DNA from: Halorubrum sp. F4
GTDB taxonomy: Archaea > Halobacteriota > Halobacteria > Halobacteriales > Haloferacaceae
DNA length: 64,000 nucleotides
Assembly (NCBI RefSeq): GCF_027257195.1
Contig: NZ_JAPDFS010000004.1
Coordinates: forward strand, 281,758-345,757
Direction of reading: 5' to 3'
The translations under genes were made by a program, and so were the position numbers. Below are positions 1-64,000 of the stretch, piece after piece (the stretch's first letter is position 1; each line of letters opens with the position of its first letter). A model generated the notes under the pieces. The model worked only from the letters and a program-made list of their open reading frames with translations, did no database searches and was not told the origin of the DNA.

Positions 1-1743
1 GGTCTGCTCGGCGATGTCGTCGATCAGCCCCACCACCTCGCCGATCCGCTCGACCTCGTCGCGAAGCGCCGTCATCTCCTCGACGGTACTGCCCATCTCC
101 GACTCGATCCGGTCCATGTGGTCGATGGCCTCGTTCGCCCTCTCGCGGCCCTCCTCGCCCGCCGTCGCCGTCTCCGCCGACCGCCCGGCCAGCTCGTCGG
201 TCGAGGAGGCGATCTCCTCGACGGTCGCCGAGAGGTCGTTGAGCTCGGCGGCCGCGGTCGAGAGGTGTTGCTCCTGTCGTTCGGTGCCGACGGAGATCTC
301 CTCGACGCTCTCGGCGACGTCGACGCTCGTCGACTCCACCTCCTCGCTGGAGGCGGTCACCTCGGAGCTCTGCTCGCCCACGGCCTCGGCAGCGTCCTGG
401 ATGGCGACGACGAGCGCCTCCATCCGGTCGAGCATTTCGTTCAACGACTCGGCGATCTCGGCCATCGCCTCGCTCTCGCTTTCGGGATCGAGCCGACGAG
501 TGAGGTCGCCGTCGGCGACCGCGTCGATCGTCTCGCCGTAGTCGTCCGCCTTCGTCTCGAGGTGCGCCGAGAACGCCTCCGCCTCCTCGCGGGTAGCGGC
601 CGCCTCCTCGGCGGACTCCTCGGCGGCCGCGATCTGCTCGCGCAGCGTCCGACGGATGCGGTCGATGAGCCCGGACAGTTCGCCGAACTCGTCGACGCGC
701 GATCGGTCGATGTCGACCTCGAGGTCGCCCGACTCGATCGCCCGAGCGTAGCCACGAAGCTCGTCGACGGAGCGGTTCACGTCCCTCGAGATCAGGATCC
801 CCACGGCGAGGAGTCCGAGTATCGCGATTCCGATCAGCAACAGGACGCTCCGAGTCACGTCGTCGACGGTGCCGTACACCGCCCCTTCGGGTGCCGCGAC
901 GACGACGGCCCACGGCTTCCCGTCGACCGGGACGGTGGCCGCGACGAGCCGGTTCGCGTCGACGACGTCCTGTTCCGCGTCGGACACCTCGTCGACCCGC
1001 GATTCGGTCACGTCCGACCGCAGGTGTGAAAGCTCCTCGACGAGGAAGTAGTCGTTCAGGATCGCGTCTCCGTCGGCGGCGAGCGCGACCCGGCCGGTCC
1101 GGGTCGAGACGATCTCCACGTTTCCGCCCTCGACCGGGGACGTCAACAGCGCTCCGCGTCGTGAGAGGTCGGCGGTGACCACGATCGCCCTGTCCGTATC
1201 GGTGGTGACCGGGGTGACGAAGCCGATGCGCTTCTCGCCCTCGACGGCGTAGGGCTCGAACGAGCGAGCGTCCTCGTGGCTCTCGAACGCGCTGGAGTCC
1301 ACCGCCCACGGTCGATCGGCGATCGTGTGTATCGTTCCCTCCTTCATCGGCGAGGTACTCACCAGTATCTCGTCGGTCGAGAGGTCGTAATAGTGGACGT
1401 CGACCACGTACTCGGGGAGGGCCCGTTCGTTGTTTCGGAGCTCCTGTTGGATGGTGTGCTGGTTCGACGTTCGGATCTGACGGGACGACGAGATCCGCGC
1501 CGCGTGTCCCTCCCCTTCGTCGATGAACCCCTCGATTCCCTCCGCCTCGCGTTCGGCGGAGGAGATCAGCGTGTTCTGCGCGTCGGATTCGACGCTGGCT
1601 TGAACCTGATCGAACGTCAGCGCGCCGGCACCGAGCAACACCGCCGCGACGACCAGTATCGCGCCCGCGATCTTGAAGAAGTAGCGGCCACGAAGCCGAT
1701 CGTAGAGACGTCGGAGGACGCCCGGTCCGTCGTCAGTAGGCAT
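1..1743 (-). CDS. Methyl-accepting chemotaxis (Htr-type) transducer, C-terminus cut by window edge
   Basis: About 581 codons are visible and the gene runs off the left edge. The start is the ATG read from 1743 (MPTDDGPGVLRRLYDRLRGR). A membrane segment at about residues 22-44 is followed by an extracellular sensory domain (about 45-290) containing YYDLSTDEILVSTSP, which looks dCache-like. A second membrane segment lies at about 295-315, then HAMP regions with DLEVDIDRSRVDEFGEL and DGDLTRRLD, then the start of a Glu/Ala/Ser-rich helical signalling domain. The protein should sense a small ligand outside the cell and control CheA/CheW and so the archaellum; the ligand cannot be told from sequence. 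The hairpin tip that binds CheA/CheW is not in the window. Confidence 0.93.
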   Translation of the reverse strand, partial: MPTDDGPGVLRRLYDRLRGRYFFKIAGAILVVAAVLLGAGALTFDQVQASVESDAQNTLISSAEREAEGIEGFIDEGEGHAARISSSRQIRTSNQHTIQQELRNNERALPEYVVDVHYYDLSTDEILVSTSPMKEGTIHTIADRPWAVDSSAFESHEDARSFEPYAVEGEKRIGFVTPVTTDTDRAIVVTADLSRRGALLTSPVEGGNVEIVSTRTGRVALAADGDAILNDYFLVEELSHLRSDVTESRVDEVSDAEQDVVDANRLVAATVPVDGKPWAVVVAAPEGAVYGTVDDVTRSVLLLIGIAILGLLAVGILISRDVNRSVDELRGYARAIESGDLEVDIDRSRVDEFGELSGLIDRIRRTLREQIAAAEESAEEAAATREEAEAFSAHLETKADDYGETIDAVADGDLTRRLDPESESEAMAEIAESLNEMLDRMEALVVAIQDAAEAVGEQSSEVTASSEEVESTSVDVAESVEEISVGTERQEQHLSTAAAELNDLSATVEEIASSTDELAGRSAETATAGEEGRERANEAIDHMDRIESEMGSTVEEMTALRDEVERIGEVVGLIDDIAEQT

Positions 1744-1900
1744 TGTTACGCCGTTTTTCCGACTGGGTGATAAAGCCATCCAGCTGGTTATTGGTACTGA
1801 TATTCGGAGCGGATCGAGGTGTGCGATCGCCGGGCGAGTCCCATGCCACCGCGTCCCGGTTTTCGTAACCACTATCCCCGCCCTCGCCGAACCTGCGGGC

Positions 1901-2218
1901 ATGGACTGGCCACACGACCCCGACGGCGAACAGGGGAGCGAGGGCATGCGGCAGTACGGCCACGCGGTGCTCGCGAAGAAGATCGACGAGGAGGAGGACT
2001 TCCCGCTCTCGGCGGCCGACTACGTCGAGGAGTACGGCGACCATCCGATACGGATCGACTACGAGACGGTCGTCTCCGTCGAGGAGATCTTCGAGGGCGT
2101 CGAGAAGGAGGAGTTCGCGGACTTCGTCGAGTTCCACCAGGAGCTCGGCCGCGCGATGCGCGAGAACGGCTACTGGTTCTACGAGGGCGCGGATCGGTTC
2201 GTCGGCGGATCCGCGTAG
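1901..2218 (+). CDS. Conserved haloarchaeal protein (DUF5785-like), function unknown
   Basis: A 105-aa acidic soluble protein starting MDWPHDPDGEQGSEGMRQYG. The sequence pattern is that of a small haloarchaea-restricted family which I believe is DUF5785. There is no signal peptide, membrane segment or metal motif. It stands alone, divergent from the chemotaxis transducer and upstream of the dgcN/dgcA pair with its own gap. No function is assigned; the family name is from memory and unverified. Confidence 0.8.
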   Translation: MDWPHDPDGEQGSEGMRQYGHAVLAKKIDEEEDFPLSAADYVEEYGDHPIRIDYETVVSVEEIFEGVEKEEFADFVEFHQELGRAMRENGYWFYEGADRFVGGSA

Positions 2219-2278
2219 TTCGCCGACGGATACGCCGACCGACGATCCGGCTCGATCGAGCGATCCGGCTCCGTCCCA

Positions 2279-2284
2279 TTTAAG
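2279..2284 (+). promoter_or_regulatory. TATA box of the dgcN-dgcA operon
   Basis: TTTAAG lies 25-30 bases before the dgcN ATG at 2309. This is the spacing expected for a leaderless haloarchaeal transcript. The dgcN start has no Shine-Dalgarno sequence, which fits. Confidence 0.65.
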
Positions 2285-2308
2285 CCGTCCCGGAGTGACG
2301 GACCCGCC

Positions 2309-3364
2309 ATGAGTAGCGAACGGATAGTCGTTCTCGCCCACGAGAAGTTCCCGGACGAAGCGAAGACCGCGCTCGGCGTGATGCGGTACGGCGATCAGAC
2401 GGTCGAGGCCGTCCTCGACCGCGACCGCGCCGGCGACCGCGTCGCCGACCACGAACCCGACCTCGCCGACGCGCCGATCGTCGACTCCTTCGAGGAGGCG
2501 CTCGCCGCGGCCGAGGGCGGCGTCGACGCGCTCTACATCGGCATCGCGCCGATCGGCGGCGGCTTCGACGAGACCTGGCGCGACGACGTTCGCGCCGCGA
2601 TCGCGGCGGGCTGTGACGTCGTCAGCGGGCTCCACTACTTCCTTAACGAGGACGAGGAGTTCGTCGAGCTGGCGGCCGAACACGGCGTCGAACTCCGCGA
2701 CGTTCGAAAGCCTCCCGAGGACCTCGGCGTCGCGACCGGCCGCTCCGACGACGTCGACGCCGACGTGGTGCTCACGGTCGGAACCGACTGCTCGGTGGGA
2801 AAGATGACCGCCTCCCTGGAGATCGTCGAGGCCGCCCGCGACCGCGGTATCGACGCCGCGCTCGTTCCCACCGGCCAGACGGGAATCATGATCGCCGGCT
2901 GGGGGAACCCGATCGATCGCGTGGTATCCGACTTCACCGCCGGCGCGGTCGAGGAGATGCTCCTCGAGATCGGCGACGACCACGACCTGCTCGTCGTCGA
3001 GGGCCAGGGGACCATCATCCACCCCGCCTACTCGGCGGTCACCTGCGGGATCCTCCACGGGTCGATGGCCGACGGGCTCGTGCTCTGTCACGCCGCCGGC
3101 CGCGAGTCGATCCACGGCTACGAGGGGTTCGATCTCCCGCCGTTCGCCGACTACGTCGACCTCTACGAGGACCTCTCGGAGCCGGTCCACGAGACCTCCG
3201 TCGTCGCCGGCGCGGTCAACACGAAGGACGTCGGCGACGACGACGAGGCGGCCGACGTGGTCGACGCGTTCGGCGAGGAGGTGGGCGTGCCCGCCGCCGA
3301 CCCGGTCCGCCACGGGGCCGACCGGATCGTCGACGGGATCGTCGACGAGGTGCTCGAGGGATGA
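2309..3364 (+). CDS. dgcN: DgcN-like DUF1611 protein, D-glutamate N-acetyltransferase
   Basis: This 351-aa protein has the DUF1611 layout: an N-terminal Rossmann-like half (about 1-150) and a C-terminal P-loop half with VGTDCSVGKMT at about 157-167, then VVEGQGTIIHP. In marine proteobacteria and halophilic archaea, DUF1611 proteins next to an enolase-superfamily epimerase form the DgcN/DgcA pathway. There DgcN acetylates D-glutamate and DgcA racemises N-acetyl-D-glutamate to the L form. The next gene is exactly such a partner and overlaps by 4 bases (ATGA). The name rests on family plus context; the acetyl donor and substrate are not provable here. Confidence 0.8.
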   Translation: MSSERIVVLAHEKFPDEAKTALGVMRYGDQTVEAVLDRDRAGDRVADHEPDLADAPIVDSFEEALAAAEGGVDALYIGIAPIGGGFDETWRDDVRAAIAAGCDVVSGLHYFLNEDEEFVELAAEHGVELRDVRKPPEDLGVATGRSDDVDADVVLTVGTDCSVGKMTASLEIVEAARDRGIDAALVPTGQTGIMIAGWGNPIDRVVSDFTAGAVEEMLLEIGDDHDLLVVEGQGTIIHPAYSAVTCGILHGSMADGLVLCHAAGRESIHGYEGFDLPPFADYVDLYEDLSEPVHETSVVAGAVNTKDVGDDDEAADVVDAFGEEVGVPAADPVRHGADRIVDGIVDEVLEG

Positions 3365-4401
3365 GCCTCGAGGCCACCTTCGAGCGGGTCTCGATGGAAC
3401 TCGACGAGCCGTTCACCATCGCTCGGAGCACCCAGACCGAGGCGGAGAACCTGATCGTCCGCGTGAGCGACGAGGAGGGGACGACCGGCGTCGGCGGGGC
3501 GGCCCCCGCTCGACACTACGGCGAGACCGCCGACACCGTCGCCGCGGTGCTCCCGGAGCTCCTCTCGGTCGTCGAGGACGTTGGCGACCCGCACGCGCTG
3601 ACGACGATCGAAGGGCGAATGAAGGAGGTCGTCCGCGACAATCCGGCCGCCCGCTGTGCGGTCTCGATCGCGCTCCACGACCTGGCCGCGAAGCGGCTCG
3701 ACGTTCCCCTGTACAGGCTGTGGGGGCTCGAGGCCTCGTCGACTCCGGACTCCTCCTTCACGATCGGGATCGATTCGGTCGAGCGGATGCGCGAGAAGAC
3801 GGCCGACGCGGCCGACGCCGGCTACCCGGTCCTGAAGGTGAAACTCGGCGGCGACCGCGACCGCGAGATCGTCGAGACGGTCCGGGAGGCCGCGCCCGAC
3901 GCGACGATCCGCGTCGACGCCAACGAGGCGTGGACGCCCCGCGAGACCGTCGCGAAGAGCGAGTGGCTCGCGGAGCTGGGCGTGGAGTTCATCGAGCAGC
4001 CGGTTCCGGCCGAGGACCCCGAGGGACTGAAGTTCGCCTACGAGCGCTCGGCCTTACCGATCGCCGCCGACGAGTCGTGCGTCACCGCCGCGGATATCCC
4101 ACGGATCGCCGACCGGTGTGACATCGCGAACCTGAAGCTGATGAAGACGGGCGGGCTGCTGGAGGCGCGACGGGCGATCGCGACCGCGCGATCGCACGGG
4201 CTCGAGGTCATGCTCGGCTGTATGGTCGAGTCGAACGCCTCGATCGCGGCCGCGACCCACCTCGCGCCGCTCCTGGATTACGCCGACCTCGACGGCTCGC
4301 TGCTGCTCGCCGAGGACCCCTTCGACGGCCCGGACCTCGCGGGCGGCGCGATCCCGCTCGCGGACGTCGACCGTGACGGAACCGGCGCGGTCGAGCGGTG
4401 A
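3361..4401 (+). CDS. dgcA: DgcA-like enolase-superfamily N-acetyl-D-glutamate racemase
   Basis: A 346-aa member of the muconate-lactonizing/dipeptide-epimerase group of the enolase superfamily. The acid/base lysines are LKVK (about K159/K161) and KLMKTGG (about K262). The Mg ligands are VDANEAW (about D186), IEQP (about E212) and ADES (about D237). All catalytic residues are present and the length is normal. Its start overlaps the dgcN stop, so the two are co-translated. Older annotation would call it an L-Ala-D/L-Glu epimerase; the DUF1611 neighbour favours the D-glutamate role. It converges with the thiolase gene, with one base between the stop codons. Confidence 0.82.
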
Positions 4402-4402
4402 A

Positions 4403-5545
4403 CTACCGCCGGAACTCCACCGCGGCCCCCTGTCCGAACCCGACACAGAGCGTCGCGAGCCCGCGCTCCGCGTCCCGCTTCTCCATCTCGTGGAGCAGCG
4501 TGACGGGGAGCCGCGCGCCGGAGGCCCCGAGCGGGTGGCCGATCGCGATCGCGCCGCCGTTGACGTTGTAGATCGCCTCTTCGATCCCGAGCTCGCGGCG
4601 GGCGTACTCACACTGGGAGGCGAACGCCTCGTTGAGCTCGACGAGGTCGTAGTCCTCGATCGTCGTCCCGGCGCGGTCGAGCAGGTTCCGCGTCGCGGGG
4701 ACCGGTCCGATCCCCATCACGGTGGGGTCGACGCCGGCGACCGCGTTCGTTCCCACCTCCGCGAGCACGTCCAGTCCGTGATTCTCGGCGAACGCTCGGC
4801 TCGTGACGACCGTCAACGCCGCGCCGTCGGAGATCTGCGAGGCGTTCCCGGCGGTGACGGTCCCGTCGCCGGTGAACGCCGGCGGAAGCTCGGCGAGCGT
4901 TTCGGGAGTCGTGTCGGGTCGGATCCCCTCGTCCGACTCGACGAGGCCGTCCGCGGTCTCTACGGGAACGATCTCGTCGTCGAAGCGACCCGAGTCGGTC
5001 GCCTCCGCCGCGCGTCGATGGCTTCGGGCGGCGTACTCGTCCTGGGCCTCGCGGCTCACGCCGTATTCGTCCGCGACCTTCTCGGCGGTCATCCCCATCT
5101 GGAGCTGGAAGACGTTGTACCGCTCGGAGAGCTCCGGATGGAGATGCTGGTAGGAGTCGCCGTCCATCGGGACGCGGCTCATGTTCTCGACGCCGCCGGC
5201 GATCACGCAGTCGCGGTTGCCCGCGGCGACCGCGTCGGCCGCGGAAATGATCGCCTGCATCGAGGAGGCACACCAGCGGTTGATCGAGGTCGCCGGCACC
5301 GACTCGCCGAGCTCGGAGAGCAGCGCGATCACCCGGGCCACGTTGTTGTCCTGTTCGGTCCGCTGCTGGGCGACCCCCCACATCAGGTCGTCGACGTGGC
5401 CGCTCGAGAGCCCCGTCTCCGCGAGCGCGTGGTCGACGAGCCGCGTCGAGAGGTCCTCGCTCCGAACGTCCGCGAAGACGCCCCCGTCTCTCCCCTGTGG
5501 CGTTCGATACGCGGCCGCGATCACCGGCGTCGTGGCGTCGGTCAT
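4403..5545 (-). CDS. Thiolase (acetyl-CoA C-acyltransferase)
   Basis: A full-length 380-aa thiolase. The acyl-accepting cysteine is in NRWCASSMQ (about C92). The NEAF box, [10 protein letters not shown] (catalytic His) and CVGFGQG (second Cys) follow in the expected order. It either cleaves 3-ketoacyl-CoA or condenses two acetyl-CoA; sequence alone does not decide, and in haloarchaea members serve fatty-acid oxidation, the mevalonate pathway or polyhydroxyalkanoate supply. It is a single gene with no beta-oxidation neighbours in view. Confidence 0.92.
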
Positions 5546-5569
5546 GTGGGATCGGAGACCCGTGACGGG

Positions 5570-5575
5570 CTTAAA
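5570..5575 (-). promoter_or_regulatory. TATA box of the thiolase gene
   Basis: On the minus strand TTTAAG lies 25-30 bases before the ATG at 5545. This is the leaderless haloarchaeal spacing. Confidence 0.6.
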
Positions 5576-5608
5576 TGGGCGTGGAACCGTGGAGAACCCT
5601 CCCGAAGT

Positions 5609-7192
<1,584 letters not shown>

Positions 7193-7389
7193 ACCTCATC
7201 CACCCAGTCGCGCGGTAATTACCCTTCGCTCCGGACGCGGTGACGCCACGCGACCCACTCCCCACGACGCCCCACGACCCACGACGGCTCCTTCGGGTCG
7301 GAGTCCGTCGTTCGGGGCGGCTCGGCCCGTCGCTATCGGCCGATCGCGGGAAGCCAACCTTTTGTCCGTCCGACGCTAACCACACGTTA

Positions 7390-8049
7390 ATGGACTCCGC
7401 GGTACTGCTCGATCTCCTCGGGAACGAGAACCGGCGACGCATCCTCCGACTGCTCGCCGAGAAACCCTGTTACGTCACGGAGATCTCGGAGTACCTCGGC
7501 GTGAGCCCGAAGGCCGTCATCGACCACCTCCGCAAGCTGGAGGAGGCCGGGCTGATCGAATCGACCACCGACGACCAGCGGCGGAAGTACTTCCGTATCA
7601 CCCGGAGCCTGCGGCTCGAGGTGAGCGTCTCTCCCTACGGGTTCGGCGCGAAGAGCGCGTACCCCGCCAGCAAGGGCCTCGACATGTCCGGACGGTGTCC
7701 GCACCTCTCGATCGAGGTCCCCGACGGCGGCGAGGGCACGGACGAGATCGCCGACCTCGCCGCCGAGTACGGGCGGCTCCGCGAGCTCGACCGGGAGCTG
7801 TCGGTCGCCAAGCGGTGGGTCCACGGCCGCGTCGAGGACGCGCTCGCGGAGATAGACGAACGGCTCGGCACCGAGGCGGACAGCCGGTTTTACGCCGCCG
7901 TGCTCGCCGCGCTGGCCGAGACCGACGGCTCCGTCGACGCCGTCGTCGAGGAGGTCGGCGCACCCGAGAACGCCGTCGTCGACGCCCTTCGGCGGCTCGC
8001 CGACGTCGGCGTCGTCACCCGCGACGGCGAGCGATTCCGGATCCGGTGA
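7390..8049 (+). CDS. ArsR-type winged-helix transcription regulator
   Basis: A 219-aa protein. Residues 1-80 form a winged helix (LLGNENRRRILRLLAEKPC, then YLGVSPKAVIDHLRKLEEAG). A middle part with SPYGFGAKSAYPASKG is followed by a mostly helical C-terminal part, including a second HTH-like stretch near the end. This architecture is common and conserved in haloarchaea, usually annotated only as an ArsR-family regulator. It has one clustered set of possible ligands (GRCPHL) but no clear metal site. It is divergent from gpmI; the target is unknown. Confidence 0.82.
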   Translation: MDSAVLLDLLGNENRRRILRLLAEKPCYVTEISEYLGVSPKAVIDHLRKLEEAGLIESTTDDQRRKYFRITRSLRLEVSVSPYGFGAKSAYPASKGLDMSGRCPHLSIEVPDGGEGTDEIADLAAEYGRLRELDRELSVAKRWVHGRVEDALAEIDERLGTEADSRFYAAVLAALAETDGSVDAVVEEVGAPENAVVDALRRLADVGVVTRDGERFRIR

Positions 8050-8119
8050 GGCCGTTCCGGCAGCCGGCGGCGGCGGCCGCTTTCGGAAGCTTTTGACCGG
8101 CCGCCGACCCACCTCCGAC

Positions 8120-9040
8120 GTGAGCCGCTACCGTAACCTCTCGTTGTTCCTCCTCCTCGCCGCCGTGTGGGGCTCGGCGTTCATGGCGATAAACGCCGGG
8201 CTGGCGTACTTCCCGCCCGTGCTGTTCGCCGCCGTTCGGTACGACGTCGCCGGCGTGGTGATGCTCGCCTACGCGGCGTACGTCGTCGACGACCCGATCC
8301 CCCGCGGTCGCGGCGAGTGGAAGCTCGTCGCCGTCGGCGCGGTGCTCCTCATCGCGGCCTACCACGCCTTCCTGTTCGTCGGCCAGACGGACCCCGAGGT
8401 GACGAGCGCGGTCGCGTCCGTCACCGTCGGCCTCTCGCCGGTGTTGACCACGGTGTTCGCGCGGGCGTTCCTGCCGTCCGAACGCCTGACTGCCCTCGGC
8501 GTCCTCGGCCTCCTTATCGGGCTCGCCGGCGCGGGCGTGCTGGCCGCGCCCGACCCCTCGAACCTCGCCGCGGGCGGGACCGTCGCGAAGTTCCTCGTGT
8601 TCCTCGCGGCCGCGTCGTTCGCGCTCGGGTCGGTGCTCACCCGCGCGCTCGACGTGGGCATGGAGATAGAGACCATGGAGGCGTGGTCGATGCTGTTCGG
8701 CGCGGCGATCATGCACGTCGTCGCGTTCGGGCTCGGCGAGTCGATGGCCGAGGTCGTCTGGACGACGGAGGCGCTGCTCGCACTCGGCTACCTCGCGGTG
8801 GTAGCCAGCGGTTTCGGCTACCTCGTCTACTTCCACCTGCTCGACCGGGTCGGGCCGATCGAGATCAACCTCGTCTCCTACGTCGCGCCCGTGTTCGCGG
8901 CGCTCTCCGGCTGGCTCGTGTTGAACGAGGGGCTCACGCCGAACACGGTCGCCGGCTTCCTGCTCATCTGTTGCGGGTTCGCGCTCGTCAAGCGCGCGGC
9001 GATCCGCGAGGAGCTCCGGCGCCGGGGCGTGGTGGCGTAG
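8120..9040 (+). CDS. EamA-family (DMT superfamily) transporter
   Basis: About 306 aa with ten predicted membrane helices in two EamA halves (about 5-140 and 150-295). It begins LFLLLAAVWGSAFMAIN, a typical first helix. I place the start at the GTG at 8120, because the upstream in-frame ATG at 8093 adds a charged leader with no hydrophobic character. The family exports small metabolites or amino acids; the substrate cannot be assigned. It follows the regulator by 70 bases and may be transcribed with it. Confidence 0.85.
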   Translation: MSRYRNLSLFLLLAAVWGSAFMAINAGLAYFPPVLFAAVRYDVAGVVMLAYAAYVVDDPIPRGRGEWKLVAVGAVLLIAAYHAFLFVGQTDPEVTSAVASVTVGLSPVLTTVFARAFLPSERLTALGVLGLLIGLAGAGVLAAPDPSNLAAGGTVAKFLVFLAAASFALGSVLTRALDVGMEIETMEAWSMLFGAAIMHVVAFGLGESMAEVVWTTEALLALGYLAVVASGFGYLVYFHLLDRVGPIEINLVSYVAPVFAALSGWLVLNEGLTPNTVAGFLLICCGFALVKRAAIREELRRRGVVA

Positions 9041-9132
9041 TCCCGTCGAGGTGACGGCCGGACGACCGGAAACGACCTGCCGTGCCCGTCGGGACCCAGC
9101 AGGCCTTTGTCGCGTCCACACGAGTCGCCGGT

Positions 9133-9771
9133 ATGAACCGACAGGAGATCGCCGCCCGGATCGACCACACCGTCCTCGGCCCGACGACGACGTTCGAGGA
9201 CGTCGAACGCGTCCTCAGGGAGGCCGACACGCACGGGATGAACGTCTGTATTCCGCCGTGTTATCTCACGGAGGCGACCGAACACGACGCGACCCCGGAC
9301 ACGATCGCGACCGTCGTGGGGTTCCCGCACGGGCAGTCGTCGATGGGCACCAAACGCGACGAGGCCGTCAACGCCTGGGACGACGGGGCCGACGAGATCG
9401 ACCTCGTGATCAACGTCGGCCGCCTGAAGGCCGGCGAGGACGACGCGGTCGCGGCCGAACTCGCGGAGGTCGTCGCGGCCGTGCCGGTCCCGGTGAAAGT
9501 CATCATCGAGACCGCGCTCCTGACCGACGCCGAGAAACGCCGGGCCTGTGAGGCCGCCGTCGACGCCGACGCCGACATGGTGAAGACGTCGACCGGCTTC
9601 GCAGACGGCGGCGCGACCGTCCCCGACGTGACGTTGATGAGCGAGTATCTCCCGGTGAAGGCCTCCGGCGGCGTCGGCTCCTACGAGGAGGCGATGGCGA
9701 TGTTCGACGCCGGCGCGGAGCGGATCGGCGCCTCCTCGGGGGTCGCGATCGTCGAGGGCGCACCGGAGTGA
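9133..9771 (+). CDS. deoC: Deoxyribose-phosphate aldolase
   Basis: A 212-aa class I aldolase that splits 2-deoxyribose 5-phosphate into glyceraldehyde 3-phosphate and acetaldehyde during deoxynucleoside breakdown. DHTVLGP opens the protein. DLVINVG holds the catalytic Asp (about D90), VKTSTGF the Schiff-base Lys (about K151), and VKASGGV the helper Lys (about K176). The chosen ATG at 9133 gives the usual N-terminus; an upstream in-frame ATG at 9082 adds an unconserved tail. Expected partners such as a nucleoside phosphorylase are not adjacent. Confidence 0.94.
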
Positions 9772-9790
9772 ACGCGGGAGGAGGAGGGGA

Positions 9791-12196
9791 CTAGCGGTCG
9801 TCGCGGGCGTTCTCGTCGTCGCCCTCGGACGCATCGTCGCCCTCGGACGCATCGTCGCCCTCGGACGCGTCGTCGACCGCGGGCGTGTTCGGCTCGGACT
9901 CCACGCCGACCTCCGCGTAGGAGTCGTCGCGGTCGCGGGAGCCGGACCCGAACAGCCGGTCGAGGAGGCCGCGGTCGTGCCGCTTCTCCGCGAGCAACAC
10001 CGAGCACTCGACGTCGTAGAGCACGTCGAGCACGAGCGAGCCGCGGACCAGCCGCGAGAGCAGTCCCTTCTCCGTCGCGCCGATCACGAGCAGGGTCGCG
10101 TCGCGGGCGGCCTCGGCGATCCGCGACTCCACGTCGCCGGACTCGACGCGGAGTTCCGCGTCGGTGAGGCCGTTCTCGACCGCCCACGACTCGAGGAACG
10201 CCTCGCCCGCCGCCCGGTCGTCGGCGACGTGAAGCAGCGTGACCTCGGAATCGAACTCGAGCTGGAGCGTTCGAGCGACCGCCGCCGACAGCTCCGAGTC
10301 GGGGCCGCCCGCGGTCGGAACGAGGATCCGGGAGGCGTCGAACCCGCGGTCCCGGAACACGAGGAAGTCACAGGGCAGCGAGTGGGCGAGCTCGTCGACC
10401 GCCGACTCGGCACGGCCGGGCGCGCCGTGGGAGTTCTCGCCCCATCCCATCACCGTCAGGTCCGCGCCGTAGGTCCGCGCGGCGTCGAAGACCTCCTCGA
10501 ACACGCGGTGTGAGAGGACGACGTGGGTCTCCACGTCGACGCCGAACGTCTCGGCGTCCTCCTTGGCCCGGTCGAGCAGGTCGTGGGCCGCGTCGTGCGC
10601 GCCGCGGTCGCGGGCGGCCTCCAGCGATGTCTGGTCCGGCACGTTCGCGATGTTGATCGCGACGACCGTTCCGTCGCGCTGCTTGGCGATCGCGGACGCC
10701 AGCGTGATCAGGTGCTCCTCCGTCCGCGGGTTCGCGATCGGCACCATCACGCGGTAGTCGCCGCCGCTGGGTTGGAGGGAGGTCGCGGCCGACACCGCGG
10801 CTTCGGGGAGTTCCTCCGAGCGGTCGAGGATCCACGTTCCCAACACGCCGCGAGCTTCGACCTTCGAGCGAGCGTACCCGAAGTACCAGAGGGCGGCGAA
10901 GACGACCAACCCGGCCGAGAGCAGGATGATCTGGGGGTTGATGTACGCGATCAGCGCGAACGACGACACCGTGCCGATGAGCGGAACGATCGGGTAGAAG
11001 GGCACCTCGAAGTCGGGGTCGTACCCCTCGACCTCCGACTCGCGCATCACGATGAGCGCGAGGTTCAACAGCCCGTAGACGATGAGGTGGAGCACGGACC
11101 CCATCGTCGACAGCGACTCGACGCCGCCGGCGACGAGGAACGCGAGAATGAGCCCGCCGGTGAGCGCGATCGACTTGTACGGCGTCCCGAATCGCTCGTG
11201 GATCTCGTTGAGTTTCGGGGTGACGATCTTCTCGCGACCCATCGCGAAGTTGATCCGCGACGACGAGAGGATCGACGCGTTGGCCGAGGACGCGGTCGCG
11301 AGCAGGCCGCCGATGAGCAGCATCGCGGCCCCGATCCCGCCGAGCGAGTAGCCGAACACCGCGTAGTTACCGAACAGCAGCCTCGCGGCGTCGACGACGG
11401 CGGTCTCGTTGTTCGCGACGAGTTCGTTCGGGACCGCCGCGAGCAACACCACGAGGAACAGCGCGTACACGACGGTGACGATGACGACCGACCCGAGGAC
11501 CGCGAGCGGGAGGTTCCGTCCGGGATTCTTGATCTCCTCGGCGACCGAGGTGATCTGGACGAACCCCAGATACGAGACGAAGATGATCCCCGTCACGGGG
11601 AGCACCTGGCTCGTCGTGCCCGGCGGCGCGATCGGTCGCAACGACTCCATGTCGGCGTTCAACAGTCCGACGACGGTGAAGACGGCGAGGATCCCCAGAA
11701 GCGACATGACGATGACGATCTGGAGCCCGCCCGTCTCCTTCGCGCCGAAGTAGTTGACCGCGATGAACAGCAGCGCGCCGACGAGCCCGATCACCTGGGC
11801 GGCCTCCAGCGTGAGCGGGCCGACACCGACCGAGCCGAGCCCGACGAGCGCGTTGACGTACTCGCCGAAGCCGTACATGTAGAACGCGGAGGCGAACGCG
11901 AGGCCGAGCCAGTTCGCCCAGCCGGCGATCGAACCGAAGAGCGGCCCGAGCGCTCGATTGACGTAGAAGTACGCGCCGCCGGACTTCGGCATCGCCGTGC
12001 CGAGTTCCGAGGCCGAAAGCGCCGTGAACAGCGCGATCACGCCGCCGAGGACGAACGTGGCCGCCGCGAGCGGGCCGGCACGTGCGACCGCGGTGCCGGG
12101 CAACACGAAGATGCCGGCACCGATCATGGTCCCGATACCGATCGTGAGCGCCGCGAGCGGGCCGAGGTCCTTCGCGAGTTCCTCGTCGCCGCTCAC
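9791..12196 (-). CDS. APC-family permease fused to two universal stress protein (Usp) domains
   Basis: An 801-aa protein. Residues 1 to about 440 form a 12-helix amino acid-polyamine-organocation transporter ([16 protein letters not shown] in helix 1). Two Usp domains follow (about 475-610 and 620-750); the second contains [20 protein letters not shown], an ATP-binding-type signature. The tail is an acidic low-complexity run with three copies of DDASEG. Fusions of this kind are common in haloarchaea, and the Usp part probably regulates transport by nucleotide binding. The substrate is unknown. The gene is alone, divergent from the bolA-like gene across about 215 bases. Confidence 0.92.
9818..9871. 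repeat. Three tandem 18-bp repeats in the 3' end of the permease gene
   Basis: Three head-to-tail copies of an 18-base unit (GTCGCCCTCGGACGCRTC) encode DDASEG three times on the minus strand. The copies differ at one base, which suggests recent in-frame expansion of the acidic tail. Confidence 0.9.
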
Positions 12197-12411
12197 GTGC
12201 GCCCCTCCGTCGTGACGTCGTCGTCGACGATCGACACGACTCGCCTCGAGATACGCGGGGTCATGGAGTACACTCTCTCGGCAAGGGATTTAGTCGGTTC
12301 GTTCATCGTTCCGGCGGCCGGACGACGAGCGAGCCGGCGTGACGTCTCGTGAGGCGTCCCCGCCGGGGCGATCCCGGTCGGTTTTTGCCCGTACACGACG
12401 GAAGGAGAACC

Positions 12412-12729
12412 ATGACCATCGACACGACGACGATCGAGGAGCTGATCGAGTCGGGGATCCCGGACGCGGTCGCGCGGGTGTCGACCCCGCGGATCCACGA
12501 CGACGAGGACGAGGACGCCCACTTCGCGGCGGTCGTCGTCTCGCCCGCCTTCGATGGCGAGTCGCTCGTCGACCAACACCAGCGGGTGTACGACGCCGTC
12601 GGCGACCACATGACCCGCTCGGTCCATGCGCTGGAGATCAAGACGTACACGCCCGAGGCGTACGCCGAACACGGCGACGGGAACCTGGACGACGACCTCC
12701 GGACGGCCGGGCTGCTCCCGGTCGAATAG
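12412..12729 (+). CDS. BolA-family protein
   Basis: A 105-aa protein with the BolA-like fold pattern: an N-terminal helix (IEELIESGIPDAVARVST), then HFAAVVVSPAFDGESLVDQHQRVY and a C-terminal ALEIKTYTPEAY. The region before the conserved His is acidic. BolA proteins partner with monothiol glutaredoxins in Fe-S cluster handling. Start chosen at the ATG at 12412, which removes a basic non-conserved extension. No glutaredoxin gene is next to it. Confidence 0.85.
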   Translation: MTIDTTTIEELIESGIPDAVARVSTPRIHDDEDEDAHFAAVVVSPAFDGESLVDQHQRVYDAVGDHMTRSVHALEIKTYTPEAYAEHGDGNLDDDLRTAGLLPVE

Positions 12730-12786
12730 CGTCGAGCGGGTGCGACCTCCGGGAGGCTTTCGGTCCCCGCGATCGTCGGTCCTCTC

Positions 12787-12993
12787 ATGAGCCCGTCACC
12801 CTCCACGCTCGATCGGCTCCGAGACGCCTCCTGGCCGGTCGTGATGCCCTTCGTCCTCCTCCTTCTCGCCGGCGTGTACCGCCGAGCGAGCCGGATCGAT
12901 CCCGCGTTCGGCCTCGTCGTCGTCGCGTTCCTCGTCATGAACGGCGGGCTCGTCGCACTCGGCGGATGGGCAGCGGGCCGGGAGCGGGACTGA
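12787..12993 (+). CDS. Small two-helix membrane protein, unknown
   Basis: 68 aa with two hydrophobic helices (about 18-32 and 42-61) joined by RRASRIDPAFG. The N-terminus is polar and the C-terminus ends GRERD. No family recognised. The gene sits 57 bases after the bolA-like gene on the same strand. It is accepted because its codon use and amphipathic layout look coding and no other frame competes. Confidence 0.55.
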   Translation: MSPSPSTLDRLRDASWPVVMPFVLLLLAGVYRRASRIDPAFGLVVVAFLVMNGGLVALGGWAAGRERD

Positions 12994-13047
12994 CGCCGTG
13001 GTTCGGGGGCGACGGGGGATCTTCGACCCGGAAGAGAGGAGGCCGGT

Positions 13048-13692
13048 TCAGCGATCGGCGGCGTCCGCGTCGGCGTCGCCATCACCGTCGTCGTGGCTTT
13101 CCTCGTCGACGTCACCGTCGGACGGTTCCGCGCCCCGATCGGCCAACCCAGTGAGATGACCGACCTCCGGGAGGATGATCTCCTCGACGCCGAGGCGAAC
13201 CGCGTTCTCCGAGCCGGGGAGACAACAGACCAGAGTTCCGTCGACCACGCCCGCGGTCGCGCGCGATCCGACCGTTCGCGTGCCGATCTCCTCGGCCGAG
13301 AGCCGGCGGAACAGCTCGCCGAAGCCGGGTAACTCCTTCTCGAAGAGCGGGTCGACCGCCTCGGGCGTGACGTCGTCGGGGGTCACTCCCGTGCCGCCGG
13401 TCGTCACGATGGCGTCGGTGTCCTCGCGTCGCGCGAGCCGGTCGACGGTCCCCTGAACCCCGTCGAAGTCGTCATCGACGAGTTCGCGAACGGCGACCGC
13501 ATGGCCCGCGTCCTCGAAGATCTCCACGATCCGGTCGCCGGAGGCGTCCTCGTCCAGTGATCGGGAGGAGGAGACCGTGACGACGGCGACCGCGACCGTC
13601 GCCGCGTCGTGTGCGTGATGGTCGTGGTCGCCGTGATCGTCGTGACTATCGTGGCCGCCGTGATCGTGGGCATCGTGATCGTCGTCGCTCAT
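13048..13692 (-). CDS. moaB: MoaB/Mog-type molybdopterin biosynthesis protein with His-rich N-terminus
   Basis: 214 aa. The MoaB/Mog domain spans about 30-185, with [21 protein letters not shown] (the molybdopterin-binding GGTG loop) and [12 protein letters not shown]. It likely adenylylates molybdopterin before metal insertion by MoeA. The first 28 residues are almost only His, Asp and Gly (about 12 His), and the tail after about 190 is a run of Asp/Gly/Ala. The His-rich head could bind Ni, Zn or Cu and is not part of the enzyme fold. The two moeA genes are at 24.8-28.0 kb. Confidence 0.9.
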
Positions 13693-13746
13693 GCTCGACC
13701 GTTCGTCCGGGGACGTGAAAACGTCACTCGTCGCGGACGGGGGCTC

Positions 13747-14160
13747 TCAGGGCCAGTCGTCGGGGGAGGCCGTCTCCGGCTCCTCGTCCTCCTCCGGCGT
13801 CGCGAGGGTCCACCCCGCGGCCTCCGCGGCGTCCTGGACGTCGAGGAACTCCCAGCCGGTCGCCTCGGCGACCGCGGCGTCGTCCTCGTCGACGCCGACG
13901 AAGACGTGTCGGTCGGTGTCGAACTGACTCTTGATGTTCTCCAGGCTCTCCTCGACGCCGCGCGGCCCGGAGAAGAAGTCCTGGCGCACGCGGTGTTTCC
14001 GGGTGAAGTTCGTGACGACGTACGTCGGCTTCTCGCTTACGACTCCGACGTACTCCGTCCACTGTCGGGCGCCGCTGAACACCGCGTTCGGGTCGGCGAG
14101 TGTCTTCAGCGCCTCGAGTTCGAACGCCAGCGTCATGTCGGTTGATCCGCCGCTGTCCAT
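13747..14160 (-). CDS. Conserved haloarchaeal protein of unknown function
   Basis: A 137-aa acidic protein with a central alpha/beta-looking region (YVGVVSEKPTYVVTNFTRKH, HVFVGVDEDDAAVAEATGWE) and an acidic tail. It may start at 14160 or at the internal ATG at 14136 (MTLAFELEALKTLADPN), which looks the better conserved start. I know it only as a haloarchaeal conserved hypothetical. It is followed by moaB with a gap of about 54 bases, so the two could be co-transcribed. Confidence 0.75.
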   Translation of the reverse strand: MDSGGSTDMTLAFELEALKTLADPNAVFSGARQWTEYVGVVSEKPTYVVTNFTRKHRVRQDFFSGPRGVEESLENIKSQFDTDRHVFVGVDEDDAAVAEATGWEFLDVQDAAEAAGWTLATPEEDEEPETASPDDWP

Positions 14161-14269
14161 GCCTCACGTTTCGCGTCGCGGGCGAAAACGACTTCGCTTC
14201 TCGCGTGAGCCGCGGTCGAGGACTCCGACCGAGAAACGAACGCGAACGACCGGGGCGGTCGCCGCCGGC

Positions 14270-14485
14270 TCACCGGGCGCGGATACGGTAGTAGTCGGTG
14301 AACTTCACCACGTCGCCGTCCTCGAGGTCCGCCGACTCAGGCGCGGTCCGCGGCCGCCCCGCCAGCTCGGCGACGGCCGCCTGCGTCGCCTCGTCGAGCT
14401 CGTCGTAGTGACGGACCCGCGCGTCGGGTGGCACTCTCCCGGTGCGACGCAGCCGCATCCGTCGTCCCTCGTCTCGGAACGCCAT
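14270..14485 (-). CDS. Small basic/acidic haloarchaeal protein, unknown
   Basis: 71 aa: an Arg-rich N-terminal half (EGRRMRLRRTGRVPPDARVR) and a C-terminal half with LEDGDVVKFTDYYRIRAR. No family recognised. An AT-rich stretch (about 14485-14520, with ATAAATAATA on the minus strand) sits just before the start and would serve as promoter. Confidence 0.6.
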   Translation of the reverse strand: MAFRDEGRRMRLRRTGRVPPDARVRHYDELDEATQAAVAELAGRPRTAPESADLEDGDVVKFTDYYRIRAR

Positions 14486-14527
14486 ATGGTATTATTTATC
14501 ATGGTGTTTGTTAACTCTTTTGAACGA

Positions 14528-16726
14528 TCACGATCCGTCGGCGCGAACGTCGCGGCGCGGCAGCGTGACCGTCACGACGGTTCCTCGGGGGTCGGCGTCC
14601 GCGACCGTCGCCGACCCGCCGGACTGCTGGAGCACCCAATACACGAGCCACAGGCCCAGTCCGCTGCCGTGATACAGCGCGTCGACCGCCCGGCCGGTCT
14701 CCAACACGTCGCGGTTCATCCCGTCCAGTCCGGGCCCGTCGTCCGTGACCTCGATCACCACCGTCTCCGCCGTCGTCTCCACGGAGACCTCGACGGACGG
14801 TCGGTCCCGGTCGTGATGGACGAGCGCGTTGTGGAGCAGTTCCTCTATCGCCCGATCGATCCACTCGGTCGCGGACGCGACCGCCTCGCCTTCGGCCGGC
14901 GTCGACGCCGAGACCGTCGCGGCGGGGAACTCCGCGGTCGTCGCCGCGACGAGCTGATCGACCGTCTCGCCGACGTCGACCGGCTCCGTGTCCGCCGGAT
15001 CGCTCAACACCTCGGTGATGTGATGGGCCTTCTCGCTCGTCGTCAGGAGGTCGTCGGCACGAGAGACGATGGCGGACGCCGGCTCGGCGAGATCGGCGAC
15101 GTCCGTCCCGGTGGTCGTCCCCGCCTCCCGGTCGAGGAGCTGTTTCGCTCGGCCGCGGATCACGGTCAGGGCGTTCCGGAGGTTGTGTTGTAGCACCCGA
15201 TCGACGACGCGGAGCTGCCGGCTTCGGTTCTCGCTGTCGGTCACGTCCCGGAGGACGCCGACGACTCCGGCCGTGTCGTCGCCCTCCTCGGAGCCCTCCA
15301 GCGGGTAGTAGCGCACGTCGAACGTGCGAGTCCCCCGGTCCGGGTGGGTTCGCGTCGTCCGGTACTCGATCGAATGCCCCCGAAGCGCACGGTCGACGTG
15401 ACGTTTCACGTCCGGATACTGCTCGTCGTCGACGACGTCGCCGACCGTGAGGCCGCTCACGTCCGTCTCCTCGATCCCGTGGTACGTCCGATACTGTCGG
15501 TTGGCGAATAGGAAATGTCCGTCCCGGTCGACGGCGGCGATCAGGTCCGTCGCGCCGTCGATGGCGTGTTTGAACTGCTCCAACTCTCGCTCACGGGCCT
15601 TGATGTCGGTCACGTCCCGACAGATCGCGAACGTCCCCGTCAGCTCGCCGTCGTCGTAGTACGGGTACCGCCGCGTGCTGAACGTCGCCCCGCGCCCGCT
15701 CCGCTCGAACGTCGGAGAGACCTCGTACTCGGCCGTCTCCTCGGTCTCGAGCACGTCCTTCCGACGTTCGTCGATCGTCGTCGCCGTCTCGGGATCCATG
15801 AACGCGAACTCGTCGTTCCCGTACAACTCCTCCCGCGGGACGCCCGCGAACTCGCTTACGGCCTCGTTGAGCAGTTCGAACTCGCCCTCGAGGTTCTGTA
15901 ACAGGATGGGCTCCTCCAACTGCTCGACGATGGCACGATACCGTTCCAGTTGTCCCACGGCCGCCTTCCGCTCCGTGATGTCCGTCTGGATCGCGACGAA
16001 CCGCGAGACCGTTCCCGCCTCGTCGAGGACCGGCGCGATGGTCTGGTGGGCGTGATACAACTCGCCGTCCTTCCGCCGGTCGACGATCTCCTCCTCCCAC
16101 ACCTCGCCCGCTCGGATCGTCTCCCACAGCGACTCGAAGTAGTCGTCGGACATCCTCGCGGAGTTGAGTATCGCCGGCGTCTCGCCGATCGCCTCGTCGG
16201 CCTCGTAGCCGGTGTGTTCGGTGAACGCCGGGTTGACGTACTCGATCGTTCCGTCGGCGTCGGTGACGTAGATCGCGTGGCCCGCCTGCTCGACCAGGTT
16301 TCGAAACGTCCGAAACGTCCGTCGCCTGTCGCCCTCGGCGTGCTCCCGAAAGGTGCCGGTGTACACGCGCTCTCCGTCGACCTCGTGGTCGTGGAACCGG
16401 GCCGAGAAGGAGTGGACCGCCCCGTCGTCGGACGCGAGCGGGATCGTGACGTCACCCGCTCCGACGAGTCGCTCGGGGTTCTCGAGACGCGCATGGAGCG
16501 AACGCGCGCGCCGCTCGGCGGTCTCGTCGGGGATCAGCGACGTGATCCGCCGACCGAGGAGGTCGTCGGCGACGTACCCGAGCACGGATTCGACCGCCGG
16601 GTTCGCGTAGACGACCGTTCCCCCGTCGTCGAGCGATATCACCGGGTCGGAACTCCCCTCGACGAACGACGCGAGGAACCCGTCGTCGAACGAGTCCGGC
16701 CGGTCATCGGGGGTGTGGCGTGACAT
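14528..16726 (-). CDS. Multi-PAS sensor histidine kinase
   Basis: About 732 aa from the MSRHTPDD start at 16726. Four PAS domains (about 20-140, 150-270, 275-385, 390-505) precede a dimerisation/phosphoacceptor region with VLQHNLRNALTVIRG (the His in LQHNLRN) and an HATPase domain (DDGPGL, then GSGLGLWLVYWVLQQSGG). No membrane segment is seen, so it is probably a soluble sensor of redox, light or small molecules. No cofactor-binding motif is clear. No response regulator is adjacent, as is common in haloarchaea, so the partner is unknown. Confidence 0.92.
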   Translation of the reverse strand: MSRHTPDDRPDSFDDGFLASFVEGSSDPVISLDDGGTVVYANPAVESVLGYVADDLLGRRITSLIPDETAERRARSLHARLENPERLVGAGDVTIPLASDDGAVHSFSARFHDHEVDGERVYTGTFREHAEGDRRRTFRTFRNLVEQAGHAIYVTDADGTIEYVNPAFTEHTGYEADEAIGETPAILNSARMSDDYFESLWETIRAGEVWEEEIVDRRKDGELYHAHQTIAPVLDEAGTVSRFVAIQTDITERKAAVGQLERYRAIVEQLEEPILLQNLEGEFELLNEAVSEFAGVPREELYGNDEFAFMDPETATTIDERRKDVLETEETAEYEVSPTFERSGRGATFSTRRYPYYDDGELTGTFAICRDVTDIKARERELEQFKHAIDGATDLIAAVDRDGHFLFANRQYRTYHGIEETDVSGLTVGDVVDDEQYPDVKRHVDRALRGHSIEYRTTRTHPDRGTRTFDVRYYPLEGSEEGDDTAGVVGVLRDVTDSENRSRQLRVVDRVLQHNLRNALTVIRGRAKQLLDREAGTTTGTDVADLAEPASAIVSRADDLLTTSEKAHHITEVLSDPADTEPVDVGETVDQLVAATTAEFPAATVSASTPAEGEAVASATEWIDRAIEELLHNALVHHDRDRPSVEVSVETTAETVVIEVTDDGPGLDGMNRDVLETGRAVDALYHGSGLGLWLVYWVLQQSGGSATVADADPRGTVVTVTLPRRDVRADGS

Positions 16727-16856
16727 TACCGATCCGCAGGTCGTCACGACGTGAAAAGGTACTGCTCCCTTCGAGAAGGTGGGAAGGCGGCGCGGGAGAC
16801 CGCTTCGCGAGCGATCCCTGACTCCCGGCCGGTCAGTGTGGTACTCGGCCGGCCGG

Positions 16857-18098
16857 TCAGTGCTCCGTCGTCGACGCGGCCAGGTCGTCGACGGAGAAGC
16901 CGGGCTCCATCAAGAGCTCCGTCTGGTCGCTCACGTCCCGTTTCTCGCGCATCAGCTGTTTGAACGCCGACTGCGGCGAGAGGTCGCCGATGAGCACGCC
17001 GCCGACGATCCGGCCGTCCTTCAGCGCGACGCGACGCCACTCCCCCTCGTCGGTGGTCGCCTCCACCGAGTCGTCGCCGAGCGTCGGATGCCCGAACGAG
17101 AGGAAGGGGAAGTCGAAGTGCGTGATGGAGTACGAGGAGACCCACTCGAACTCCGCGCTGCCGTACTCGGTCATGTTGCGGGCGGCGATCGTCCCCTGCT
17201 CCTTCGCCGACCCCCACGACCCGTTCTTGGCCTGCTGGCCGAGCACGAGGTCCTCGAAGGTGGTGACGTCGCCGGCGGCGAACACGTTGTCGACGTTCGT
17301 CCGCATGTACTCGTCGACGACGATCCCGTCGTCCGTCTCGATCGGCGTGTCCTCGACGATCTCCGTGTTCATGTTCAACCCGATCGCCACGCCCGCGAAG
17401 TCGCACTCGTAGCGCTCGCCGTTCGGGTCCACGGCCGCCTCGACGCGCCCGTCGTCGTCGACCTCGAAGCGGTCCACGCCGGAGTCGAACACCGGCTCCA
17501 CGCCGCGCTCGCGCATCGCCTCGTGCATGATCTCCGCGCCCTCGTTGGAGAGGGCGTACCGCCACCAGGAGTCGCCGCGCATCAGGTACTTCGCCTCCAC
17601 GTCCTGCGCGCCGCAGATCGCCGCGAAGTCGATGCCGAGCAGTCCCGCGCCGACGATGACGCCCCGCTCGGCGCCCTCGACGCTCTCCTTGATCCGCCGG
17701 GCGTCCTGGAACGTCCAGAAGTGGTGGATCCCCTCGGCGTCGGCGTTCTCGACCGGTAGCTGCTGGGGCGTTCCCCCGATCGCCAGGAGAAGCGAGTCGT
17801 ACTCGATGACCTCGTCCTCGTGGGTCCGAACCGCATCGTTCTCGACGTCGATGTCGACGACCAGCGTGTTCAACCGGAGGTCGACGTCGTGGTCGTCGTA
17901 CCACGACTCGTCGTGGATCGAGATCGGCGCTTCGGGGAGTTTCCCCTTCGCGAACTCCTTTATCAGGATCCGGTTGTAGAGGGACTCGCCCTCCTCGGTG
18001 ATGACCGTGATCTCGGCGTCAGGCGCTTCCTCGCGGAGGGTCTCGGCCGCGGAGGCCCCCGCGATCCCGTCCCCGATGATCACGTACGAATCGCTCAT
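16857..18098 (-). CDS. FAD-dependent pyridine-nucleotide oxidoreductase (NirB/rubredoxin-reductase-like)
   Basis: 413 aa from MSDSYVIIGDGIAGAS at 18098. An N-terminal FAD site (GDGIAGASAAETL), a central NAD(P)H site (GVIVGAGLLGIDFA) and the conserved VFAAGDVTTFED identify a class related to nitrite-reductase FAD subunits and ferredoxin/rubredoxin reductases. There is no CxxC redox-active disulfide, so it is not a disulfide reductase. Electron acceptor unknown. The gene is alone and divergent from the gene at 18261. Confidence 0.88.
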   Translation of the reverse strand: MSDSYVIIGDGIAGASAAETLREEAPDAEITVITEEGESLYNRILIKEFAKGKLPEAPISIHDESWYDDHDVDLRLNTLVVDIDVENDAVRTHEDEVIEYDSLLLAIGGTPQQLPVENADAEGIHHFWTFQDARRIKESVEGAERGVIVGAGLLGIDFAAICGAQDVEAKYLMRGDSWWRYALSNEGAEIMHEAMRERGVEPVFDSGVDRFEVDDDGRVEAAVDPNGERYECDFAGVAIGLNMNTEIVEDTPIETDDGIVVDEYMRTNVDNVFAAGDVTTFEDLVLGQQAKNGSWGSAKEQGTIAARNMTEYGSAEFEWVSSYSITHFDFPFLSFGHPTLGDDSVEATTDEGEWRRVALKDGRIVGGVLIGDLSPQSAFKQLMREKRDVSDQTELLMEPGFSVDDLAASTTEH

Positions 18099-18260
18099 GG
18101 GCGGCGTTTCGGATTGGGGGTTAATGTGGATTGTCATCCGCGTTCAGAACCGTGACAGTCCCTCGCTCGCCCCTCGCGACCGTCCCCTTCGTCCGGAAGC
18201 CGCGTCCCGTAGCCGCCGCGGTCGCCACAGATTCAAGGTCGTCGCCGCCCAACACGCGGT

Positions 18261-18857
18261 ATGAAGATCCGGCAGAACATCCGCCACTGGGCCGCGAAGA
18301 AGGCGCTCACGACCCCGGTGGTCGGCGACGTCGCAAACGACAAGCTCGTCGACCTCCACACGAGCATCTTCCTCAACAAGGCCGACGAGGAGCGCCGCGA
18401 GGAGCGGAGGGAACACCTCGACGACTTCTTCGACGCGACGATGGACGCCTACGTCGCCGCCCTCGAGGCCGGCTTCCCGGAGGCGGAGGCCCGCGAGATC
18501 ACCCACGTGCAGGCCAACTTCGACTTCTTCAACCACGGCTGGACGGAGATGATGGAGATCCCCGGCGACGAGCTGGAGGAGCACTACCGCCGGTACGAGT
18601 CGTTCTTCTCGAGATACGGGATCACGATCGACGACCCGCTCGGGGAGTTCCGCCCGACGGAGGGCGTTTCGGACGCGCCGGAGACCCCGGAGCGACTCGA
18701 GACGCCGGAGTACGAGAACGCGCTCGCCGGCTTCGCCGACGACGTGTACGTGGAGACCGACGACGGCGAGACGGTCGTCGGCGGCGACACCGAGGAGCCC
18801 GAGGAGGTCGACCCCGCCGCCGCGCCCGGCCTCGACGAGGACGAAGCCAGCGCCTGA
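18261..18857 (+). CDS. Conserved haloarchaeal protein (DUF6149-like)
   Basis: 198 aa and very acidic. The conserved part is about 1-125 (IRHWAAKKALTTPVVGDVAN, HVQANFDFFNHGWTEMMEIP), mostly helical, followed by a low-complexity acidic tail ending DEDEASA. I believe this is the DUF6149 family; there is no known function. A TATA-like ATTCAAG lies about 30 bases before the ATG. It is convergent with the oxidoreductase gene at 18924. Confidence 0.75.
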   Translation: MKIRQNIRHWAAKKALTTPVVGDVANDKLVDLHTSIFLNKADEERREERREHLDDFFDATMDAYVAALEAGFPEAEAREITHVQANFDFFNHGWTEMMEIPGDELEEHYRRYESFFSRYGITIDDPLGEFRPTEGVSDAPETPERLETPEYENALAGFADDVYVETDDGETVVGGDTEEPEEVDPAAAPGLDEDEASA

Positions 18858-18923
18858 TCGGGGCGAAGCCAGCACCCGGGCAGAACTCTCGGGGCGAATC
18901 GACGGTCCCTCTCCTAGTCCTTC

Positions 18924-20405
18924 TCAGCCCCACTCGAAGCCGGATCCGTCCCGCTCGCTCGCCGGATCCACCGTCGTCCCGGAATCCGCCACCGTCCCGG
19001 AATTCGTCGCCGTTTCGGCGTCCATTACCCTTCCGGCGTCCGTCGACGTTCCCGAATCAATCACCGTCTCGGCGGCCGCGACCCCCGCGGCGACCCGCGC
19101 CTCCGGCGACCCGCCGAACGGGTCGACGTGGCTCCCCGGGCCGGCGTACGTGACGCCCGGTATCCCGGCCGCGGCGAGGTCGGCCGGCACGCGCTCGCCG
19201 GGGGGAGCCGCCACGGCCGCGGCGGGATCGCGAGCGACGTGGATCGATCGAACGTCCACCCTCGAAAACGACGGAAACAGGTCCTCGAGCGCCGAAAGCC
19301 ATCGATCCCGGACCGATCCGTCGTCGCCGTCGGCGGGTCCCCCTCCGCGGCCGACCAGATACGTCAGGTGCTCGCCGCCGTATCGTTCGGAAGGGACCAG
19401 GTTCGTGTGCGCGAACAGCGTTCCGAACGGCGCGTCCCCGTCGCCGGGGAGCGGCTCCGGCTCGACCGTCACCCGCCACGAGTCGACGATCGGCTCGGCC
19501 GTCGTGACGAGCGCGCACGTTCCGGGGATCGCCTCGACGCCGGGATCGACCCCCGTCACGTCCCGAAGCGTCGACGGACCGCCGGCGACGACGACGCCCG
19601 CACAGTCGACGGTCCGACGGCCCGACGGCGTCTCGACGGTCACCGAGACCGGGGCGTCCGAATCGACGTCGTCGCCTACGGGGTCGGTGCCGCCACGGTC
19701 GGCCGTGGGATCTACCCGGGTGACGCGGCTCCCCGTCCTGACCGCCCCCTCACCGATGAATTCGATGATCGCGTCCACGAGGCGGCCGGCCGAGCCGTCG
19801 ACGTAGTCGACCGCCGCCCCGTGTCGGTCGCGTTCCGCCCGCGATCGGAGCCACTCCGCGAGCCACGCCGCGGAGACGTCGCCGGCGCGGTCGCCGAACG
19901 CCGCACGGAGGTCCGGCTCGACGTATCCCTCGTAGGCCGTCCGCGACGCCCGATCGACGACGAACCCTTCGGCGGTCGTCGCGTCGAGGTTCGTACGGGA
20001 AACGGACCCGTCGCCTCCGTCGTCGCTCGCGTCATCGAGGGTCCGAACCGCGCGGGCGAGGCGCGCGAATCGAACCGCGTCGACGATCCCGGTCCCCGGA
20101 TACGCCAGCCGTTCCCACGGGGCGTCGAGTCGGTGCACGATCCCGTCGCGGTAGCGGGCGGTCCGGCCGCGTCGTCGGCCGATCCGGTCGCCGAGGCCGA
20201 GATCGTCCGCGAGCGACGGGAGGGCGTCGGCCGTCGGAGGAACGTAGTGCGGGAACCGCTCCACCGGGTCGCCGGCGGTGTCGACGGTACGCGCGCGGCC
20301 GCCGACCGCGTCTCTCGCCTCGAAGACCCGGACCTCGTGGCCGACCTCCCGGAGCCGGGCGGCCGCGGAGAGTCCGGCGAGTCCGCCGCCGACGACGCCG
20401 TACAT
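18924..20405 (-). CDS. FAD-dependent amine-oxidase/protoporphyrinogen-oxidase-like protein
   Basis: 493 aa. It opens with a dinucleotide-binding site (VVGGGLAGLSAAARLREVGH, then VFEARDAVGGRART). The C-terminal FAD-contact region is GVTYAGPGSHVDPFGGS. The family covers protoporphyrinogen oxidase, phytoene desaturase-like and amine oxidases; the exact substrate cannot be read. The last 50 residues are a Ser/Thr/Asp/Gly low-complexity tail. It starts 5 bases after the GNAT gene stop on the same strand, so they form an operon. Confidence 0.85.
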   Translation of the reverse strand: MYGVVGGGLAGLSAAARLREVGHEVRVFEARDAVGGRARTVDTAGDPVERFPHYVPPTADALPSLADDLGLGDRIGRRRGRTARYRDGIVHRLDAPWERLAYPGTGIVDAVRFARLARAVRTLDDASDDGGDGSVSRTNLDATTAEGFVVDRASRTAYEGYVEPDLRAAFGDRAGDVSAAWLAEWLRSRAERDRHGAAVDYVDGSAGRLVDAIIEFIGEGAVRTGSRVTRVDPTADRGGTDPVGDDVDSDAPVSVTVETPSGRRTVDCAGVVVAGGPSTLRDVTGVDPGVEAIPGTCALVTTAEPIVDSWRVTVEPEPLPGDGDAPFGTLFAHTNLVPSERYGGEHLTYLVGRGGGPADGDDGSVRDRWLSALEDLFPSFSRVDVRSIHVARDPAAAVAAPPGERVPADLAAAGIPGVTYAGPGSHVDPFGGSPEARVAAGVAAAETVIDSGTSTDAGRVMDAETATNSGTVADSGTTVDPASERDGSGFEWG

Positions 20406-20410
20406 GTCGT

Positions 20411-21070
20411 CTAGGACGGGCCGTCGTCGGTAAGTGTGTTGCGGGGATCGGGCGGCCCGGCGGGGCCGTCCCCCTCTCCGTCGAGCCGGTCGGCGAGGAA
20501 CCGTCGAACCGCATCGGGGGCGTCGCCGTCGCGGTCGCGGAAGACGGTCAGGCCGGCGCGGTATCGCTCGACGTCGTCGTGGTCCAGCGCTGGTTCGTCG
20601 GCGGGGCGCTCCAGTTCGAGTTCGGCGAGTCCGGTCTCCTCGCCGGTGTAGGCGAACCCGCACTTGTAGAGCGCCTCGTAGGCGAACGGGTTGTTGACCG
20701 CGATCCGGACGCGGTCGTACCCCGCGTCCGCGAGCCACGGGACGGTCCGGCGGATCAGCTCGGGACCGACCCCCTCGCCGCGGCACGCGACGTGGACGGT
20801 GACGTACCGGATCCGACAGCACGCGGGGTCGGTTCGATCCGGCGAGAAGGAGACCGCCGCGAGGACGTCCGTCTCGAACTCGCCCGGATCGACGGTCTCG
20901 GGAAGCGGCTCCGCGGGCGTCCACTCGGGAACGGCGTCTGAGCCGTCCTCGGTCCGGAGGAATGCCTTGCCCGTGTCGCCGACGACGAACTTCCCGGCGT
21001 ACGCGAACGCCCGGTAGTCGAGCCGGCAGGTCGTCCCCTCGCCCGGCGCGCCGGCCACCGTGAACTCCAT
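20411..21070 (-). CDS. GNAT-family N-acetyltransferase
   Basis: 219 aa from MEFTVAGAPGEG at 21070. An N-terminal part of about 80 residues (FAYAGKFVVGDTGKAF) precedes a GNAT core: RIRYVTVHVACRGEGVGPELIRR (the acetyl-CoA pyrophosphate loop is RGEGVG), then AVNNPFAYEALYKCGFAYTG. The substrate is unknown. It is upstream of the FAD oxidoreductase with 5 bases between. An ATG further upstream at 21151 would extend into the neighbouring promoter and is not preferred. Confidence 0.82.
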   Translation of the reverse strand: MEFTVAGAPGEGTTCRLDYRAFAYAGKFVVGDTGKAFLRTEDGSDAVPEWTPAEPLPETVDPGEFETDVLAAVSFSPDRTDPACCRIRYVTVHVACRGEGVGPELIRRTVPWLADAGYDRVRIAVNNPFAYEALYKCGFAYTGEETGLAELELERPADEPALDHDDVERYRAGLTVFRDRDGDAPDAVRRFLADRLDGEGDGPAGPPDPRNTLTDDGPS

Positions 21071-21148
21071 GCGCGGGAACACGCGTTCCGGGCGGTAAAC
21101 GGTCCCGGTGGGACGTGCGGGGATCGCCGGAGCCCGCTTCGACCGAGG

Positions 21149-21156
21149 CATATAAC
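21149..21156 (+). promoter_or_regulatory. TATA box of the methyltransferase gene
   Basis: CATATAAC sits 25-32 bases upstream of the ATG at 21181, the normal spacing for a leaderless haloarchaeal transcript. Confidence 0.6.
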
Positions 21157-21180
21157 TCCGCGCCGGCCGCAGCGAACGCC

Positions 21181-21762
21181 ATGTACGGCCTCGGCGACGT
21201 CCGCTTCTTCGACCGGATCGCGCCGCTGTACGACCTCGTCATGCCGCCCGCGAACGGCACGGCGCTCTCGGCGGGGTTCGACCGGGCGGAGCGACCGATC
21301 GACCGGCTGCTCGACGTCGGCGGCGGCTCCGGGCGCGCGTCGGCCGCGCTGACGGGTCCCGACGTCACCGTCGTCGACGTCTCGTCCGGGATGCTCCGTC
21401 GGGCGCGGAACGCCCGGGGACTGTCGGCGGTCGCCGGCGACGCGGGACGGCTCCCGTTCCGCGACGGGAGCGTCGACGCGGTCATGGTCGTCGACGCGTT
21501 CCACCACCTGCCGGACCGGGAGGCCGCGCTCCGGGAGGCAGGGCGGGTCGTCGCGCCGGGCGGCGTCCTCGTCGTTCGCGAGTTCGATCCCACGCACCCG
21601 CTCGGGCGGCTCCTCGTCGCCGGCGAGCACGCGATCGGCATGGGGTCGCGGTTCTCGACGCCGGACGCGCTCGCGGACGACATGGAACGGGCCGGATTCG
21701 ACTCGGCGGTCGTCGACCGTGGGTTCGGCTACACCGTCGCGGGAGTGCGAGCCGATCGCTGA
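21181..21762 (+). CDS. Class I SAM-dependent methyltransferase (UbiE/COQ5-like)
   Basis: 193 aa. Motif I is RLLDVGGGSGRASAAL, then VVDVSSGMLRRAR, AGDAGRLPFRDGSVDAV and DAFHHLPD, as in UbiE-type methyltransferases. It opens with FFDRIAPLYDLVMPP, a signature of menaquinone/ubiquinone methylases and relatives. A quinone or small-molecule substrate is likely but unproven. The start at 21181 fits the TATA box. It is convergent with the AAA+ gene. Confidence 0.85.
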   Translation: MYGLGDVRFFDRIAPLYDLVMPPANGTALSAGFDRAERPIDRLLDVGGGSGRASAALTGPDVTVVDVSSGMLRRARNARGLSAVAGDAGRLPFRDGSVDAVMVVDAFHHLPDREAALREAGRVVAPGGVLVVREFDPTHPLGRLLVAGEHAIGMGSRFSTPDALADDMERAGFDSAVVDRGFGYTVAGVRADR

Positions 21763-21791
21763 AGGGGTCCGTCTACGGCGACCCGTCGAGT

Positions 21792-21837
21792 TAGTCTAAA
21801 AAGCGGTCCGCGTGCGAGTAGTCTGAAAAGCGGTCCG
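21792..21837 (-). terminator. Repeated T-run terminator after the AAA+ ATPase gene
   Basis: Two 19-base copies differing at one base (TAGTCTRAAAAGCGGTCCG) are 27 bases apart, starting just past the stop of the AAA+ gene. Read on the minus strand each gives CGGACCGCTTTTYAGACTA, i.e. runs of four to five T after a GC-rich stretch, which is typical of archaeal termination. The duplication is inferred to be a double terminator between convergent genes. Confidence 0.5.
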
Positions 21838-21842
21838 TGCGA

Positions 21843-23258
21843 CTAGTCCTGCGGGTGGCCGTGTGCGTGCGCATCGTCGTCGTGGTCGTGGCCCTCGCCG
21901 TGGTCGTGACCGCCGCCGTGGTCCGGTCCGCTGTCGTCGGTCTCGCCGAGCACCTCCGCGCCCTCGCCGTCGATCATGTCCATGTTCTTGAGGTTGTCCC
22001 GTTCCTCGAAGTCCGCGACCGCCTCCATGACGTCCTCCTGGGTGATCGTCATGCGGTCCTCGGTCAGCGCGCCCAGGACGGCCTCCCGAAGCACCATCCG
22101 GAGGTCCGACCCCGTGAGGCCGGTGGTTCGGTCGGCGACCTCCTCCGGGTCGAAGTCGGCGATCTTCATCTCGCGGGTCACCACGCGGAGGATGTCCGCG
22201 CGCATGTTCCGGTCGGGCTTGGGGAAGTTGACGATCTCGTCGAAGCGCCGCCAGGCGGCCGCGTCGAGCTGGTCCGGGTGGTTCGTCGCGCCGATGAGGA
22301 GGACCTCGTCGCGGACGAGCGACACCTCGTCGATCGACTTGAGCAGGGTGTTGACTGCGCGCTTTAACGCGGCGTGTTCGTCCGAGCGGCGCGTCTTCGC
22401 GACCGAGTCGAACTCGTCGATGAAGAGGATACACGGCGAGAGCCGCTTCGCCACCTCGAAGGTCTTCTCGACGTTCTTGGCCGTCTCGCCGAGGTACTGG
22501 CTCGTGATCATCGACATCTTCACCTCGACGAGCGGGATCCCGAGCTGGTGGGCGAGCGCCCGCGAGACGGTGGTCTTCCCGGTTCCCGGCGGACCGACGA
22601 AGAGCAGCTTTCCGATCTCGCGGAGCCCGATGCTCGCGAGGTACTCGCGGTGTTCGATCGCCTTGACGATCTTCTGGATCTCCTCCTCCTGGTCGCCGGT
22701 CAACACGAGGTCGGCGAGCGTGGTCTCGATCTCCTCGGGCGCGCGGACGTTGACGAGGTCGAGCATCTCGCCGTCCTCGTCCTCGTCGAAGTACTCCTCG
22801 AGGAGCGCGTCGATCCAGACGCGGTCCGCCTCGATCGGCCGAACGTTGTCCCGCGCCTCCTCGTGGGAGACGGGCGCGTCGAGGCCGTCGGCGGCCGCGA
22901 GCGCCGCGACGAGCGTCGGGTTCGAGGCGATCCGGTCGGCGTCGGCGTGATCGCGGTACCACTCCAAGCCCATCGCCGGTTGGGTGAGCGTGATCTCGCC
23001 GGAGAACTCGGTGTGTTGGGTGAAGAGGAGGTCGGAGACCGCGTCCCAGGGCCGTTCGACGCCCGTCGCCGTTCGGGTGCTGGCGTCCGTCGCCTTCAGC
23101 GGGCGCTCGACGCCGCCGGGGGCGTCCTCGACTGCGTCGTCCGACCAGAACACCCGGCGGAACCGGGGCGGAAGGTCGTTCTCGTCGAGGTCGCGGTTCT
23201 CGGTGTAGAAGTGCGTGGTCAGAACGAACTCGACAACGTCGAGCGCCGGGTCACTCAT
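21843..23258 (-). CDS. AAA+ ATPase (CDC48/proteasomal-ATPase-like) with His-rich tail
   Basis: 471 aa. A unique N-terminal region of about 175 residues precedes one AAA+ module: Walker A GPPGTGKT (about 222-229), Walker B ILFIDEFDS (about 275), second region of homology with LLIGATNHPDQLDAAAWRRF. After about residue 440 the tail has around ten His within 28 residues, alternating with Asp and Gly. It is a chaperone-type ATPase; no protease partner is nearby. Start at 23258 is supported by a TATA box (CTTAAA on the minus strand at 23284-23289) 26 bases upstream. Divergent from idi. Confidence 0.9.
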   Translation of the reverse strand: MSDPALDVVEFVLTTHFYTENRDLDENDLPPRFRRVFWSDDAVEDAPGGVERPLKATDASTRTATGVERPWDAVSDLLFTQHTEFSGEITLTQPAMGLEWYRDHADADRIASNPTLVAALAAADGLDAPVSHEEARDNVRPIEADRVWIDALLEEYFDEDEDGEMLDLVNVRAPEEIETTLADLVLTGDQEEEIQKIVKAIEHREYLASIGLREIGKLLFVGPPGTGKTTVSRALAHQLGIPLVEVKMSMITSQYLGETAKNVEKTFEVAKRLSPCILFIDEFDSVAKTRRSDEHAALKRAVNTLLKSIDEVSLVRDEVLLIGATNHPDQLDAAAWRRFDEIVNFPKPDRNMRADILRVVTREMKIADFDPEEVADRTTGLTGSDLRMVLREAVLGALTEDRMTITQEDVMEAVADFEERDNLKNMDMIDGEGAEVLGETDDSGPDHGGGHDHGEGHDHDDDAHAHGHPQD

Positions 23259-23337
23259 CCCCGTTTGGTAGCCGTGGCAGGCGTTTAAGCGCGTCGAACT
23301 GCGGGTCGGTTCCGTTTCGTCGCGCCGTATCGAACCC

Positions 23338-23344
23338 TTATTAG
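23338..23344 (+). promoter_or_regulatory. TATA-like element of idi
   Basis: TTATTAG lies 23-29 bases before the idi ATG at 23367. It is part of a 108-base divergent promoter region; the AAA+ gene on the other strand has its own element at 23284-23289. Confidence 0.55.
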
Positions 23345-23366
23345 TCTCGGTGTGAGACGGGGAGGT

Positions 23367-23963
23367 ATGAGTTCCGACGACGCCGAGGCTCCCGATCCCG
23401 ACGGCGGGGGTTCCGACGCCGACATCGACCACGAGAACGCCGCACAGGACGTCGTCGCCGTCGATCCGGACGACGAGCCGCAGGGCACCGTCAACCGGCT
23501 CGACGCCCACACCGGCGACGGGATCCGCCACCGGGCGTTCACCTGTCTCGTCTTCGATACCGACGGCCGGGTGCTACTCGCCCAGCGCGCGCCGACCAAG
23601 CGGCTGTGGGACGGCCACTGGGACGGCACCGTCGCCTCCCACCCCGTCGACGGACAGTCCCAGGAGGACGCGACCGCGACGCGCCTCGAGGAGGAACTGG
23701 GTATCACGCCCGACCAGTACGACGACCTCCGGGTCACGGACCGCTTCGAGTACAAGCGCTACTACCCCAACGAGGGCGTCGAGTGGGAGGTGTGTGCGGT
23801 CCTGAAGGTCACGCTCGAGGACACCGACCTCGATCCCGATCCCGCCGAGATCGGCGGCCGGATGTGGGTCGACTACGAGCACCTCCACGAGAATCCCGCG
23901 CTGTACCGCCAGCTCCGCCTCTGTCCCTGGTTCGAGATCGCGATGCGGCGCGACTTCGCGTAG
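23367..23963 (+). CDS. idi: Isopentenyl-diphosphate delta-isomerase, type I (Nudix)
   Basis: 198 aa. It converts isopentenyl to dimethylallyl diphosphate for archaeal isoprenoid lipids and carotenoids. The catalytic Cys is in GTVASHPVDG context (here TVASHP, where the usual Cys loop is altered) preceded by FTCLVFDTDGRVLLAQRA. The Nudix-like helix is EDATATRLEEELGI, and FEYKRYYPNEGVEWEVC and WVDYEHL follow. About 30 acidic N-terminal residues precede the fold. The classical type I enzyme has a Cys in the SxCSHP loop; here that position reads Ala, as in the archaeal group, so activity should be confirmed. The ATG at 23367 matches the promoter. Confidence 0.85.
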   Translation: MSSDDAEAPDPDGGGSDADIDHENAAQDVVAVDPDDEPQGTVNRLDAHTGDGIRHRAFTCLVFDTDGRVLLAQRAPTKRLWDGHWDGTVASHPVDGQSQEDATATRLEEELGITPDQYDDLRVTDRFEYKRYYPNEGVEWEVCAVLKVTLEDTDLDPDPAEIGGRMWVDYEHLHENPALYRQLRLCPWFEIAMRRDFA

Positions 23964-23993
23964 TTCAAGGCGGAGCCGCGATTCCCTCCCACT

Positions 23994-24749
23994 ATGACCG
24001 TCGTCGTCGTGTTTGCGAACCCGCCCCGCGAGGGGCTCGTCGCGACCGGGCTGGCGGAGTCGACGCCGCTCTCGACCGCCGAGGCCGCGGATCTGTACGA
24101 GGCCGCCTTCCGCGACGCCGTGCTCGCGGTCGACCGCTCCGGCGGCGAGCTGCTCGTCAACTATCCCGACGAGGAGGCCCTCCCCGAGTCCCACCGAACC
24201 GACACGCCGCCCGAGGCCGAGCTCCGCGCGCTGGTGGCCGACACGCTCGGCGGGACCGGCGACGTCCGGTTCGAGCGGCAGGTCGGCTCGACGTTCGGCG
24301 CGCGCGCCGGCAACACCGTGACGCACCTGCTCCGCGAGGAGGGAGCGGACTCGGTCGCGGTCGTGACGCCGACCGCGCCGCTGCTCTCGCGGACGACCAT
24401 CGACTCGGCGGCGATGAAACTCCGGACCAACGAGGTCGTCATCGGGCCCTCGACCCGGGGGCGGGCGTACTACGCGGGCTTCGCCGAGCCGATCGACTTC
24501 GAGGGCGCGTTCGACTCCCCCGCGCTCCCGACGCTCGCCGCCCGCGGGAGCGACGCGGGCCACGACGTGGACTTCGTCGGGTCGCTCCCCTCCCTCGAGA
24601 CGCGCGCCGACCTCCTCGACACGCTCCCGCTGCTGCGGGCGCGTTTCGCCGCGGAGCGGATCGTCCCCGACTACACCTCGGCGTTCGTCCACGAGCACGG
24701 CCTCGACGTGGTCGTCGAGGACGGCGAGGAGCGGATCGTCCGGAACTGA
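23994..24749 (+). CDS. DUF2064-like glycosyltransferase/nucleotidyltransferase-fold protein
   Basis: 251 aa, beginning MTVVVVFANPPREGLVATGL. It has the GT-A-like Rossmann pattern seen in DUF2064/CofC-type proteins: RQVGSTFGARAGNTVTHLL and SVAVVTPTAPLLSRTTIDSA match the region where those families bind a nucleotide. The canonical DXD is not obvious. It follows idi by 30 bases on the same strand, possibly co-transcribed. It could be a nucleotidyltransferase or a degenerate relative; function is unassigned. Confidence 0.7.
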   Translation: MTVVVVFANPPREGLVATGLAESTPLSTAEAADLYEAAFRDAVLAVDRSGGELLVNYPDEEALPESHRTDTPPEAELRALVADTLGGTGDVRFERQVGSTFGARAGNTVTHLLREEGADSVAVVTPTAPLLSRTTIDSAAMKLRTNEVVIGPSTRGRAYYAGFAEPIDFEGAFDSPALPTLAARGSDAGHDVDFVGSLPSLETRADLLDTLPLLRARFAAERIVPDYTSAFVHEHGLDVVVEDGEERIVRN

Positions 24750-24813
24750 GGCGCTCGGACGTCCGCGCCGGTCGCCCGCCGGGCCTTCCGTCCGCGCCGT
24801 CGAGGCGATCCGC

Positions 24814-26766
24814 CTACGCCGAGTAGCCCGAGAGCCCCTCGATCAGCGTCGCGATCCCGTCGCCGTCGAGTTCGTCCGCGAGCGACGTCACCGCCTCGCG
24901 GTCGACACGGTCGGCCGCCGCGCGGACGACGACCGGCTGTTCGCCGAGCGGGACGAACCCACAGTCCAGCCGTTCGGCCGTCTCGCGCAGGGCGAGTCCG
25001 GCGTCAGCGTCGCCGGCGAGCACCCGCCGGACCGGGCTCTCGAACGCCCGGAGCGTCAGCCCGTAGCCGTCGATCCGGTCGGTCAACTCGCCAAGCGAGG
25101 CCGACCGCTCGGCCGCGAGGGCCTCGAGCGCGTCGTCGAGTCCCCGTCGGAGTCCCGCCTCGGTCGGACGGTTGACGAACCGGAGATCGCGGTCGACGAG
25201 GTCTCCGAGCCCCTCGACGCCCTCGGGGTTGCCGGCGGCCACGACGAGGCCCCATTCCCGCTGCCACTCGCCGAGGACGGCGTCGTCGACCGCGCGGTCG
25301 GTCGGACCGGCGGTGACGGCGACGTCAGGGACGCCGTCGCGGAGCCGGCGGTATCCCTCACGTGAGCCGACCGGGAGGTACCGCGGGTTCTCGAGCCGGT
25401 CGAGCAGGCGGTTGACCGCGGGGTCGTCCTCGCCGACGCCGAGCAGGGTCGGCGGCCGGACGTCCGGCGAGAAGAGTCGGACGGTGACGGGCTCGCCCGC
25501 GTCGAGGTACTCCGTGTCCGGGTCGACCGCCACGACGCCGTCGGCCTCGACGAGGCTCGTCGTCGCGCCGGACCCCTTGTCGACGGGATAGACGAGGGGT
25601 CTCTCTCGAGCGCCCGCCGGTCCGTCCGCGGCCGTGCCGCCGCCCAAGTCCAACAGCCCGACGGGCATCAGCCGGAGCCGTCCCTCGCCGTAGCGCTCGC
25701 GGACCGCCATCCGTCCCTCGACGGTCGCGGTCCGCGGCTCCGGGAGCCCGGCGGCCTCGCGGACCGCCGGAGCCACGAACGTCCGGAAGATCGTCAGCGC
25801 GGAGACCGGGTAGCCGGGGAGCCCGACGTAGGCGGACTCGCCGCCGTCGGCGCGGTCGAGCCGCCCGACCAGCATCGGCTTGCCCGGCTTGACCGCGACG
25901 CCGTGGAGCAGCAGCTCGCCCCGCTCCTCGATCACTCGATAGATCACGTCGACCGCGCTCGCGGAGGTCGACCCCGACGAGAGGACGAGGTCGCACTCGT
26001 CGGCCGCCTCCCGGAGCAGCCGCTCCATCTCCGCGTAGTCGTCGCCGGCGTGCGGGTAGAGGACGGGCTCGCCGCCGGCCTCCGAGACCCCCGCGGCGAT
26101 CGTCGTCGAGTTCACGTCGTAGATCTCGCCGCTCGAGGGGTCGAGCTCGTCGCCGGGGCGCACCAGCTCGTCGCCGGTCGAGACGATCCCGACTCGCGGC
26201 CGGCCGCGGACGGGGACCTCGTCGACGCCGAGCGCCGAGAGCAACCCGATCTCGCGGGGAGTGAGGCGGGTGCCCGGGCCGAGCGCGCGGGCGCCCGCGG
26301 CGATGTCCGCGCCCGCGGCCATCACGTGGTCGCCCGGCGCGACCGACGTGCGGAACGCGATGCAGGTGGAATCACCCTCCGACGGCACCTCGTCGGTGCG
26401 TTCGACCATCACCACCGCGTCCGCGCCGTCCGGCATCACGGCCCCGGTCGACACCTCCGCGCAGGTCCCGGGCTCGACGGTCACCTCGGGAGTCGCCCCC
26501 GCGTGGACCGCGCCGACGAGGTCGAGTTCGACCGGGTCCGCCTCGTCGGCGCCGAACGTGTCGCGGGCGCGGACCGCGTAGCCGTCCATCGACGCGCGGT
26601 CGAACCCCGGCACGTCGATGCCGGCGTCGACCCGCTCGGCGAGCACTCGTCCGCGGGCGTCAGCGAGGGGGACCGGCTCGGGCTCCGGCACCAGATCCAG
26701 CGACCCGATGGCGTCGCGGGCGGCGTCGGGCTCGGCGAGGTCGCGGAACTCCTTGCGCTCCGTCAT
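24814..26766 (-). CDS. moeA: MoeA fused to a periplasmic-binding-type (molybdate/LysR-like) C-terminal domain
   Basis: 650 aa. The MoeA part (about 1-420) has PGFDRASMDGYAVRA, GAVMPDGADAVVMVE, SSGSTSASAVD in the MPT-binding region, and GVAVKPGKPMLVG. The C-terminal ~200 residues (RYLPVGSREGYRRLRDGVPDVAVTA onwards, with DADAGLALRETAERLDCGFVPLG) resemble the substrate-binding domain of molybdate sensors. The enzyme inserts molybdenum (or tungsten) into molybdopterin; the extra domain may bind the oxyanion. It overlaps the upstream moeA by 4 bases. Normal MoeA is about 400 aa, so this is a fusion. Confidence 0.9.
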   Translation of the reverse strand: MTERKEFRDLAEPDAARDAIGSLDLVPEPEPVPLADARGRVLAERVDAGIDVPGFDRASMDGYAVRARDTFGADEADPVELDLVGAVHAGATPEVTVEPGTCAEVSTGAVMPDGADAVVMVERTDEVPSEGDSTCIAFRTSVAPGDHVMAAGADIAAGARALGPGTRLTPREIGLLSALGVDEVPVRGRPRVGIVSTGDELVRPGDELDPSSGEIYDVNSTTIAAGVSEAGGEPVLYPHAGDDYAEMERLLREAADECDLVLSSGSTSASAVDVIYRVIEERGELLLHGVAVKPGKPMLVGRLDRADGGESAYVGLPGYPVSALTIFRTFVAPAVREAAGLPEPRTATVEGRMAVRERYGEGRLRLMPVGLLDLGGGTAADGPAGARERPLVYPVDKGSGATTSLVEADGVVAVDPDTEYLDAGEPVTVRLFSPDVRPPTLLGVGEDDPAVNRLLDRLENPRYLPVGSREGYRRLRDGVPDVAVTAGPTDRAVDDAVLGEWQREWGLVVAAGNPEGVEGLGDLVDRDLRFVNRPTEAGLRRGLDDALEALAAERSASLGELTDRIDGYGLTLRAFESPVRRVLAGDADAGLALRETAERLDCGFVPLGEQPVVVRAAADRVDREAVTSLADELDGDGIATLIEGLSGYSA

Positions 26767-28031
26767 TCCGTCACCTCCCAGAGCTCGACGTCGACGACGT
26801 CGCCGGCGTCGAGGCCCTCCCTCGGCTCCGGCACGACGACCCAGCCGTCCGCGAGCGCGACGCTCGAGAGGACGCCCGATCCGCTCGCCCGGGTGGGCGT
26901 CGCGACGAACGCGGGGTCGTCCGCGTCGCGGTCGGCGTCCCCGTTGCGGTCGGAGTCGACCTCGTCGGACAGCTTCACGCGGGCGAACGTCCGCGTGCCG
27001 GGCTCGCTCGCGACCTTGCGGTCGAGTCGCGCTCCCCGGGTCGGGAACGGGTCGGCGGTCGTTCCGCCCACGCGCTTCTGCACGGGACGAAGGAACTGGA
27101 CCGCGTTGACGATACAGGCCACGGGGTACCCCGGAAGCGACACCACGGGCGTCCCGTCCACGCGACCGAGACACACCGGATGACCGGGTTTGAGCGCGAC
27201 GCCGTGGACCAGGACCTCGCCGAGGTCGTCGACGACCTCCGGGAGGAGGTCGCGCTCGCCGACCGAGGAGCCGCCGGTGGTGACGACCACGTCGGCGTCG
27301 AGGTCGCGCTCGATCGCGGCCGCGAGCGCGTCCTCGTCGTCGGTGACGACCTCGCGGTATCGGGCCTCGCCGCCCCACCGCTCGACCAGCCGCGAGACGG
27401 TGAGCCCGTTCGTCTCGATCACCTCGCCGGGCTCCGGATCCGACTGGACGAGCTCCTCGCCGGTCGGGATCACCGCCACGGTCGGGCGCTCGTGGACGAC
27501 GACCTCGTCGAGGCCGACCGACTTACACAGCCCCAGATCGGACGGTCGGAGGGTCTCGCCCGCCTCGTAGAGGCGCTGGCCGTCCGCGACGTCCTCGCCG
27601 GCCGCGCCGACGTTCTCGCCGGCGGCGACCGCGTCGAACGTCTCGACCTCGTCGCCGATCGACTCGACGTGTTCGATCATCACGACCGCGTCCGCGCCCT
27701 CGGGAAGCGCGCTCCCCGTGTGAACCCGGGCGGCCTCGCCCGGGGAGATCGCTCCGTCCTCGCGGTCGCGCTCCCGCAGGACGGCCGGCGACCGGTCCGA
27801 CGCGCCGAAGGTGTCCTCCGCGCGGACCGCGTATCCGTCCATCGCCGCCCGGTCGTAGCCCGGCACGGGCGCGGGCGCGTCGATCGGCTCGGCGAGGACT
27901 CGCCCGTCGGCGTCGGCGAGGCGGACCGTCTCGGTCCGGCCGTGGGCCTCGGCCGCGTCGAGCAGCGTCGTCCGCGCCTCGGCGACGCGGGTCCGACGCT
28001 TGAACCCGGCCTCGTGTCTGTCGTGGCTCAT
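26763..28031 (-). CDS. moeA: Molybdopterin molybdenumtransferase MoeA
   Basis: A 422-aa normal-length MoeA without the extra domain. Domains I-IV are in order: PGYDRAAMDGYAVRAEDTFG, GSALPEGADAVVMIEHV, IPTGEELV, VVTTGGSSVGERD (MPT-binding), GVALKPGHPVCLG and LPGYPVACIV. It is first in a two-gene operon with the fused paralogue (ATGA overlap), as in other archaea. The pair may be specialised for Mo and W, but sequence does not say which. MoaB is at 13.0 kb. Confidence 0.93.
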   Translation of the reverse strand: MSHDRHEAGFKRRTRVAEARTTLLDAAEAHGRTETVRLADADGRVLAEPIDAPAPVPGYDRAAMDGYAVRAEDTFGASDRSPAVLRERDREDGAISPGEAARVHTGSALPEGADAVVMIEHVESIGDEVETFDAVAAGENVGAAGEDVADGQRLYEAGETLRPSDLGLCKSVGLDEVVVHERPTVAVIPTGEELVQSDPEPGEVIETNGLTVSRLVERWGGEARYREVVTDDEDALAAAIERDLDADVVVTTGGSSVGERDLLPEVVDDLGEVLVHGVALKPGHPVCLGRVDGTPVVSLPGYPVACIVNAVQFLRPVQKRVGGTTADPFPTRGARLDRKVASEPGTRTFARVKLSDEVDSDRNGDADRDADDPAFVATPTRASGSGVLSSVALADGWVVVPEPREGLDAGDVVDVELWEVTE

Positions 28032-28096
28032 GGTCGTCCGTTTCGCCTCCGCGGGCAAAAACCCCGCTTCCCCGGCGGTCGACCGAACTCGCGGAC

Positions 28097-28957
28097 CTAC
28101 CTGAACCACGAGAGCGCCCGCCCGAACCGGTGGACCCCCTGTGAGAGGCCGACCCGCGCCATCGAGGCCGCCTCCGCGGCCCCGCGTACCGCGGCGGCAG
28201 TTCCGCGGCCGACGCCCGTCCGGGCGTAGTACCCGGACTTTCGGCCGGCGGCGACCAGGTAGTGTCTCGCCGCCATCGGGACCGGTGCGCGCTTCCCGCT
28301 CGCGCTCGTCGTCCCCTCGCGGACGGCCGCGAGGACGTCCTCCGCGGTCACGTCGTCGACCGACGCTCGTCCTCGGACCGTCAGCTCGGTGAACGCCCGA
28401 CCGACGTAGTTCAGGTGGTGGGCGTCGCTGGCGGCGACGCCGGGATAACCGTGGAGCGCGGCGAATCGCCTGGCACGCCGGTTGCGATAGCCGGTGAACA
28501 GCCAGGCGTTGAAGGTCTCGATCGCGTCGACCTCGTCGACCGGGTCCTGACCGTCGGCCGCGTCGGAATCCGGCTCGGGAACGGGGACGTGTCGCCGCCG
28601 GACCCCGTGACGCGACCGCTGGAAGGGATGCGGAACGACCGCGACCCCGCCGTGGTCGTGGATCCACGTCACCGTCTCCGCGTAGGACTTCCGACGCGGC
28701 GGCATCCGGTCGACCCCGATCGCGAGCAGGTGGCCGTGAGCGGTCGACACCTCGACGCCGGGGATGCCGATCAGTCCGTATTCGGGGGCGAGTTCGGCCG
28801 CGCGTCTCGACTCGCCCATCGTGTCGTGGTCGGTGATCACGACCGCGTCGAGGCCGATGTCCGCGGCGTGTTCCAAGATCAGATCGACCGGCTCGTGGCC
28901 GTCGTAGCTGTCCTCCGAGTGGACGTGTAGGTCGATCCTGACGGTGACGCTGGACAC
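28097..28957 (-). CDS. PHP-domain phosphoesterase
   Basis: 286 aa. PHP metal-binding motifs: RIDLHVHSEDSYDG (two His at about 11 and 13), ITDHDTMG, GVEVSTAHGH, VVPHPFQ and AASDAHH. Residues after about 200 form a helical, basic C-terminal region with an amphipathic look (HYLVAAGRKSGYYARTG). It likely hydrolyses a phosphate ester or nucleoside bisphosphate; the substrate is unknown. The start at 28957 is supported by the TATA box at 28981-28987. Confidence 0.87.
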   Translation of the reverse strand: MSSVTVRIDLHVHSEDSYDGHEPVDLILEHAADIGLDAVVITDHDTMGESRRAAELAPEYGLIGIPGVEVSTAHGHLLAIGVDRMPPRRKSYAETVTWIHDHGGVAVVPHPFQRSRHGVRRRHVPVPEPDSDAADGQDPVDEVDAIETFNAWLFTGYRNRRARRFAALHGYPGVAASDAHHLNYVGRAFTELTVRGRASVDDVTAEDVLAAVREGTTSASGKRAPVPMAARHYLVAAGRKSGYYARTGVGRGTAAAVRGAAEAASMARVGLSQGVHRFGRALSWFR

Positions 28958-28980
28958 GTCCCCGAGTAGACGGTCGACGA

Positions 28981-28987
28981 TATATAA
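28981..28987 (-). promoter_or_regulatory. TATA box of the PHP-domain gene
   Basis: On the minus strand TTATATA lies 24-30 bases before the ATG at 28957. The downstream stretch to 29110 has no gene; it holds direct repeats of ACTCGAACG (29045-29053, 29066-29074). Confidence 0.6.
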
Positions 28988-29110
28988 GCGTCCGATGTGA
29001 GCGCGTCCGAGGGATGCGATATCGGCTCGAACGCGATGAATCCCACTCGAACGTGACGAGGACGAACTCGAACGGGACGAACTCGATCCTCTCCGCGGGC
29101 GCGATCGGCG

Positions 29111-30052
29111 CTACTCGAACAGCCCGCGGATCCGGTCGGCGACCGACTTCTCGTCGGCCTCCGCCTGCTCCTCCGCGCGCTGTTGCTCGCGAAGTTCGCG
29201 TAACGCGGCGGCCTGGTCGTCGGTCCCCTCGCCGCTCGCGGTCTGCTTCTCGCCGCCCTGGAGTCCCTTGAGCTGGGAGACCGCGTCGTCGACGGTGCCG
29301 GTCGAGGTCCGCGTCTCCGTCGCTGACCCGGAGAGCACCCCCGGATCGACGTCGGCGTCGTCGACGGCGGTCGTGTTCAGCTCCAGCCGACGTCCCTCCG
29401 AGCGCTCGACGCCGCCCCAGGTGAGCTCCGCGTCGTCGAGCTCGCGCTCGATGTCGGCGCGGACCTGCTCGTCGGTGACCGCTTCGCCCCCCGAGCTCCC
29501 GTCACCGGCCGAACCGGCGTCGCCGGCCGCGCCGCCGGCGGCCGCGGCTCCGACCCCGCCGGCCGCTCCCGCCGTCGACGCCTGCTCGACGCGATGGGCG
29601 ACGAGCGCCGCTCCGGTCGCGCCGATGACGGCGACGAGCCCGACGCTGTAGAGGGCGACGACCTGCGCGCTGTAGTCCGGCGGCTCGGGAACGTTCCAGT
29701 CGTGGGGATACACGCGGACGAACCAGCCGACCGCGACGAGACAGACCGTCGCGCCGGCGCTCCCGAGGTAGAGCATGCGGCGGTCGACCGGGAGGAGGAC
29801 CACGACGCCGAGGAGGAGCCCCGGGAGTCCGAGGGCGGCGGCGACCGCGGCCACCTGTCGGACCGAGTACGTCGAGAGCGTGTTCGACGGCAACGTCGCG
29901 CTGTAGAGGAACACGGCTATCCCGACGATCCCCAGGCCGAGCCCCACGAAGAAGAGCCCGAACCCGGCGTACACGTCGACGGCCCGGTCGGGGTCGCCGA
30001 TGTACCGTCGGTAGTAGCCGAAAAGCGGGTTCGTCTCGCTCGAATCGCTCAT
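29111..30052 (-). CDS. Haloarchaeal four-helix membrane protein, unknown
   Basis: 313 aa. An N-terminal soluble part (NPLFGYYRRYIGDPDRAVDVY), then four hydrophobic segments at about 27-49, 65-90, 94-112 and 131-151, an Ala/Gly-rich linker, then a cytoplasmic acidic C-terminal domain with QLKGLQGGEKQTASG and a helical end (LRELREQQRAEEQAEADEKS). I know this layout as a conserved haloarchaeal membrane protein without assigned function. It is monocistronic. Confidence 0.8.
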   Translation of the reverse strand: MSDSSETNPLFGYYRRYIGDPDRAVDVYAGFGLFFVGLGLGIVGIAVFLYSATLPSNTLSTYSVRQVAAVAAALGLPGLLLGVVVLLPVDRRMLYLGSAGATVCLVAVGWFVRVYPHDWNVPEPPDYSAQVVALYSVGLVAVIGATGAALVAHRVEQASTAGAAGGVGAAAAGGAAGDAGSAGDGSSGGEAVTDEQVRADIERELDDAELTWGGVERSEGRRLELNTTAVDDADVDPGVLSGSATETRTSTGTVDDAVSQLKGLQGGEKQTASGEGTDDQAAALRELREQQRAEEQAEADEKSVADRIRGLFE

Positions 30053-30152
30053 GTCTCGACGTTTCCGCCGAGTCTAATGATTGTTGCCCCCGCGTCCGCG
30101 AGTCGGTTCATCCCTCGGCGTGGCCTCAGCTCTCACCGCTGATTCCGTGGCC

Positions 30153-30389
30153 TCAGCTCGCCGGCTCCATCTCCTCCCAGCCGGCCGCGTCGCCGCGCAG
30201 CAGCGATCCGACGATCCAGACGACCGCGTCGACGCCGCGGTCCGCCTCGAGGTCTCCCCGCTCGACGCGTTCCACGAACCGATCCAGGTCGTCGAGATCG
30301 ATCCGCCCGCAGGCCACCGCGTCCGTGATCGTGTCAGTGTCGCTTTCCAGCACGCCGAGAAGGTTCGTGTCGACCGCGTTCGCTCCCAT
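30153..30389 (-). CDS. Small acidic protein, unknown
   Basis: 78 aa, rich in Asp/Glu and helix-forming (DLDDLDRFVERVERGDLEAD, AVVWIVGSLLRGDAAGWEEM). No family recognised. The start at 30389 lies 24-34 bases from the AT-rich element at 30413-30423, which supports it as a real leaderless gene. Confidence 0.6.
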   Translation of the reverse strand: MGANAVDTNLLGVLESDTDTITDAVACGRIDLDDLDRFVERVERGDLEADRGVDAVVWIVGSLLRGDAAGWEEMEPAS

Positions 30390-30412
30390 TACAAAGAGAA
30401 CTACAAACCGAG

Positions 30413-30423
30413 TTAATATATTA
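30413..30423. promoter_or_regulatory. AT-rich palindromic promoter element between divergent genes
   Basis: TTAATATATTA is the most AT-rich stretch nearby. It is placed 24-34 bases before the minus-strand start at 30389, fitting a TATA box for that gene. Confidence 0.5.
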
Positions 30424-30516
30424 GTATCGGTTCATACGGTGAGGAGCACTCGTGAAACGATCCCGTTCGACCCCTGTGTTTTTCACGGCCGGCGTCCACC
30501 ACTCACCCGAGAGACC

Positions 30517-30708
30517 GTGTCGACCGAGTGCCCGCGCTGTGGATCCGCGCTGACGACGTTCACGCTCGGCGGGGCCGAGGCCGTCGGCTGTGACGCCTGC
30601 GGCTACGCCGGCGTCGAGGTCGACCATTCCGGCGAACCCCGCATCGTCGAGAGCTGGGAGGAGGCGCTCGAACGGTTCGGCGGGGAGAGCAAGCGTAGAG
30701 AGGAGTAA
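30517..30708 (+). CDS. Zinc-ribbon small protein
   Basis: 63 aa from the GTG at 30517 (read as Met): STECPRCGSALTTF then AVGCDACGYAGVEV give two CxxC knuckles, a TFIIB-like zinc ribbon, followed by an acidic helix (IVESWEEALERFGGE). An upstream in-frame ATG at 30325 would put an unrelated basic stretch in front, so it is rejected. It is first of a run of three same-strand genes (next start 3 bases after its stop). Confidence 0.75.
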   Translation: MSTECPRCGSALTTFTLGGAEAVGCDACGYAGVEVDHSGEPRIVESWEEALERFGGESKRREE

Positions 30709-30711
30709 GGA

Positions 30712-31488
30712 ATGTCATCGCTCGATATCACCGACGACCACCGAGAACGCATCGAGGCGCTCCGCGCGGAGCTGGCCGACCGACACGCCGGCCCGTACGC
30801 GACCGTGGGGACCGAGGAGGTCCTCTCGTATCTGCTCGACCTCGCCGAGGCCGTCGACGACCCGGATCGCTCGGCCGACGTCGATCGGCTGGCAACCGGG
30901 GAATCCGGCTCCGAAGCCGATACCGAGGGCGTCGACGACGAGGGTTCCGACGCCGACGGGGGACGAGTCCCCTTCGACCGGGAGTCGGCTCGCGAGACGC
31001 TCCGCGAACGCAACCGGAGACACGGCGATCCCGAGGAGGCGGAGCGCTCGGACCTGTACTCGATCGCCGCCGCGTTCGACGTCGCCGGCCGCAGCGACAT
31101 GGCCAAGGACGAGCTCGTCGAGGCGATCCTCGACGCGGCCGCGGCGCTGGCGGACGACCCCTTCGCCCACGTGGACGTGACGGTTCCCGGGGTCGCGGCC
31201 GATGCAAACGACGTAGACGACGCGGACGACGCGGCCGACGCAGACGACGCGGACGACGAGAACGCCGAGGACGACGCGGACGGCGAGGCCGATAACGGAA
31301 ACGAGAACGACGCGGCCGACGGCGGTGCCGGCCAGCTGAACGCGATGATGAGCCTGCTCGACACTCACGACGACAAGTGGCGGGAGGGCGACGGCGACGC
31401 GCGGTACGAGGTGGAACTGCCCGACGGGGACGTCGAGACGGCCCGCACCAAGGACGACGTGCGGGCGCTCCTGTTCAGGAACTACTGA
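30712..31488 (+). CDS. Acidic haloarchaeal protein, unknown
   Basis: 258 aa. Two short ordered helical parts (about 1-45: DDHRERIEALRAELADRHAG; about 115-150: SDLYSIAAAFDVAGRSDMAK) are separated by Asp-rich runs. The C-terminus, ARYEVELPDGDVETARTKDD, looks like a small folded beta domain. I recognise no family. It is in an operon with the zinc-ribbon gene before it and the coiled-coil-like gene after it. Confidence 0.65.
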   Translation: MSSLDITDDHRERIEALRAELADRHAGPYATVGTEEVLSYLLDLAEAVDDPDRSADVDRLATGESGSEADTEGVDDEGSDADGGRVPFDRESARETLRERNRRHGDPEEAERSDLYSIAAAFDVAGRSDMAKDELVEAILDAAAALADDPFAHVDVTVPGVAADANDVDDADDAADADDADDENAEDDADGEADNGNENDAADGGAGQLNAMMSLLDTHDDKWREGDGDARYEVELPDGDVETARTKDDVRALLFRNY

Positions 31489-31491
31489 CCC

Positions 31492-31833
31492 ATGGGACTC
31501 CTCACGAGGCTTCGCGAGTGGCTCGGCGGCCTGCTCGGCGGTTCAGGAGAGACGGACGACGAGGTCGGCGAGGAGACGGCCGGATCGGAGCCGACGGAAC
31601 CGGCGGGATCGGACGACGACCGACTCGATCCGGGTGCCGCCACCGAGACCAGGTCGACCGCGCCCGACGACGCGGTCGACAAGCTCCGGGAGCTACGGCA
31701 GGATTCACCGCCCGAAGAGAAGGAGATGGAGGAGAAGAAGGGGAACGAGGAAACGAAGGAGAGGGAGGAGAATCAAGGATCGGCCGACGGAACCGAACCG
31801 GACGAGCCCGCCGCCGGCGACGGGAAGCGTTAG
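31492..31833 (+). CDS. Small acidic protein with Gly/Leu N-terminus and Glu/Lys-rich tail
   Basis: 113 aa. It starts MGLLTRLREWLGGLLGG, an amphipathic helix, then a disordered stretch with many Asp/Ser and a charged Glu/Lys helix (PPEEKEMEEKKGNEETKERE). A similar 'DDAVDKLREL' segment also appears in the membrane protein at 29.1 kb (DDAVSQLKGLQ), hinting at a shared haloarchaeal module. Function unknown. It begins 3 bases after the previous stop. Confidence 0.55.
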   Translation: MGLLTRLREWLGGLLGGSGETDDEVGEETAGSEPTEPAGSDDDRLDPGAATETRSTAPDDAVDKLRELRQDSPPEEKEMEEKKGNEETKEREENQGSADGTEPDEPAAGDGKR

Positions 31834-31857
31834 GTCGCGGCGGTCGAAGGAACGGAC

Positions 31858-32313
31858 ATGCGCACGGACCAGGAACACGTCGCGCGGACGATCGAGCTCG
31901 CCGAGGAGGCGCTGTCGGACGGGAACACCCCGTTCGGCGCGCTGTTGGTCGTCGACGGCGAGGTGCGAAGGGAGTCGAAGAACACGACCCTGACCGACGA
32001 GGACGTCTCCGCACACCCGGAGCTCAAGCTGGCTCGATGGGCCGGCCGCGAGCTCTCGGCCGAGGAGCTGGCCGACTGTACGATGTACGCGAGCACCGAG
32101 CCGTGTCCGATGTGTACCGCCGCGATCCACTACGCCGGGATCGACCGCGTCGTCTTCGGCGTCGCGGGCGAGACGCTCCACGAGCTCACCGGCGGGGGGA
32201 TCCCGATCCCCGCCGCCGAGGTGATCCGGCGAGCCGACGGCGACACCGCCGTGGAGGGACCGATCGCGACCGAGGCCGCGATGGCCGTCCACCGCTCCTT
32301 CTACGGGGAGTGA
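31858..32313 (+). CDS. Cytidine/deoxycytidylate-type nucleoside (base) deaminase
   Basis: 151 aa of the tRNA-adenosine/guanine-deaminase group. The zinc site is AHPEL (His about 53, catalytic Glu about 55) plus STEPCPMCTAA (Cys about 83 and 86). The usual HAE reads HPE here. Substrate could be guanine, cytosine or a related base. The PfkB-type kinase begins 2 bases after its stop, and a BtpA-like protein follows convergently. Confidence 0.87.
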   Translation: MRTDQEHVARTIELAEEALSDGNTPFGALLVVDGEVRRESKNTTLTDEDVSAHPELKLARWAGRELSAEELADCTMYASTEPCPMCTAAIHYAGIDRVVFGVAGETLHELTGGGIPIPAAEVIRRADGDTAVEGPIATEAAMAVHRSFYGE

Positions 32314-32315
32314 CG

Positions 32316-33377
32316 ATGCCGTCCGAGAACGTCGATGGCTCCGAGAACGTCGATGGCTCCGAGAACGCCGACGGCACCGAAACGCTCACGGATCCGCCGC
32401 GGGTCACCACCATCGGCGCGGCCGCGGTCGACGAGTGGTACGCCGTCTCGAACCTCCCGGAGCCGGACGGCGGCGCGTACGCGAGCGAGGTCGAGACCGC
32501 CCCGGGCGGCGTCGGCGCGAACGTGGCGGTCGGTCTCGATCGGCTCGGCCGCGACGTCGGGCTGGTCAGCCGCGTCGGCGACGACGAATACGGTCGCCTG
32601 GCGCGCTCCTGGCTGGCCGAGACCGGCGTCGACGGGTCACGGATCGAGGTCGGGGACGACCCGACGACGCGGTCGGTGATCCTCAGCGCGCCGGACGGCG
32701 AGCGCGCCATCGTCACCGCCGGGGAGAGCGTCCGCGAACTGCGGCTCGACTCGGCGACCCTCGAGTCGGTCGTCGGGAGCGAGGTCGTCTTCCTCACGGC
32801 GTACGCGCCGGACCGCGTCGCCCGATCGGTGCTCGATCGGGTTCTCGACGCGCCCGAGGCCGACCGGCCGGCGCTCGTCTTCGACCTCTCGGGACCGGTC
32901 ACCGAACTCGCCGGTCGCGGGACCGAACCGGAGACGGTCCACGGCTACCTCCACCACGCCGACCTCTTCGTCGCCGGCGGCGTCGCCGCGCCCGCCTACT
33001 TCGGCGGACGCGAGGCCGCTGTCGATCGGCTCGCCGCGGTCCGCACCCCGTCCGTCGGCCCCGCGGTCCTCACCCACGGCGCGGACGGGATGACCGTGAT
33101 CGCGGACGGTGAGACGACGCGAGTCGACGCGTTCGAGGTCGACGTCGTCGACACGACCGGAGCGGGCGACGCGTTCCTCGCCGGCCTGATCGACCGGTGG
33201 CTCCTGACGGAACGCGACTCGGCGGAGGAGCGCTCGGACGAGGCGCTCGTCGACGCCGTCCGGTTCGCGGCCGCGGTCGCGGCGATCAACTGTACGGAGC
33301 GGTTCACACAGACCGGGCTGCCGACCCGCGAGGAGGTCCGGGCGTTTCTCGCGGAGCGCGGCGTGGATCTACGGTGA
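32316..33377 (+). CDS. PfkB-family carbohydrate/nucleoside kinase
   Basis: 353 aa. PfkB signatures: APGGVGANVAVGLDRLG (about 60-80), and VVDTTGAGDAFLAGLID (catalytic Asp in GAGD). The substrate is a sugar or nucleoside; in haloarchaea this family includes ribose-1-phosphate kinase and ribokinase-like enzymes. The first 24 residues are three copies of a six-residue repeat (SENVDG type), not part of the fold. Tightly coupled to the deaminase gene. Confidence 0.88.
   Translation: MPSENVDGSENVDGSENADGTETLTDPPRVTTIGAAAVDEWYAVSNLPEPDGGAYASEVETAPGGVGANVAVGLDRLGRDVGLVSRVGDDEYGRLARSWLAETGVDGSRIEVGDDPTTRSVILSAPDGERAIVTAGESVRELRLDSATLESVVGSEVVFLTAYAPDRVARSVLDRVLDAPEADRPALVFDLSGPVTELAGRGTEPETVHGYLHHADLFVAGGVAAPAYFGGREAAVDRLAAVRTPSVGPAVLTHGADGMTVIADGETTRVDAFEVDVVDTTGAGDAFLAGLIDRWLLTERDSAEERSDEALVDAVRFAAAVAAINCTERFTQTGLPTREEVRAFLAERGVDLR
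32322..32375. repeat. Three tandem 18-bp repeats at the 5' end of the PfkB gene
   Basis: Two identical and one variant copy of TCCGAGAACGTCGATGGC are joined head to tail and encode SENVDG, SENVDG and SENADG. They extend a low-complexity N-terminal tail and are probably slippage products. Confidence 0.9.
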
Positions 33378-33407
33378 CGCGGAAGGGGGACGGGAGGGGC
33401 CGTTCGC

Positions 33408-34235
33408 TCACCGGACCTCGTCCGCCCGCTCCACGAGCTTCGTGACCCGGTCGGGATCGACCGGCGCGGTCGTCTCGCCGCCCTCCTTCAGCGCGGTCCC
33501 GACGATGACGCCGTCCGCGACGCCGAGGATCTCGCCGATCGTGTCGGGGCGGACGCCGCTGCCGACGAACACCGGCGTGTCGAGCCCGTGTCGCTCGCGC
33601 TCGGCGACGACCGCCTCCAGCGCGTCGTCGTCGACCGCGTGTCCGGTCCCCGACCCCGAGGCGATCACGGCGTCCGCGAGGCCGCGTTCCGCGGTGTCCG
33701 CGAACGACTCCGCGGAGTATCCCGCCGGGGTGAGCGGCGCCGAGTGTTTCACGTCGGTGTCGGCGAAGACCCCGACGTCGACGCCGAGCCGCTCGCGGAG
33801 TCGGATCGTCTCGTGGGCGCGTCCCTCGACGATCCCCTGGTCCGTGACTCGCGCGCCCGTGTGAACGTTCACGCGGACGAACTCCGCCCCGACCGCGGCC
33901 GCGACGGAGACGGCCGCCTCGACGTCGTTCCGGAGGACGTTGATCCCGAGCGGTAAGTCGACCGCGGCCGCGACCTCGGTCGCCGCACGGGTCGTCGCCG
34001 CGACCGTGTGTTTCGGCACGTCGTCGGGGTAGAACGGGGCGTCGCCGAAGTTCTCGATCATCAGCCCGTCGACGCCGCCCGCCTCGAGTCTCGTCGCGTC
34101 GCTCACGGCGCGCTCGACGGCCGCGTCCATCGCGACCGCCCCGTCGTCGGGCGCGGCCGGCGCGCCCGGGAGCGCGGGCAGGTGTATCATGCCGATCACC
34201 GGCGCGTCCGTGCCGAACGTGGAGTCGTGGTTCAT
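33408..34235 (-). CDS. BtpA/SgcQ-family TIM-barrel protein
   Basis: 275 aa. The pattern [16 protein letters not shown] and [15 protein letters not shown], then [17 protein letters not shown] and [15 protein letters not shown], is that of the BtpA/SgcQ family, a TIM barrel linked in cyanobacteria to photosystem I biogenesis and elsewhere to sugar catabolism. Here it is next to a deaminase and PfkB kinase, so a nucleoside/pentose role is more plausible. A TATA box (GTTAAAC on the minus strand at 34259-34265) lies 24-30 bases from the start. Confidence 0.85.
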
Positions 34236-34268
34236 GCGTCCCCCGAGGAGTGCCCCCGGTTTAACGCC

Positions 34269-34314
34269 CTCGTCGTGCGGACCGACTGCGGCTCGTCGTG
34301 CGGACCGACTACGG
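34269..34314. repeat. Near-perfect tandem duplication (2 x 23 bp) in a promoter region
   Basis: Two adjacent copies of CTCGTCGTGCGGACCGACTRCGG, differing at one base, lie between the divergent BtpA-like gene and the pterin dehydratase gene. Duplicated regulatory half-sites or simple slippage are both possible. Confidence 0.8.
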
Positions 34315-34368
34315 CTCGTCGGCCCGGCGCACGGAAGCTACAAACCCCTTCGAGACCAACGGTATCCC

Positions 34369-34719
34369 ATGACATCCCCGCTCGCCGACGAGCCGGTGGA
34401 GCCGTCCGCGGAGGACGACGAACCGCTGACGCCGGAGGAGTACGCCGACCACCTCGACGAGCTCGGCGACGCCTGGGAGGTCGTCGAGGAACACCACCTC
34501 GAGGCGACGTACGCCTTCGAGGACTTCGCGAGCGCGCTCGCGTTCACGAACGACGTGGGGGAGCTCGCGGAGGCGGAGTGGCACCACCCCGACGTCCACC
34601 TCTCGTGGGGGGAGGTCCGCATCGAGATGTGGAGCCACGACATCGACGGGCTCCACCGGTCCGACTTCGTGATGGCGGCGCGGATGGACCGGATATACGA
34701 CGAGTACGACGAGGCGTGA
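34369..34719 (+). CDS. 4a-hydroxytetrahydrobiopterin dehydratase (pterin carbinolamine dehydratase)
   Basis: 116 aa. The active-site signature [21 protein letters not shown] (two adjacent His plus a further His, then Trp) matches the PCD/PhhB family. About 15 acidic residues extend the N-terminus. In haloarchaea it may serve pterin recycling or, as in other archaea, molybdopterin-like cofactor pathways; no hydroxylase is nearby. The ATG at 34369 is preferred over an upstream in-frame ATG that reads through the repeat. Confidence 0.9.
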
Positions 34720-34770
34720 GATCCGGCCGCAAAGACCGGCGAACCGAGCCGGAACCGGTCAACGAACGCC

Positions 34771-34776
34771 TTTAAA
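34771..34776 (+). promoter_or_regulatory. TATA box of the EVE-like gene
   Basis: TTTAAA lies 25-30 bases upstream of the ATG at 34801, preceding a GGAGAAACGGAGGG stretch that includes a possible ribosome-binding site. Confidence 0.65.
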
Positions 34777-34800
34777 TCCCTCCCGGAGAAACGGAGGGCA

Positions 34801-35289
34801 ATGAGCGACAACGTCTTTCTCGTCCCGATCGACCCGGAGAACTTCGATCGAACCGTTCGATCCACGGTCGATCTCGACGAGTACGACGACCGGCCGGAGC
34901 CGCTCGCGGACCTCGAGGAGGCACGGCTGTGGGCCGTCGACGACGACAGCGGGAACGGCTCGACCTTCGACCGCATGGAGTCGGGCGACCTCCTCCTCTT
35001 CTACCACGACGGCGAGTACGTCGCCACCGGACGGGTGGGCGAGACGTTCGCCGACGAGGACCGCTGGGTCAGCGGCACGTTCTGGACCGCGTTCCCGACC
35101 ACGCGGGTGTACACGGTCGAATCGTTCGCGCCGGTCTCGGTCCCCAAACGCGGCGTCAATCGCATCTTCGACTACTCCGCGTCGTACACGCCGGGGTTCA
35201 TGCGCGTCGCCGACGCTCGCGTCACTCGCGACCTGTCCACGATCGAGACCGCCCTCGACGCCTACACCAAGCGGAACGCCGAGGCGTAG
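34801..35289 (+). CDS. EVE/PUA-like domain protein
   Basis: 162 aa. MSDNVFLVPIDPENFDRTVR, LWAVDDDSGNGSTFDRMESGD, LLLFYHDGEYVATGRVGETF and GFMRVADARVTRD fit the EVE/PUA-like small-domain pattern that recognises modified bases in nucleic acids, sometimes as part of restriction systems. There is no nuclease or partner domain here and the gene lies in the core region, so a defence role is only speculative. Full length with a strong TATA box. Confidence 0.7.
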   Translation: MSDNVFLVPIDPENFDRTVRSTVDLDEYDDRPEPLADLEEARLWAVDDDSGNGSTFDRMESGDLLLFYHDGEYVATGRVGETFADEDRWVSGTFWTAFPTTRVYTVESFAPVSVPKRGVNRIFDYSASYTPGFMRVADARVTRDLSTIETALDAYTKRNAEA

Positions 35290-35419
35290 CCGGACGGACC
35301 GAACGTTTTCGGTCGCCGACGATCCTCGCGGGCCAGCGTGACGCTCCGTCGATCGTCCCGTCGATCCCTCCGAACGGCCACAGTTCCCGGATCAACGGTC
35401 TCAATACTGCTCGAACCGG

Positions 35420-35435
35420 ATTAACTCGAGTTAAT
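35420..35435. promoter_or_regulatory. 16-bp perfect palindrome, candidate operator
   Basis: ATTAACTCGAGTTAAT is a perfect 8+8 palindrome. It extends to a 24-base form with one internal mismatch (CCGG.../...TCGG). It sits about 65-80 bases upstream of the secreted-protein gene at 35500 in a 210-base gene-free stretch. Perfect palindromes of this length in GC-rich haloarchaeal DNA usually mark dimeric regulator binding. Confidence 0.5.
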
Positions 35436-35499
35436 TCGGGACGAACCGGGCGAAGCGATTGGGTCATTGAAGTCCGTGGACGGTCGAGGAGCAGTCGCA

Positions 35500-35796
35500 A
35501 TGAACGCCATTCGAACCGCGCTCCTTGGAGCGCTCGCCGCGGTCGTACTGATCGGAACCGGCGTCGCTGCCGGCGGCGTCGCGGCGGCCGGACCGAACGC
35601 ACCAGCCGACGTCGGACCGAACGCGGCCGCCGGCGACGACGCCGGGCCGCCGAGCGACCTGCCGGGACCCGTCCCGGACTTCGTGGGTGACCTCCTGGAC
35701 GCGATCGACGGCTTCCTCTCGGGCGAGATCGGAAACCTCGGCGACGCGGTGAGCGACCTCGCCGGTAACGCCGCCGGCGGCGTCGGGGGTGCCTGA
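35500..35796 (+). CDS. Small exported protein, unknown
   Basis: 98 aa. A signal-peptide-like start (MNAIRTALLGALAAVVLIG) is followed by an Ala/Gly/Pro-rich mature part with LPGPVPDFVGDLLDAIDGFL and LGDAVSDLAGNAAGG. There is no Cys for a lipobox. The ATG at 35500 is preferred over one at 35467, which puts charged residues before the signal. The DUF4382 lipoprotein begins just after its stop, so they are likely co-transcribed. Confidence 0.65.
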   Translation: MNAIRTALLGALAAVVLIGTGVAAGGVAAAGPNAPADVGPNAAAGDDAGPPSDLPGPVPDFVGDLLDAIDGFLSGEIGNLGDAVSDLAGNAAGGVGGA

Positions 35797-35797
35797 G

Positions 35798-36496
35798 ATG
35801 GGCGACCGACTCGATCGGCTCGCGCTCGGTCGTCGTGACTACCTCCGCGCGACCGGCGCCGCCGCGCTCGGGACCGCCGGGATCGCCGGCTGCGTCGGCC
35901 GCGCGACCGGCACGCTCGCGACGTCCGTCACCGACCAGCCGGCCGACATCGCCGACTTCGAGTCGCTCGTCGTCACGATCGACGGGGTCTGGATAGGACC
36001 GGAGGGCGGTGACGGGGACGGCGAGGACGGAGACGACGAGGCCGAAGACGACGAGAACACCACCGAGACCGATACCGGTGGAAGCGGCGCGGAAAACGGC
36101 ACCGAAACCGATGACGGCGAGGGCGACGACGCCGACGAGGACGAGCCGCAGGGACGCGAGTATCACGAGTTCGACGAGCCACAGGAGGCCGACCTCGTCC
36201 AGTTACAGGGCGAGGAGACGCAGCTGATCGACGAGCGCGAGCTGGCGATCGGGACCTATCCGTACCTCCAGCTCGACGTCTCCGGAACCGACGCGACCCT
36301 CGCGGACGGCGGCGAGGCGACCGTCGAACTGCCCGGGAACGCGCCGCTCACCTTCAACCGGGAGTTCGAGATCAGGGAGGACTCGGTCACGAGCTTCACC
36401 GCCGACTTCGCGCCGGTGAAACGCGGCGACGGGACGTACCTGCTCCGGCCGGTGCCGCGAGGGATCGAAGTGAGCTACGACGAGGAAGGCGAGTAG
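35798..36496 (+). CDS. DUF4382 lipoprotein with Tat signal
   Basis: 232 aa. The Tat motif is GRRDYLRATG and the lipobox GIAGC has its Cys at about 32, so it should be exported folded and lipid-anchored. A DUF4382-like core (SLVVTIDGVWIGPEGG, then YPYLQLDVSG) is interrupted by a roughly 55-residue acidic Asp/Glu/Thr-rich insert (about 68-120). The 2-base gap from the upstream secreted-protein gene suggests one operon. Confidence 0.8.
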   Translation: MGDRLDRLALGRRDYLRATGAAALGTAGIAGCVGRATGTLATSVTDQPADIADFESLVVTIDGVWIGPEGGDGDGEDGDDEAEDDENTTETDTGGSGAENGTETDDGEGDDADEDEPQGREYHEFDEPQEADLVQLQGEETQLIDERELAIGTYPYLQLDVSGTDATLADGGEATVELPGNAPLTFNREFEIREDSVTSFTADFAPVKRGDGTYLLRPVPRGIEVSYDEEGE

Positions 36497-36509
36497 CGCG
36501 AACCGAACC

Positions 36510-37886
36510 TCACTCGGGGAATATCTTCCCCGGGTTGAGCGTCCCGTGGGGGTCGAGCGCGTCCTTGATCGCGCGCATCGCCTCGACGCCGGTCTCGCCG
36601 TGTTCGACCGGGAGGAACTCGCGTTTCCCCTGGCCGATCCCGTGTTCGCCGGTCGCGGTCCCGCCGAGGTCGATCGCCTCCGTGACGATCGACTCGTAGA
36701 TCTCGTGGGCCTCGCGGACGGCAGCCTCGTCGTCCGGGTCGACGAGCACGTCGAAGTGGACGTTCCCGTCGCCGGAGTGGCCGAACGTCGGGATCGGCAC
36801 GTCGTGTGCGTCGGCCACCTCGTGGACGTGTGCGACGATGTTCGAGAAGGAGCCGATCGGCACCGCGACGTCGCCGGCGTGGATCGACTCCAGTTCGGGG
36901 TAGTACGCCCGGACCGCGTCCGCGAGCTCGTGGCGTGGCTTCCAGACCGCCTCGGGGTCGGTCTCGCCGTCGAGGAGGACCTCTACCGGGTCGTGCGCGT
37001 CGAGTATCGCTCGGGCGAACTCGACCTCCTGCTCGAGGCCGTGGTCGGCCTGGAACTCTAAGAAGAGCGTCGGCCCCTCGGGGAGTTCGGAGCCCACGTA
37101 GTCGTTGACCATCCGGGCGCTCAGCTCGTCGACGAGCTCCACGGCGCTGACGTCGACGCCCGAGCCGACGAGGTCCGCCGCGGCGGCGGTCGCGTCGTCG
37201 AGCGTTCCGAACGTCGCCCGCCCGACCCGCGTTCGCTCGGGGCGTCCGGCGAGTGCGAGCGTCGCCCGGGTCACCACGCCGAGGGTGCCCTCGCTGCCGA
37301 CGATCAGGTCACGGAGGTCGTAGCCGGAGGAGGTCTTCTCGGCGCGCGTTCCCGTCGTGAACACGGAGCCGTCGGCGAGGACGACCTCGATCTCGCGAAC
37401 CCAGTCGCCGACCTTGCCGTACTTGACCGTCCGCTTCCCGCTGGCGTTCGTCGCGATCATCCCGCCGATCGTCGCCATGTCCCCGGAGGTCGGCAGCGGC
37501 GGGAAGAAGAGGCCGTGGGCGGCGACCGCCTCGTCGACGTCGGCCCCGATGACGCCCGGCTCGACGTCGATCTGGAGGTCGTCGGGGCGCACGTCCACGA
37601 TCGAATCCATCCGGGTCAGATCGAGGCTGATCCCGCCGCGGGCGGGGACCGCGTTGCCCTCGATCCCCGTCCCGGCCGCGAAGGGCGTGACGGGGATCCC
37701 CCGTTCGGTCGCGGCCGCGAGCACGTCGGACACCTCGGCGGTCGACTCCGGCCAGACGACGACGTCGGGCGGGGAGGCGTCCGCGAGCGCGGTGCCCCAG
37801 TCGGTCCCGTGGTGGTCGCGGTCGGCGTCCGTCGTCGACACCTGGTCCGGCGAGAGTATCGAGCGGAGAAACGACGCGTCGGTCAT
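36510..37886 (-). CDS. FAD-linked oxidase (GlcD / D-lactate dehydrogenase type)
   Basis: 458 aa. The FAD-binding PCMH domain (PFAAGTGIEGNAVPARGGIS, TSGDMATIGGMIATNASG) is followed by the FAD-linked oxidase C-terminal domain (GTATGEHGIGQGKREFLP near the end). It oxidises a 2-hydroxy acid such as glycolate or D-lactate. No Fe-S subunit is fused, as in the archaeal Dld type. It converges with the DUF4382 gene, and the next gene upstream on the strand is an aminotransferase 85 bases away. Confidence 0.9.
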   Translation of the reverse strand: MTDASFLRSILSPDQVSTTDADRDHHGTDWGTALADASPPDVVVWPESTAEVSDVLAAATERGIPVTPFAAGTGIEGNAVPARGGISLDLTRMDSIVDVRPDDLQIDVEPGVIGADVDEAVAAHGLFFPPLPTSGDMATIGGMIATNASGKRTVKYGKVGDWVREIEVVLADGSVFTTGTRAEKTSSGYDLRDLIVGSEGTLGVVTRATLALAGRPERTRVGRATFGTLDDATAAAADLVGSGVDVSAVELVDELSARMVNDYVGSELPEGPTLFLEFQADHGLEQEVEFARAILDAHDPVEVLLDGETDPEAVWKPRHELADAVRAYYPELESIHAGDVAVPIGSFSNIVAHVHEVADAHDVPIPTFGHSGDGNVHFDVLVDPDDEAAVREAHEIYESIVTEAIDLGGTATGEHGIGQGKREFLPVEHGETGVEAMRAIKDALDPHGTLNPGKIFPE

Positions 37887-37971
37887 GCGAGAGCCTGGCG
37901 AGTGACGGGCAAAAAGGTAGCGACGGCGTGACCGTTCCCGGTTCGGACGCGCGAGGCGCCCGACCGGAGTC

Positions 37972-39141
37972 CTACTCCTCCCAGAACCGGCTCTCGTCGA
38001 GGCGGTCGATCGCGCGGCCGATCGTCTCCTCGTTCCGCGAGAAGGTGAACCGGACCCACTCCTCCCCGTCGTCCGTGTAGAAGCTGCTCCCGGGGACCGC
38101 GGCGACGCCCGCCTCGCGGATGAGCCGGAAACAGAACTCCGTGTCGTCCTCGTCGGTCGGGTACCGCGTCAGCATGTAGTAGGCCCCGTCCGGCTTGACG
38201 GGGTCGAGCCCCACCGACCGGAGGCCGTCGTACAGCTGCTCTCTCCGTTGCTCGTAGGAGTCCGAAAGCTCCTCGTAGTAGCTCTCGGGCAGCGAGAGCG
38301 CCTCGACGCCGGCGTGCTGGAACGGGGTCGGCGCGCAGATGCTCGTGTAGTCGTGGAACTTCCGCAGCTCCGCCGAGAGCGGCTCGGGCGCGAGCACGAA
38401 CCCGACGCGCCACCCCGTGACCGAGTACGTCTTCGACATCCCGGTACAGACGACGGTCCGCTCGGCGAGGCCGTCGACCGTCACCGGGCTCCGGTAGTGG
38501 TCCGCGTAGACGATGTGCTCGTAGATCTCGTCGGTGATCACGATCAGGTCCTCCGCGACGGCGACCTCGGCGATCAGCTCGAGCTCGTCGGGCGTGAACA
38601 CCTTCCCGGTCGGGTTGTGCGGGTGGTTCAAGATCAGGATCGACGCGTCCGCCGCAGCCTCGCGGAGCGCGTCCTCCTCGACGGCCAGCCCGTCGGTGAT
38701 GTCGATCGGGATCGGCTGCCCCTCGGCGAACTGGACGCCGGGGATGTAGCTCTCGTAGGTCGGCTCGAAGTAGACGACGCCGTCGCCGGGGTCACAGAGC
38801 GCCAGAAGTGAGGACATGAGTCCCTCGCTCGTACCGCTCGTGATCGTGACCTCCGTCTCGGGGTCGTACTCGATCCCCTTCCAGTCGGCGTAGCGTTCGG
38901 AGACCGCCTCCCGGAGCGCCGGCAGTCCCCAGGTGATGGTGTACTGGCTGTCCGTGTCGACCGCCTCCTTGGCCGCTCGCTTGACCGACGGCGGCGTCTC
39001 GTCCTCGTCCGGGATCCCCTGTGAGAGGTTGATCGCCTCGTGACGGTGCGCCTCGCGAGTCATCTCCCTGATGACCGACTCGTTCATTCCGCCGACGCGG
39101 CGGCTCCCGAGCGACCGATCGAACGCGTTTCCGAAGGTCAT
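37972..39141 (-). CDS. Class I/II pyridoxal-phosphate aminotransferase
   Basis: 389 aa fold-type I enzyme. NLSQGIPDEDETPP and ITSGTSEGLMSSLLALCDPG open the cofactor region. The PLP lysine is in CTGMSKTYSVTGWRVGFV (about K237), and LNHPHNPTGKVF is intact. Substrate range is probably aspartate or aromatic amino acids; the family is broad. The start at 39141 is directly preceded by GGAGGT, a good Shine-Dalgarno match. Divergent from the ABC transporter operon. Confidence 0.88.
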   Translation of the reverse strand: MTFGNAFDRSLGSRRVGGMNESVIREMTREAHRHEAINLSQGIPDEDETPPSVKRAAKEAVDTDSQYTITWGLPALREAVSERYADWKGIEYDPETEVTITSGTSEGLMSSLLALCDPGDGVVYFEPTYESYIPGVQFAEGQPIPIDITDGLAVEEDALREAAADASILILNHPHNPTGKVFTPDELELIAEVAVAEDLIVITDEIYEHIVYADHYRSPVTVDGLAERTVVCTGMSKTYSVTGWRVGFVLAPEPLSAELRKFHDYTSICAPTPFQHAGVEALSLPESYYEELSDSYEQRREQLYDGLRSVGLDPVKPDGAYYMLTRYPTDEDDTEFCFRLIREAGVAAVPGSSFYTDDGEEWVRFTFSRNEETIGRAIDRLDESRFWEE

Positions 39142-39262
39142 ACCTCCGCTATCGAGGCGAGTAGGAAAACGGACCCGGTTTCGGAGCCATCGAACCCGGT
39201 CGACGATGACATTCGACGGACTTCGGCCCCCTGAGTTATCCGATGTCCCGCTTCCCGGTACG

Positions 39263-39270
39263 TTTATTTA
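39263..39270 (+). promoter_or_regulatory. TATA box of the ABC transporter operon, with leader and ribosome-binding site
   Basis: TTTATTTA is 66-73 bases before the ATG at 39336. A Shine-Dalgarno sequence (GGAGAGG, 39325-39331) sits just before that ATG, so this operon has a leader of about 40 bases, unlike many leaderless genes here. Confidence 0.55.
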
Positions 39271-39335
39271 CGCGGATCGCAGTTGATCCTGCGTGATGGA
39301 GTACGAAGCACACGAGCTAGCGACGGAGAGGCATC

Positions 39336-40454
39336 ATGCGTAAACTGACCGACGGATCGACGAGCCTGAACCGCCGTCGCTTCCTTCAGGGAGCGGCGAC
39401 GACGGGAGCCGCGGCCGCGGCCGGGTGTCTCGGCGGCGACGGCGGCGGCGACCGGGTTCCGATGGACGTCACGGAGTGGCCGCCCGAGGACCTGGAGTCG
39501 AACCTGAACCTCTGGAACTGGTACGACTCCTGGGCCGAGTACGCGATCGACGCCTTCGGCGACGAGTTCGACGTCGACGTGAGCAACTCCGGGTACTCCT
39601 CGGCGGACCAGTGGTACTCACAGCTCCAGGCCGGAAACGACGAGATCGACAACATCGCGGCGACGACGAACTGGGTCGAGCGGTCCATCGAGAACGACTT
39701 CCTCCACGAACTTCCGGTCGACGTCATGCCGGCGTGGGAGAACATCAGCGACCGCGTCAAGGACGCGAGTTCGTACCAGCAGGACGGCTCGGTGTACGGG
39801 ATCCCCGAGGCGCTGGTGCTGTACCCGCTCACGTACAACGACGAGTACTTCGACTCGGCACCCGACTCCTGGGGCGTCCTCTGGGACGAGGAACACGAGG
39901 GCGACCTCTGTATGTGGGACAACGCCACCGTCTCCTGTCAGATCGCCGCGCTCTACACCGGACAGGACCCGATCCAGCCCGACGACTACGACGAGATCGA
40001 GGAGGTCCTGATCCAGCAGAAGCCGCTCCTCCAGACCTACTGGGGCGACTACCAGCAGGGGATGAGCCTCTTCGTCAACGAGGACGTCGTGGCGGGACCG
40101 CTCACGATGGGACGGACCTACACGGCGCGGTTCCAGGAGGGCGCGCCGGTCCACTACACCGCGCCGGACGAGGGCGCGATGTACACGAGCGACCTCTTCG
40201 TCATCCCCAAGGGGGCGCCCAACCCGATCGCGAGCCTGCAGTTCACCAACTGGGCGAGCGAGACGGAGCACGCGGCCCAGCTGTTCGAGACCATGGGCTA
40301 CCAGCCCGCCGTCGACATCAGCGACGAGCTCTCCGAGGAGGACGCCGAGTTCACGAACTGGCCCGACGAGTGGGACCTCGTCTTCTCCGAGACCCTCTCC
40401 GACGAGGTCCGCTCGCGATACGACGAGATCTGGACGGCAGTCAAGGCCGCGTAG
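39336..40454 (+). CDS. ABC transporter substrate-binding lipoprotein (spermidine/putrescine-type)
   Basis: 372 aa. Tat signal SLNRRRFLQG then lipobox with Cys at about 31 (AAAAAGCLGG). The mature protein is a PotD-like bilobal binding protein (LNLWNWYDSWAEYAIDAFG, SSYQQDGSVYGIPEALVLYP). It should bind a polyamine-like or other cationic compound outside the cell; specificity is not fixed by sequence. First of four genes with tight spacing (next start 2 bases after its stop). Confidence 0.9.
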   Translation: MRKLTDGSTSLNRRRFLQGAATTGAAAAAGCLGGDGGGDRVPMDVTEWPPEDLESNLNLWNWYDSWAEYAIDAFGDEFDVDVSNSGYSSADQWYSQLQAGNDEIDNIAATTNWVERSIENDFLHELPVDVMPAWENISDRVKDASSYQQDGSVYGIPEALVLYPLTYNDEYFDSAPDSWGVLWDEEHEGDLCMWDNATVSCQIAALYTGQDPIQPDDYDEIEEVLIQQKPLLQTYWGDYQQGMSLFVNEDVVAGPLTMGRTYTARFQEGAPVHYTAPDEGAMYTSDLFVIPKGAPNPIASLQFTNWASETEHAAQLFETMGYQPAVDISDELSEEDAEFTNWPDEWDLVFSETLSDEVRSRYDEIWTAVKAA

Positions 40455-40455
40455 A

Positions 40456-41580
40456 ATGTCGCTGCTGCGCGTCCGCGGGCTGACGAAGGAGTTCGGCGAC
40501 CTGGTCGCCGTCGACGACGTGGACTTCGACGTCGAGGACGGCGAGTTCGTCTCGATCCTCGGCCCCAGCGGGTCCGGGAAGTCGACGGTGCTCCGGATGG
40601 TCGCCGGCTTCGAGGAACCCACGGAGGGGGAGATCGCCCTCGACGACGTCGGGATCGTCGGGTCGCCGCCGTTCGAGCGCGACGTGAACATGGTGTTTCA
40701 GGACCTCGCGTTGTTCCCGCACCTCACGGTCGGAGAGAACATCGGCTACGGCCTGAAACAGTCGGGCGTCCCGGCCGACGAGAGACGCGAGCGGACCGAG
40801 CGCATGCTGGAGATGGTCCGACTGGAGGGGTACGGCGACCGCACTCCGTCGGAGCTCTCCGGCGGGGAACAACAGCGCGTCGCGCTCGCCCGTGCGCTCG
40901 TCAACGAGCCGGCGCTCGTGTTGTTCGACGAGCCGCTCTCCTCCCTCGACCGCAAGCTCCGCCAGCACATGCAGGGCGAGCTCCAGCGGATCCAACTCGA
41001 GACGGACACGACGTTCCTCTACGTCACCCACGACCAGGAGGTCGCGCTCGCGGTCTCCGACCGGCTCGTCGTCCTCGACGACGGACGGATCCAACAGGTC
41101 GGGTCTGTCGAGGAGCTGTACGAGGCGCCCGAGAGCCGGTTCGTCGCGGACTTCATCGGCGACGTCAACGCCGTGGAAGGACGCGTCACGGGCGTCGAGG
41201 ACGATACGGTCGTCATCGACACGGGCGACGACGAGGTCGCCGTTCCCCGTGACAGGGCCGAGGACGTCGCGGTCGACGACGCCGTCGACGTCTGTGTCCG
41301 GCCGTTCCAGGTGCGCGTCGAATCCGCGGACGGTGACGCCGACGATCCTGCCGACGCCGACGGAGCGTTCTCGACGACCGGGATCGTACGGAGCCGGAGC
41401 TACCAGGGGAGCGACTCACAGTACGGGATCGAGACGGACCGATGGGGCCACCTGTCCGCGGAGGTCCGGTCCGCCTCCTTCGAAGTCGACGACCGCGTCA
41501 CGGTCGCGTGGGACGCCGGGGACGTCCACGTCTACCGTCGTGACGGGGTCGACTCGCCCGAGGAGGACGGAGGAACCTGA
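40456..41580 (+). CDS. ABC transporter ATP-binding protein (PotA-like)
   Basis: 374 aa. Walker A GPSGSGKST (about 36-44), Q-loop VFQDLALFPHLT, signature LSGGEQQRVALARAL, Walker B LVLFDEPLSSLD and the His switch in YVTHDQE are all present. The C-terminal TOBE-like part (about 240-360) resembles the regulatory domain of PotA/MalK-type ATPases. Energises uptake through the two permeases. Its stop overlaps the next start by one base. Confidence 0.92.
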   Translation: MSLLRVRGLTKEFGDLVAVDDVDFDVEDGEFVSILGPSGSGKSTVLRMVAGFEEPTEGEIALDDVGIVGSPPFERDVNMVFQDLALFPHLTVGENIGYGLKQSGVPADERRERTERMLEMVRLEGYGDRTPSELSGGEQQRVALARALVNEPALVLFDEPLSSLDRKLRQHMQGELQRIQLETDTTFLYVTHDQEVALAVSDRLVVLDDGRIQQVGSVEELYEAPESRFVADFIGDVNAVEGRVTGVEDDTVVIDTGDDEVAVPRDRAEDVAVDDAVDVCVRPFQVRVESADGDADDPADADGAFSTTGIVRSRSYQGSDSQYGIETDRWGHLSAEVRSASFEVDDRVTVAWDAGDVHVYRRDGVDSPEEDGGT

Positions 41581-42542
41581 TGGGAGAATCACCGCCCTCG
41601 GCCGGCGAGAGCGCCGATGGATCCGGGGACGGACTCGCCGCGGACGGAGGATCCGCGCCCGGCGTCGACGGTCGAATGAGCGGTCTCACGACCTACCTCC
41701 GGGAACGCCCTCGGCTCCGAACGCTCGCGATCGCCGGGCCGCCGTACGGGATCTTAGTGTTCTTCTTCGCGATCCCGCTTCTCGCGATGCTCGTCGTCTC
41801 CTTTCAGGCCGACCAGATCGGCGGGGCGTGGACGCTGCACAACTACACCGACTTTCTCACCTCGGACACGTACCTCACGGTGGTCTGGCGGACGTTCCTG
41901 ATCAGCGTCCAGGTGACGGCGATCGTGGCGGCCGTCGGGTACGCGCTTGCGTACAGCATCGTTCGGTTCTCCCGGCGGACGACGCTGCTTCTGCTGCTCG
42001 TCATCCTGCCGTTCTGGACCAGTTACATCATCCGGATGTACGCGTGGATCAACATCCTCCAGAGCGACGGGGTCCTGGATTCGCTACTGGATCTCGCCGG
42101 ACTGCCGACGCTGGGGCTGTTGTACACCGACACCGCCGTCCTCATCGGCTTCACCTACGTCTGGCTGCCGCTCGCGGTGTTGCCGTTTTACGCCTCGTTG
42201 ACCAACCTCGACGGAGACCTCATCGAGGCATCGAAGGACCTCGGGGCGGGACCGATCCGGACGTTCCTCTCGGTCACGCTCCCGATGACGATAAACGGGG
42301 TGGTGACCGGCATCGTCCTCGTCTTCATCCCCACCTTCGGCTCGTTCATCACGCCGCGGCTGCTCGGCGGGACGAACAACATCATGATCGGGATGGTGAT
42401 CGAAAACCAGTTCAAGAGCGCCTTCAACTGGCCGTTCGGCGCGGCCATCGGGATGGTGATCTCGGTCGTCGTCGTGGCGCTTCTGGTGCTCGCGACGCGG
42501 CTCGGCGGCGGGCTCTTCGGCACCGGAGGTGAGACGGCGTGA
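41580..42542 (+). CDS. ABC transporter permease (PotB-like)
   Basis: 320 aa. An unusual acidic N-terminal extension of about 40 residues precedes six membrane helices. The EAA loop (DGDLIEASKDLGAGPIRTFL) interacts with the ATPase. It overlaps the next permease gene by 4 bases, so translation is coupled. Confidence 0.9.
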   Translation: MGESPPSAGESADGSGDGLAADGGSAPGVDGRMSGLTTYLRERPRLRTLAIAGPPYGILVFFFAIPLLAMLVVSFQADQIGGAWTLHNYTDFLTSDTYLTVVWRTFLISVQVTAIVAAVGYALAYSIVRFSRRTTLLLLLVILPFWTSYIIRMYAWINILQSDGVLDSLLDLAGLPTLGLLYTDTAVLIGFTYVWLPLAVLPFYASLTNLDGDLIEASKDLGAGPIRTFLSVTLPMTINGVVTGIVLVFIPTFGSFITPRLLGGTNNIMIGMVIENQFKSAFNWPFGAAIGMVISVVVVALLVLATRLGGGLFGTGGETA

Positions 42543-43372
42543 GCGCCATCGACCGGGTCACGGACCCGCTCGAGCGGTTCACGCAGGCACACGCCGCCCG
42601 CATGGCCGCCGCCGTGATCGTCTCAGTGATCGCGTTCCTCTGGCTGCCGATCGGCGTGCTCGTGTTCATGTCGTTCGCCGACGGCGGCGTGTTGTCGTTC
42701 CCGCCGGACGAGCTCACGCTCCGGTGGTACCGCGAGTTCCTGACGAACGACGCCGCGATCGACGCCATCGTCACGACGCTCACCATCTCGATCCCCGCGA
42801 CGGGGATCACGGTCGCGCTGTCGACGATGATCGCGTACGCGATCGATCGGTACGTCTTCCCCGGGCGGAGCTGGCTCCAGCTTCTGGCCACGCTCCCGAT
42901 CATCGTCCCGCTCGTGGTGACCGGGGTCGCCATGGTGTTGTTCTTCAAGGGCACCCTCGGTCTCCCGGACTACGTGGCGGTGGTGATCGCCCACGTGATC
43001 CGGACCATCCCGTTCGCGACGCTCGTCATCCTTCCGACGTTCCTCTCGTTCGACAGGGGACTCGAGGAGGCCTCGAAGGACCTCGGTGCCGACGAGTTCG
43101 AGACCTTCCGGCAGGTGACGCTGCCGAACGTCTTCCCGGGGGTCGTCGCGGGCGGCCTGCTCGCGTTTACCCTCTCGTTCAACGAGTTCGTCTACACCTA
43201 CTTCGTGAAGGGATCGGGCGACCCCACCCTTCCGGTGTACATCTGGAACCAGATCCGGTACAACGTGACGCCCGAGGTGAACGTGATCAGCGTGGTCTTC
43301 CTCGCGGTGGCGGTGTCGATGGTGCTCGCGGCCGTCTCGATCACGCGAGTCGAACTGATCGCACAGCGCTGA
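42539..43372 (+). CDS. ABC transporter permease (PotC-like)
   Basis: 277 aa, six helices, with the EAA loop DRGLEEASKDLGADEFETF. Last gene of the operon. With the binding protein, ATPase and PotB-like permease it completes a polyamine-type importer. Confidence 0.9.
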   Translation: MSAIDRVTDPLERFTQAHAARMAAAVIVSVIAFLWLPIGVLVFMSFADGGVLSFPPDELTLRWYREFLTNDAAIDAIVTTLTISIPATGITVALSTMIAYAIDRYVFPGRSWLQLLATLPIIVPLVVTGVAMVLFFKGTLGLPDYVAVVIAHVIRTIPFATLVILPTFLSFDRGLEEASKDLGADEFETFRQVTLPNVFPGVVAGGLLAFTLSFNEFVYTYFVKGSGDPTLPVYIWNQIRYNVTPEVNVISVVFLAVAVSMVLAAVSITRVELIAQR

Positions 43373-43448
43373 CGCCGGGCCGAGGCTCGAGCGTCACCGC
43401 GTGCTCCGGCGACGGGACGTTTTTGCCCCTCGCCGTCACAGGACGGGT

Positions 43449-43664
43449 ATGGAGCCACCGGACGCGGCGCTCCTCGGTATCGCCGCGGTCGTCGCGGCGA
43501 CCGTGGTCGGTGCGGTGGTCGTCGCCGGCCTGCTCTTCGGGTTCGACGAGTCCGTTCTCCGTCCGTTCGCGCTGCTCGCGGCGGAGCCGTTCGCGTGGAT
43601 CGTCGTCGCCGCGCTGATCGTCGCCGTCGTCGGCCACGCGTACATCGATCGAGGAGCCCCGTAG
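43449..43664 (+). CDS. Small membrane protein, unknown
   Basis: 71 aa from the ATG at 43449, with two long hydrophobic helices (LLGIAAVVAATVVGAVVVAGL and PFAWIVVAALIVAVVGHAYI). Start chosen inside a longer frame because the upstream part is basic. No family. It sits 76 bases after the permease gene and could be read from the same transcript. Confidence 0.6.
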   Translation: MEPPDAALLGIAAVVAATVVGAVVVAGLLFGFDESVLRPFALLAAEPFAWIVVAALIVAVVGHAYIDRGAP

Positions 43665-43723
43665 GCGGTCGGGTCTCGTGCCGTTTGCCGTTTTCTGTAC
43701 TATCATGTGCTTCAGTATGATCG

Positions 43724-44572
43724 GTGAAAGACGTGCAAACGATTCCCGGCCACCGGGTTCGGTTCGGCGAGCTCGCCGGCTCGCTCGTCCATGGCGCGAC
43801 GTTCTTCGACTGGTCGTTGATATCCACGCAGGAGATGACGGAAGCGTTCGATCACTCCTTTCAGGAGATCCTCGCCGCCGATGGCATCCCGTACGCACCG
43901 GTCGTCGCCAGTACCTCGGTTACTCGCTATCCCACCGTTGGCGACGTCGTTACCGTCGACACGGTACCGGTGAACGTCGGCGACTCCAGCGTGGAGTTGC
44001 TCTACGAGATCGATAACGGCGACGGTGAACGGCTGGCCACGGCACGAATAGTTCACGTGACGATCGCGGGGGACGGATCCGCGCTGCCGTTGCCCGAGCA
44101 GACCCGCTCGGACTTCGCCGACGCGTCCGTCGATCCTGACCCCGACGTCGGGCCCGGAACGGGGACCGATACGGACGGGGAGACGCCCACGTTTTCGTCG
44201 TCGTTCCGGATCCATAGCCCCCACATCGAGGGGGCGGATCTGGCGTACTTCGAGGAGTATCCGCGGTTCGCCGACATCGCGCTCGAACGGTTCCTCGATG
44301 AACGGGGGACGAGCCTTGGGGAATTACGCGGCGACAAGCAACCCTATCGCATCCGTGACTGGAAGTGGGAGTTCAAGGCACCCGTCCGATTCGAGTCGAC
44401 GCTGCACGTGAACTGTGACGTGATGGCGGTCGAGCGTGACACGATTCGGGTCGCACATGAACTGTCCAGTAACGGCCGGACAAACATCGAAGGAGTCACC
44501 GAATACGGATGTTTCGACCGGACCGGCGAGTCGGTTCCGTTCGACGATGCCATGCTGACTCCGTTCAGGTGA
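43724..44572 (+). CDS. Double hot-dog acyl-CoA thioesterase/dehydratase-like protein
   Basis: 282 aa starting at a GTG. Two hot-dog folds: about 1-120 (GATFFDWSLISTQEMTEAFD, VVASTSVTRYPTVGDVV) and about 140-280 (SSFRIHSPHIEGADLAYFEE, WEFKAPVRFESTLHVNC). This fits FcoT/4HBT-type acyl-CoA-handling enzymes; the substrate is unknown. It is the last complete GC-rich core gene before the island. Confidence 0.7.
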   Translation: MKDVQTIPGHRVRFGELAGSLVHGATFFDWSLISTQEMTEAFDHSFQEILAADGIPYAPVVASTSVTRYPTVGDVVTVDTVPVNVGDSSVELLYEIDNGDGERLATARIVHVTIAGDGSALPLPEQTRSDFADASVDPDPDVGPGTGTDTDGETPTFSSSFRIHSPHIEGADLAYFEEYPRFADIALERFLDERGTSLGELRGDKQPYRIRDWKWEFKAPVRFESTLHVNCDVMAVERDTIRVAHELSSNGRTNIEGVTEYGCFDRTGESVPFDDAMLTPFR

Positions 44573-44734
44573 ACCGAGGCGCTAAACCCCCTTCCCCAGC
44601 GAGCGCCGGCCGACGACGGGATCCTCTTTGCCCAGTACTAGTGGACGTCAGAGCCGGTCGGATGGGGGCTCGTCGACGACCTCCGAAGAAGGATCCCGTC
44701 TCGGCTGTGCGTCGGTCAGCGGATCTGAATCGGA

Positions 44735-45184
44735 CTACTGGAGGCGAGCAGTTATCTGGTCGTTCCCTTTCTCGATCTGGACGAGACCGTCCTCAGAGAG
44801 GTCCGAAAGGAGACTTCGCAGCCACTCTCGCCCGTACTCACCGTCGGGTGTGTAATCCACCCGGATGCGGTGGCCAAGTGTGTCCAGTTCCAGCTCGTCG
44901 TGTTCGCCGAGGAGTCGAACGATCCGACCCCGGAACTGCCGACGGCTCCCCTCGAAGCTCGGTTGCGTGGGCACGTCCGGCGCGGTGAAGTCACCGGACT
45001 GGTAGGCGTGACACCACTCGCGCCACGGACACCCGGCCTCGTCACAGCGAGGTTTCTTCCCGCAGGCGACGCCGCCGAGTTCCATGATCGCGTTGTTCCA
45101 GGTTCGAGAGCCGCCCTCGGGCATGAGGTGGGAGGCGACCCGCTCGAAGGCCGCGTCGTCGTCCGGGACGTCGAACGCGCGGTA
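44735..45184 (-). pseudogene. mutY: mutY, 3' part only (A/G-specific adenine glycosylase, truncated)
   Basis: The reading frame on the minus strand encodes YRAFDVPDDDAAF, then the Fe-S cluster cysteines in CGKKPRC...GCPWREWC, then the C-terminal NUDIX-like part to the stop at 44735. Homology to haloarchaeal MutY stops at the Tyr at 45182-45184; the bases beyond encode IIDFFY instead of the expected DTNVARVL-type helix. The catalytic Glu, the helix-hairpin-helix and catalytic Asp are missing, so the fragment cannot excise adenine. An in-frame ATG at 45220 exists, but its N-terminus is not MutY. The rest of the gene is probably at the far end of the island. Confidence 0.88.
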
Positions 45185-45358
45185 ATAGAAGAAATCTATT
45201 ATAGAGTACGACGAGTGCACTCGTGTCGTTTCATTCCTTGTCTACGACAGATTTGCCGCGTCTGATCCCCTCGAACTACTACAACAATAGAGAATAGCCG
45301 GTTTCGACGCTTTGTTCCCTCTCACAGGGAGGCGTCAGTCAGAATGGTGGCAGGACGG
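45185..45358. other. Island left boundary (presumed attL) beside the integrase
   Basis: This is the gap between the end of MutY homology and the integrase stop. It contains an exact 14-base palindrome (ACGAGTGCACTCGT, 45211-45224) and the short palindrome CTATTATAG. It holds no convincing gene. The position between a target-gene break and an integrase is where an attachment site would lie; the core sequence cannot be defined without the other end. Confidence 0.6.
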
Positions 45359-46465
45359 TTATACTCGAAGCTCGTAGATGTCTCTTCGAAACTGGTTCTC
45401 AATTTTTTCGTACCTTGCGTGGATGTAGTCGTCGATGGCTTCCTTTGTCGGTTCTAGTTCTCCGCCACTCTGCATGTCTCCCCGAAGGTACTTGAGAAGG
45501 TCACGCTGCCATCCTTTGTCGATCCGGAACCACGTTGTGAACCGGTGCCGGCCGTAATGTGAGCTCACACCTCTGTACTGATCTGTCGGCCCGTACTTGG
45601 GACGGAAGTACTTCTTCCAGACATCGTTGATGTTCGTGTGGTCCATCTTTTTCCCGCCAGATTTCGACAGGAACAGCCACGGTCGGCCGTTATCCGGTCT
45701 ACAGAGCAAGTACTGGAGGAGTACCCGACGAAGTTCCTCATCGAGCGGCAGCACCCGAGGACGCTTCGACTTGTTTCGGTCACGGTCGTGCGGGATGTAG
45801 ATGGCGTTCGGCCGACCTTGGAGCATCGGATGCGTTCCGAGTTCGTCGTAGTGGTCCTGCAACTCGGAATTGGTGATATGGATTTCGCTGAGTTTGATGT
45901 TCGACACTTCTGACGCCCGAAGACCGAGTTTGAGTTGAATGACGACCAGCGCACGGTCTCGAATGTGTTTCACTTCGACGTCGATGAACTCCCTCAACTC
46001 GTCGAGTGGAATCGGGTACTGATCCTTCGGATCCTCCCCACTAAGGTCCATCCGCATCTTGGCTGATTTGAACGGGTTGTAATCCTTCGGGTGTGGGAAG
46101 GCGGGTGCCATCTGGAAGTACTCGTATGCCTGGTTCACCGTCGAGAGTTTCGCCGAGACGGTTCCACTCTTGTTGTTTCGCTCGTTCAGATAGTACTCAG
46201 CGAAGGCGATTACGTGTGATGTCGTTGGGACCGCTGGATGCCGGTTGTACTCAGTCCAGATGAAGTTACACCACTGAGCGACTCGTCGTTCGATGGCGAC
46301 AATTGTGTCTTCGGCATAGTCTTTCGAGTAGACGACATCGTCCAACCAGAGTTGAAACGGGTCGGAATCGACCTTCTGGAACTGCTCGTTGTACTTCGCA
46401 AGCGGGTCGATGTCTCGGCCGAATGCCTCTGCAAATTCTTGGTGACGCTCTTTACTATCGCTCAT
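45359..46465 (-). CDS. Tyrosine recombinase (integrase)
   Basis: 368 aa from the ATG at 46465. An N-terminal core-binding (SAM-like) domain (about 30-150) and a C-terminal catalytic domain with LGLRASEVSNIKLSEI (catalytic Arg about 183), SSHYGRHRF (HxxR, His about 303, Arg about 306) and the nucleophile Tyr, probably in DDYIHARYE (about 347-352). All core residues are present, so it is likely active. Its stop faces mutY', as expected for an integrase next to its own attachment site. It overlaps the upstream gene by 4 bases. Confidence 0.88.
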   Translation of the reverse strand: MSDSKERHQEFAEAFGRDIDPLAKYNEQFQKVDSDPFQLWLDDVVYSKDYAEDTIVAIERRVAQWCNFIWTEYNRHPAVPTTSHVIAFAEYYLNERNNKSGTVSAKLSTVNQAYEYFQMAPAFPHPKDYNPFKSAKMRMDLSGEDPKDQYPIPLDELREFIDVEVKHIRDRALVVIQLKLGLRASEVSNIKLSEIHITNSELQDHYDELGTHPMLQGRPNAIYIPHDRDRNKSKRPRVLPLDEELRRVLLQYLLCRPDNGRPWLFLSKSGGKKMDHTNINDVWKKYFRPKYGPTDQYRGVSSHYGRHRFTTWFRIDKGWQRDLLKYLRGDMQSGGELEPTKEAIDDYIHARYEKIENQFRRDIYELRV

Positions 46466-47010
46466 TCGTTCCTCTCCGAGTAGTTTGGTTTGTAATCTGT
46501 CTGCCAGTACCACAGTTCCCGCGTGAGACCCTCGCTGTGCGCTGCCATCAACACCGGATTGTAGACGTGGGGAAAGTCTACGTGGTGGACCAACCAATTG
46601 AAGAACGTCTTCAGCGGCGACAAATGCTGGTAGTACACCGTGTTGTCAGACCGTTCGACAACCTTGATCGAATACCCACCCTCCTTGATGTGCTGGAGGT
46701 ATGCTTCGATGTCATCGGGGTGAGCGAGTGCGTGGTGACGCCCTACCTCTTCCCGCATGAACCGTTTGAACCGATCACCACACGGGTACCATGAATTCTC
46801 CTTAGTCGATTCTTTGAGGTCGTCACGTGTTTCCAGGTAGACATCCCATGTGTCTTTATCCCGAAACTGGGATTCGAACGATTCCAGTCGGTACCGGGTC
46901 GGAACTTCCTCGATCGATTTGTACACGCCTAGCCAGTACTCGACATCTCGTTTCCCGGGTGCGTCGTCAGATCGATTTGAGGTCTCGACGTTTGCCCGCG
47001 GCATTACCAC
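46462..47010 (-). CDS. Recombinase core-binding-domain-only partner of the integrase
   Basis: 182 aa, without catalytic residues. The helical stretch FSPLKTFF-type region (SIKVVERSDNTVYYQHLSPL followed by KTFFNWLVHHVDFPHVYNP) resembles the SAM-like core-binding domain found at the front of tyrosine recombinases. It overlaps the integrase by 4 bases and its upstream neighbour too, making a three-gene operon. It probably helps the integrase bind DNA or control directionality; that role is inferred. Confidence 0.6.
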   Translation of the reverse strand: MVMPRANVETSNRSDDAPGKRDVEYWLGVYKSIEEVPTRYRLESFESQFRDKDTWDVYLETRDDLKESTKENSWYPCGDRFKRFMREEVGRHHALAHPDDIEAYLQHIKEGGYSIKVVERSDNTVYYQHLSPLKTFFNWLVHHVDFPHVYNPVLMAAHSEGLTRELWYWQTDYKPNYSERNE

Positions 47011-47444
47011 TCTCCCCCGCTATTGGTCGGATAATACCGATCATCATCGAAGATGAGTTCCTCCCCTTCCATGTCGTCGAGCTGCGTCGTTACTCGTTCA
47101 GGAACGGTCCGTACCACGTGTCTGATGATCTCGTCGTACGGTGCTCCGGGGTTCGCCTGGACGTATTCTTTAATCGTCTGTCTCTCTCCTTGGTAGACCG
47201 CATCTTCCAGATCTTGGATGCGTTCACGCGCACGATCCAGTTCGCTCTTCAGATCGTCCCGCTGTTGTCGAAGCTCACGGTTTGTTTCATCCGGATTAGC
47301 TGAAGCATCGAATTTCTTCATTCCCGCCTCAACCATCGCTTCCATGAACTCGGAGGTAGACATTCCCAACTCGTCAGCCCGATTTTTCCAGCGGGTATAC
47401 TGTTCCTGAGTGGGGTATGTCGCAGCGTGTTTGCTCTCAGCCAT
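47004..47444 (-). CDS. Ribbon-helix-helix-like protein with coiled coil
   Basis: 146 aa. The N-terminus (QYTRWKNRADELGMSTSEFM) looks like a short DNA-binding motif. A long heptad stretch (ETNRELRQQRDDLKSELDR) follows, then a winged-helix-like end (NPGAPYDEIIRHVVRTV). It is probably the transcriptional regulator or excision factor of the integration module. First gene of the operon, overlapping the next by 7 bases. Confidence 0.6.
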   Translation of the reverse strand: MAESKHAATYPTQEQYTRWKNRADELGMSTSEFMEAMVEAGMKKFDASANPDETNRELRQQRDDLKSELDRARERIQDLEDAVYQGERQTIKEYVQANPGAPYDEIIRHVVRTVPERVTTQLDDMEGEELIFDDDRYYPTNSGGEW

Positions 47445-47480
47445 CTCTCACCTCACAACCGTGGATCCACTCCCGTGATC

Positions 47481-47738
47481 TCATTTTGCATCGATGAGCA
47501 AGAACCCGTCTTGTACTCTGACCACGACCTTATCGGTCGTCTCAGGGTTGATACCTTGTTTCTCTAGTTCGTCGGGAGTGAGAAACAGTACGGCACCTAT
47601 CGCCCCCCACTCATCGGTACGATCAATCTCGACTTCTCGGGAGTCATCGATAGACGGCGTATTTCTATTGACTATCTGGTCGATGTGGTCTCCAGGCTGA
47701 GGATCTCCACCAGTTTCGCCGTCAGCAGTTCGGTCCAT
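47481..47738 (-). CDS. Small acidic protein, unknown
   Basis: 85 aa with LFLTPDELEKQGINPETTDK and VVVRVQDGFLLIDAK at the C-terminus, vaguely like AbrB/SpoVT beta-hairpin proteins or antitoxins. No toxin partner is adjacent. It begins 36 bases upstream of the RHH-like gene on the same strand. Confidence 0.55.
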   Translation of the reverse strand: MDRTADGETGGDPQPGDHIDQIVNRNTPSIDDSREVEIDRTDEWGAIGAVLFLTPDELEKQGINPETTDKVVVRVQDGFLLIDAK

Positions 47739-48021
47739 GACATACCAAGATATGGCTGTTATATTTAAATAGACTTGGAAAGTTGGCCTTCTGGTGCTGT
47801 GATTAGACTATATTCGTCTAGTTATATGGGAAATATAGGATAGATTCGAATACTATCCCTTTGCCGTGCCCGCATTACCAATAAACCATTTCAGACTGGA
47901 TTCGACAGATCGATATAAACTCTCCCAACCAGTATCAGCGATCAAGAGGATGTTAAGGCACAGTAGTTGGCAACACACGACAGAAGTCGTGAGGTCCTGC
48001 CACTTACCTAGGTGAAATGAG
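47739..48021. other. Gene-free AT-rich stretch in the island (283 bp)
   Basis: No convincing gene. It is much richer in A+T than the core region (e.g. TATTTAAATAG near 47762, placed to serve as promoter for the gene at 47738). I see no repeat or transposase remnant here. Confidence 0.6.
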
Positions 48022-48459
48022 TTAGCAGTCCCGAATCACGAGGCAGTTTTCTGGTGCGTATCCAACGAGCTGCTCTGCCTGCATGGCGTGTGCGACTTTC
48101 ACGGCTAACGCCATCCCAACGGGCGTAACAGTCTCGGTTTCGAGCATCGCTTCGAGATCGATACGTTGGACGACTTGGCTCGGGGTAAGGCTAGTCCCGA
48201 CCACGATGATGCGGTCGGGATCGGGGGTCGTTTCGATGAACACGAAGTGTTCGTTGTACTGGTGGAACGCGTTGAGGACCGTGCGAAACTTGTCTCTATG
48301 GGGGTCCCACAGGCGGCTACACGCGGCGAGTACGCGGTTCAATACGGTCGGATCTACGGTGCAGTCGTCCGCAGCGGCACGGACGATGTCCGTATCGATC
48401 GGGTGTTCGTTTCGGGGTGCGACGGTCTCGGTCTGTTCGTTCGCATCATGTGAGCTCAT
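48022..48459 (-). CDS. Hypothetical island protein
   Basis: 145 aa from MSSHDANEQ at 48459. Mixed alpha/beta sequence with DRIIVVGTSLTPSQVVQRID and a conserved-looking HFVFIETTPDPDRI stretch. I recognise no family. An upstream in-frame ATG at 48516 adds Cys/Arg-rich residues and is less likely the start. Confidence 0.55.
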   Translation of the reverse strand: MSSHDANEQTETVAPRNEHPIDTDIVRAAADDCTVDPTVLNRVLAACSRLWDPHRDKFRTVLNAFHQYNEHFVFIETTPDPDRIIVVGTSLTPSQVVQRIDLEAMLETETVTPVGMALAVKVAHAMQAEQLVGYAPENCLVIRDC

Positions 48460-49026
48460 TGGTTGTGCCCGCGAGGTGTGACCTCGCCTGAGCAAACAGG
48501 CACAACCAGCAATCACGTTTAAAACTCTGCCTCTCAGCGGGTGTCAGTCAAAGAAGGTACACCGAGAATCCGGCTTCCACGGGTAGTTCCCCGGCTTACA
48601 AACCATACTCCGGTCAACCTGCTGTGAATCCCCAGATCGAGGCCTCTCACTGCGGTCACCGAGTTTCAAACGAATCATTGCAAGATCCCTCGATCAGCGG
48701 GAACTCGCGCGCGGAAACAGACGCACCACAACAGGGGAGGGGTGTCCCGAGTGAAAGTAGGACTACTGTTCGCCCACATCAGTGGTCCCTATAGTACCAC
48801 ACCTGTATCCTCTGCCGAGGAAGATATCGAGAGACAGGTCCGGCGATACACTGAAGTCAGTCGTGTTTGCTGTCGACGTATGCGTCGCCGGTCATACCTC
48901 ACTATCCTATCGGGACTCTCAACGCTACGGCTCATTCCTGACCTTACTCCGGAACCATGCCTTCCCAGAGACGGTCACTTGATGTTCTGGTTCCATTTTC
49001 GCAACGCCATTAACCGAGAAAGACCG
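48460..49026. other. Gene-poor stretch of the island (567 bp)
   Basis: I find no supported gene. A 155-codon open frame runs from 48742, but only its end (from 49027) looks protein-like; the upper part is Arg/Cys-rich and not convincing. It is a possible remnant of decayed island genes. Confidence 0.5.
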
Positions 49027-49209
49027 ATGAGCACCGTCTACTCCCGCGAACACGTTGTTAGTGAGATGGATTTCGACACAGTAACCGAAGCGGAAGCAAT
49101 CCAAGCCCTAGCACTGGCGAACGCAGGGTACTACACGCTGGACGATATCCCTGTACACTGGCAGTTATATTTCGACGACGTAGAACGAGACCTGTCGACG
49201 GATTTGTGA
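49027..49209 (+). CDS. Small acidic protein, unknown
   Basis: 60 aa: MSTVYSREHVVSEMDFDTVT, then a helix (EAIQALALANAGYYTLDDIP). It could be a small regulatory or antitoxin-like protein. The upstream continuation to 48742 is not accepted. It ends 11 bases from the convergent ADP-ribosylglycohydrolase gene. Confidence 0.5.
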   Translation: MSTVYSREHVVSEMDFDTVTEAEAIQALALANAGYYTLDDIPVHWQLYFDDVERDLSTDL

Positions 49210-49219
49210 GCCGATAAAA

Positions 49220-50128
49220 TCACGCGATGGTCACGAGGTGATCCGCGATGTCAGCGAGGCGGTCCGAGTCATCGAGTACGAATATCCATTGACTAGGAAG
49301 AGTTGATGCTCCGAAACGGGCCCCGGCAACCGCTCCTGCTATCGCCCCGATCGTATCAGCGTCTCCACCGCGATTTACGGCCGTTACAATCGCTTCTTCG
49401 GCATTTTCTGCGGAGAGTCCGTCGTGGAGTGCCGTTTGAAGCGAATGGACGACGTACCCGGATGTTTTCAGCGAATCCGGTGTCTCGCCACGAGCAAGTG
49501 GTTCAAGTGCCGTCACGAGTTCGTCAGGTGCATCCGGATCGACACGATCAAGCGCGTCTCGCAACGGCGTGGCATTATTGAGGATCAGACCTGCGATCGT
49601 GAGATTCAGAATCGCACACCCGTACGTGCAGCGCGGGTCTGCGTGTGTGATCAGTGAGGACTGTCGGCTCACCTCCACGAGTCGACCCGAATCGTTGGCG
49701 TACGGAATTACGAGCGGCGCGCACCGCATCACACTACCGTTCCCAGCATTCTGGCCTTCAGGACTATTTTCCCACACTCGTTGGCCCGCCTCGTCCCAGG
49801 CGTCGCCGTGTTTGAGACGACTGATCGCCTTAGCCGTCATCCGTCCGATATCGAACGGGCCGGAGTCGTACCACCCGACGAACCGGTCGGCGATATCAGC
49901 TGGATCGAACTCCCGACGTTCGACTAGACTCTGTGCGATACACAGCGCTTGCTCTGTGTCGTCCGTGACCGTCCCCTCGGGTTGGTTCCACGTGCCGTGG
50001 CCAACCATCTCGTCCAACCGACCATAATTGGACGTGATGACTGACTCGGATTTGAACTCGACCGGCCGCCCGAGTGCGTCCCCACAAGCGAGGCCGAGTA
50101 ACACACCACGTGCTCGGTCTGAATCCAT
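49220..50128 (-). CDS. ADP-ribosylglycohydrolase (DraG/ARH family)
   Basis: 302 aa. Mg-binding and substrate motifs: GLACGDALGRPVEFKS at the front, TDDTE at about 55-59, GNGSVMR in the middle, HADPRC, and NRGGDADTIGAIAGAVAG at about 250. It removes ADP-ribose from proteins, nucleic acids or small molecules. Complete. It lies between small hypotheticals and the CARF regulator, in a position where toxin- or defence-linked ADP-ribose turnover would fit. Confidence 0.9.
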   Translation of the reverse strand: MDSDRARGVLLGLACGDALGRPVEFKSESVITSNYGRLDEMVGHGTWNQPEGTVTDDTEQALCIAQSLVERREFDPADIADRFVGWYDSGPFDIGRMTAKAISRLKHGDAWDEAGQRVWENSPEGQNAGNGSVMRCAPLVIPYANDSGRLVEVSRQSSLITHADPRCTYGCAILNLTIAGLILNNATPLRDALDRVDPDAPDELVTALEPLARGETPDSLKTSGYVVHSLQTALHDGLSAENAEEAIVTAVNRGGDADTIGAIAGAVAGARFGASTLPSQWIFVLDDSDRLADIADHLVTIA

Positions 50129-50293
50129 ACACCACCTACAGCGAATTGTTTGAAAAATGTCCGCACGATAGATTGGGCTTACTACACCAGAGACACACCT
50201 CTATCGATATGCGATTGATCCGCGTTACCAATGACTAACCCTCCGCCTATATATTTCTGAGGTGTCAATTTGACGCGCCTGTAGTCCCCATTA

Positions 50294-50971
50294 TCAGCCA
50301 TTATCCATTATTGAAGACGTAGACAGAGTTTTCAGAAATATACGCCCGCTATCAGTTATTTTCACAGTCTTACTTCGGCCTTGTTTGGTGGTTATCACGA
50401 ACCCTTCTGATTCCAAGGTATCCACATGTCTAGCAATCGTGCTTTTCGATTTCTCAAGCTCGTCAGCAATCGAACTGATAGAAAGGGGAGTGTCGAGTTG
50501 GTCAAGATCAACTAGTAATGATGCTTTAGCATCGGATACATTACTTCGGAGGTTCAATCCTGGGACTCTTCGGACACTATTATCGATGTCGCCTACCTGT
50601 AATACGGTATCAATCCGATGTTCATCCGCGAACGTAGCTACCGTAAGCGGTAATAATAGTTCACGTGCCCCACCTCCAAGAATTACAATAATTTCACCAT
50701 CTGACGACTGAATCAGATCTAAACAAGTCAGTACTGTTTCAACGAAGTCGGTGTGCGGCAATAGTTCCGATTCAAGACGAAGGCCAGGAACGACCTGTGT
50801 CAAGATATTTTCAACCTCATCATAGGCGTTTTCACCCTGTTCAGCGTCCGTATTGGGTTGTAACAGAACAACCCGATCGTCGTCATCAAGCCCCTCACTA
50901 AGGACCGGTCGAACGACACGACGGCTATCAAAGCCGAGGGGTGCAAGATAAGTTCTCATACGCGAACTCAT
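50294..50971 (-). CDS. CARF-HTH transcription regulator (Csa3-like)
   Basis: 225 aa. The N-terminal CARF-type Rossmann fold (about 1-145) has TYLAPLGFDSRRVVRPVL at the ring-nucleotide pocket and GEIIVILGGGARELLLPL at about 92-109. The winged helix (about 160-215) has SISSIADELEKSKSTIARHV. CARF domains sense cyclic oligoadenylates; Csa3 proteins regulate CRISPR or related genes. No CRISPR array is in view. It is divergent from the five-gene operon, with a 417-base gap. Confidence 0.78.
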   Translation of the reverse strand: MSSRMRTYLAPLGFDSRRVVRPVLSEGLDDDDRVVLLQPNTDAEQGENAYDEVENILTQVVPGLRLESELLPHTDFVETVLTCLDLIQSSDGEIIVILGGGARELLLPLTVATFADEHRIDTVLQVGDIDNSVRRVPGLNLRSNVSDAKASLLVDLDQLDTPLSISSIADELEKSKSTIARHVDTLESEGFVITTKQGRSKTVKITDSGRIFLKTLSTSSIMDNG

Positions 50972-51388
50972 CTCGCATTTACCGTTACTGTTCCGATTTA
51001 GTGCAACAATATGTGATTAGTTGATACACTCATGATATCGAAGCAACGATGAGACGAATGATAGTACGTGTCTTCGGAAATACCGTTGCACTATTAGCGC
51101 AACGGAGGCGGAATTGTTGTATTGTCGATAGATTTATTTCCGGAGGTCAGCATTGATACCTGTTCGCAATCATCGTGGCGGGTCTCCCTCGTCACGAAGA
51201 GTGATATCTCCACAATTATCAGATACCCGACAATTTTATCACTTGGAAGCCCATATTGATCATCATCCGCATCCAGCGGAAACGGCCATAACAGGGCGTT
51301 TTCGCACGTAGTTCCAACTACGGCAACGATGCGAGGAAGGGGCGTCCATCCCACATCTGCGCCCTGTCAATCCCAAGCAACCCAAAAA
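50972..51388. promoter_or_regulatory. Divergent control region between the CARF regulator and the defence operon
   Basis: 417 bases, AT-rich, without a supported gene. It contains the inverted repeat at 51083-51105 and a half-site-like GTGCAAC at 51001-51007. TTTATTT near 51132 may be a TATA element. Open frames here (e.g. minus strand 51094-51354) have no recognisable protein character. Confidence 0.5.
51083..51105. promoter_or_regulatory. Inverted repeat, candidate operator for the CARF regulator
   Basis: CCGTTGC, a 9-base spacer, then GCAACGG: exact 7-base arms (8 of 9 when extended by two bases inward). The half-site GTTGCAC recurs as GTGCAAC at 51001-51007. Position between divergent genes fits a regulator-binding site. 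Confidence 0.4.
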
Positions 51389-52255
51389 ATGACAGACCCA
51401 CCCAATACAAAGACACCGGCACTAACCGATTTCGTGGGCACACGAGATTCGTTTCTCGTGATAAAGGACCCACAGTTGGCGAAGACCGGAACACAAGCCC
51501 GCGCACAACTTCGATCGCTACCGTTCCTCAGGGAGTTCGGACTTCAGCGAGTCGCACATCCCGCGATCTACGATAACGGACTCCGCCTGGTGAATTACGA
51601 TCTGGTTTCGAACGAAGACCTGCGGGAAGACGGCGTAAGCGATGTCGAATTCCCTCTAACCCACTATGTTAGCCAAGACATGCTGACTGGTGACCTGCAA
51701 GATGAGGATCGTAAATTCGACGACCAGGATGTGGTCCGAAGGTTGCTTCGTTCACGCCCTACTGACGAGACATACGTACTCGTTACTGACACAAGCTCAC
51801 CGATGATGCCGCGACACACCAAAAAACCTGGAAAGTCGTTCATCGACGAGTTCGAGTGCTCTGTGGCGGATTATAAGGGGCTATTAAAAAGGTTCTTGCA
51901 GTACAATCTTGACTCTGCGCTCTCTCTGTCGACGACGCAGAATCTATACTTCCACCAACTCTCGGACTTTCATCAGAAGACGGGGCTCGAAGCGGATTCA
52001 ATACCGGCATTGTTCGACTACACCCGAATCCCAGCTGACAGTCCTGCGTGGGATCCGCTGTATTACCTGATCCGCGAGGATGTCGAACAAGTTCTCGACG
52101 ATTACTCTGAGCGTATCCGTGCAGCACTCCGTTCGTGGACCGAGCGAGGACCTACTCAGGATATCGCCAATAGAATGCTCGACATGCTGGAACGGGTCGA
52201 TTTCGAAGAAGAGCGGCTCGACAACTATCGCTACCGTCACCAAGAGAAACAATGA
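51389..52255 (+). CDS. Defence operon gene A: unknown, 288 aa
   Basis: 288 aa from MTDPPNTKTPALTDF. Alpha/beta front half (DSFLVIKDPQLAKTGTQARA, LRLVNYDLVSNEDL) and a helical back half (ADYKGLLKRFLQYNLDSALS, LIREDVEQVLDDYSERIRAA). I recognise no family, catalytic motif or membrane segment. Its last bases overlap gene B by 4 (ATGA), so it is the first gene of the operon. An in-frame ATG at 51329 gives a less natural N-terminus. Confidence 0.7.
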   Translation: MTDPPNTKTPALTDFVGTRDSFLVIKDPQLAKTGTQARAQLRSLPFLREFGLQRVAHPAIYDNGLRLVNYDLVSNEDLREDGVSDVEFPLTHYVSQDMLTGDLQDEDRKFDDQDVVRRLLRSRPTDETYVLVTDTSSPMMPRHTKKPGKSFIDEFECSVADYKGLLKRFLQYNLDSALSLSTTQNLYFHQLSDFHQKTGLEADSIPALFDYTRIPADSPAWDPLYYLIREDVEQVLDDYSERIRAALRSWTERGPTQDIANRMLDMLERVDFEEERLDNYRYRHQEKQ

Positions 52256-53178
52256 GTACGTCATACACACCAGCCAGTCATAAGCCCGACAAGCTACTCA
52301 CCGGGTTCATCTCCGTTCGAGTACCGGAACTCAAGCACATTTACAGCTCCATCCAAGCATCGACGAGCACGAAAGAGGTGAACGGTAAGTTCGGACGACC
52401 CAGTAATTCGGGTCTCCAGACAGATCACATCGGAGACACACTGCGGTTTCTGAACGCGGTTGACCTTGTGGAGAGCCCCTCAGGGGACATACTCGACACG
52501 GTTGAACGAATTAACGACCGCCGATTTGAGGGATTACCGTTCGAGGCACGCCTACTGTACCACTGCAACCAACAGGATGGTCGTCAGCGTCACTTCGCGG
52601 ACGTTCACAGGGCGCTTCTCGATGAAGGCGGGAGAACCGTAGATGCCGACCGTGATAGTCTCCGAACCATTCTGAAGCGGGAAACGGACTACGACTTCAG
52701 TTGGACCGACGAGAAGATCGATATGTGGGTCACGCTGTGTGAACAGATCGGTGTAATATCGGAGACAGAAGACGGGATCGTGCTAAGCCCCTGTCGCGCA
52801 TTGATGCACGACGCGCTCGTGCTCGCTCCAATAAGCTCAGGCGAAGACCCTGAGTACACCGAAGCACCAGTTGAGGATATCGAAGCCAGTCCGGCACTCA
52901 ATTGGATCGACGAAAACCTGTTCACCGTCTACGCTGCTCGCAGCGGAACTCGTCGTGTCCATCCGAGCGTGGCTGACGTGTTGCGAAACCTGGCCGATGA
53001 CGAAGTCATTAGCCTGTCTGCGCCCGGTGACGCACAGAACGAGGTCGAGTTACCGCCAGAAGACTTGAACGAGGACAGTCGCGGAAACCGACGAGACGTT
53101 ACACACTTATCACTCCGGTCGTCGCCAGCGGAGACCGCGTATCAGTACCCCCTTGATCAGCAGATTACTCGACAATGA
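52252..53178 (+). CDS. Defence operon gene B: winged-helix-like protein, 308 aa
   Basis: 308 aa. Two stretches read as winged helices (GLQTDHIGDTLRFLNAVDLV at about 55-75, and LTILKRE-type RDSLRTILKRETDYDFSWTD at about 135-155). No catalytic motif. In size and in its place before a ~1000-aa ATPase it matches DpdG-like proteins of 7-deazaguanine DNA systems; I rank that as a hypothesis. It overlaps A and C by 4 bases each. Confidence 0.68.
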   Translation: MSTSYTPASHKPDKLLTGFISVRVPELKHIYSSIQASTSTKEVNGKFGRPSNSGLQTDHIGDTLRFLNAVDLVESPSGDILDTVERINDRRFEGLPFEARLLYHCNQQDGRQRHFADVHRALLDEGGRTVDADRDSLRTILKRETDYDFSWTDEKIDMWVTLCEQIGVISETEDGIVLSPCRALMHDALVLAPISSGEDPEYTEAPVEDIEASPALNWIDENLFTVYAARSGTRRVHPSVADVLRNLADDEVISLSAPGDAQNEVELPPEDLNEDSRGNRRDVTHLSLRSSPAETAYQYPLDQQITRQ

Positions 53179-56100
53179 GTCAGAAAACACAAGATCCGAC
53201 CGAAGGCGGACAGATGCCCACCTACTGGGACGACAGTCAGGTAGACCACTTTATAACATCTGAGGCCCATACGAAACATAAGACGCCAGAGCAGTTCAAG
53301 GAGACCCACGTCGATATCGATCGGATTTTTGCCGATCATCTCACTCCGCTCGGAGTGTCGGGGAACTTCGTCACTCAGGAGGACGTCCTGAACGCGATCA
53401 CCGCCTCAGATATTCACGATCCGAACAGGATCTTCATTCTTCGAGGCGAACCAGGATCGGGGAAATCGCAGCTCTGCGAGTGGACTAAGTATCAAATCAA
53501 CGGATACGGTGACGATGATGACGGTATCGAGGACTACGTTGCGCTTCACGTATCCCGTAGCCAAACTCGGATGGACCAGATCCTCGACGTATTGACTGAA
53601 CCACTGGACGTCGAAACTGACGTACAGAATATCGACGATCTGGATCCATTCGACGCGGCCAGTGCGATCGTCGAATACTTGAACGGGATCTGGTCCACGG
53701 AACATTTTACTGATGAGGAGCTTCGTGAGCTGACCGAAAGCCGAGGAGACGACAGCGATCTTAGAGAGATCTTTGCGAGGAATATTCAGGACTACCAAGA
53801 CTCACTCGAATCGCGCGACGATAATCCGGATTTTAACTTGATAACTGATTCCGATTATCGAGACCTTCGACTTCAGGTCAGCTTCAGTACCAAGCTCACC
53901 GAAAATAAAGACCTATTGTATTCGGTCCTGAAAAACGAGGCTCACGAATACCTGTCACGAAATCTCGTCGGGGACTTCAAGGAGCAGCTCAAAGAATATT
54001 CAGACCAATACCAAGAGCAGGGGATTCGACCGGTACTCATCTGTGAGGACCTCACGACGTTCAGTGTCCTAAAAGAGCAGTTACTCGACCACATCTTCGA
54101 ACTCAGCAGTAGTTGCTACGACATCGTTCTCGGCTGGACTATCGGTTGGGAACAGGACAACATCAACGACGCACTCGCTCGTCAGGACGCTGCGACGTAC
54201 ATGAAGGGGCGGACTGAGGGTTACCTGACGATGACCGATGACAACGGTGAGGCGTACTTTCTCGACGACGACGTTTCCGTCGCCCTCGCCCGATCTTACC
54301 TCAATGCGATCAAGCGAAACTCGGATGTCAAGGAGGCCCCCGACGAGATACTTGAAGCCTTTGACAGACTGTACCCGTTCAACGAGCGATTCATCCACGT
54401 GGCGTATCGCCAGCTCAACGATGAAGGTAGCAATCGGAAAACGCCACGCTTACTCCTGCTTCGAGTGGTTAAGCACTGTCTGAAATCATCGCTACCCCCA
54501 TACGAATCGATGAAGTCGAACTCGTTCGTCGACACTCCGACGTTCGAGATCGACATGAAGTACGATCAGATCTACCAGGACATCAGTCGCTGGTATGGGG
54601 TTCCCGTGAAAGACGGAGTCGGCGTCAAGGTCGGGATCTTCGAAACGTTCGGTATCGAGCTACCAGATGATGATCTGGCATCAGTAAAAGATGGATATGT
54701 CGTGTTCGACCGGGGGAAGGGTAGTGCGGTCATCAAGAAGATCAAAAATCCGCCGACCCCGACACACGTCGAAGAGGAAGACGAAGATGAGAATGACACC
54801 GACGATACCGATGAGTCAGAGGACGACGGAGATGGGGAGTCCGAAGATGATGGCGATGAGGAAATTGAGATAGAGCCAGATCGGGAACTGACTGAGGAAG
54901 AGCGTGAGCGACAACAACAGTTCCAAGAGTTCCAAGATTGGGTAACCAACGGCGAGGAGTACCCGAGTTCCGATACGCTTCATGATGGGGCAGTCGCAAC
55001 ACTCGAACGCTGGCACGAGCCGACTCGTCTCGGACATCCGAACGCACCGACACATTCTACGGAAGACCGAACCGCCGGTGCGATCTACTACGCTCGTGGG
55101 GATAGCGTCCCGGTATCGATACAGGGAGACCAGCAGCGACAAGCAAGTATCGACATCGAACTCAAGTGGGGGGCAGACAACGCTGACCTCTACATGAGTA
55201 TGCTCGAATACGGCTTGTTTGACGTATTTGATCCTCAGACGACAAACTTCGACCAGTTGCGTGCTTGGGCTGATACCAACGTCGCGCAATTTAAGCGGGA
55301 GATGCGCGACGAGATCGAAGACTGTCTCCCCGACGAACTTGATATCGAAAAGACCCTCGTCTTGGCGAAAGTGTTCCTGATCAACGCTGCCCGCGGAGTG
55401 GAAATCGAAGACGACGGAATTCCCACCGATCTCGTCTTCGAAAACTACGATGCAAATCAGCCCTACGGTAAGCCGGTTCGGGAAAACTTCGAGAAGGACG
55501 GGTCATTCGGAAAGGCGTTCGGTCAGCTTACTGCGTCATCAAGTGCGGTCCACGACCTGATAGAGGGTTTCTTCCTTCTGCGGTCGAAGGTCGTCGATTA
55601 CGACCGATTATCTGATGCACGGCAGGAGATTTCAGAGGATTTCCAGGCCCATGTCGACGCCGCATTAGATATCGATCCGGCTGGTCTCGCCGACGCGTAT
55701 AAGATCGGTTCGACCCGGAACAACGCTACGACGAAGATGTCAAGTCTGTTGGATCGGGTTTCAAATTACGCTGCAGAACTCGACCGTCTCACGGTTGAGG
55801 ACGACGCTACACACATTCAGGAAGCACTCGAACCGATCGAGCGATGGTACGATAACAGTCACACGGTCGATGATCTCGCGGACTGGTTCGAGACGCTGTA
55901 TCAGTGTGCCGGGGCGATGGACGTGCCCCTCAAGTCGAGTTACGACGAGGCTTACGAAACGCTCACCGAGAATCCCGAAGACGTGCGACTGAGTGACTTC
56001 GGAGACGACGTTGAACGGTTCCGGAACATGGACGACGTGTACGGGGTCACGTTGATCGCTCGATTGCACGACTTCGCTCGGAGTCAGCACGAACAGGAAG

Positions 56101-56261
56101 CCTGGGAGATTTACGAGGCATTCGACTCGCTCATTAGCGACCTGCAGGAGGTTGACCACGCAACTGGTTCCGATCTCGAACAACGCCTCCAACAACTCGA
56201 CGAGTACAGTGATTACGAACAGAACAGGCAGAGCATCCTCTCAATTACGGAGGAACTGTAA
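53175..56261 (+). CDS. Defence operon gene C: large P-loop ATPase (DpdH-like?)
   Basis: 1028 aa. Walker A GEPGSGKS at about 91-98 (FILRGEPGSGKSQLCEWTKY), Walker B VLICED at about 287-292 followed by LTTFSVLKEQLLDHIFELSS, and a GWTIGWE motif. A very acidic linker (about 535-580, Asp/Glu/Thr) separates the NTPase half from a helical C-terminal half (about 600-1028). The architecture suggests a motor or switch ATPase, not an ABC protein. A DpdH or PbeC role is plausible but unproven. Confidence 0.75.
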   Translation: MSQKTQDPTEGGQMPTYWDDSQVDHFITSEAHTKHKTPEQFKETHVDIDRIFADHLTPLGVSGNFVTQEDVLNAITASDIHDPNRIFILRGEPGSGKSQLCEWTKYQINGYGDDDDGIEDYVALHVSRSQTRMDQILDVLTEPLDVETDVQNIDDLDPFDAASAIVEYLNGIWSTEHFTDEELRELTESRGDDSDLREIFARNIQDYQDSLESRDDNPDFNLITDSDYRDLRLQVSFSTKLTENKDLLYSVLKNEAHEYLSRNLVGDFKEQLKEYSDQYQEQGIRPVLICEDLTTFSVLKEQLLDHIFELSSSCYDIVLGWTIGWEQDNINDALARQDAATYMKGRTEGYLTMTDDNGEAYFLDDDVSVALARSYLNAIKRNSDVKEAPDEILEAFDRLYPFNERFIHVAYRQLNDEGSNRKTPRLLLLRVVKHCLKSSLPPYESMKSNSFVDTPTFEIDMKYDQIYQDISRWYGVPVKDGVGVKVGIFETFGIELPDDDLASVKDGYVVFDRGKGSAVIKKIKNPPTPTHVEEEDEDENDTDDTDESEDDGDGESEDDGDEEIEIEPDRELTEEERERQQQFQEFQDWVTNGEEYPSSDTLHDGAVATLERWHEPTRLGHPNAPTHSTEDRTAGAIYYARGDSVPVSIQGDQQRQASIDIELKWGADNADLYMSMLEYGLFDVFDPQTTNFDQLRAWADTNVAQFKREMRDEIEDCLPDELDIEKTLVLAKVFLINAARGVEIEDDGIPTDLVFENYDANQPYGKPVRENFEKDGSFGKAFGQLTASSSAVHDLIEGFFLLRSKVVDYDRLSDARQEISEDFQAHVDAALDIDPAGLADAYKIGSTRNNATTKMSSLLDRVSNYAAELDRLTVEDDATHIQEALEPIERWYDNSHTVDDLADWFETLYQCAGAMDVPLKSSYDEAYETLTENPEDVRLSDFGDDVERFRNMDDVYGVTLIARLHDFARSQHEQEAWEIYEAFDSLISDLQEVDHATGSDLEQRLQQLDEYSDYEQNRQSILSITEEL

Positions 56262-56262
56262 C

Positions 56263-57087
56263 ATGTCCAACTCGGAATCCTTACCCACGGTAGTCGGCGC
56301 GCTCGAAGACAAGGCTAGGGAACACAAACAGGCGGAGAACACGCAGTACCACGTCTCGGTCGCGCAGCACAACATCCGGGAAGTGAACAATGCGATAACC
56401 GAATTGGAAGAGGCACTCAATGATCTCCGATACTACGAGACAATACTAGAGGAGGCGTTTAATGAGGAATCTCCAACCATGCTTAATAGTGCCGTACAGA
56501 CCGCTGAGCAGGCAGTTGGTGTGACTCAAGATGAGTTGTTGGGTAACGTGCAGAGCAAGGAGATGGATGACAGCGAGGTTGAACTCAGTGGAGACGACGC
56601 CGACTTGACGGTCGAACTCACTCCAGAGGTTGAGACCCAGGTGAGCCAAATCCGATCAGCGAAAAAGCAAGTGGAGAGCGTCGCTCAGACCGTTCGGAGT
56701 CAGTTAGAGAGCAAGCGAGACGACTGGGTTACGAAGGTCAATGCGGCAGAGGAGTTACAGAAAATCCTCGGTGGGCAGAACTCCGACTTTGCGAAAACTC
56801 TGAACCACATGCAGCGGCTCCTCAACCGCGAATTGATGGACTCAAGCGGAAGAGCGTCAAAGTTCGTCTCCGAGTGGGACAACGCCACCAGTAACTGGGA
56901 CAAGCACCAGTCACTCCAGAGCTTCGACGATTTTCAGGATCGACACGACCTTTCCGATTCGACGATTGAAGACGTGAAAACGTTGAGCAAGTCCCAGCGT
57001 CTCACGTTGGCTGACGTGTCCCTCGATTCGCTGAAAGAGATGAAACGCGTCAGCGAACTAGAATCGGCTGTTGAGCTCAGCCTCTGA
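56263..57087 (+). CDS. Defence operon gene D: coiled-coil protein, 274 aa
   Basis: 274 aa, almost wholly helical. Heptads are clear at about 30-65 (REVNNAITELEEALNDLRYY) and about 115-165 (QVSQIRSAKKQVESVAQTVR). No enzyme motif. It likely bridges the ATPase and the helicase. Position between them matches DpdI. It starts 1 base after the ATPase stop and ends 2 bases before the helicase start. Confidence 0.7.
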   Translation: MSNSESLPTVVGALEDKAREHKQAENTQYHVSVAQHNIREVNNAITELEEALNDLRYYETILEEAFNEESPTMLNSAVQTAEQAVGVTQDELLGNVQSKEMDDSEVELSGDDADLTVELTPEVETQVSQIRSAKKQVESVAQTVRSQLESKRDDWVTKVNAAEELQKILGGQNSDFAKTLNHMQRLLNRELMDSSGRASKFVSEWDNATSNWDKHQSLQSFDDFQDRHDLSDSTIEDVKTLSKSQRLTLADVSLDSLKEMKRVSELESAVELSL

Positions 57088-57089
57088 CG

Positions 57090-60000
57090 ATGCAGGATCC
57101 AGTATCCAGAGGGGAGCAAATGCGAGCGGCCTACCGAGACTACTTCATCGGTCGAGGTGGGCGCGCTGCACGGAGCGTTGCGAATCGCTTAGCCGACGGT
57201 GAGAGTGATGTCACGGGCATGCGCGGCCCGTACTTGCAGGCACTCGACATTCCGAACTGGAGCGACCGTTCATGGGAGTCGTTTGCCCGATCAACCCACC
57301 TCGAACCCCACATCAGGCGCGCATTTTCTCAAATCGGGTTTGAGCGGCTTTACGATTTTCAGGAACGCAGTATTGAGGCTGTACTAGATGGCGACGACAC
57401 TGTCATTACGGCTGCAACGGGGCGAGGCAAAACCGAAGCCTGGCTCATCCCCATTCTCAACCGGATCCTCGAAGCGAAACGCCAGGGAGACGAAGAAGAT
57501 GAAACAACCGTCAAAGCGACGCTTATCTATCCGACGAAGGCGCTCGCCCAAGATCAGCTGAAACGACTCCTACAGTATCTCTATCTCATCAATAAGCAGC
57601 TGAAGTCCTCTCAGCGTATTTCAGTCGGGATATTTGACGGAGACACGCCACGCAACGTGAGTGAGTCCGGTTCGGAGGGGTACCTTAACGCTACCTTCCG
57701 CCACTTTGAATGTCCCGGATACAACTCCGATTTGGAAAAATGCCAAGACTGCGGTGCAGGCGTTCGGGTCAGAAATACCGGGTCCCGTTTCAAGCTTATT
57801 CCGGAGAAAGCACACTGTGAGAACGATGATCCGAACGATGTCCCCCTCGATTTCCTCCGATTAACACGATACGACATCCTGGAAAACGGAGTTGATATCC
57901 TCCTTACGAATCCCGACTCAATCAATTACCGGCTTATCAACACCAACGCGGATGACGAGCACGAGAGGTTCATCTACGAACCGGAATTCCTCGTGTTCGA
58001 CGAGGTACATACGTATGACGGTCTGTTCGGTTCCTACACCTCAACGTTGATGAAGCGGATCCAATCACTACGTGACGAACGAGGTGAAAACAGCCTACAA
58101 CTCATTGCGAGTAGCGCAACTGTAGAGAACGATGTCGAGCTCTTTCAGAAGGTCAGTGGGGCGATCGACGTAACTCAGGTGAGTGAGTCACCCCGAGAAC
58201 TAGGAGGGGACGACCCATCATCCGTCCCGGAATCCCTGACTTCGCGGGAGATTACCGTGGATGGTATTCTTGAGGCGACGGCTAATGAGGAGGATACTGT
58301 TCCAGGGCTGGACTCGTTCGAATACAAGTTAGAAGACGCGTCCCATTACGACCGTGAGCGCCGAGAAACCTTGGTCGCCGACGGGCTGTTTGATTATCTA
58401 ACCGGATGCCCCGATGATCCCGCAATACAGGTAGTGCAGTACGTGCATCAGCTTCTCTACGAGAACCCGCTCACCCGTTCGGAATTGCACAAGCAACTTT
58501 CCACCGAATTGAACCTCGACGAAGGTGACGTCGAAACTCTCATCAAAAACGTACGTACGTTGGGCGAATTTTCCGGGATACTGGAGAACCGAAGCCACCT
58601 GTTCTCGTGGCCAATCGATGGATTTTACGCTTGTGTGAGGTGTGACGCTGTCTACCGTACACCACAAGACAGGTGTCGTGAGTGTGAATTCGACTTCGTA
58701 ACTCGGTCCACATACTGTAGATCTTGTAGCGACGAACACCTCATCGCTTGGTACTGCCCCGAATGCGACCAACTAGAACCGTACACGCCGACGGAACATG
58801 GATCGGTCGGGCAAGACGAGGAACACCTGTGTGGGAACTGTGAGTCGGCGGATAGGGGTGATGTACACTCCCTGAAAGCAACGTTCCGACCGTTCCTACG
58901 CTGCGCGGACTGCGACCGCATTTCAGAACGGAGAACCACACACGACTGCGGGAACTGTGGGGGTAGAACAGTTAGAACTGCTCCCGATACGTTTACCTGT
59001 ATCAATCCGGGATGCGGTTCGACCCACGAAGCAAACCAAATCTGTAACCACTGTGAGGGCGACACGTTCGAGGTCGCGGTCTGCGAGGGATCGTTCGAAT
59101 GTACTGACTGCGGATCGTCCTACCGGAGACCTTCGGAAGCACCGGGTACCTGCATGGAATGTGAAGCCACTCTCAGATCGACTCGGTTCATCCCCTGGGT
59201 CTGTACTAACGACAGTTGCGATAGAATACATTTCCGGGAGGGGATGGAGGAGTGTCCATGCGGCCAGACGGAGTTTGTCAAACGGGGACTTTTGGAGATA
59301 AGGCACGATCAACATTGTCGGTCGTGTGGTACGGCGTTCGTCGGAGACTCCGAGTGCAGTTGTGACACACCGGACATCCATCCGAGAACCGGAGCACACC
59401 AAGCATACAAAACGCTTGATAGGGACACGGCGATCCATTCGATGAGTTCACATGGCTCGGCGGTACCGTGTCCGCACTCGTATACCCGGTTCGAGATCGG
59501 GAGTCGATTTGACGAGTTAATGCGGAGCCCGAACAACCTCGCAGCGACGACTTCTCAATACCTGCTCCGGGCTGTCGCGGATGACGAAGGACAACGGGCA
59601 GCCAAGTTGCTCTCGTTCGCCGATTCCCATCGGGATATGAAGGAGCTTAGTCGGGACTTTAGCGAACCGGAAGTCGAAACCCTACTTGACCAACTGCTCG
59701 TTCGAGCCGGAGCAATCGAAGGGCAAGCACATAGCTGGATATCGTTTGACCAAGTCATCGAGTATGCAGACGAGGCGATCGAGGACCTGAATGACTCGCT
59801 TGAACCGCCTCGCGTCGCGCGAAACGTCGAGGTCGATCTCAAGTCGAGACTGAAAGACCAACCACGGAAACGATGGGATGACGACGAGGCCCTCCAAGAC
59901 AGGCTCTCGCGTCGCGCCCTAACGCACACCTACAGCCAGCGGTTCGGAGAACGAGACCAGCCCCTTTCAGAACTCGGACTTCTCGACGTAAGGTTTGCCC

Positions 60001-60845
60001 CAGGGTTAGAATCCCTCTCTGCGGACGAACGGGCAGTCTTACGCGAACTCGTCGATGCCGGTAACGGATATCGAGTGGCGAACTTCAACGATCCCGGCGG
60101 GCAACGAGGCGTGGACGACATAATCGGCGACCTCGTCGATCGTGATATACTCGCCTATGGCCATTCGGAAGAGTACGTGTCCTTCGCACCGGAGGCGTTA
60201 GAGATCACGGCTGCGGGGGAGGGCGACAATATCCGATTCGACCCGGAATCAGAACAGTACTACACGTCGCTTCATCACCAGTTCGGACTTGCTGATCAGT
60301 CCACAGTACGTTCGAACGCGTCGGTCAGCGACTTGGCGTCCGTCAACCATCCACGGTTCACACAGCGGGCCCATCGGATAGAATACTCCCAAACGCGAAT
60401 CCTACTTTCCGAGGAGTATCTTGGAACGACCGACAAGCGGAAGAGGCGGGAATTGGAGTTCCTGTTCCGAGAGGAGAACTATCCCCATCACCTTTCGTCC
60501 GGCCCAACCATGGAGCTCGGTGTCGATATCGGATCGCTCGACGCGTTACTACTGTACGGGACGCCGCCAAACATGAACGCCTACCTTCAGCGAGTCGGTC
60601 GTGCTGGTAGGAGCTCACATTCCTCACTGGTACATTCCGTGAGCCAGCGGAATCCCATCGACTACTACTACTACGACCACCCGGACGAACTCATTTCGGC
60701 AGAGCCCACACCGGTTCCGTTGAATGAACACAACGAAGGGACGATATTACCGGGCAACTTTACGACGTTGACGAACAGAAGAATGAGAAGACGGACGATT
60801 TTATCGAGGGTATTTATAATTTCATTACTCATTCAACACATCTAA
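57090..60845 (+). pseudogene. Defence operon gene E: DEAD-type helicase with zinc-knuckle array, C-terminus lost
   Basis: Helicase homology spans about 1216 codons; the frame runs on to 60845 with an unrelated tail. Q-motif YDFQERSI (about 88), Walker A ATGRGKTE (about 109-116), DEVH (about 304-307), SSATVEN (about 340), then about 15 Cys pairs at residues 513-757, then RecA2 with TMELGVDIGSLD and QRVGRAGR (about 1167-1174), then QRNPIDYYYYDHPDE. Relatives continue for several hundred residues, usually including a C-terminal zinc domain of the DUF1998/MZB type. Here that part is gone; PLNEHNE is the last conserved piece. Compare DpdJ, PbeD-like and DISARM DrmA helicases. Confidence 0.82.
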
Positions 60846-63718
60846 TTGCTATTATTGCTGTTCTTGCAATTGCTGCAGTCGCATCCAGCTTTATGGGATT
60901 CGATAATATTTCAACCAGTCTGTTGATTTTGATTGCCGCGCCGTTGTTGGTGTTTATGGCAGAACAGTTGCAAACGGCTACAACGACACTTCAGCGGAAG
61001 TTTGTGTATCCTCGGAAAGAGTGGTCTGGTGCCTATGAGCGGATCTTTCACCAATTGATCGATAAGGCACAGGAAGATACGAATACGAACCGTATTATCA
61101 TTTCAATTGATAATCTGGATCGGTGCCAAAGTCGGACAGTCTACGAGGTGCTTGTTTCTTTGAAGACATTCATGGATGTCTCGCCGTGTATCTATATCAT
61201 TCCATGTGATGATGATGCGCTAAAAAGCCACATTCAGCAAATTGATCACCAGGAGGGGACATATTTTAAAGAGGGCCAGAATACTCGTGAGTTCTTGAGG
61301 AAGTTTTTCCAGACGACTATTCGGATTCCGCCGATACTTGCGGATGATATTGAGGCATATGCTGAATCTCAGAATGATCGATTGAATCAGCCATATAACC
61401 CGGAGGTGTTGGACGTACTGACTAAGGCATACATCAAAACACCTCGTCGTATCAAGCAGGGTCTTAATCGAGTTACGGCGTTACGGTTGCTTGCCGAAGA
61501 GATAGAGGAGAGTGATGCAGGGTTAGAGCAGACCCGTGTTACGGATCATCCTGCATTTCTGGCAAAAATTGCGGTGCTAGAAGAGGATTATCCGGATTTC
61601 TATAATGCCTTACAAGAAAACCCTCGACTCTTAGATGACGTTGATCGGTTTTTTATTGGAGATCTACCTGAAGAGCGCAAAGGTGAAGTTGAGCGGTTGT
61701 TTGAGGAAACTGCAGCGGAAACGAGCGGTATTTCGAATTTGCGGACGTTTTTGAAAGCTACGCGCCCGACTTCGGTTCCAGATATTAAGCCATTCTTACA
61801 TCTGAGTGAGCCGCAGTATGCAGGCGCACTTGATACAAATTTTGTCCAGTTTCTCCGAACAAATCAAGTTGAAGATGTTAAACAGTTACTTGACGATGTT
61901 GATGAGGAAGCCGATGAGCCGTTTGCCGTCCACTGTGAGGCGATTGAAGATATTCTGGATGAGTATGACCAAGAAAGCCGTGACCAAGCACTCTTCAGCA
62001 CTATTGAGAGCATTCTTGAAGTCTTTGACCAGTTTGATGACACTGCGAAACGGCGGATTGCTGATGCGGTAGGGGAGGTGCTTACGGTACGTCTCGGTGA
62101 TGGTTTTGTCGAACGATTCAATCTTTATGACCTTATCTGGCTGCTGGACCGAATTTCAGAACCAGGTATCCGTGTAAACCTCCTGACGGAGCTTGCTACG
62201 ACAGTGGTGGTCGATGGAGAATGGCAGAAGAATCGCCTCGAAGCGTTCATCGCATATTCGTACAGATACGAGGATGGAAAGTCTGAGCGTGTTCATAGAC
62301 CGCTTCCACAAAGGACAATTCGGATGTTGTCTGATCAGTTGTTGGAGCTCCCGAAGGGAGATGATAGTGATACGTTTCAGGAGTCCGCATTTGGGGAAGC
62401 ATTGGAGTATATTCGGTATGCGGGCCCAGGGTGGAGCCTTTTGACAGACGATCTGATGGAACCACTGGTAGAGGTCATTAACCGTGAAGAGGAAGATTCT
62501 GAGTTTGTTAATGCTGATCTGTACGTGAAGTTGGATCCGGGTGCGTCTCCTGAAATTCGTGGCCAATTCGTGTGTCAGTTGCTTGAATTCTCGCCTTCCA
62601 GTAATGAAAACCGGGCTAATCGTACTTATAATACATTAGCGGAGCATCTATTAGAGGTTGAACCAGAGATTGATGAGGCATCTGCAGATTCACTTTATGA
62701 TCATATCGGTCAGGTGGTAGACTCGAAGGATACGAATGCTATTGATGTTGTGGAGGCTGGGTTCCACTTTTACGAGTCTGCTACAAGTGAGGCACGAGAA
62801 CAATTCAGTCAAACAGTAGCTACGCTTCTTGAGGACTGGGGACTGAAATACGCACAGAAACCGATGGGGTGGGCAAAAGAATATGAGACTAACGAGATAT
62901 TCGAAGATTCGAAGATTTTCATGGCGTATATGTCACAAGTTCCGGACAAATTCTCGAATAGCAGCACCGTTAGTACGGTTGTATCACGGTTCTCGGAGCG
63001 GTTCGATACAGAGCTGAATGAGGATATGGAGCGGTTGATTGATACCGCTGATGACGATGAACGCCAGTTGGGTGCTGAGATCTTTAGTTCTACGCCGTAT
63101 CGATTTGAGAATTCACAGGATCTGGTAGTTAAAACGTGTTTGAAGCAAGCTCAACGAGCTGGAACGGAGTATCGTCAATCGTATTTGAAGGCAGTAGCTG
63201 TCGTGTATGATGCTATTGAGGAGAGTAGTCAACAGACCTTCATCGACCGGTTGGAAGAATTCTTGGAGGAACGCACGTCAAGCGATTATCAAGCCTTCAG
63301 GGATGTTTGGAATCAGATCGAGGGCGTGGTTGAGCCTCGGTACAAGCGGCAGTTAGCCGATTCGATTATCGAAGTATTGGAGGACGAATCAGTACCTCCG
63401 GAAGAGTTGGTCTCGGTCATCTACAATATCCATGATGAGCTCAGTGAAGGAAAACTGCAGCGCTGTATTGAAATAATGGTAAACGATCTTAGTAATGCAA
63501 ATAATAAGCAGGCTCGCACCATCTTTGACCTACTTAGTGAATGCCCTAACTTTACTGATTCAGAGGACGCAGTTCTCACACGAATTGAAAGCTTCCTCGA
63601 TCAAAATAGCGCAAAAAGCTCAACCACAAACGCAATTGATAGCGTATTAACCGCATTAGAAGAACGGGGTAGTCCCGATGGAGAACGGATTGCCACCATC
63701 CGGGAGAACTACCTCTAA
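60743..63718 (+). pseudogene. Membrane KAP-family P-loop NTPase, N-terminus missing
   Basis: The frame can be followed back to 60743 (DITGQLYDVDEQ), where it meets the helicase. About 990 codons remain; a start at 60893 (MGFDNISTS) is formally possible. Two membrane helices (THLIAIIAVLAIAAVASSF; LLILIAAPLLVFMAEQL) and Walker B IIISIDNLDRC with PCIYIIPCDDDALKS mark a KAP NTPase, in which the helices lie between Walker A and B. The P-loop part before them is missing. A long helical C-terminal region follows. It is much richer in A+T than its neighbour. Confidence 0.75.
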
Positions 63719-64000
63719 TTAGGATGGAAACGGAGAGAAGGGGAAGGGAAGGTTACTCGTGGTCGTGGAGTCAATCGGTGGCGTCTGCGTTGACATAGAT
63801 CGAATCCCGGGCGGTGATTTTTGCGATGAATACACAATCTTCGTTGACCTATCGTCACCGTCCTTTGAGCCTCCCGTAGTGCGTGCATGCAAAATATGCA
63901 CGTTGTATCTTGCAAGCCTCTAAGAAAATATCCGAAGGCTAGGGTCGTGGAGTAGATTAGAATATACGCCTCTATTACTGTGTCAACAGATACCGAGATA
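63719..64000. other. Gene-free stretch at the right window edge
   Basis: 282 bases with no supported gene; small minus-strand frames (63719-63901 and 63715-63915) look random. It holds an inverted repeat CGTGCAT-N7-ATGCACG at 63882-63902 and a C/T-rich stretch on the minus strand just after the KAP stop (63719-63755), which may act as terminator. The island's right end is not reached. Confidence 0.5.

Follow-up and report, generated by a model that had tools for sequence, protein, structure and literature searches.

The five tightly packed genes A-E, read as open reading frames within a haloarchaeal genomic island of low GC content, very probably form the restricting half of BRIGADE Type II, an assignment drawn from the gene content, the gene families, their co-occurrence in relatives and the damage seen in the assembly. 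BRIGADE was described only in halophilic archaea, usually with two YprA helicases and a 7-deazaguanine cluster, typically with a PLD or PD-(D/E)xK nuclease in the neighbourhood; its helicases carry a BrxA-like insert and a zinc barrel, and Type II is its Dpd-like haloarchaeal system, with two helicases called 'nearly identical' and ARMADA-like, not Dpd-like (consulted sections of the Bell et al. 2025 preprint, PMC12458937). The locus shares with this description the halophilic archaeal host, two YprA-family helicases of one clade, the 7-deazaguanine cluster and, in relatives, the PLD gene; it differs in that the two helicases are just ~37-40% identical to each other and both broken, and in that the PLD gene was not found in this genome. 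An earlier note, made from the letters alone, had taken the operon for a candidate uncharacterised system; with the class described in that preprint, an apparent unknown becomes a placed system in which B can be named DpdG-like and C DpdH-like. Neither Csa3 nor DpdH is named in the consulted main text of the preprint, and gene A may be drawn in its figures or supplement.

Operon layout and gene families

The window (the whole stretch of 64,000 nucleotides analysed) encodes A-E as five long plus-strand reading frames: A (51389..52255, 288 aa), B (52252..53178), C (53175..56261, 1028 aa), D (56263..57087) and E (57090..60845). The 4-base overlaps of A/B and B/C and the gaps of 1 base (C/D) and 2 bases (D/E) are as the earlier note had reported. 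The start of A was set at 51389, which fits the 288-aa relatives (the list of reading frames extends A upstream to 51329), and D was read as 274 aa from an ATG (the list begins it at TTG 56152). The arrangement is not due to chance, since across 40 loci, this one included, A was kept beside C in 40/40, B in 37/40 and D in 39/40. No tRNA was found in window positions 38000-64000.

Gene A, already said in the earlier note to have no recognisable counterpart, matched nothing in Pfam, NCBIfam or PADLOC and resembled none of six Dpd profiles in profile comparison; present in 40/40 loci, it is a constant haloarchaeal partner without a counterpart among these Dpd profiles. B aligned with DpdG (hhalign, 90.6%, E 1.3e-6, 238 columns) and C with DpdH (99.6%, E 1.3e-24), the only pairs above 10% among the 48 profile pairs compared; D, which is coiled-coil-like and occupies the position of dpdI, showed no profile similarity to DpdI (0.3%). 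The NCBIfam DpdH profile matched C at 5.5e-11 and 41.7 bits, below its cut-off of 450, and the profiles of A, B and C found nothing with E <0.2 among PDB sequences.

The reading of C as a P-loop ATPase and of E as a zinc-rich helicase holds for the motifs: C carries a Walker A (GEPGSGKS) and a Walker B-like motif (LICED), and E carries GRGKT, DEVH and QRVGRAGR, together with 12 CxxC pairs. E is truncated at residue 1216. The best PADLOC match of E was DruE1 (4.8e-41), and the best PDB match of a full-length relative was YprA (6znp, 5.7e-27). In a helicase tree, built by a quick method with SH-aLRT as the only support measure and carrying warnings of long branches, E (E1) and the second helicase (E2) grouped with helicases from related loci in a single starred clade, separate from the DpdJ branch; their join with ARMADA was not firmly supported. 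A weak MZB match, just under the cut-off, lies within a second helicase, at its C terminus.

Modification genes and helicase remainders on a second contig

Another contig of the same genome, C12, encodes a DpdA-DpdC fusion (970 aa, free of stops), a second TGT, a 298-aa protein, a BrxD-like ATPase, QueD, QueE and QueC, the modification genes being open frames of normal length, unlike the restriction side. The last 58 bases of the window (63943..64000, plus strand) are identical to C12 91110-91167, just upstream of these genes and leading into the DpdA-DpdC gene. The operon appeared partnerless because its contig stops just short of the modification genes, and the suggestion that a partner had been lost does not stand: the biosynthesis and DNA-exchange genes of BRIGADE are present, and the remainders of E and of the broken helicase 2 lie near them.

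E corresponds to the first YprA-family helicase without its C-terminal third. Its similarity to the full-length relatives (1842 aa) ends at residue 1216, base 60737, the last 35 codons being unrelated, and tblastn with these relatives placed residues 1-1216 in the window and 1218-1842 on C12. Helicase 2, also on C12, is interrupted and its C terminus is missing, and the PLD gene was not found in this genome by a query that succeeded in 5/5 other genomes. With E cut at residue 1216 of ~1842, helicase 2 broken and no PLD gene found, the copy as assembled is probably inactive; we class it as a degraded member by descent, of a system whole in relatives and not in this copy. A programmed rearrangement of the helicase genes was considered and set aside, since the breaks fall at gaps in the assembly and at repeats.

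It is quite conceivable, if not quite probable, that E is broken only through an artefact of assembly or of mixed strains; helicase 1 would then be intact in the living cell, perhaps as part of a working BRIGADE. At most one residue is missing between the two parts of E1; within C12 2001-118000, runs of ten N occur only twice, directly before the E1 and E2 remainders; the contig of the window and the E2 remainder both enter the same bases at C12 91110, like a two-path assembly graph; and a short direct repeat flanks a MITE-like repeat on both sides of one gap (by eye). Against such an artefact stand the failure to find the PLD gene in this genome, the loss of the last ~363 residues of E2 inside gap-free sequence, and the abutment of the MITE-like repeat on E2 residue ~537 with no gap between.

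The junction that truncates E also cuts off the next gene, a KAP ATPase (60893..63718, plus strand) whose match to Pfam KAP_NTPase begins at profile position 138 and which lacks the Walker A part. The first ~116 residues of a relative had no match anywhere in this genome, and no counterpart of the gene was found at this place in five mapped relatives. The truncation of E, this ATPase and the divergent csa3 upstream had been missed by the earlier note.

Relatives and comparison with known systems

Among 392 haloarchaeal genomes searched, 40 have a strong relative of C (by a cut chosen in this analysis), and a DpdA(-DpdC) match was found in 39/40 of these vs 18/352 of the others (Fisher p 1.2e-38). 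Two helicases lie downstream of C in 25/40 loci, always with PLD and csa3 (25/25), and 15/40 loci do not show this layout. A Salinigranum marinum plasmid (NZ_CP100464.1) offers an intact annotated example of the system: queC, folE, queE, a QueD-type gene, a TGT, a second TGT, a BREX ATPase, csa3, hypothetical proteins occupying the four places of A-D, a pair of DEAD/DEAH helicases and PLD. The 28 loci from named genomes comprise 19 haloarchaeal and 9 bacterial ones, the latter at 24-30% identity.

These counts bear on whether A-D and the helicase act alone, as a new modification-independent antiviral system of five genes, which we regard as very improbable. The window itself holds no modification gene; one of the 40 strong-C genomes (G060) has A-D and csa3 with neither a DpdA match nor a downstream helicase; and the two halves can part, given that DpdA occurs without a strong C relative in 18/352 genomes and that, among the 31 genomes where C matches weakly, just 3 also match DpdA. 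G060 looks degenerate, its D-type frame having 121 aa, and the end of the contig overlaps the DNA that leads into dpdA. Action without DNA modification, as the earlier note had considered, is unsupported, because the modification partner is present in the same genome, beside the missing helicase parts, and in 39/40 genomes.

The weak-C haloarchaeal loci were weighed as modification-free forms and rejected. In the seven opened, the helicase, B and C were present in 7/7, A in 6/7 and TGT genes, of another kind, in 4/7; carrying distant B and C relatives and a helicase that forms a clade by itself, these loci resemble BRIGADE Type I more than they do a new system. Their order (helicase-A-B-C) is different, and no csa3 match was found beside C in the seven; in two of them (wG005, wG120) a helicase groups with DpdJ, possibly through a long-branch artefact.

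DpdG, DpdH, DpdA, DpdC, the preQ0 genes and a PLD nuclease with HxK are shared with Dpd, the bacterial 7-deazaguanine system of DNA restriction (dpdA-K), and the order B-C-D-E-PLD is collinear with dpdG-H-I-J-K (dpdI being an unnamed gene there, assigned in this analysis). DpdG-H-I-J was rightly named as the nearest bacterial layout of this anti-virus type operon. In the PLD proteins of relatives a scan for HxK(x4)D gave 0/22, and their alignment showed conserved HxK...GS(A/M)N residues as in DpdK. A canonical bacterial DpdG-H-I-J-K system nevertheless seems very improbable, since E lies outside the DpdJ branch and scored 103.5 bits vs an NCBIfam cut-off of 800, C likewise falls short of its own cut-off, D is unlike DpdI, and gene A, the second helicase, the often fused DpdA/DpdC, the second TGT and the BrxD-like ATPase are all differences from Dpd. 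A scan of ten neighbour proteins from relatives recognised no DpdB, DpdD, DpdE or DpdF.

Large zinc-rich YprA-family helicases are shared with ARMADA and Druantia (ArmC, DruE), although no methylase was found among A-F and the same ten neighbour proteins, which would imply base exchange instead of methylation. The likeness to DISARM suggested earlier fails on the same lack of a methylase in these proteins and of a separate DUF1998 protein. PbeABCD, also an antiviral operon of haloarchaea, likewise combines an SF2 helicase with an ATPase, but it is tied to phosphorothioation, PbeC belongs to the CxC-type ABC ATPases and PbeD is related to DndE (PMC10853773, consulted in part); C is DpdH-type and neither family appeared among the matches of A-E, which removes that suggested likeness too.

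The Csa3 regulator and the proposed mechanism

The gene divergent to the operon, csa3 (50294..50971, minus strand), encodes a CARF-HTH transcription regulator with matches to PADLOC CARF3 (6.8e-84) and Csa3 (2.8e-28), Pfam Csa3_N (1.3e-17) and NCBIfam TIGR01884 (1.8e-26, above cut-off), and with none among PDB sequences. The two-helicase form and the Csa3 regulator are strictly linked: csa3 was present in 25/25 loci where C is followed by two helicases and in 0/9 where it is followed by one, three of these nine (G158, G248, G257) having a further helicase-like frame upstream on the other strand. The protein of the window has the motifs LGFDSR and GGGAR; in the Csa3 proteins compared, G-x-R, reported as the cA4 motif, was kept in 28/28, and the likewise reported GF(D/N) motif in 23/28 (PMC8844856, consulted in part). 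A Cas10 match, sought with one profile, was found in 0/40 strong-C genomes and 2/392 overall, and a SMODS cyclase in only 4/40. The link of Csa3 with two-helicase loci, and the retention of a cA4-binding motif where Cas10 gave no match, are possibly new. A candidate operator between csa3 and A (TTACTGTTCCGATTTAGTGCAACAATA, 50985..51011, no strand assigned), with related 8-mers in up to 18/28 csa3-A intergenic regions, a count inflated by close relatives, is a possible lead only.

The activity, chemistry, complex formation and regulation that we infer for BRIGADE Type II are as follows. The Que enzymes (QueD, QueE and QueC here, with FolE beside them in Salinigranum) would make preQ0, and the DpdA-DpdC fusion, helped by the second TGT, would put a 7-deazaguanine in the place of guanine in the DNA of the cell itself. 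Joined in a complex, A, the DpdG-like B, the DpdH-like ATPase C and D would sense DNA lacking the mark and drive two zinc-rich YprA helicases and a DpdK-like PLD nuclease onto it, the operon being under the putative control of the divergent Csa3 protein. In this genome, as assembled, the restriction side of such a pathway is damaged, with helicase 1 split over two contigs. A rather speculative extension, which we consider unlikely, is that two-helicase BRIGADE is an inducible, second-messenger form of restriction, in which Csa3 would sense a cyclic oligonucleotide from a source other than type III CRISPR and activate the operon only once the cell is under attack.

Tailed viruses of haloarchaea with preQ0/G+ genes (PMC8651126, consulted in part) would be natural test material for evasion of such a system. 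The Csa3 link raises the testable question of what this protein senses in cells without a Cas10 match and, if the inducible form were true, nucleotide signalling would be tied to 7-deazaguanine DNA restriction.

Content and family of the A-E operon

The five genes of the A-E operon (51389..60845, forward strand) are packed as the earlier note had claimed, neighbouring open reading frames overlapping by 4 bases or standing 1-2 bases apart, and a gene encoding a Csa3 regulator (csa3, 50294..50971, reverse strand) lies divergently upstream. In the PADLOC, Pfam and NCBIfam scans, gene A had no family, gene B gave nothing above chance, gene C (a 1028-aa ATPase) gave weak DpdH matches, and gene E matched the DruE, DpdJ, BrxH and DrmA helicases; the best PDB match of a full-length E relative was YprA (6znp). 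When eight locus families were compared profile to profile with six Dpd families, only two of the 48 pairs matched: B with DpdG (90.6%, E 1.3e-6; DpdG profile of four sequences only) and C with DpdH (99.6%, E 1.3e-24; DpdH profile of three only), the next-best pair reaching 9.8%. The C-DpdH match agrees with an intermediate between both, the Chloroflexota relative L061, which matches the NCBIfam DpdH at 3.7e-17 and is found by the window C at 3e-34 (tblastn). In canonical Dpd loci (Agrobacterium, Enterobacter and Nostoc plasmids) the order is dpdE-F-G-H-(unnamed)-J, and dpdK follows directly or after a few genes; we took the unnamed gene between dpdH and dpdJ as dpdI. The PLD proteins of the relatives have HxK and GS(A/M)N residues in common with DpdK, although the PLD-DpdK profile pair reaches 6.4% only.

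The main text of a preprint (PMC12458937) describes BRIGADE as a Dpd-like 7-deazaguanine cluster exclusive to halophilic archaea, usually with two YprA helicases and, as a rule, a PLD or PD-(D/E)xK nuclease; in Type I one helicase is ARMADA-like and the other Dpd-like, in Type II both are ARMADA-like. Type II is the best fit for the window operon. In a helicase tree of 42 rows (quick method, no DISARM or Druantia row knowingly included), helicases 1 and 2 (E1 and E2) fell within one starred clade as old paralogues. Another clade joined DpdJ with second helicases from two weak-C loci (loci with a distant relative of gene C), the only two in which that helicase had sufficient length for placement; the program flagged this join as a possible long-branch artefact. 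The ARMADA rows, which we assigned by gene context (preceded by a helicase gene or the end of one, with an annotated DNA methylase in 3/4, and followed by a further helicase in 3/4), stood outside the E1/E2 clade, the forks that would join both being unsupported.

Distribution and layouts of the relatives

The suspicion of a defence operon was correct: it is real and conserved. A search for C in 60 related genomes gave matches in six, the own genome counted; the other five all carry A-B-C-D-E, with an E of ~1840-1870 aa, and a PLD gene, and three of them also have a second helicase (~1818 aa) and an upstream csa3. Taken together, these five encode a DpdA-DpdC protein (fused or split), a second TGT, a 298-aa protein, a BrxD-like ATPase, a transporter of the queuosine-precursor type, QueD, QueE and QueC. 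The C profile matched 71 of 392 haloarchaeal genomes, 40 of them strongly by our own cut (best E <=3.3e-183; the remaining 31 at 1.6e-21 or weaker). The DpdA profile (E 1e-20) was matched in 39/40 strong-C genomes versus 18/352 others, these 18 including three of the 31 weak-C genomes.

Among the 40 mapped loci (own included), A was present in 40, B in 37 and D in 39; the missing B coincided with an overlong C frame in two loci and with a broken C in G192, which also lacks D. Two helicases follow C in 25/40 loci, all 25 with csa3 and PLD; one helicase with more than 12 kb of downstream sequence was found in nine (csa3 0/9, PLD 3/9), and in three of these nine (G158, G248, G257) the opposite strand carries an extra helicase-like ORF upstream. 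The last six (G225, G060, G078, G063, G323 and the window) are cut by a contig end, have less sequence or have no downstream helicase; csa3 is present in three. In 28 loci from named genomes, overlapping the 40, gene A was found in 19/19 haloarchaeal and 0/9 bacterial loci, and gene B in 19/19 and 8/9. Seven weak-C loci were opened: helicase, B and C were present in all, A in six and TGT genes in four.

Nine bacterial loci (L056-L062, L064, L065; Chloroflexota, Deinococcota) carry C-like genes, with B-like genes in 8/9 and DpdA-type labels in 6/9; in Calidithermus (L060), a dpdE-F-G-H cluster lies 1.2 kb from the C-like gene. In Salinigranum marinum, ThiF-family and E2/UBC genes (L179 753-3108) lie close to the intact BRIGADE cluster.

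State of the window copy

Contig C34, which ends with the window, belongs to a haloarchaeal genome of 75 contigs and 3.28 Mb. GC drops from ~70% to ~50% from window base 44000 onward, and a phage-type integrase gene (45362-46597) stands at the start of this low-GC stretch (44000-64000) of a 70% GC contig; the region is therefore probably an acquired island. A tRNA search of 38000-64000 found none. An ADP-ribosylglycohydrolase gene (49220-50128; Pfam 9.3e-79) lies near csa3.

As assembled, the operon is damaged in its own genome. Similarity of E to its relatives ends at residue 1216, after which the window runs inside a KAP ATPase gene (60893-63718) cut at the E junction, whose first ~116 residues were not found in the own genome; one of 53 genus genomes searched (G137, L097), window aside, has a relative of this ATPase. 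Another contig, C12, carries helicase 1 residues 1218-1842, helicase 2 in two pieces (residues 1-536 and 554-1455), and the DpdA-DpdC fusion with the other modification genes; the modification genes are open frames. Two runs of ten N occur in C12 2001-118000, each directly before one helicase remainder, and a repeat with inverted ends abuts helicase 2 residues 1-536 with no gap. An AbiEii-type toxin gene (L017 5970-6770; C12 85970-86770) lies shortly before the second helicase remainder.

The last 58 bases of the window are identical to C12 91110-91167, exactly at the end of the helicase-2 homology, with no third copy found in the genome; the window contig thus most likely leads on to the modification genes, ~1.4 kb before dpdA. 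Helicase 1 may be truly split, or two variants may have been mixed in the assembly. The C-terminal ~363 residues of helicase 2 are missing without a sequence gap and were not found elsewhere in the genome, nor was a PLD gene found there; under either reading of the helicase 1 split, both helicase 2 and the PLD nuclease seem to have been lost. With the modification genes open, the simplest reading is a system decayed on its restriction side.

Csa3 and a proposed mechanism

In Saccharolobus solfataricus, Csa3 uses two motifs to bind cA4, and the Phe14 position is needed for this binding (PMC8844856). BRIGADE Csa3 proteins have the G-x-R motif in 28/28 and GF(D/N) in 23/28; the window Csa3 has LGFDSR and GGGAR, with Arg at the place of Phe14 by our residue assignment. 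A single Cas10 profile, which can miss divergent forms, matched 2/392 haloarchaeal genomes, 0/40 strong-C genomes and 5/14 control genomes (three of them archaea, one E. coli). SMODS cyclases were found in 41/392 haloarchaeal genomes and 4/40 strong-C genomes. Window 50985-51011 has pieces common to the csa3-A intergenic DNA of many relatives, and is possibly a Csa3 operator.

In Dpd, synthesis is the task of dpdA-C and restriction that of dpdD-K; the Salmonella marks serve self/non-self discrimination (PMC11888242). By analogy with the Dpd family, the DpdH-like ATPase with the DpdG-like protein would act as sensor and motor, A and D would be added subunits, and the helicases with PLD would form the destructive part.

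In the main text of PMC12458937 the words Csa3 and DpdH are absent and CARF occurs in the references only; no further description turned up in literature searches on BRIGADE with 7-deazaguanine or YprA, and on Csa3 with DpdA, 7-deazaguanine or haloarchaea. The A-E operon is a member of a class described before, and its main interest lies in the link to Csa3 and in gene A.
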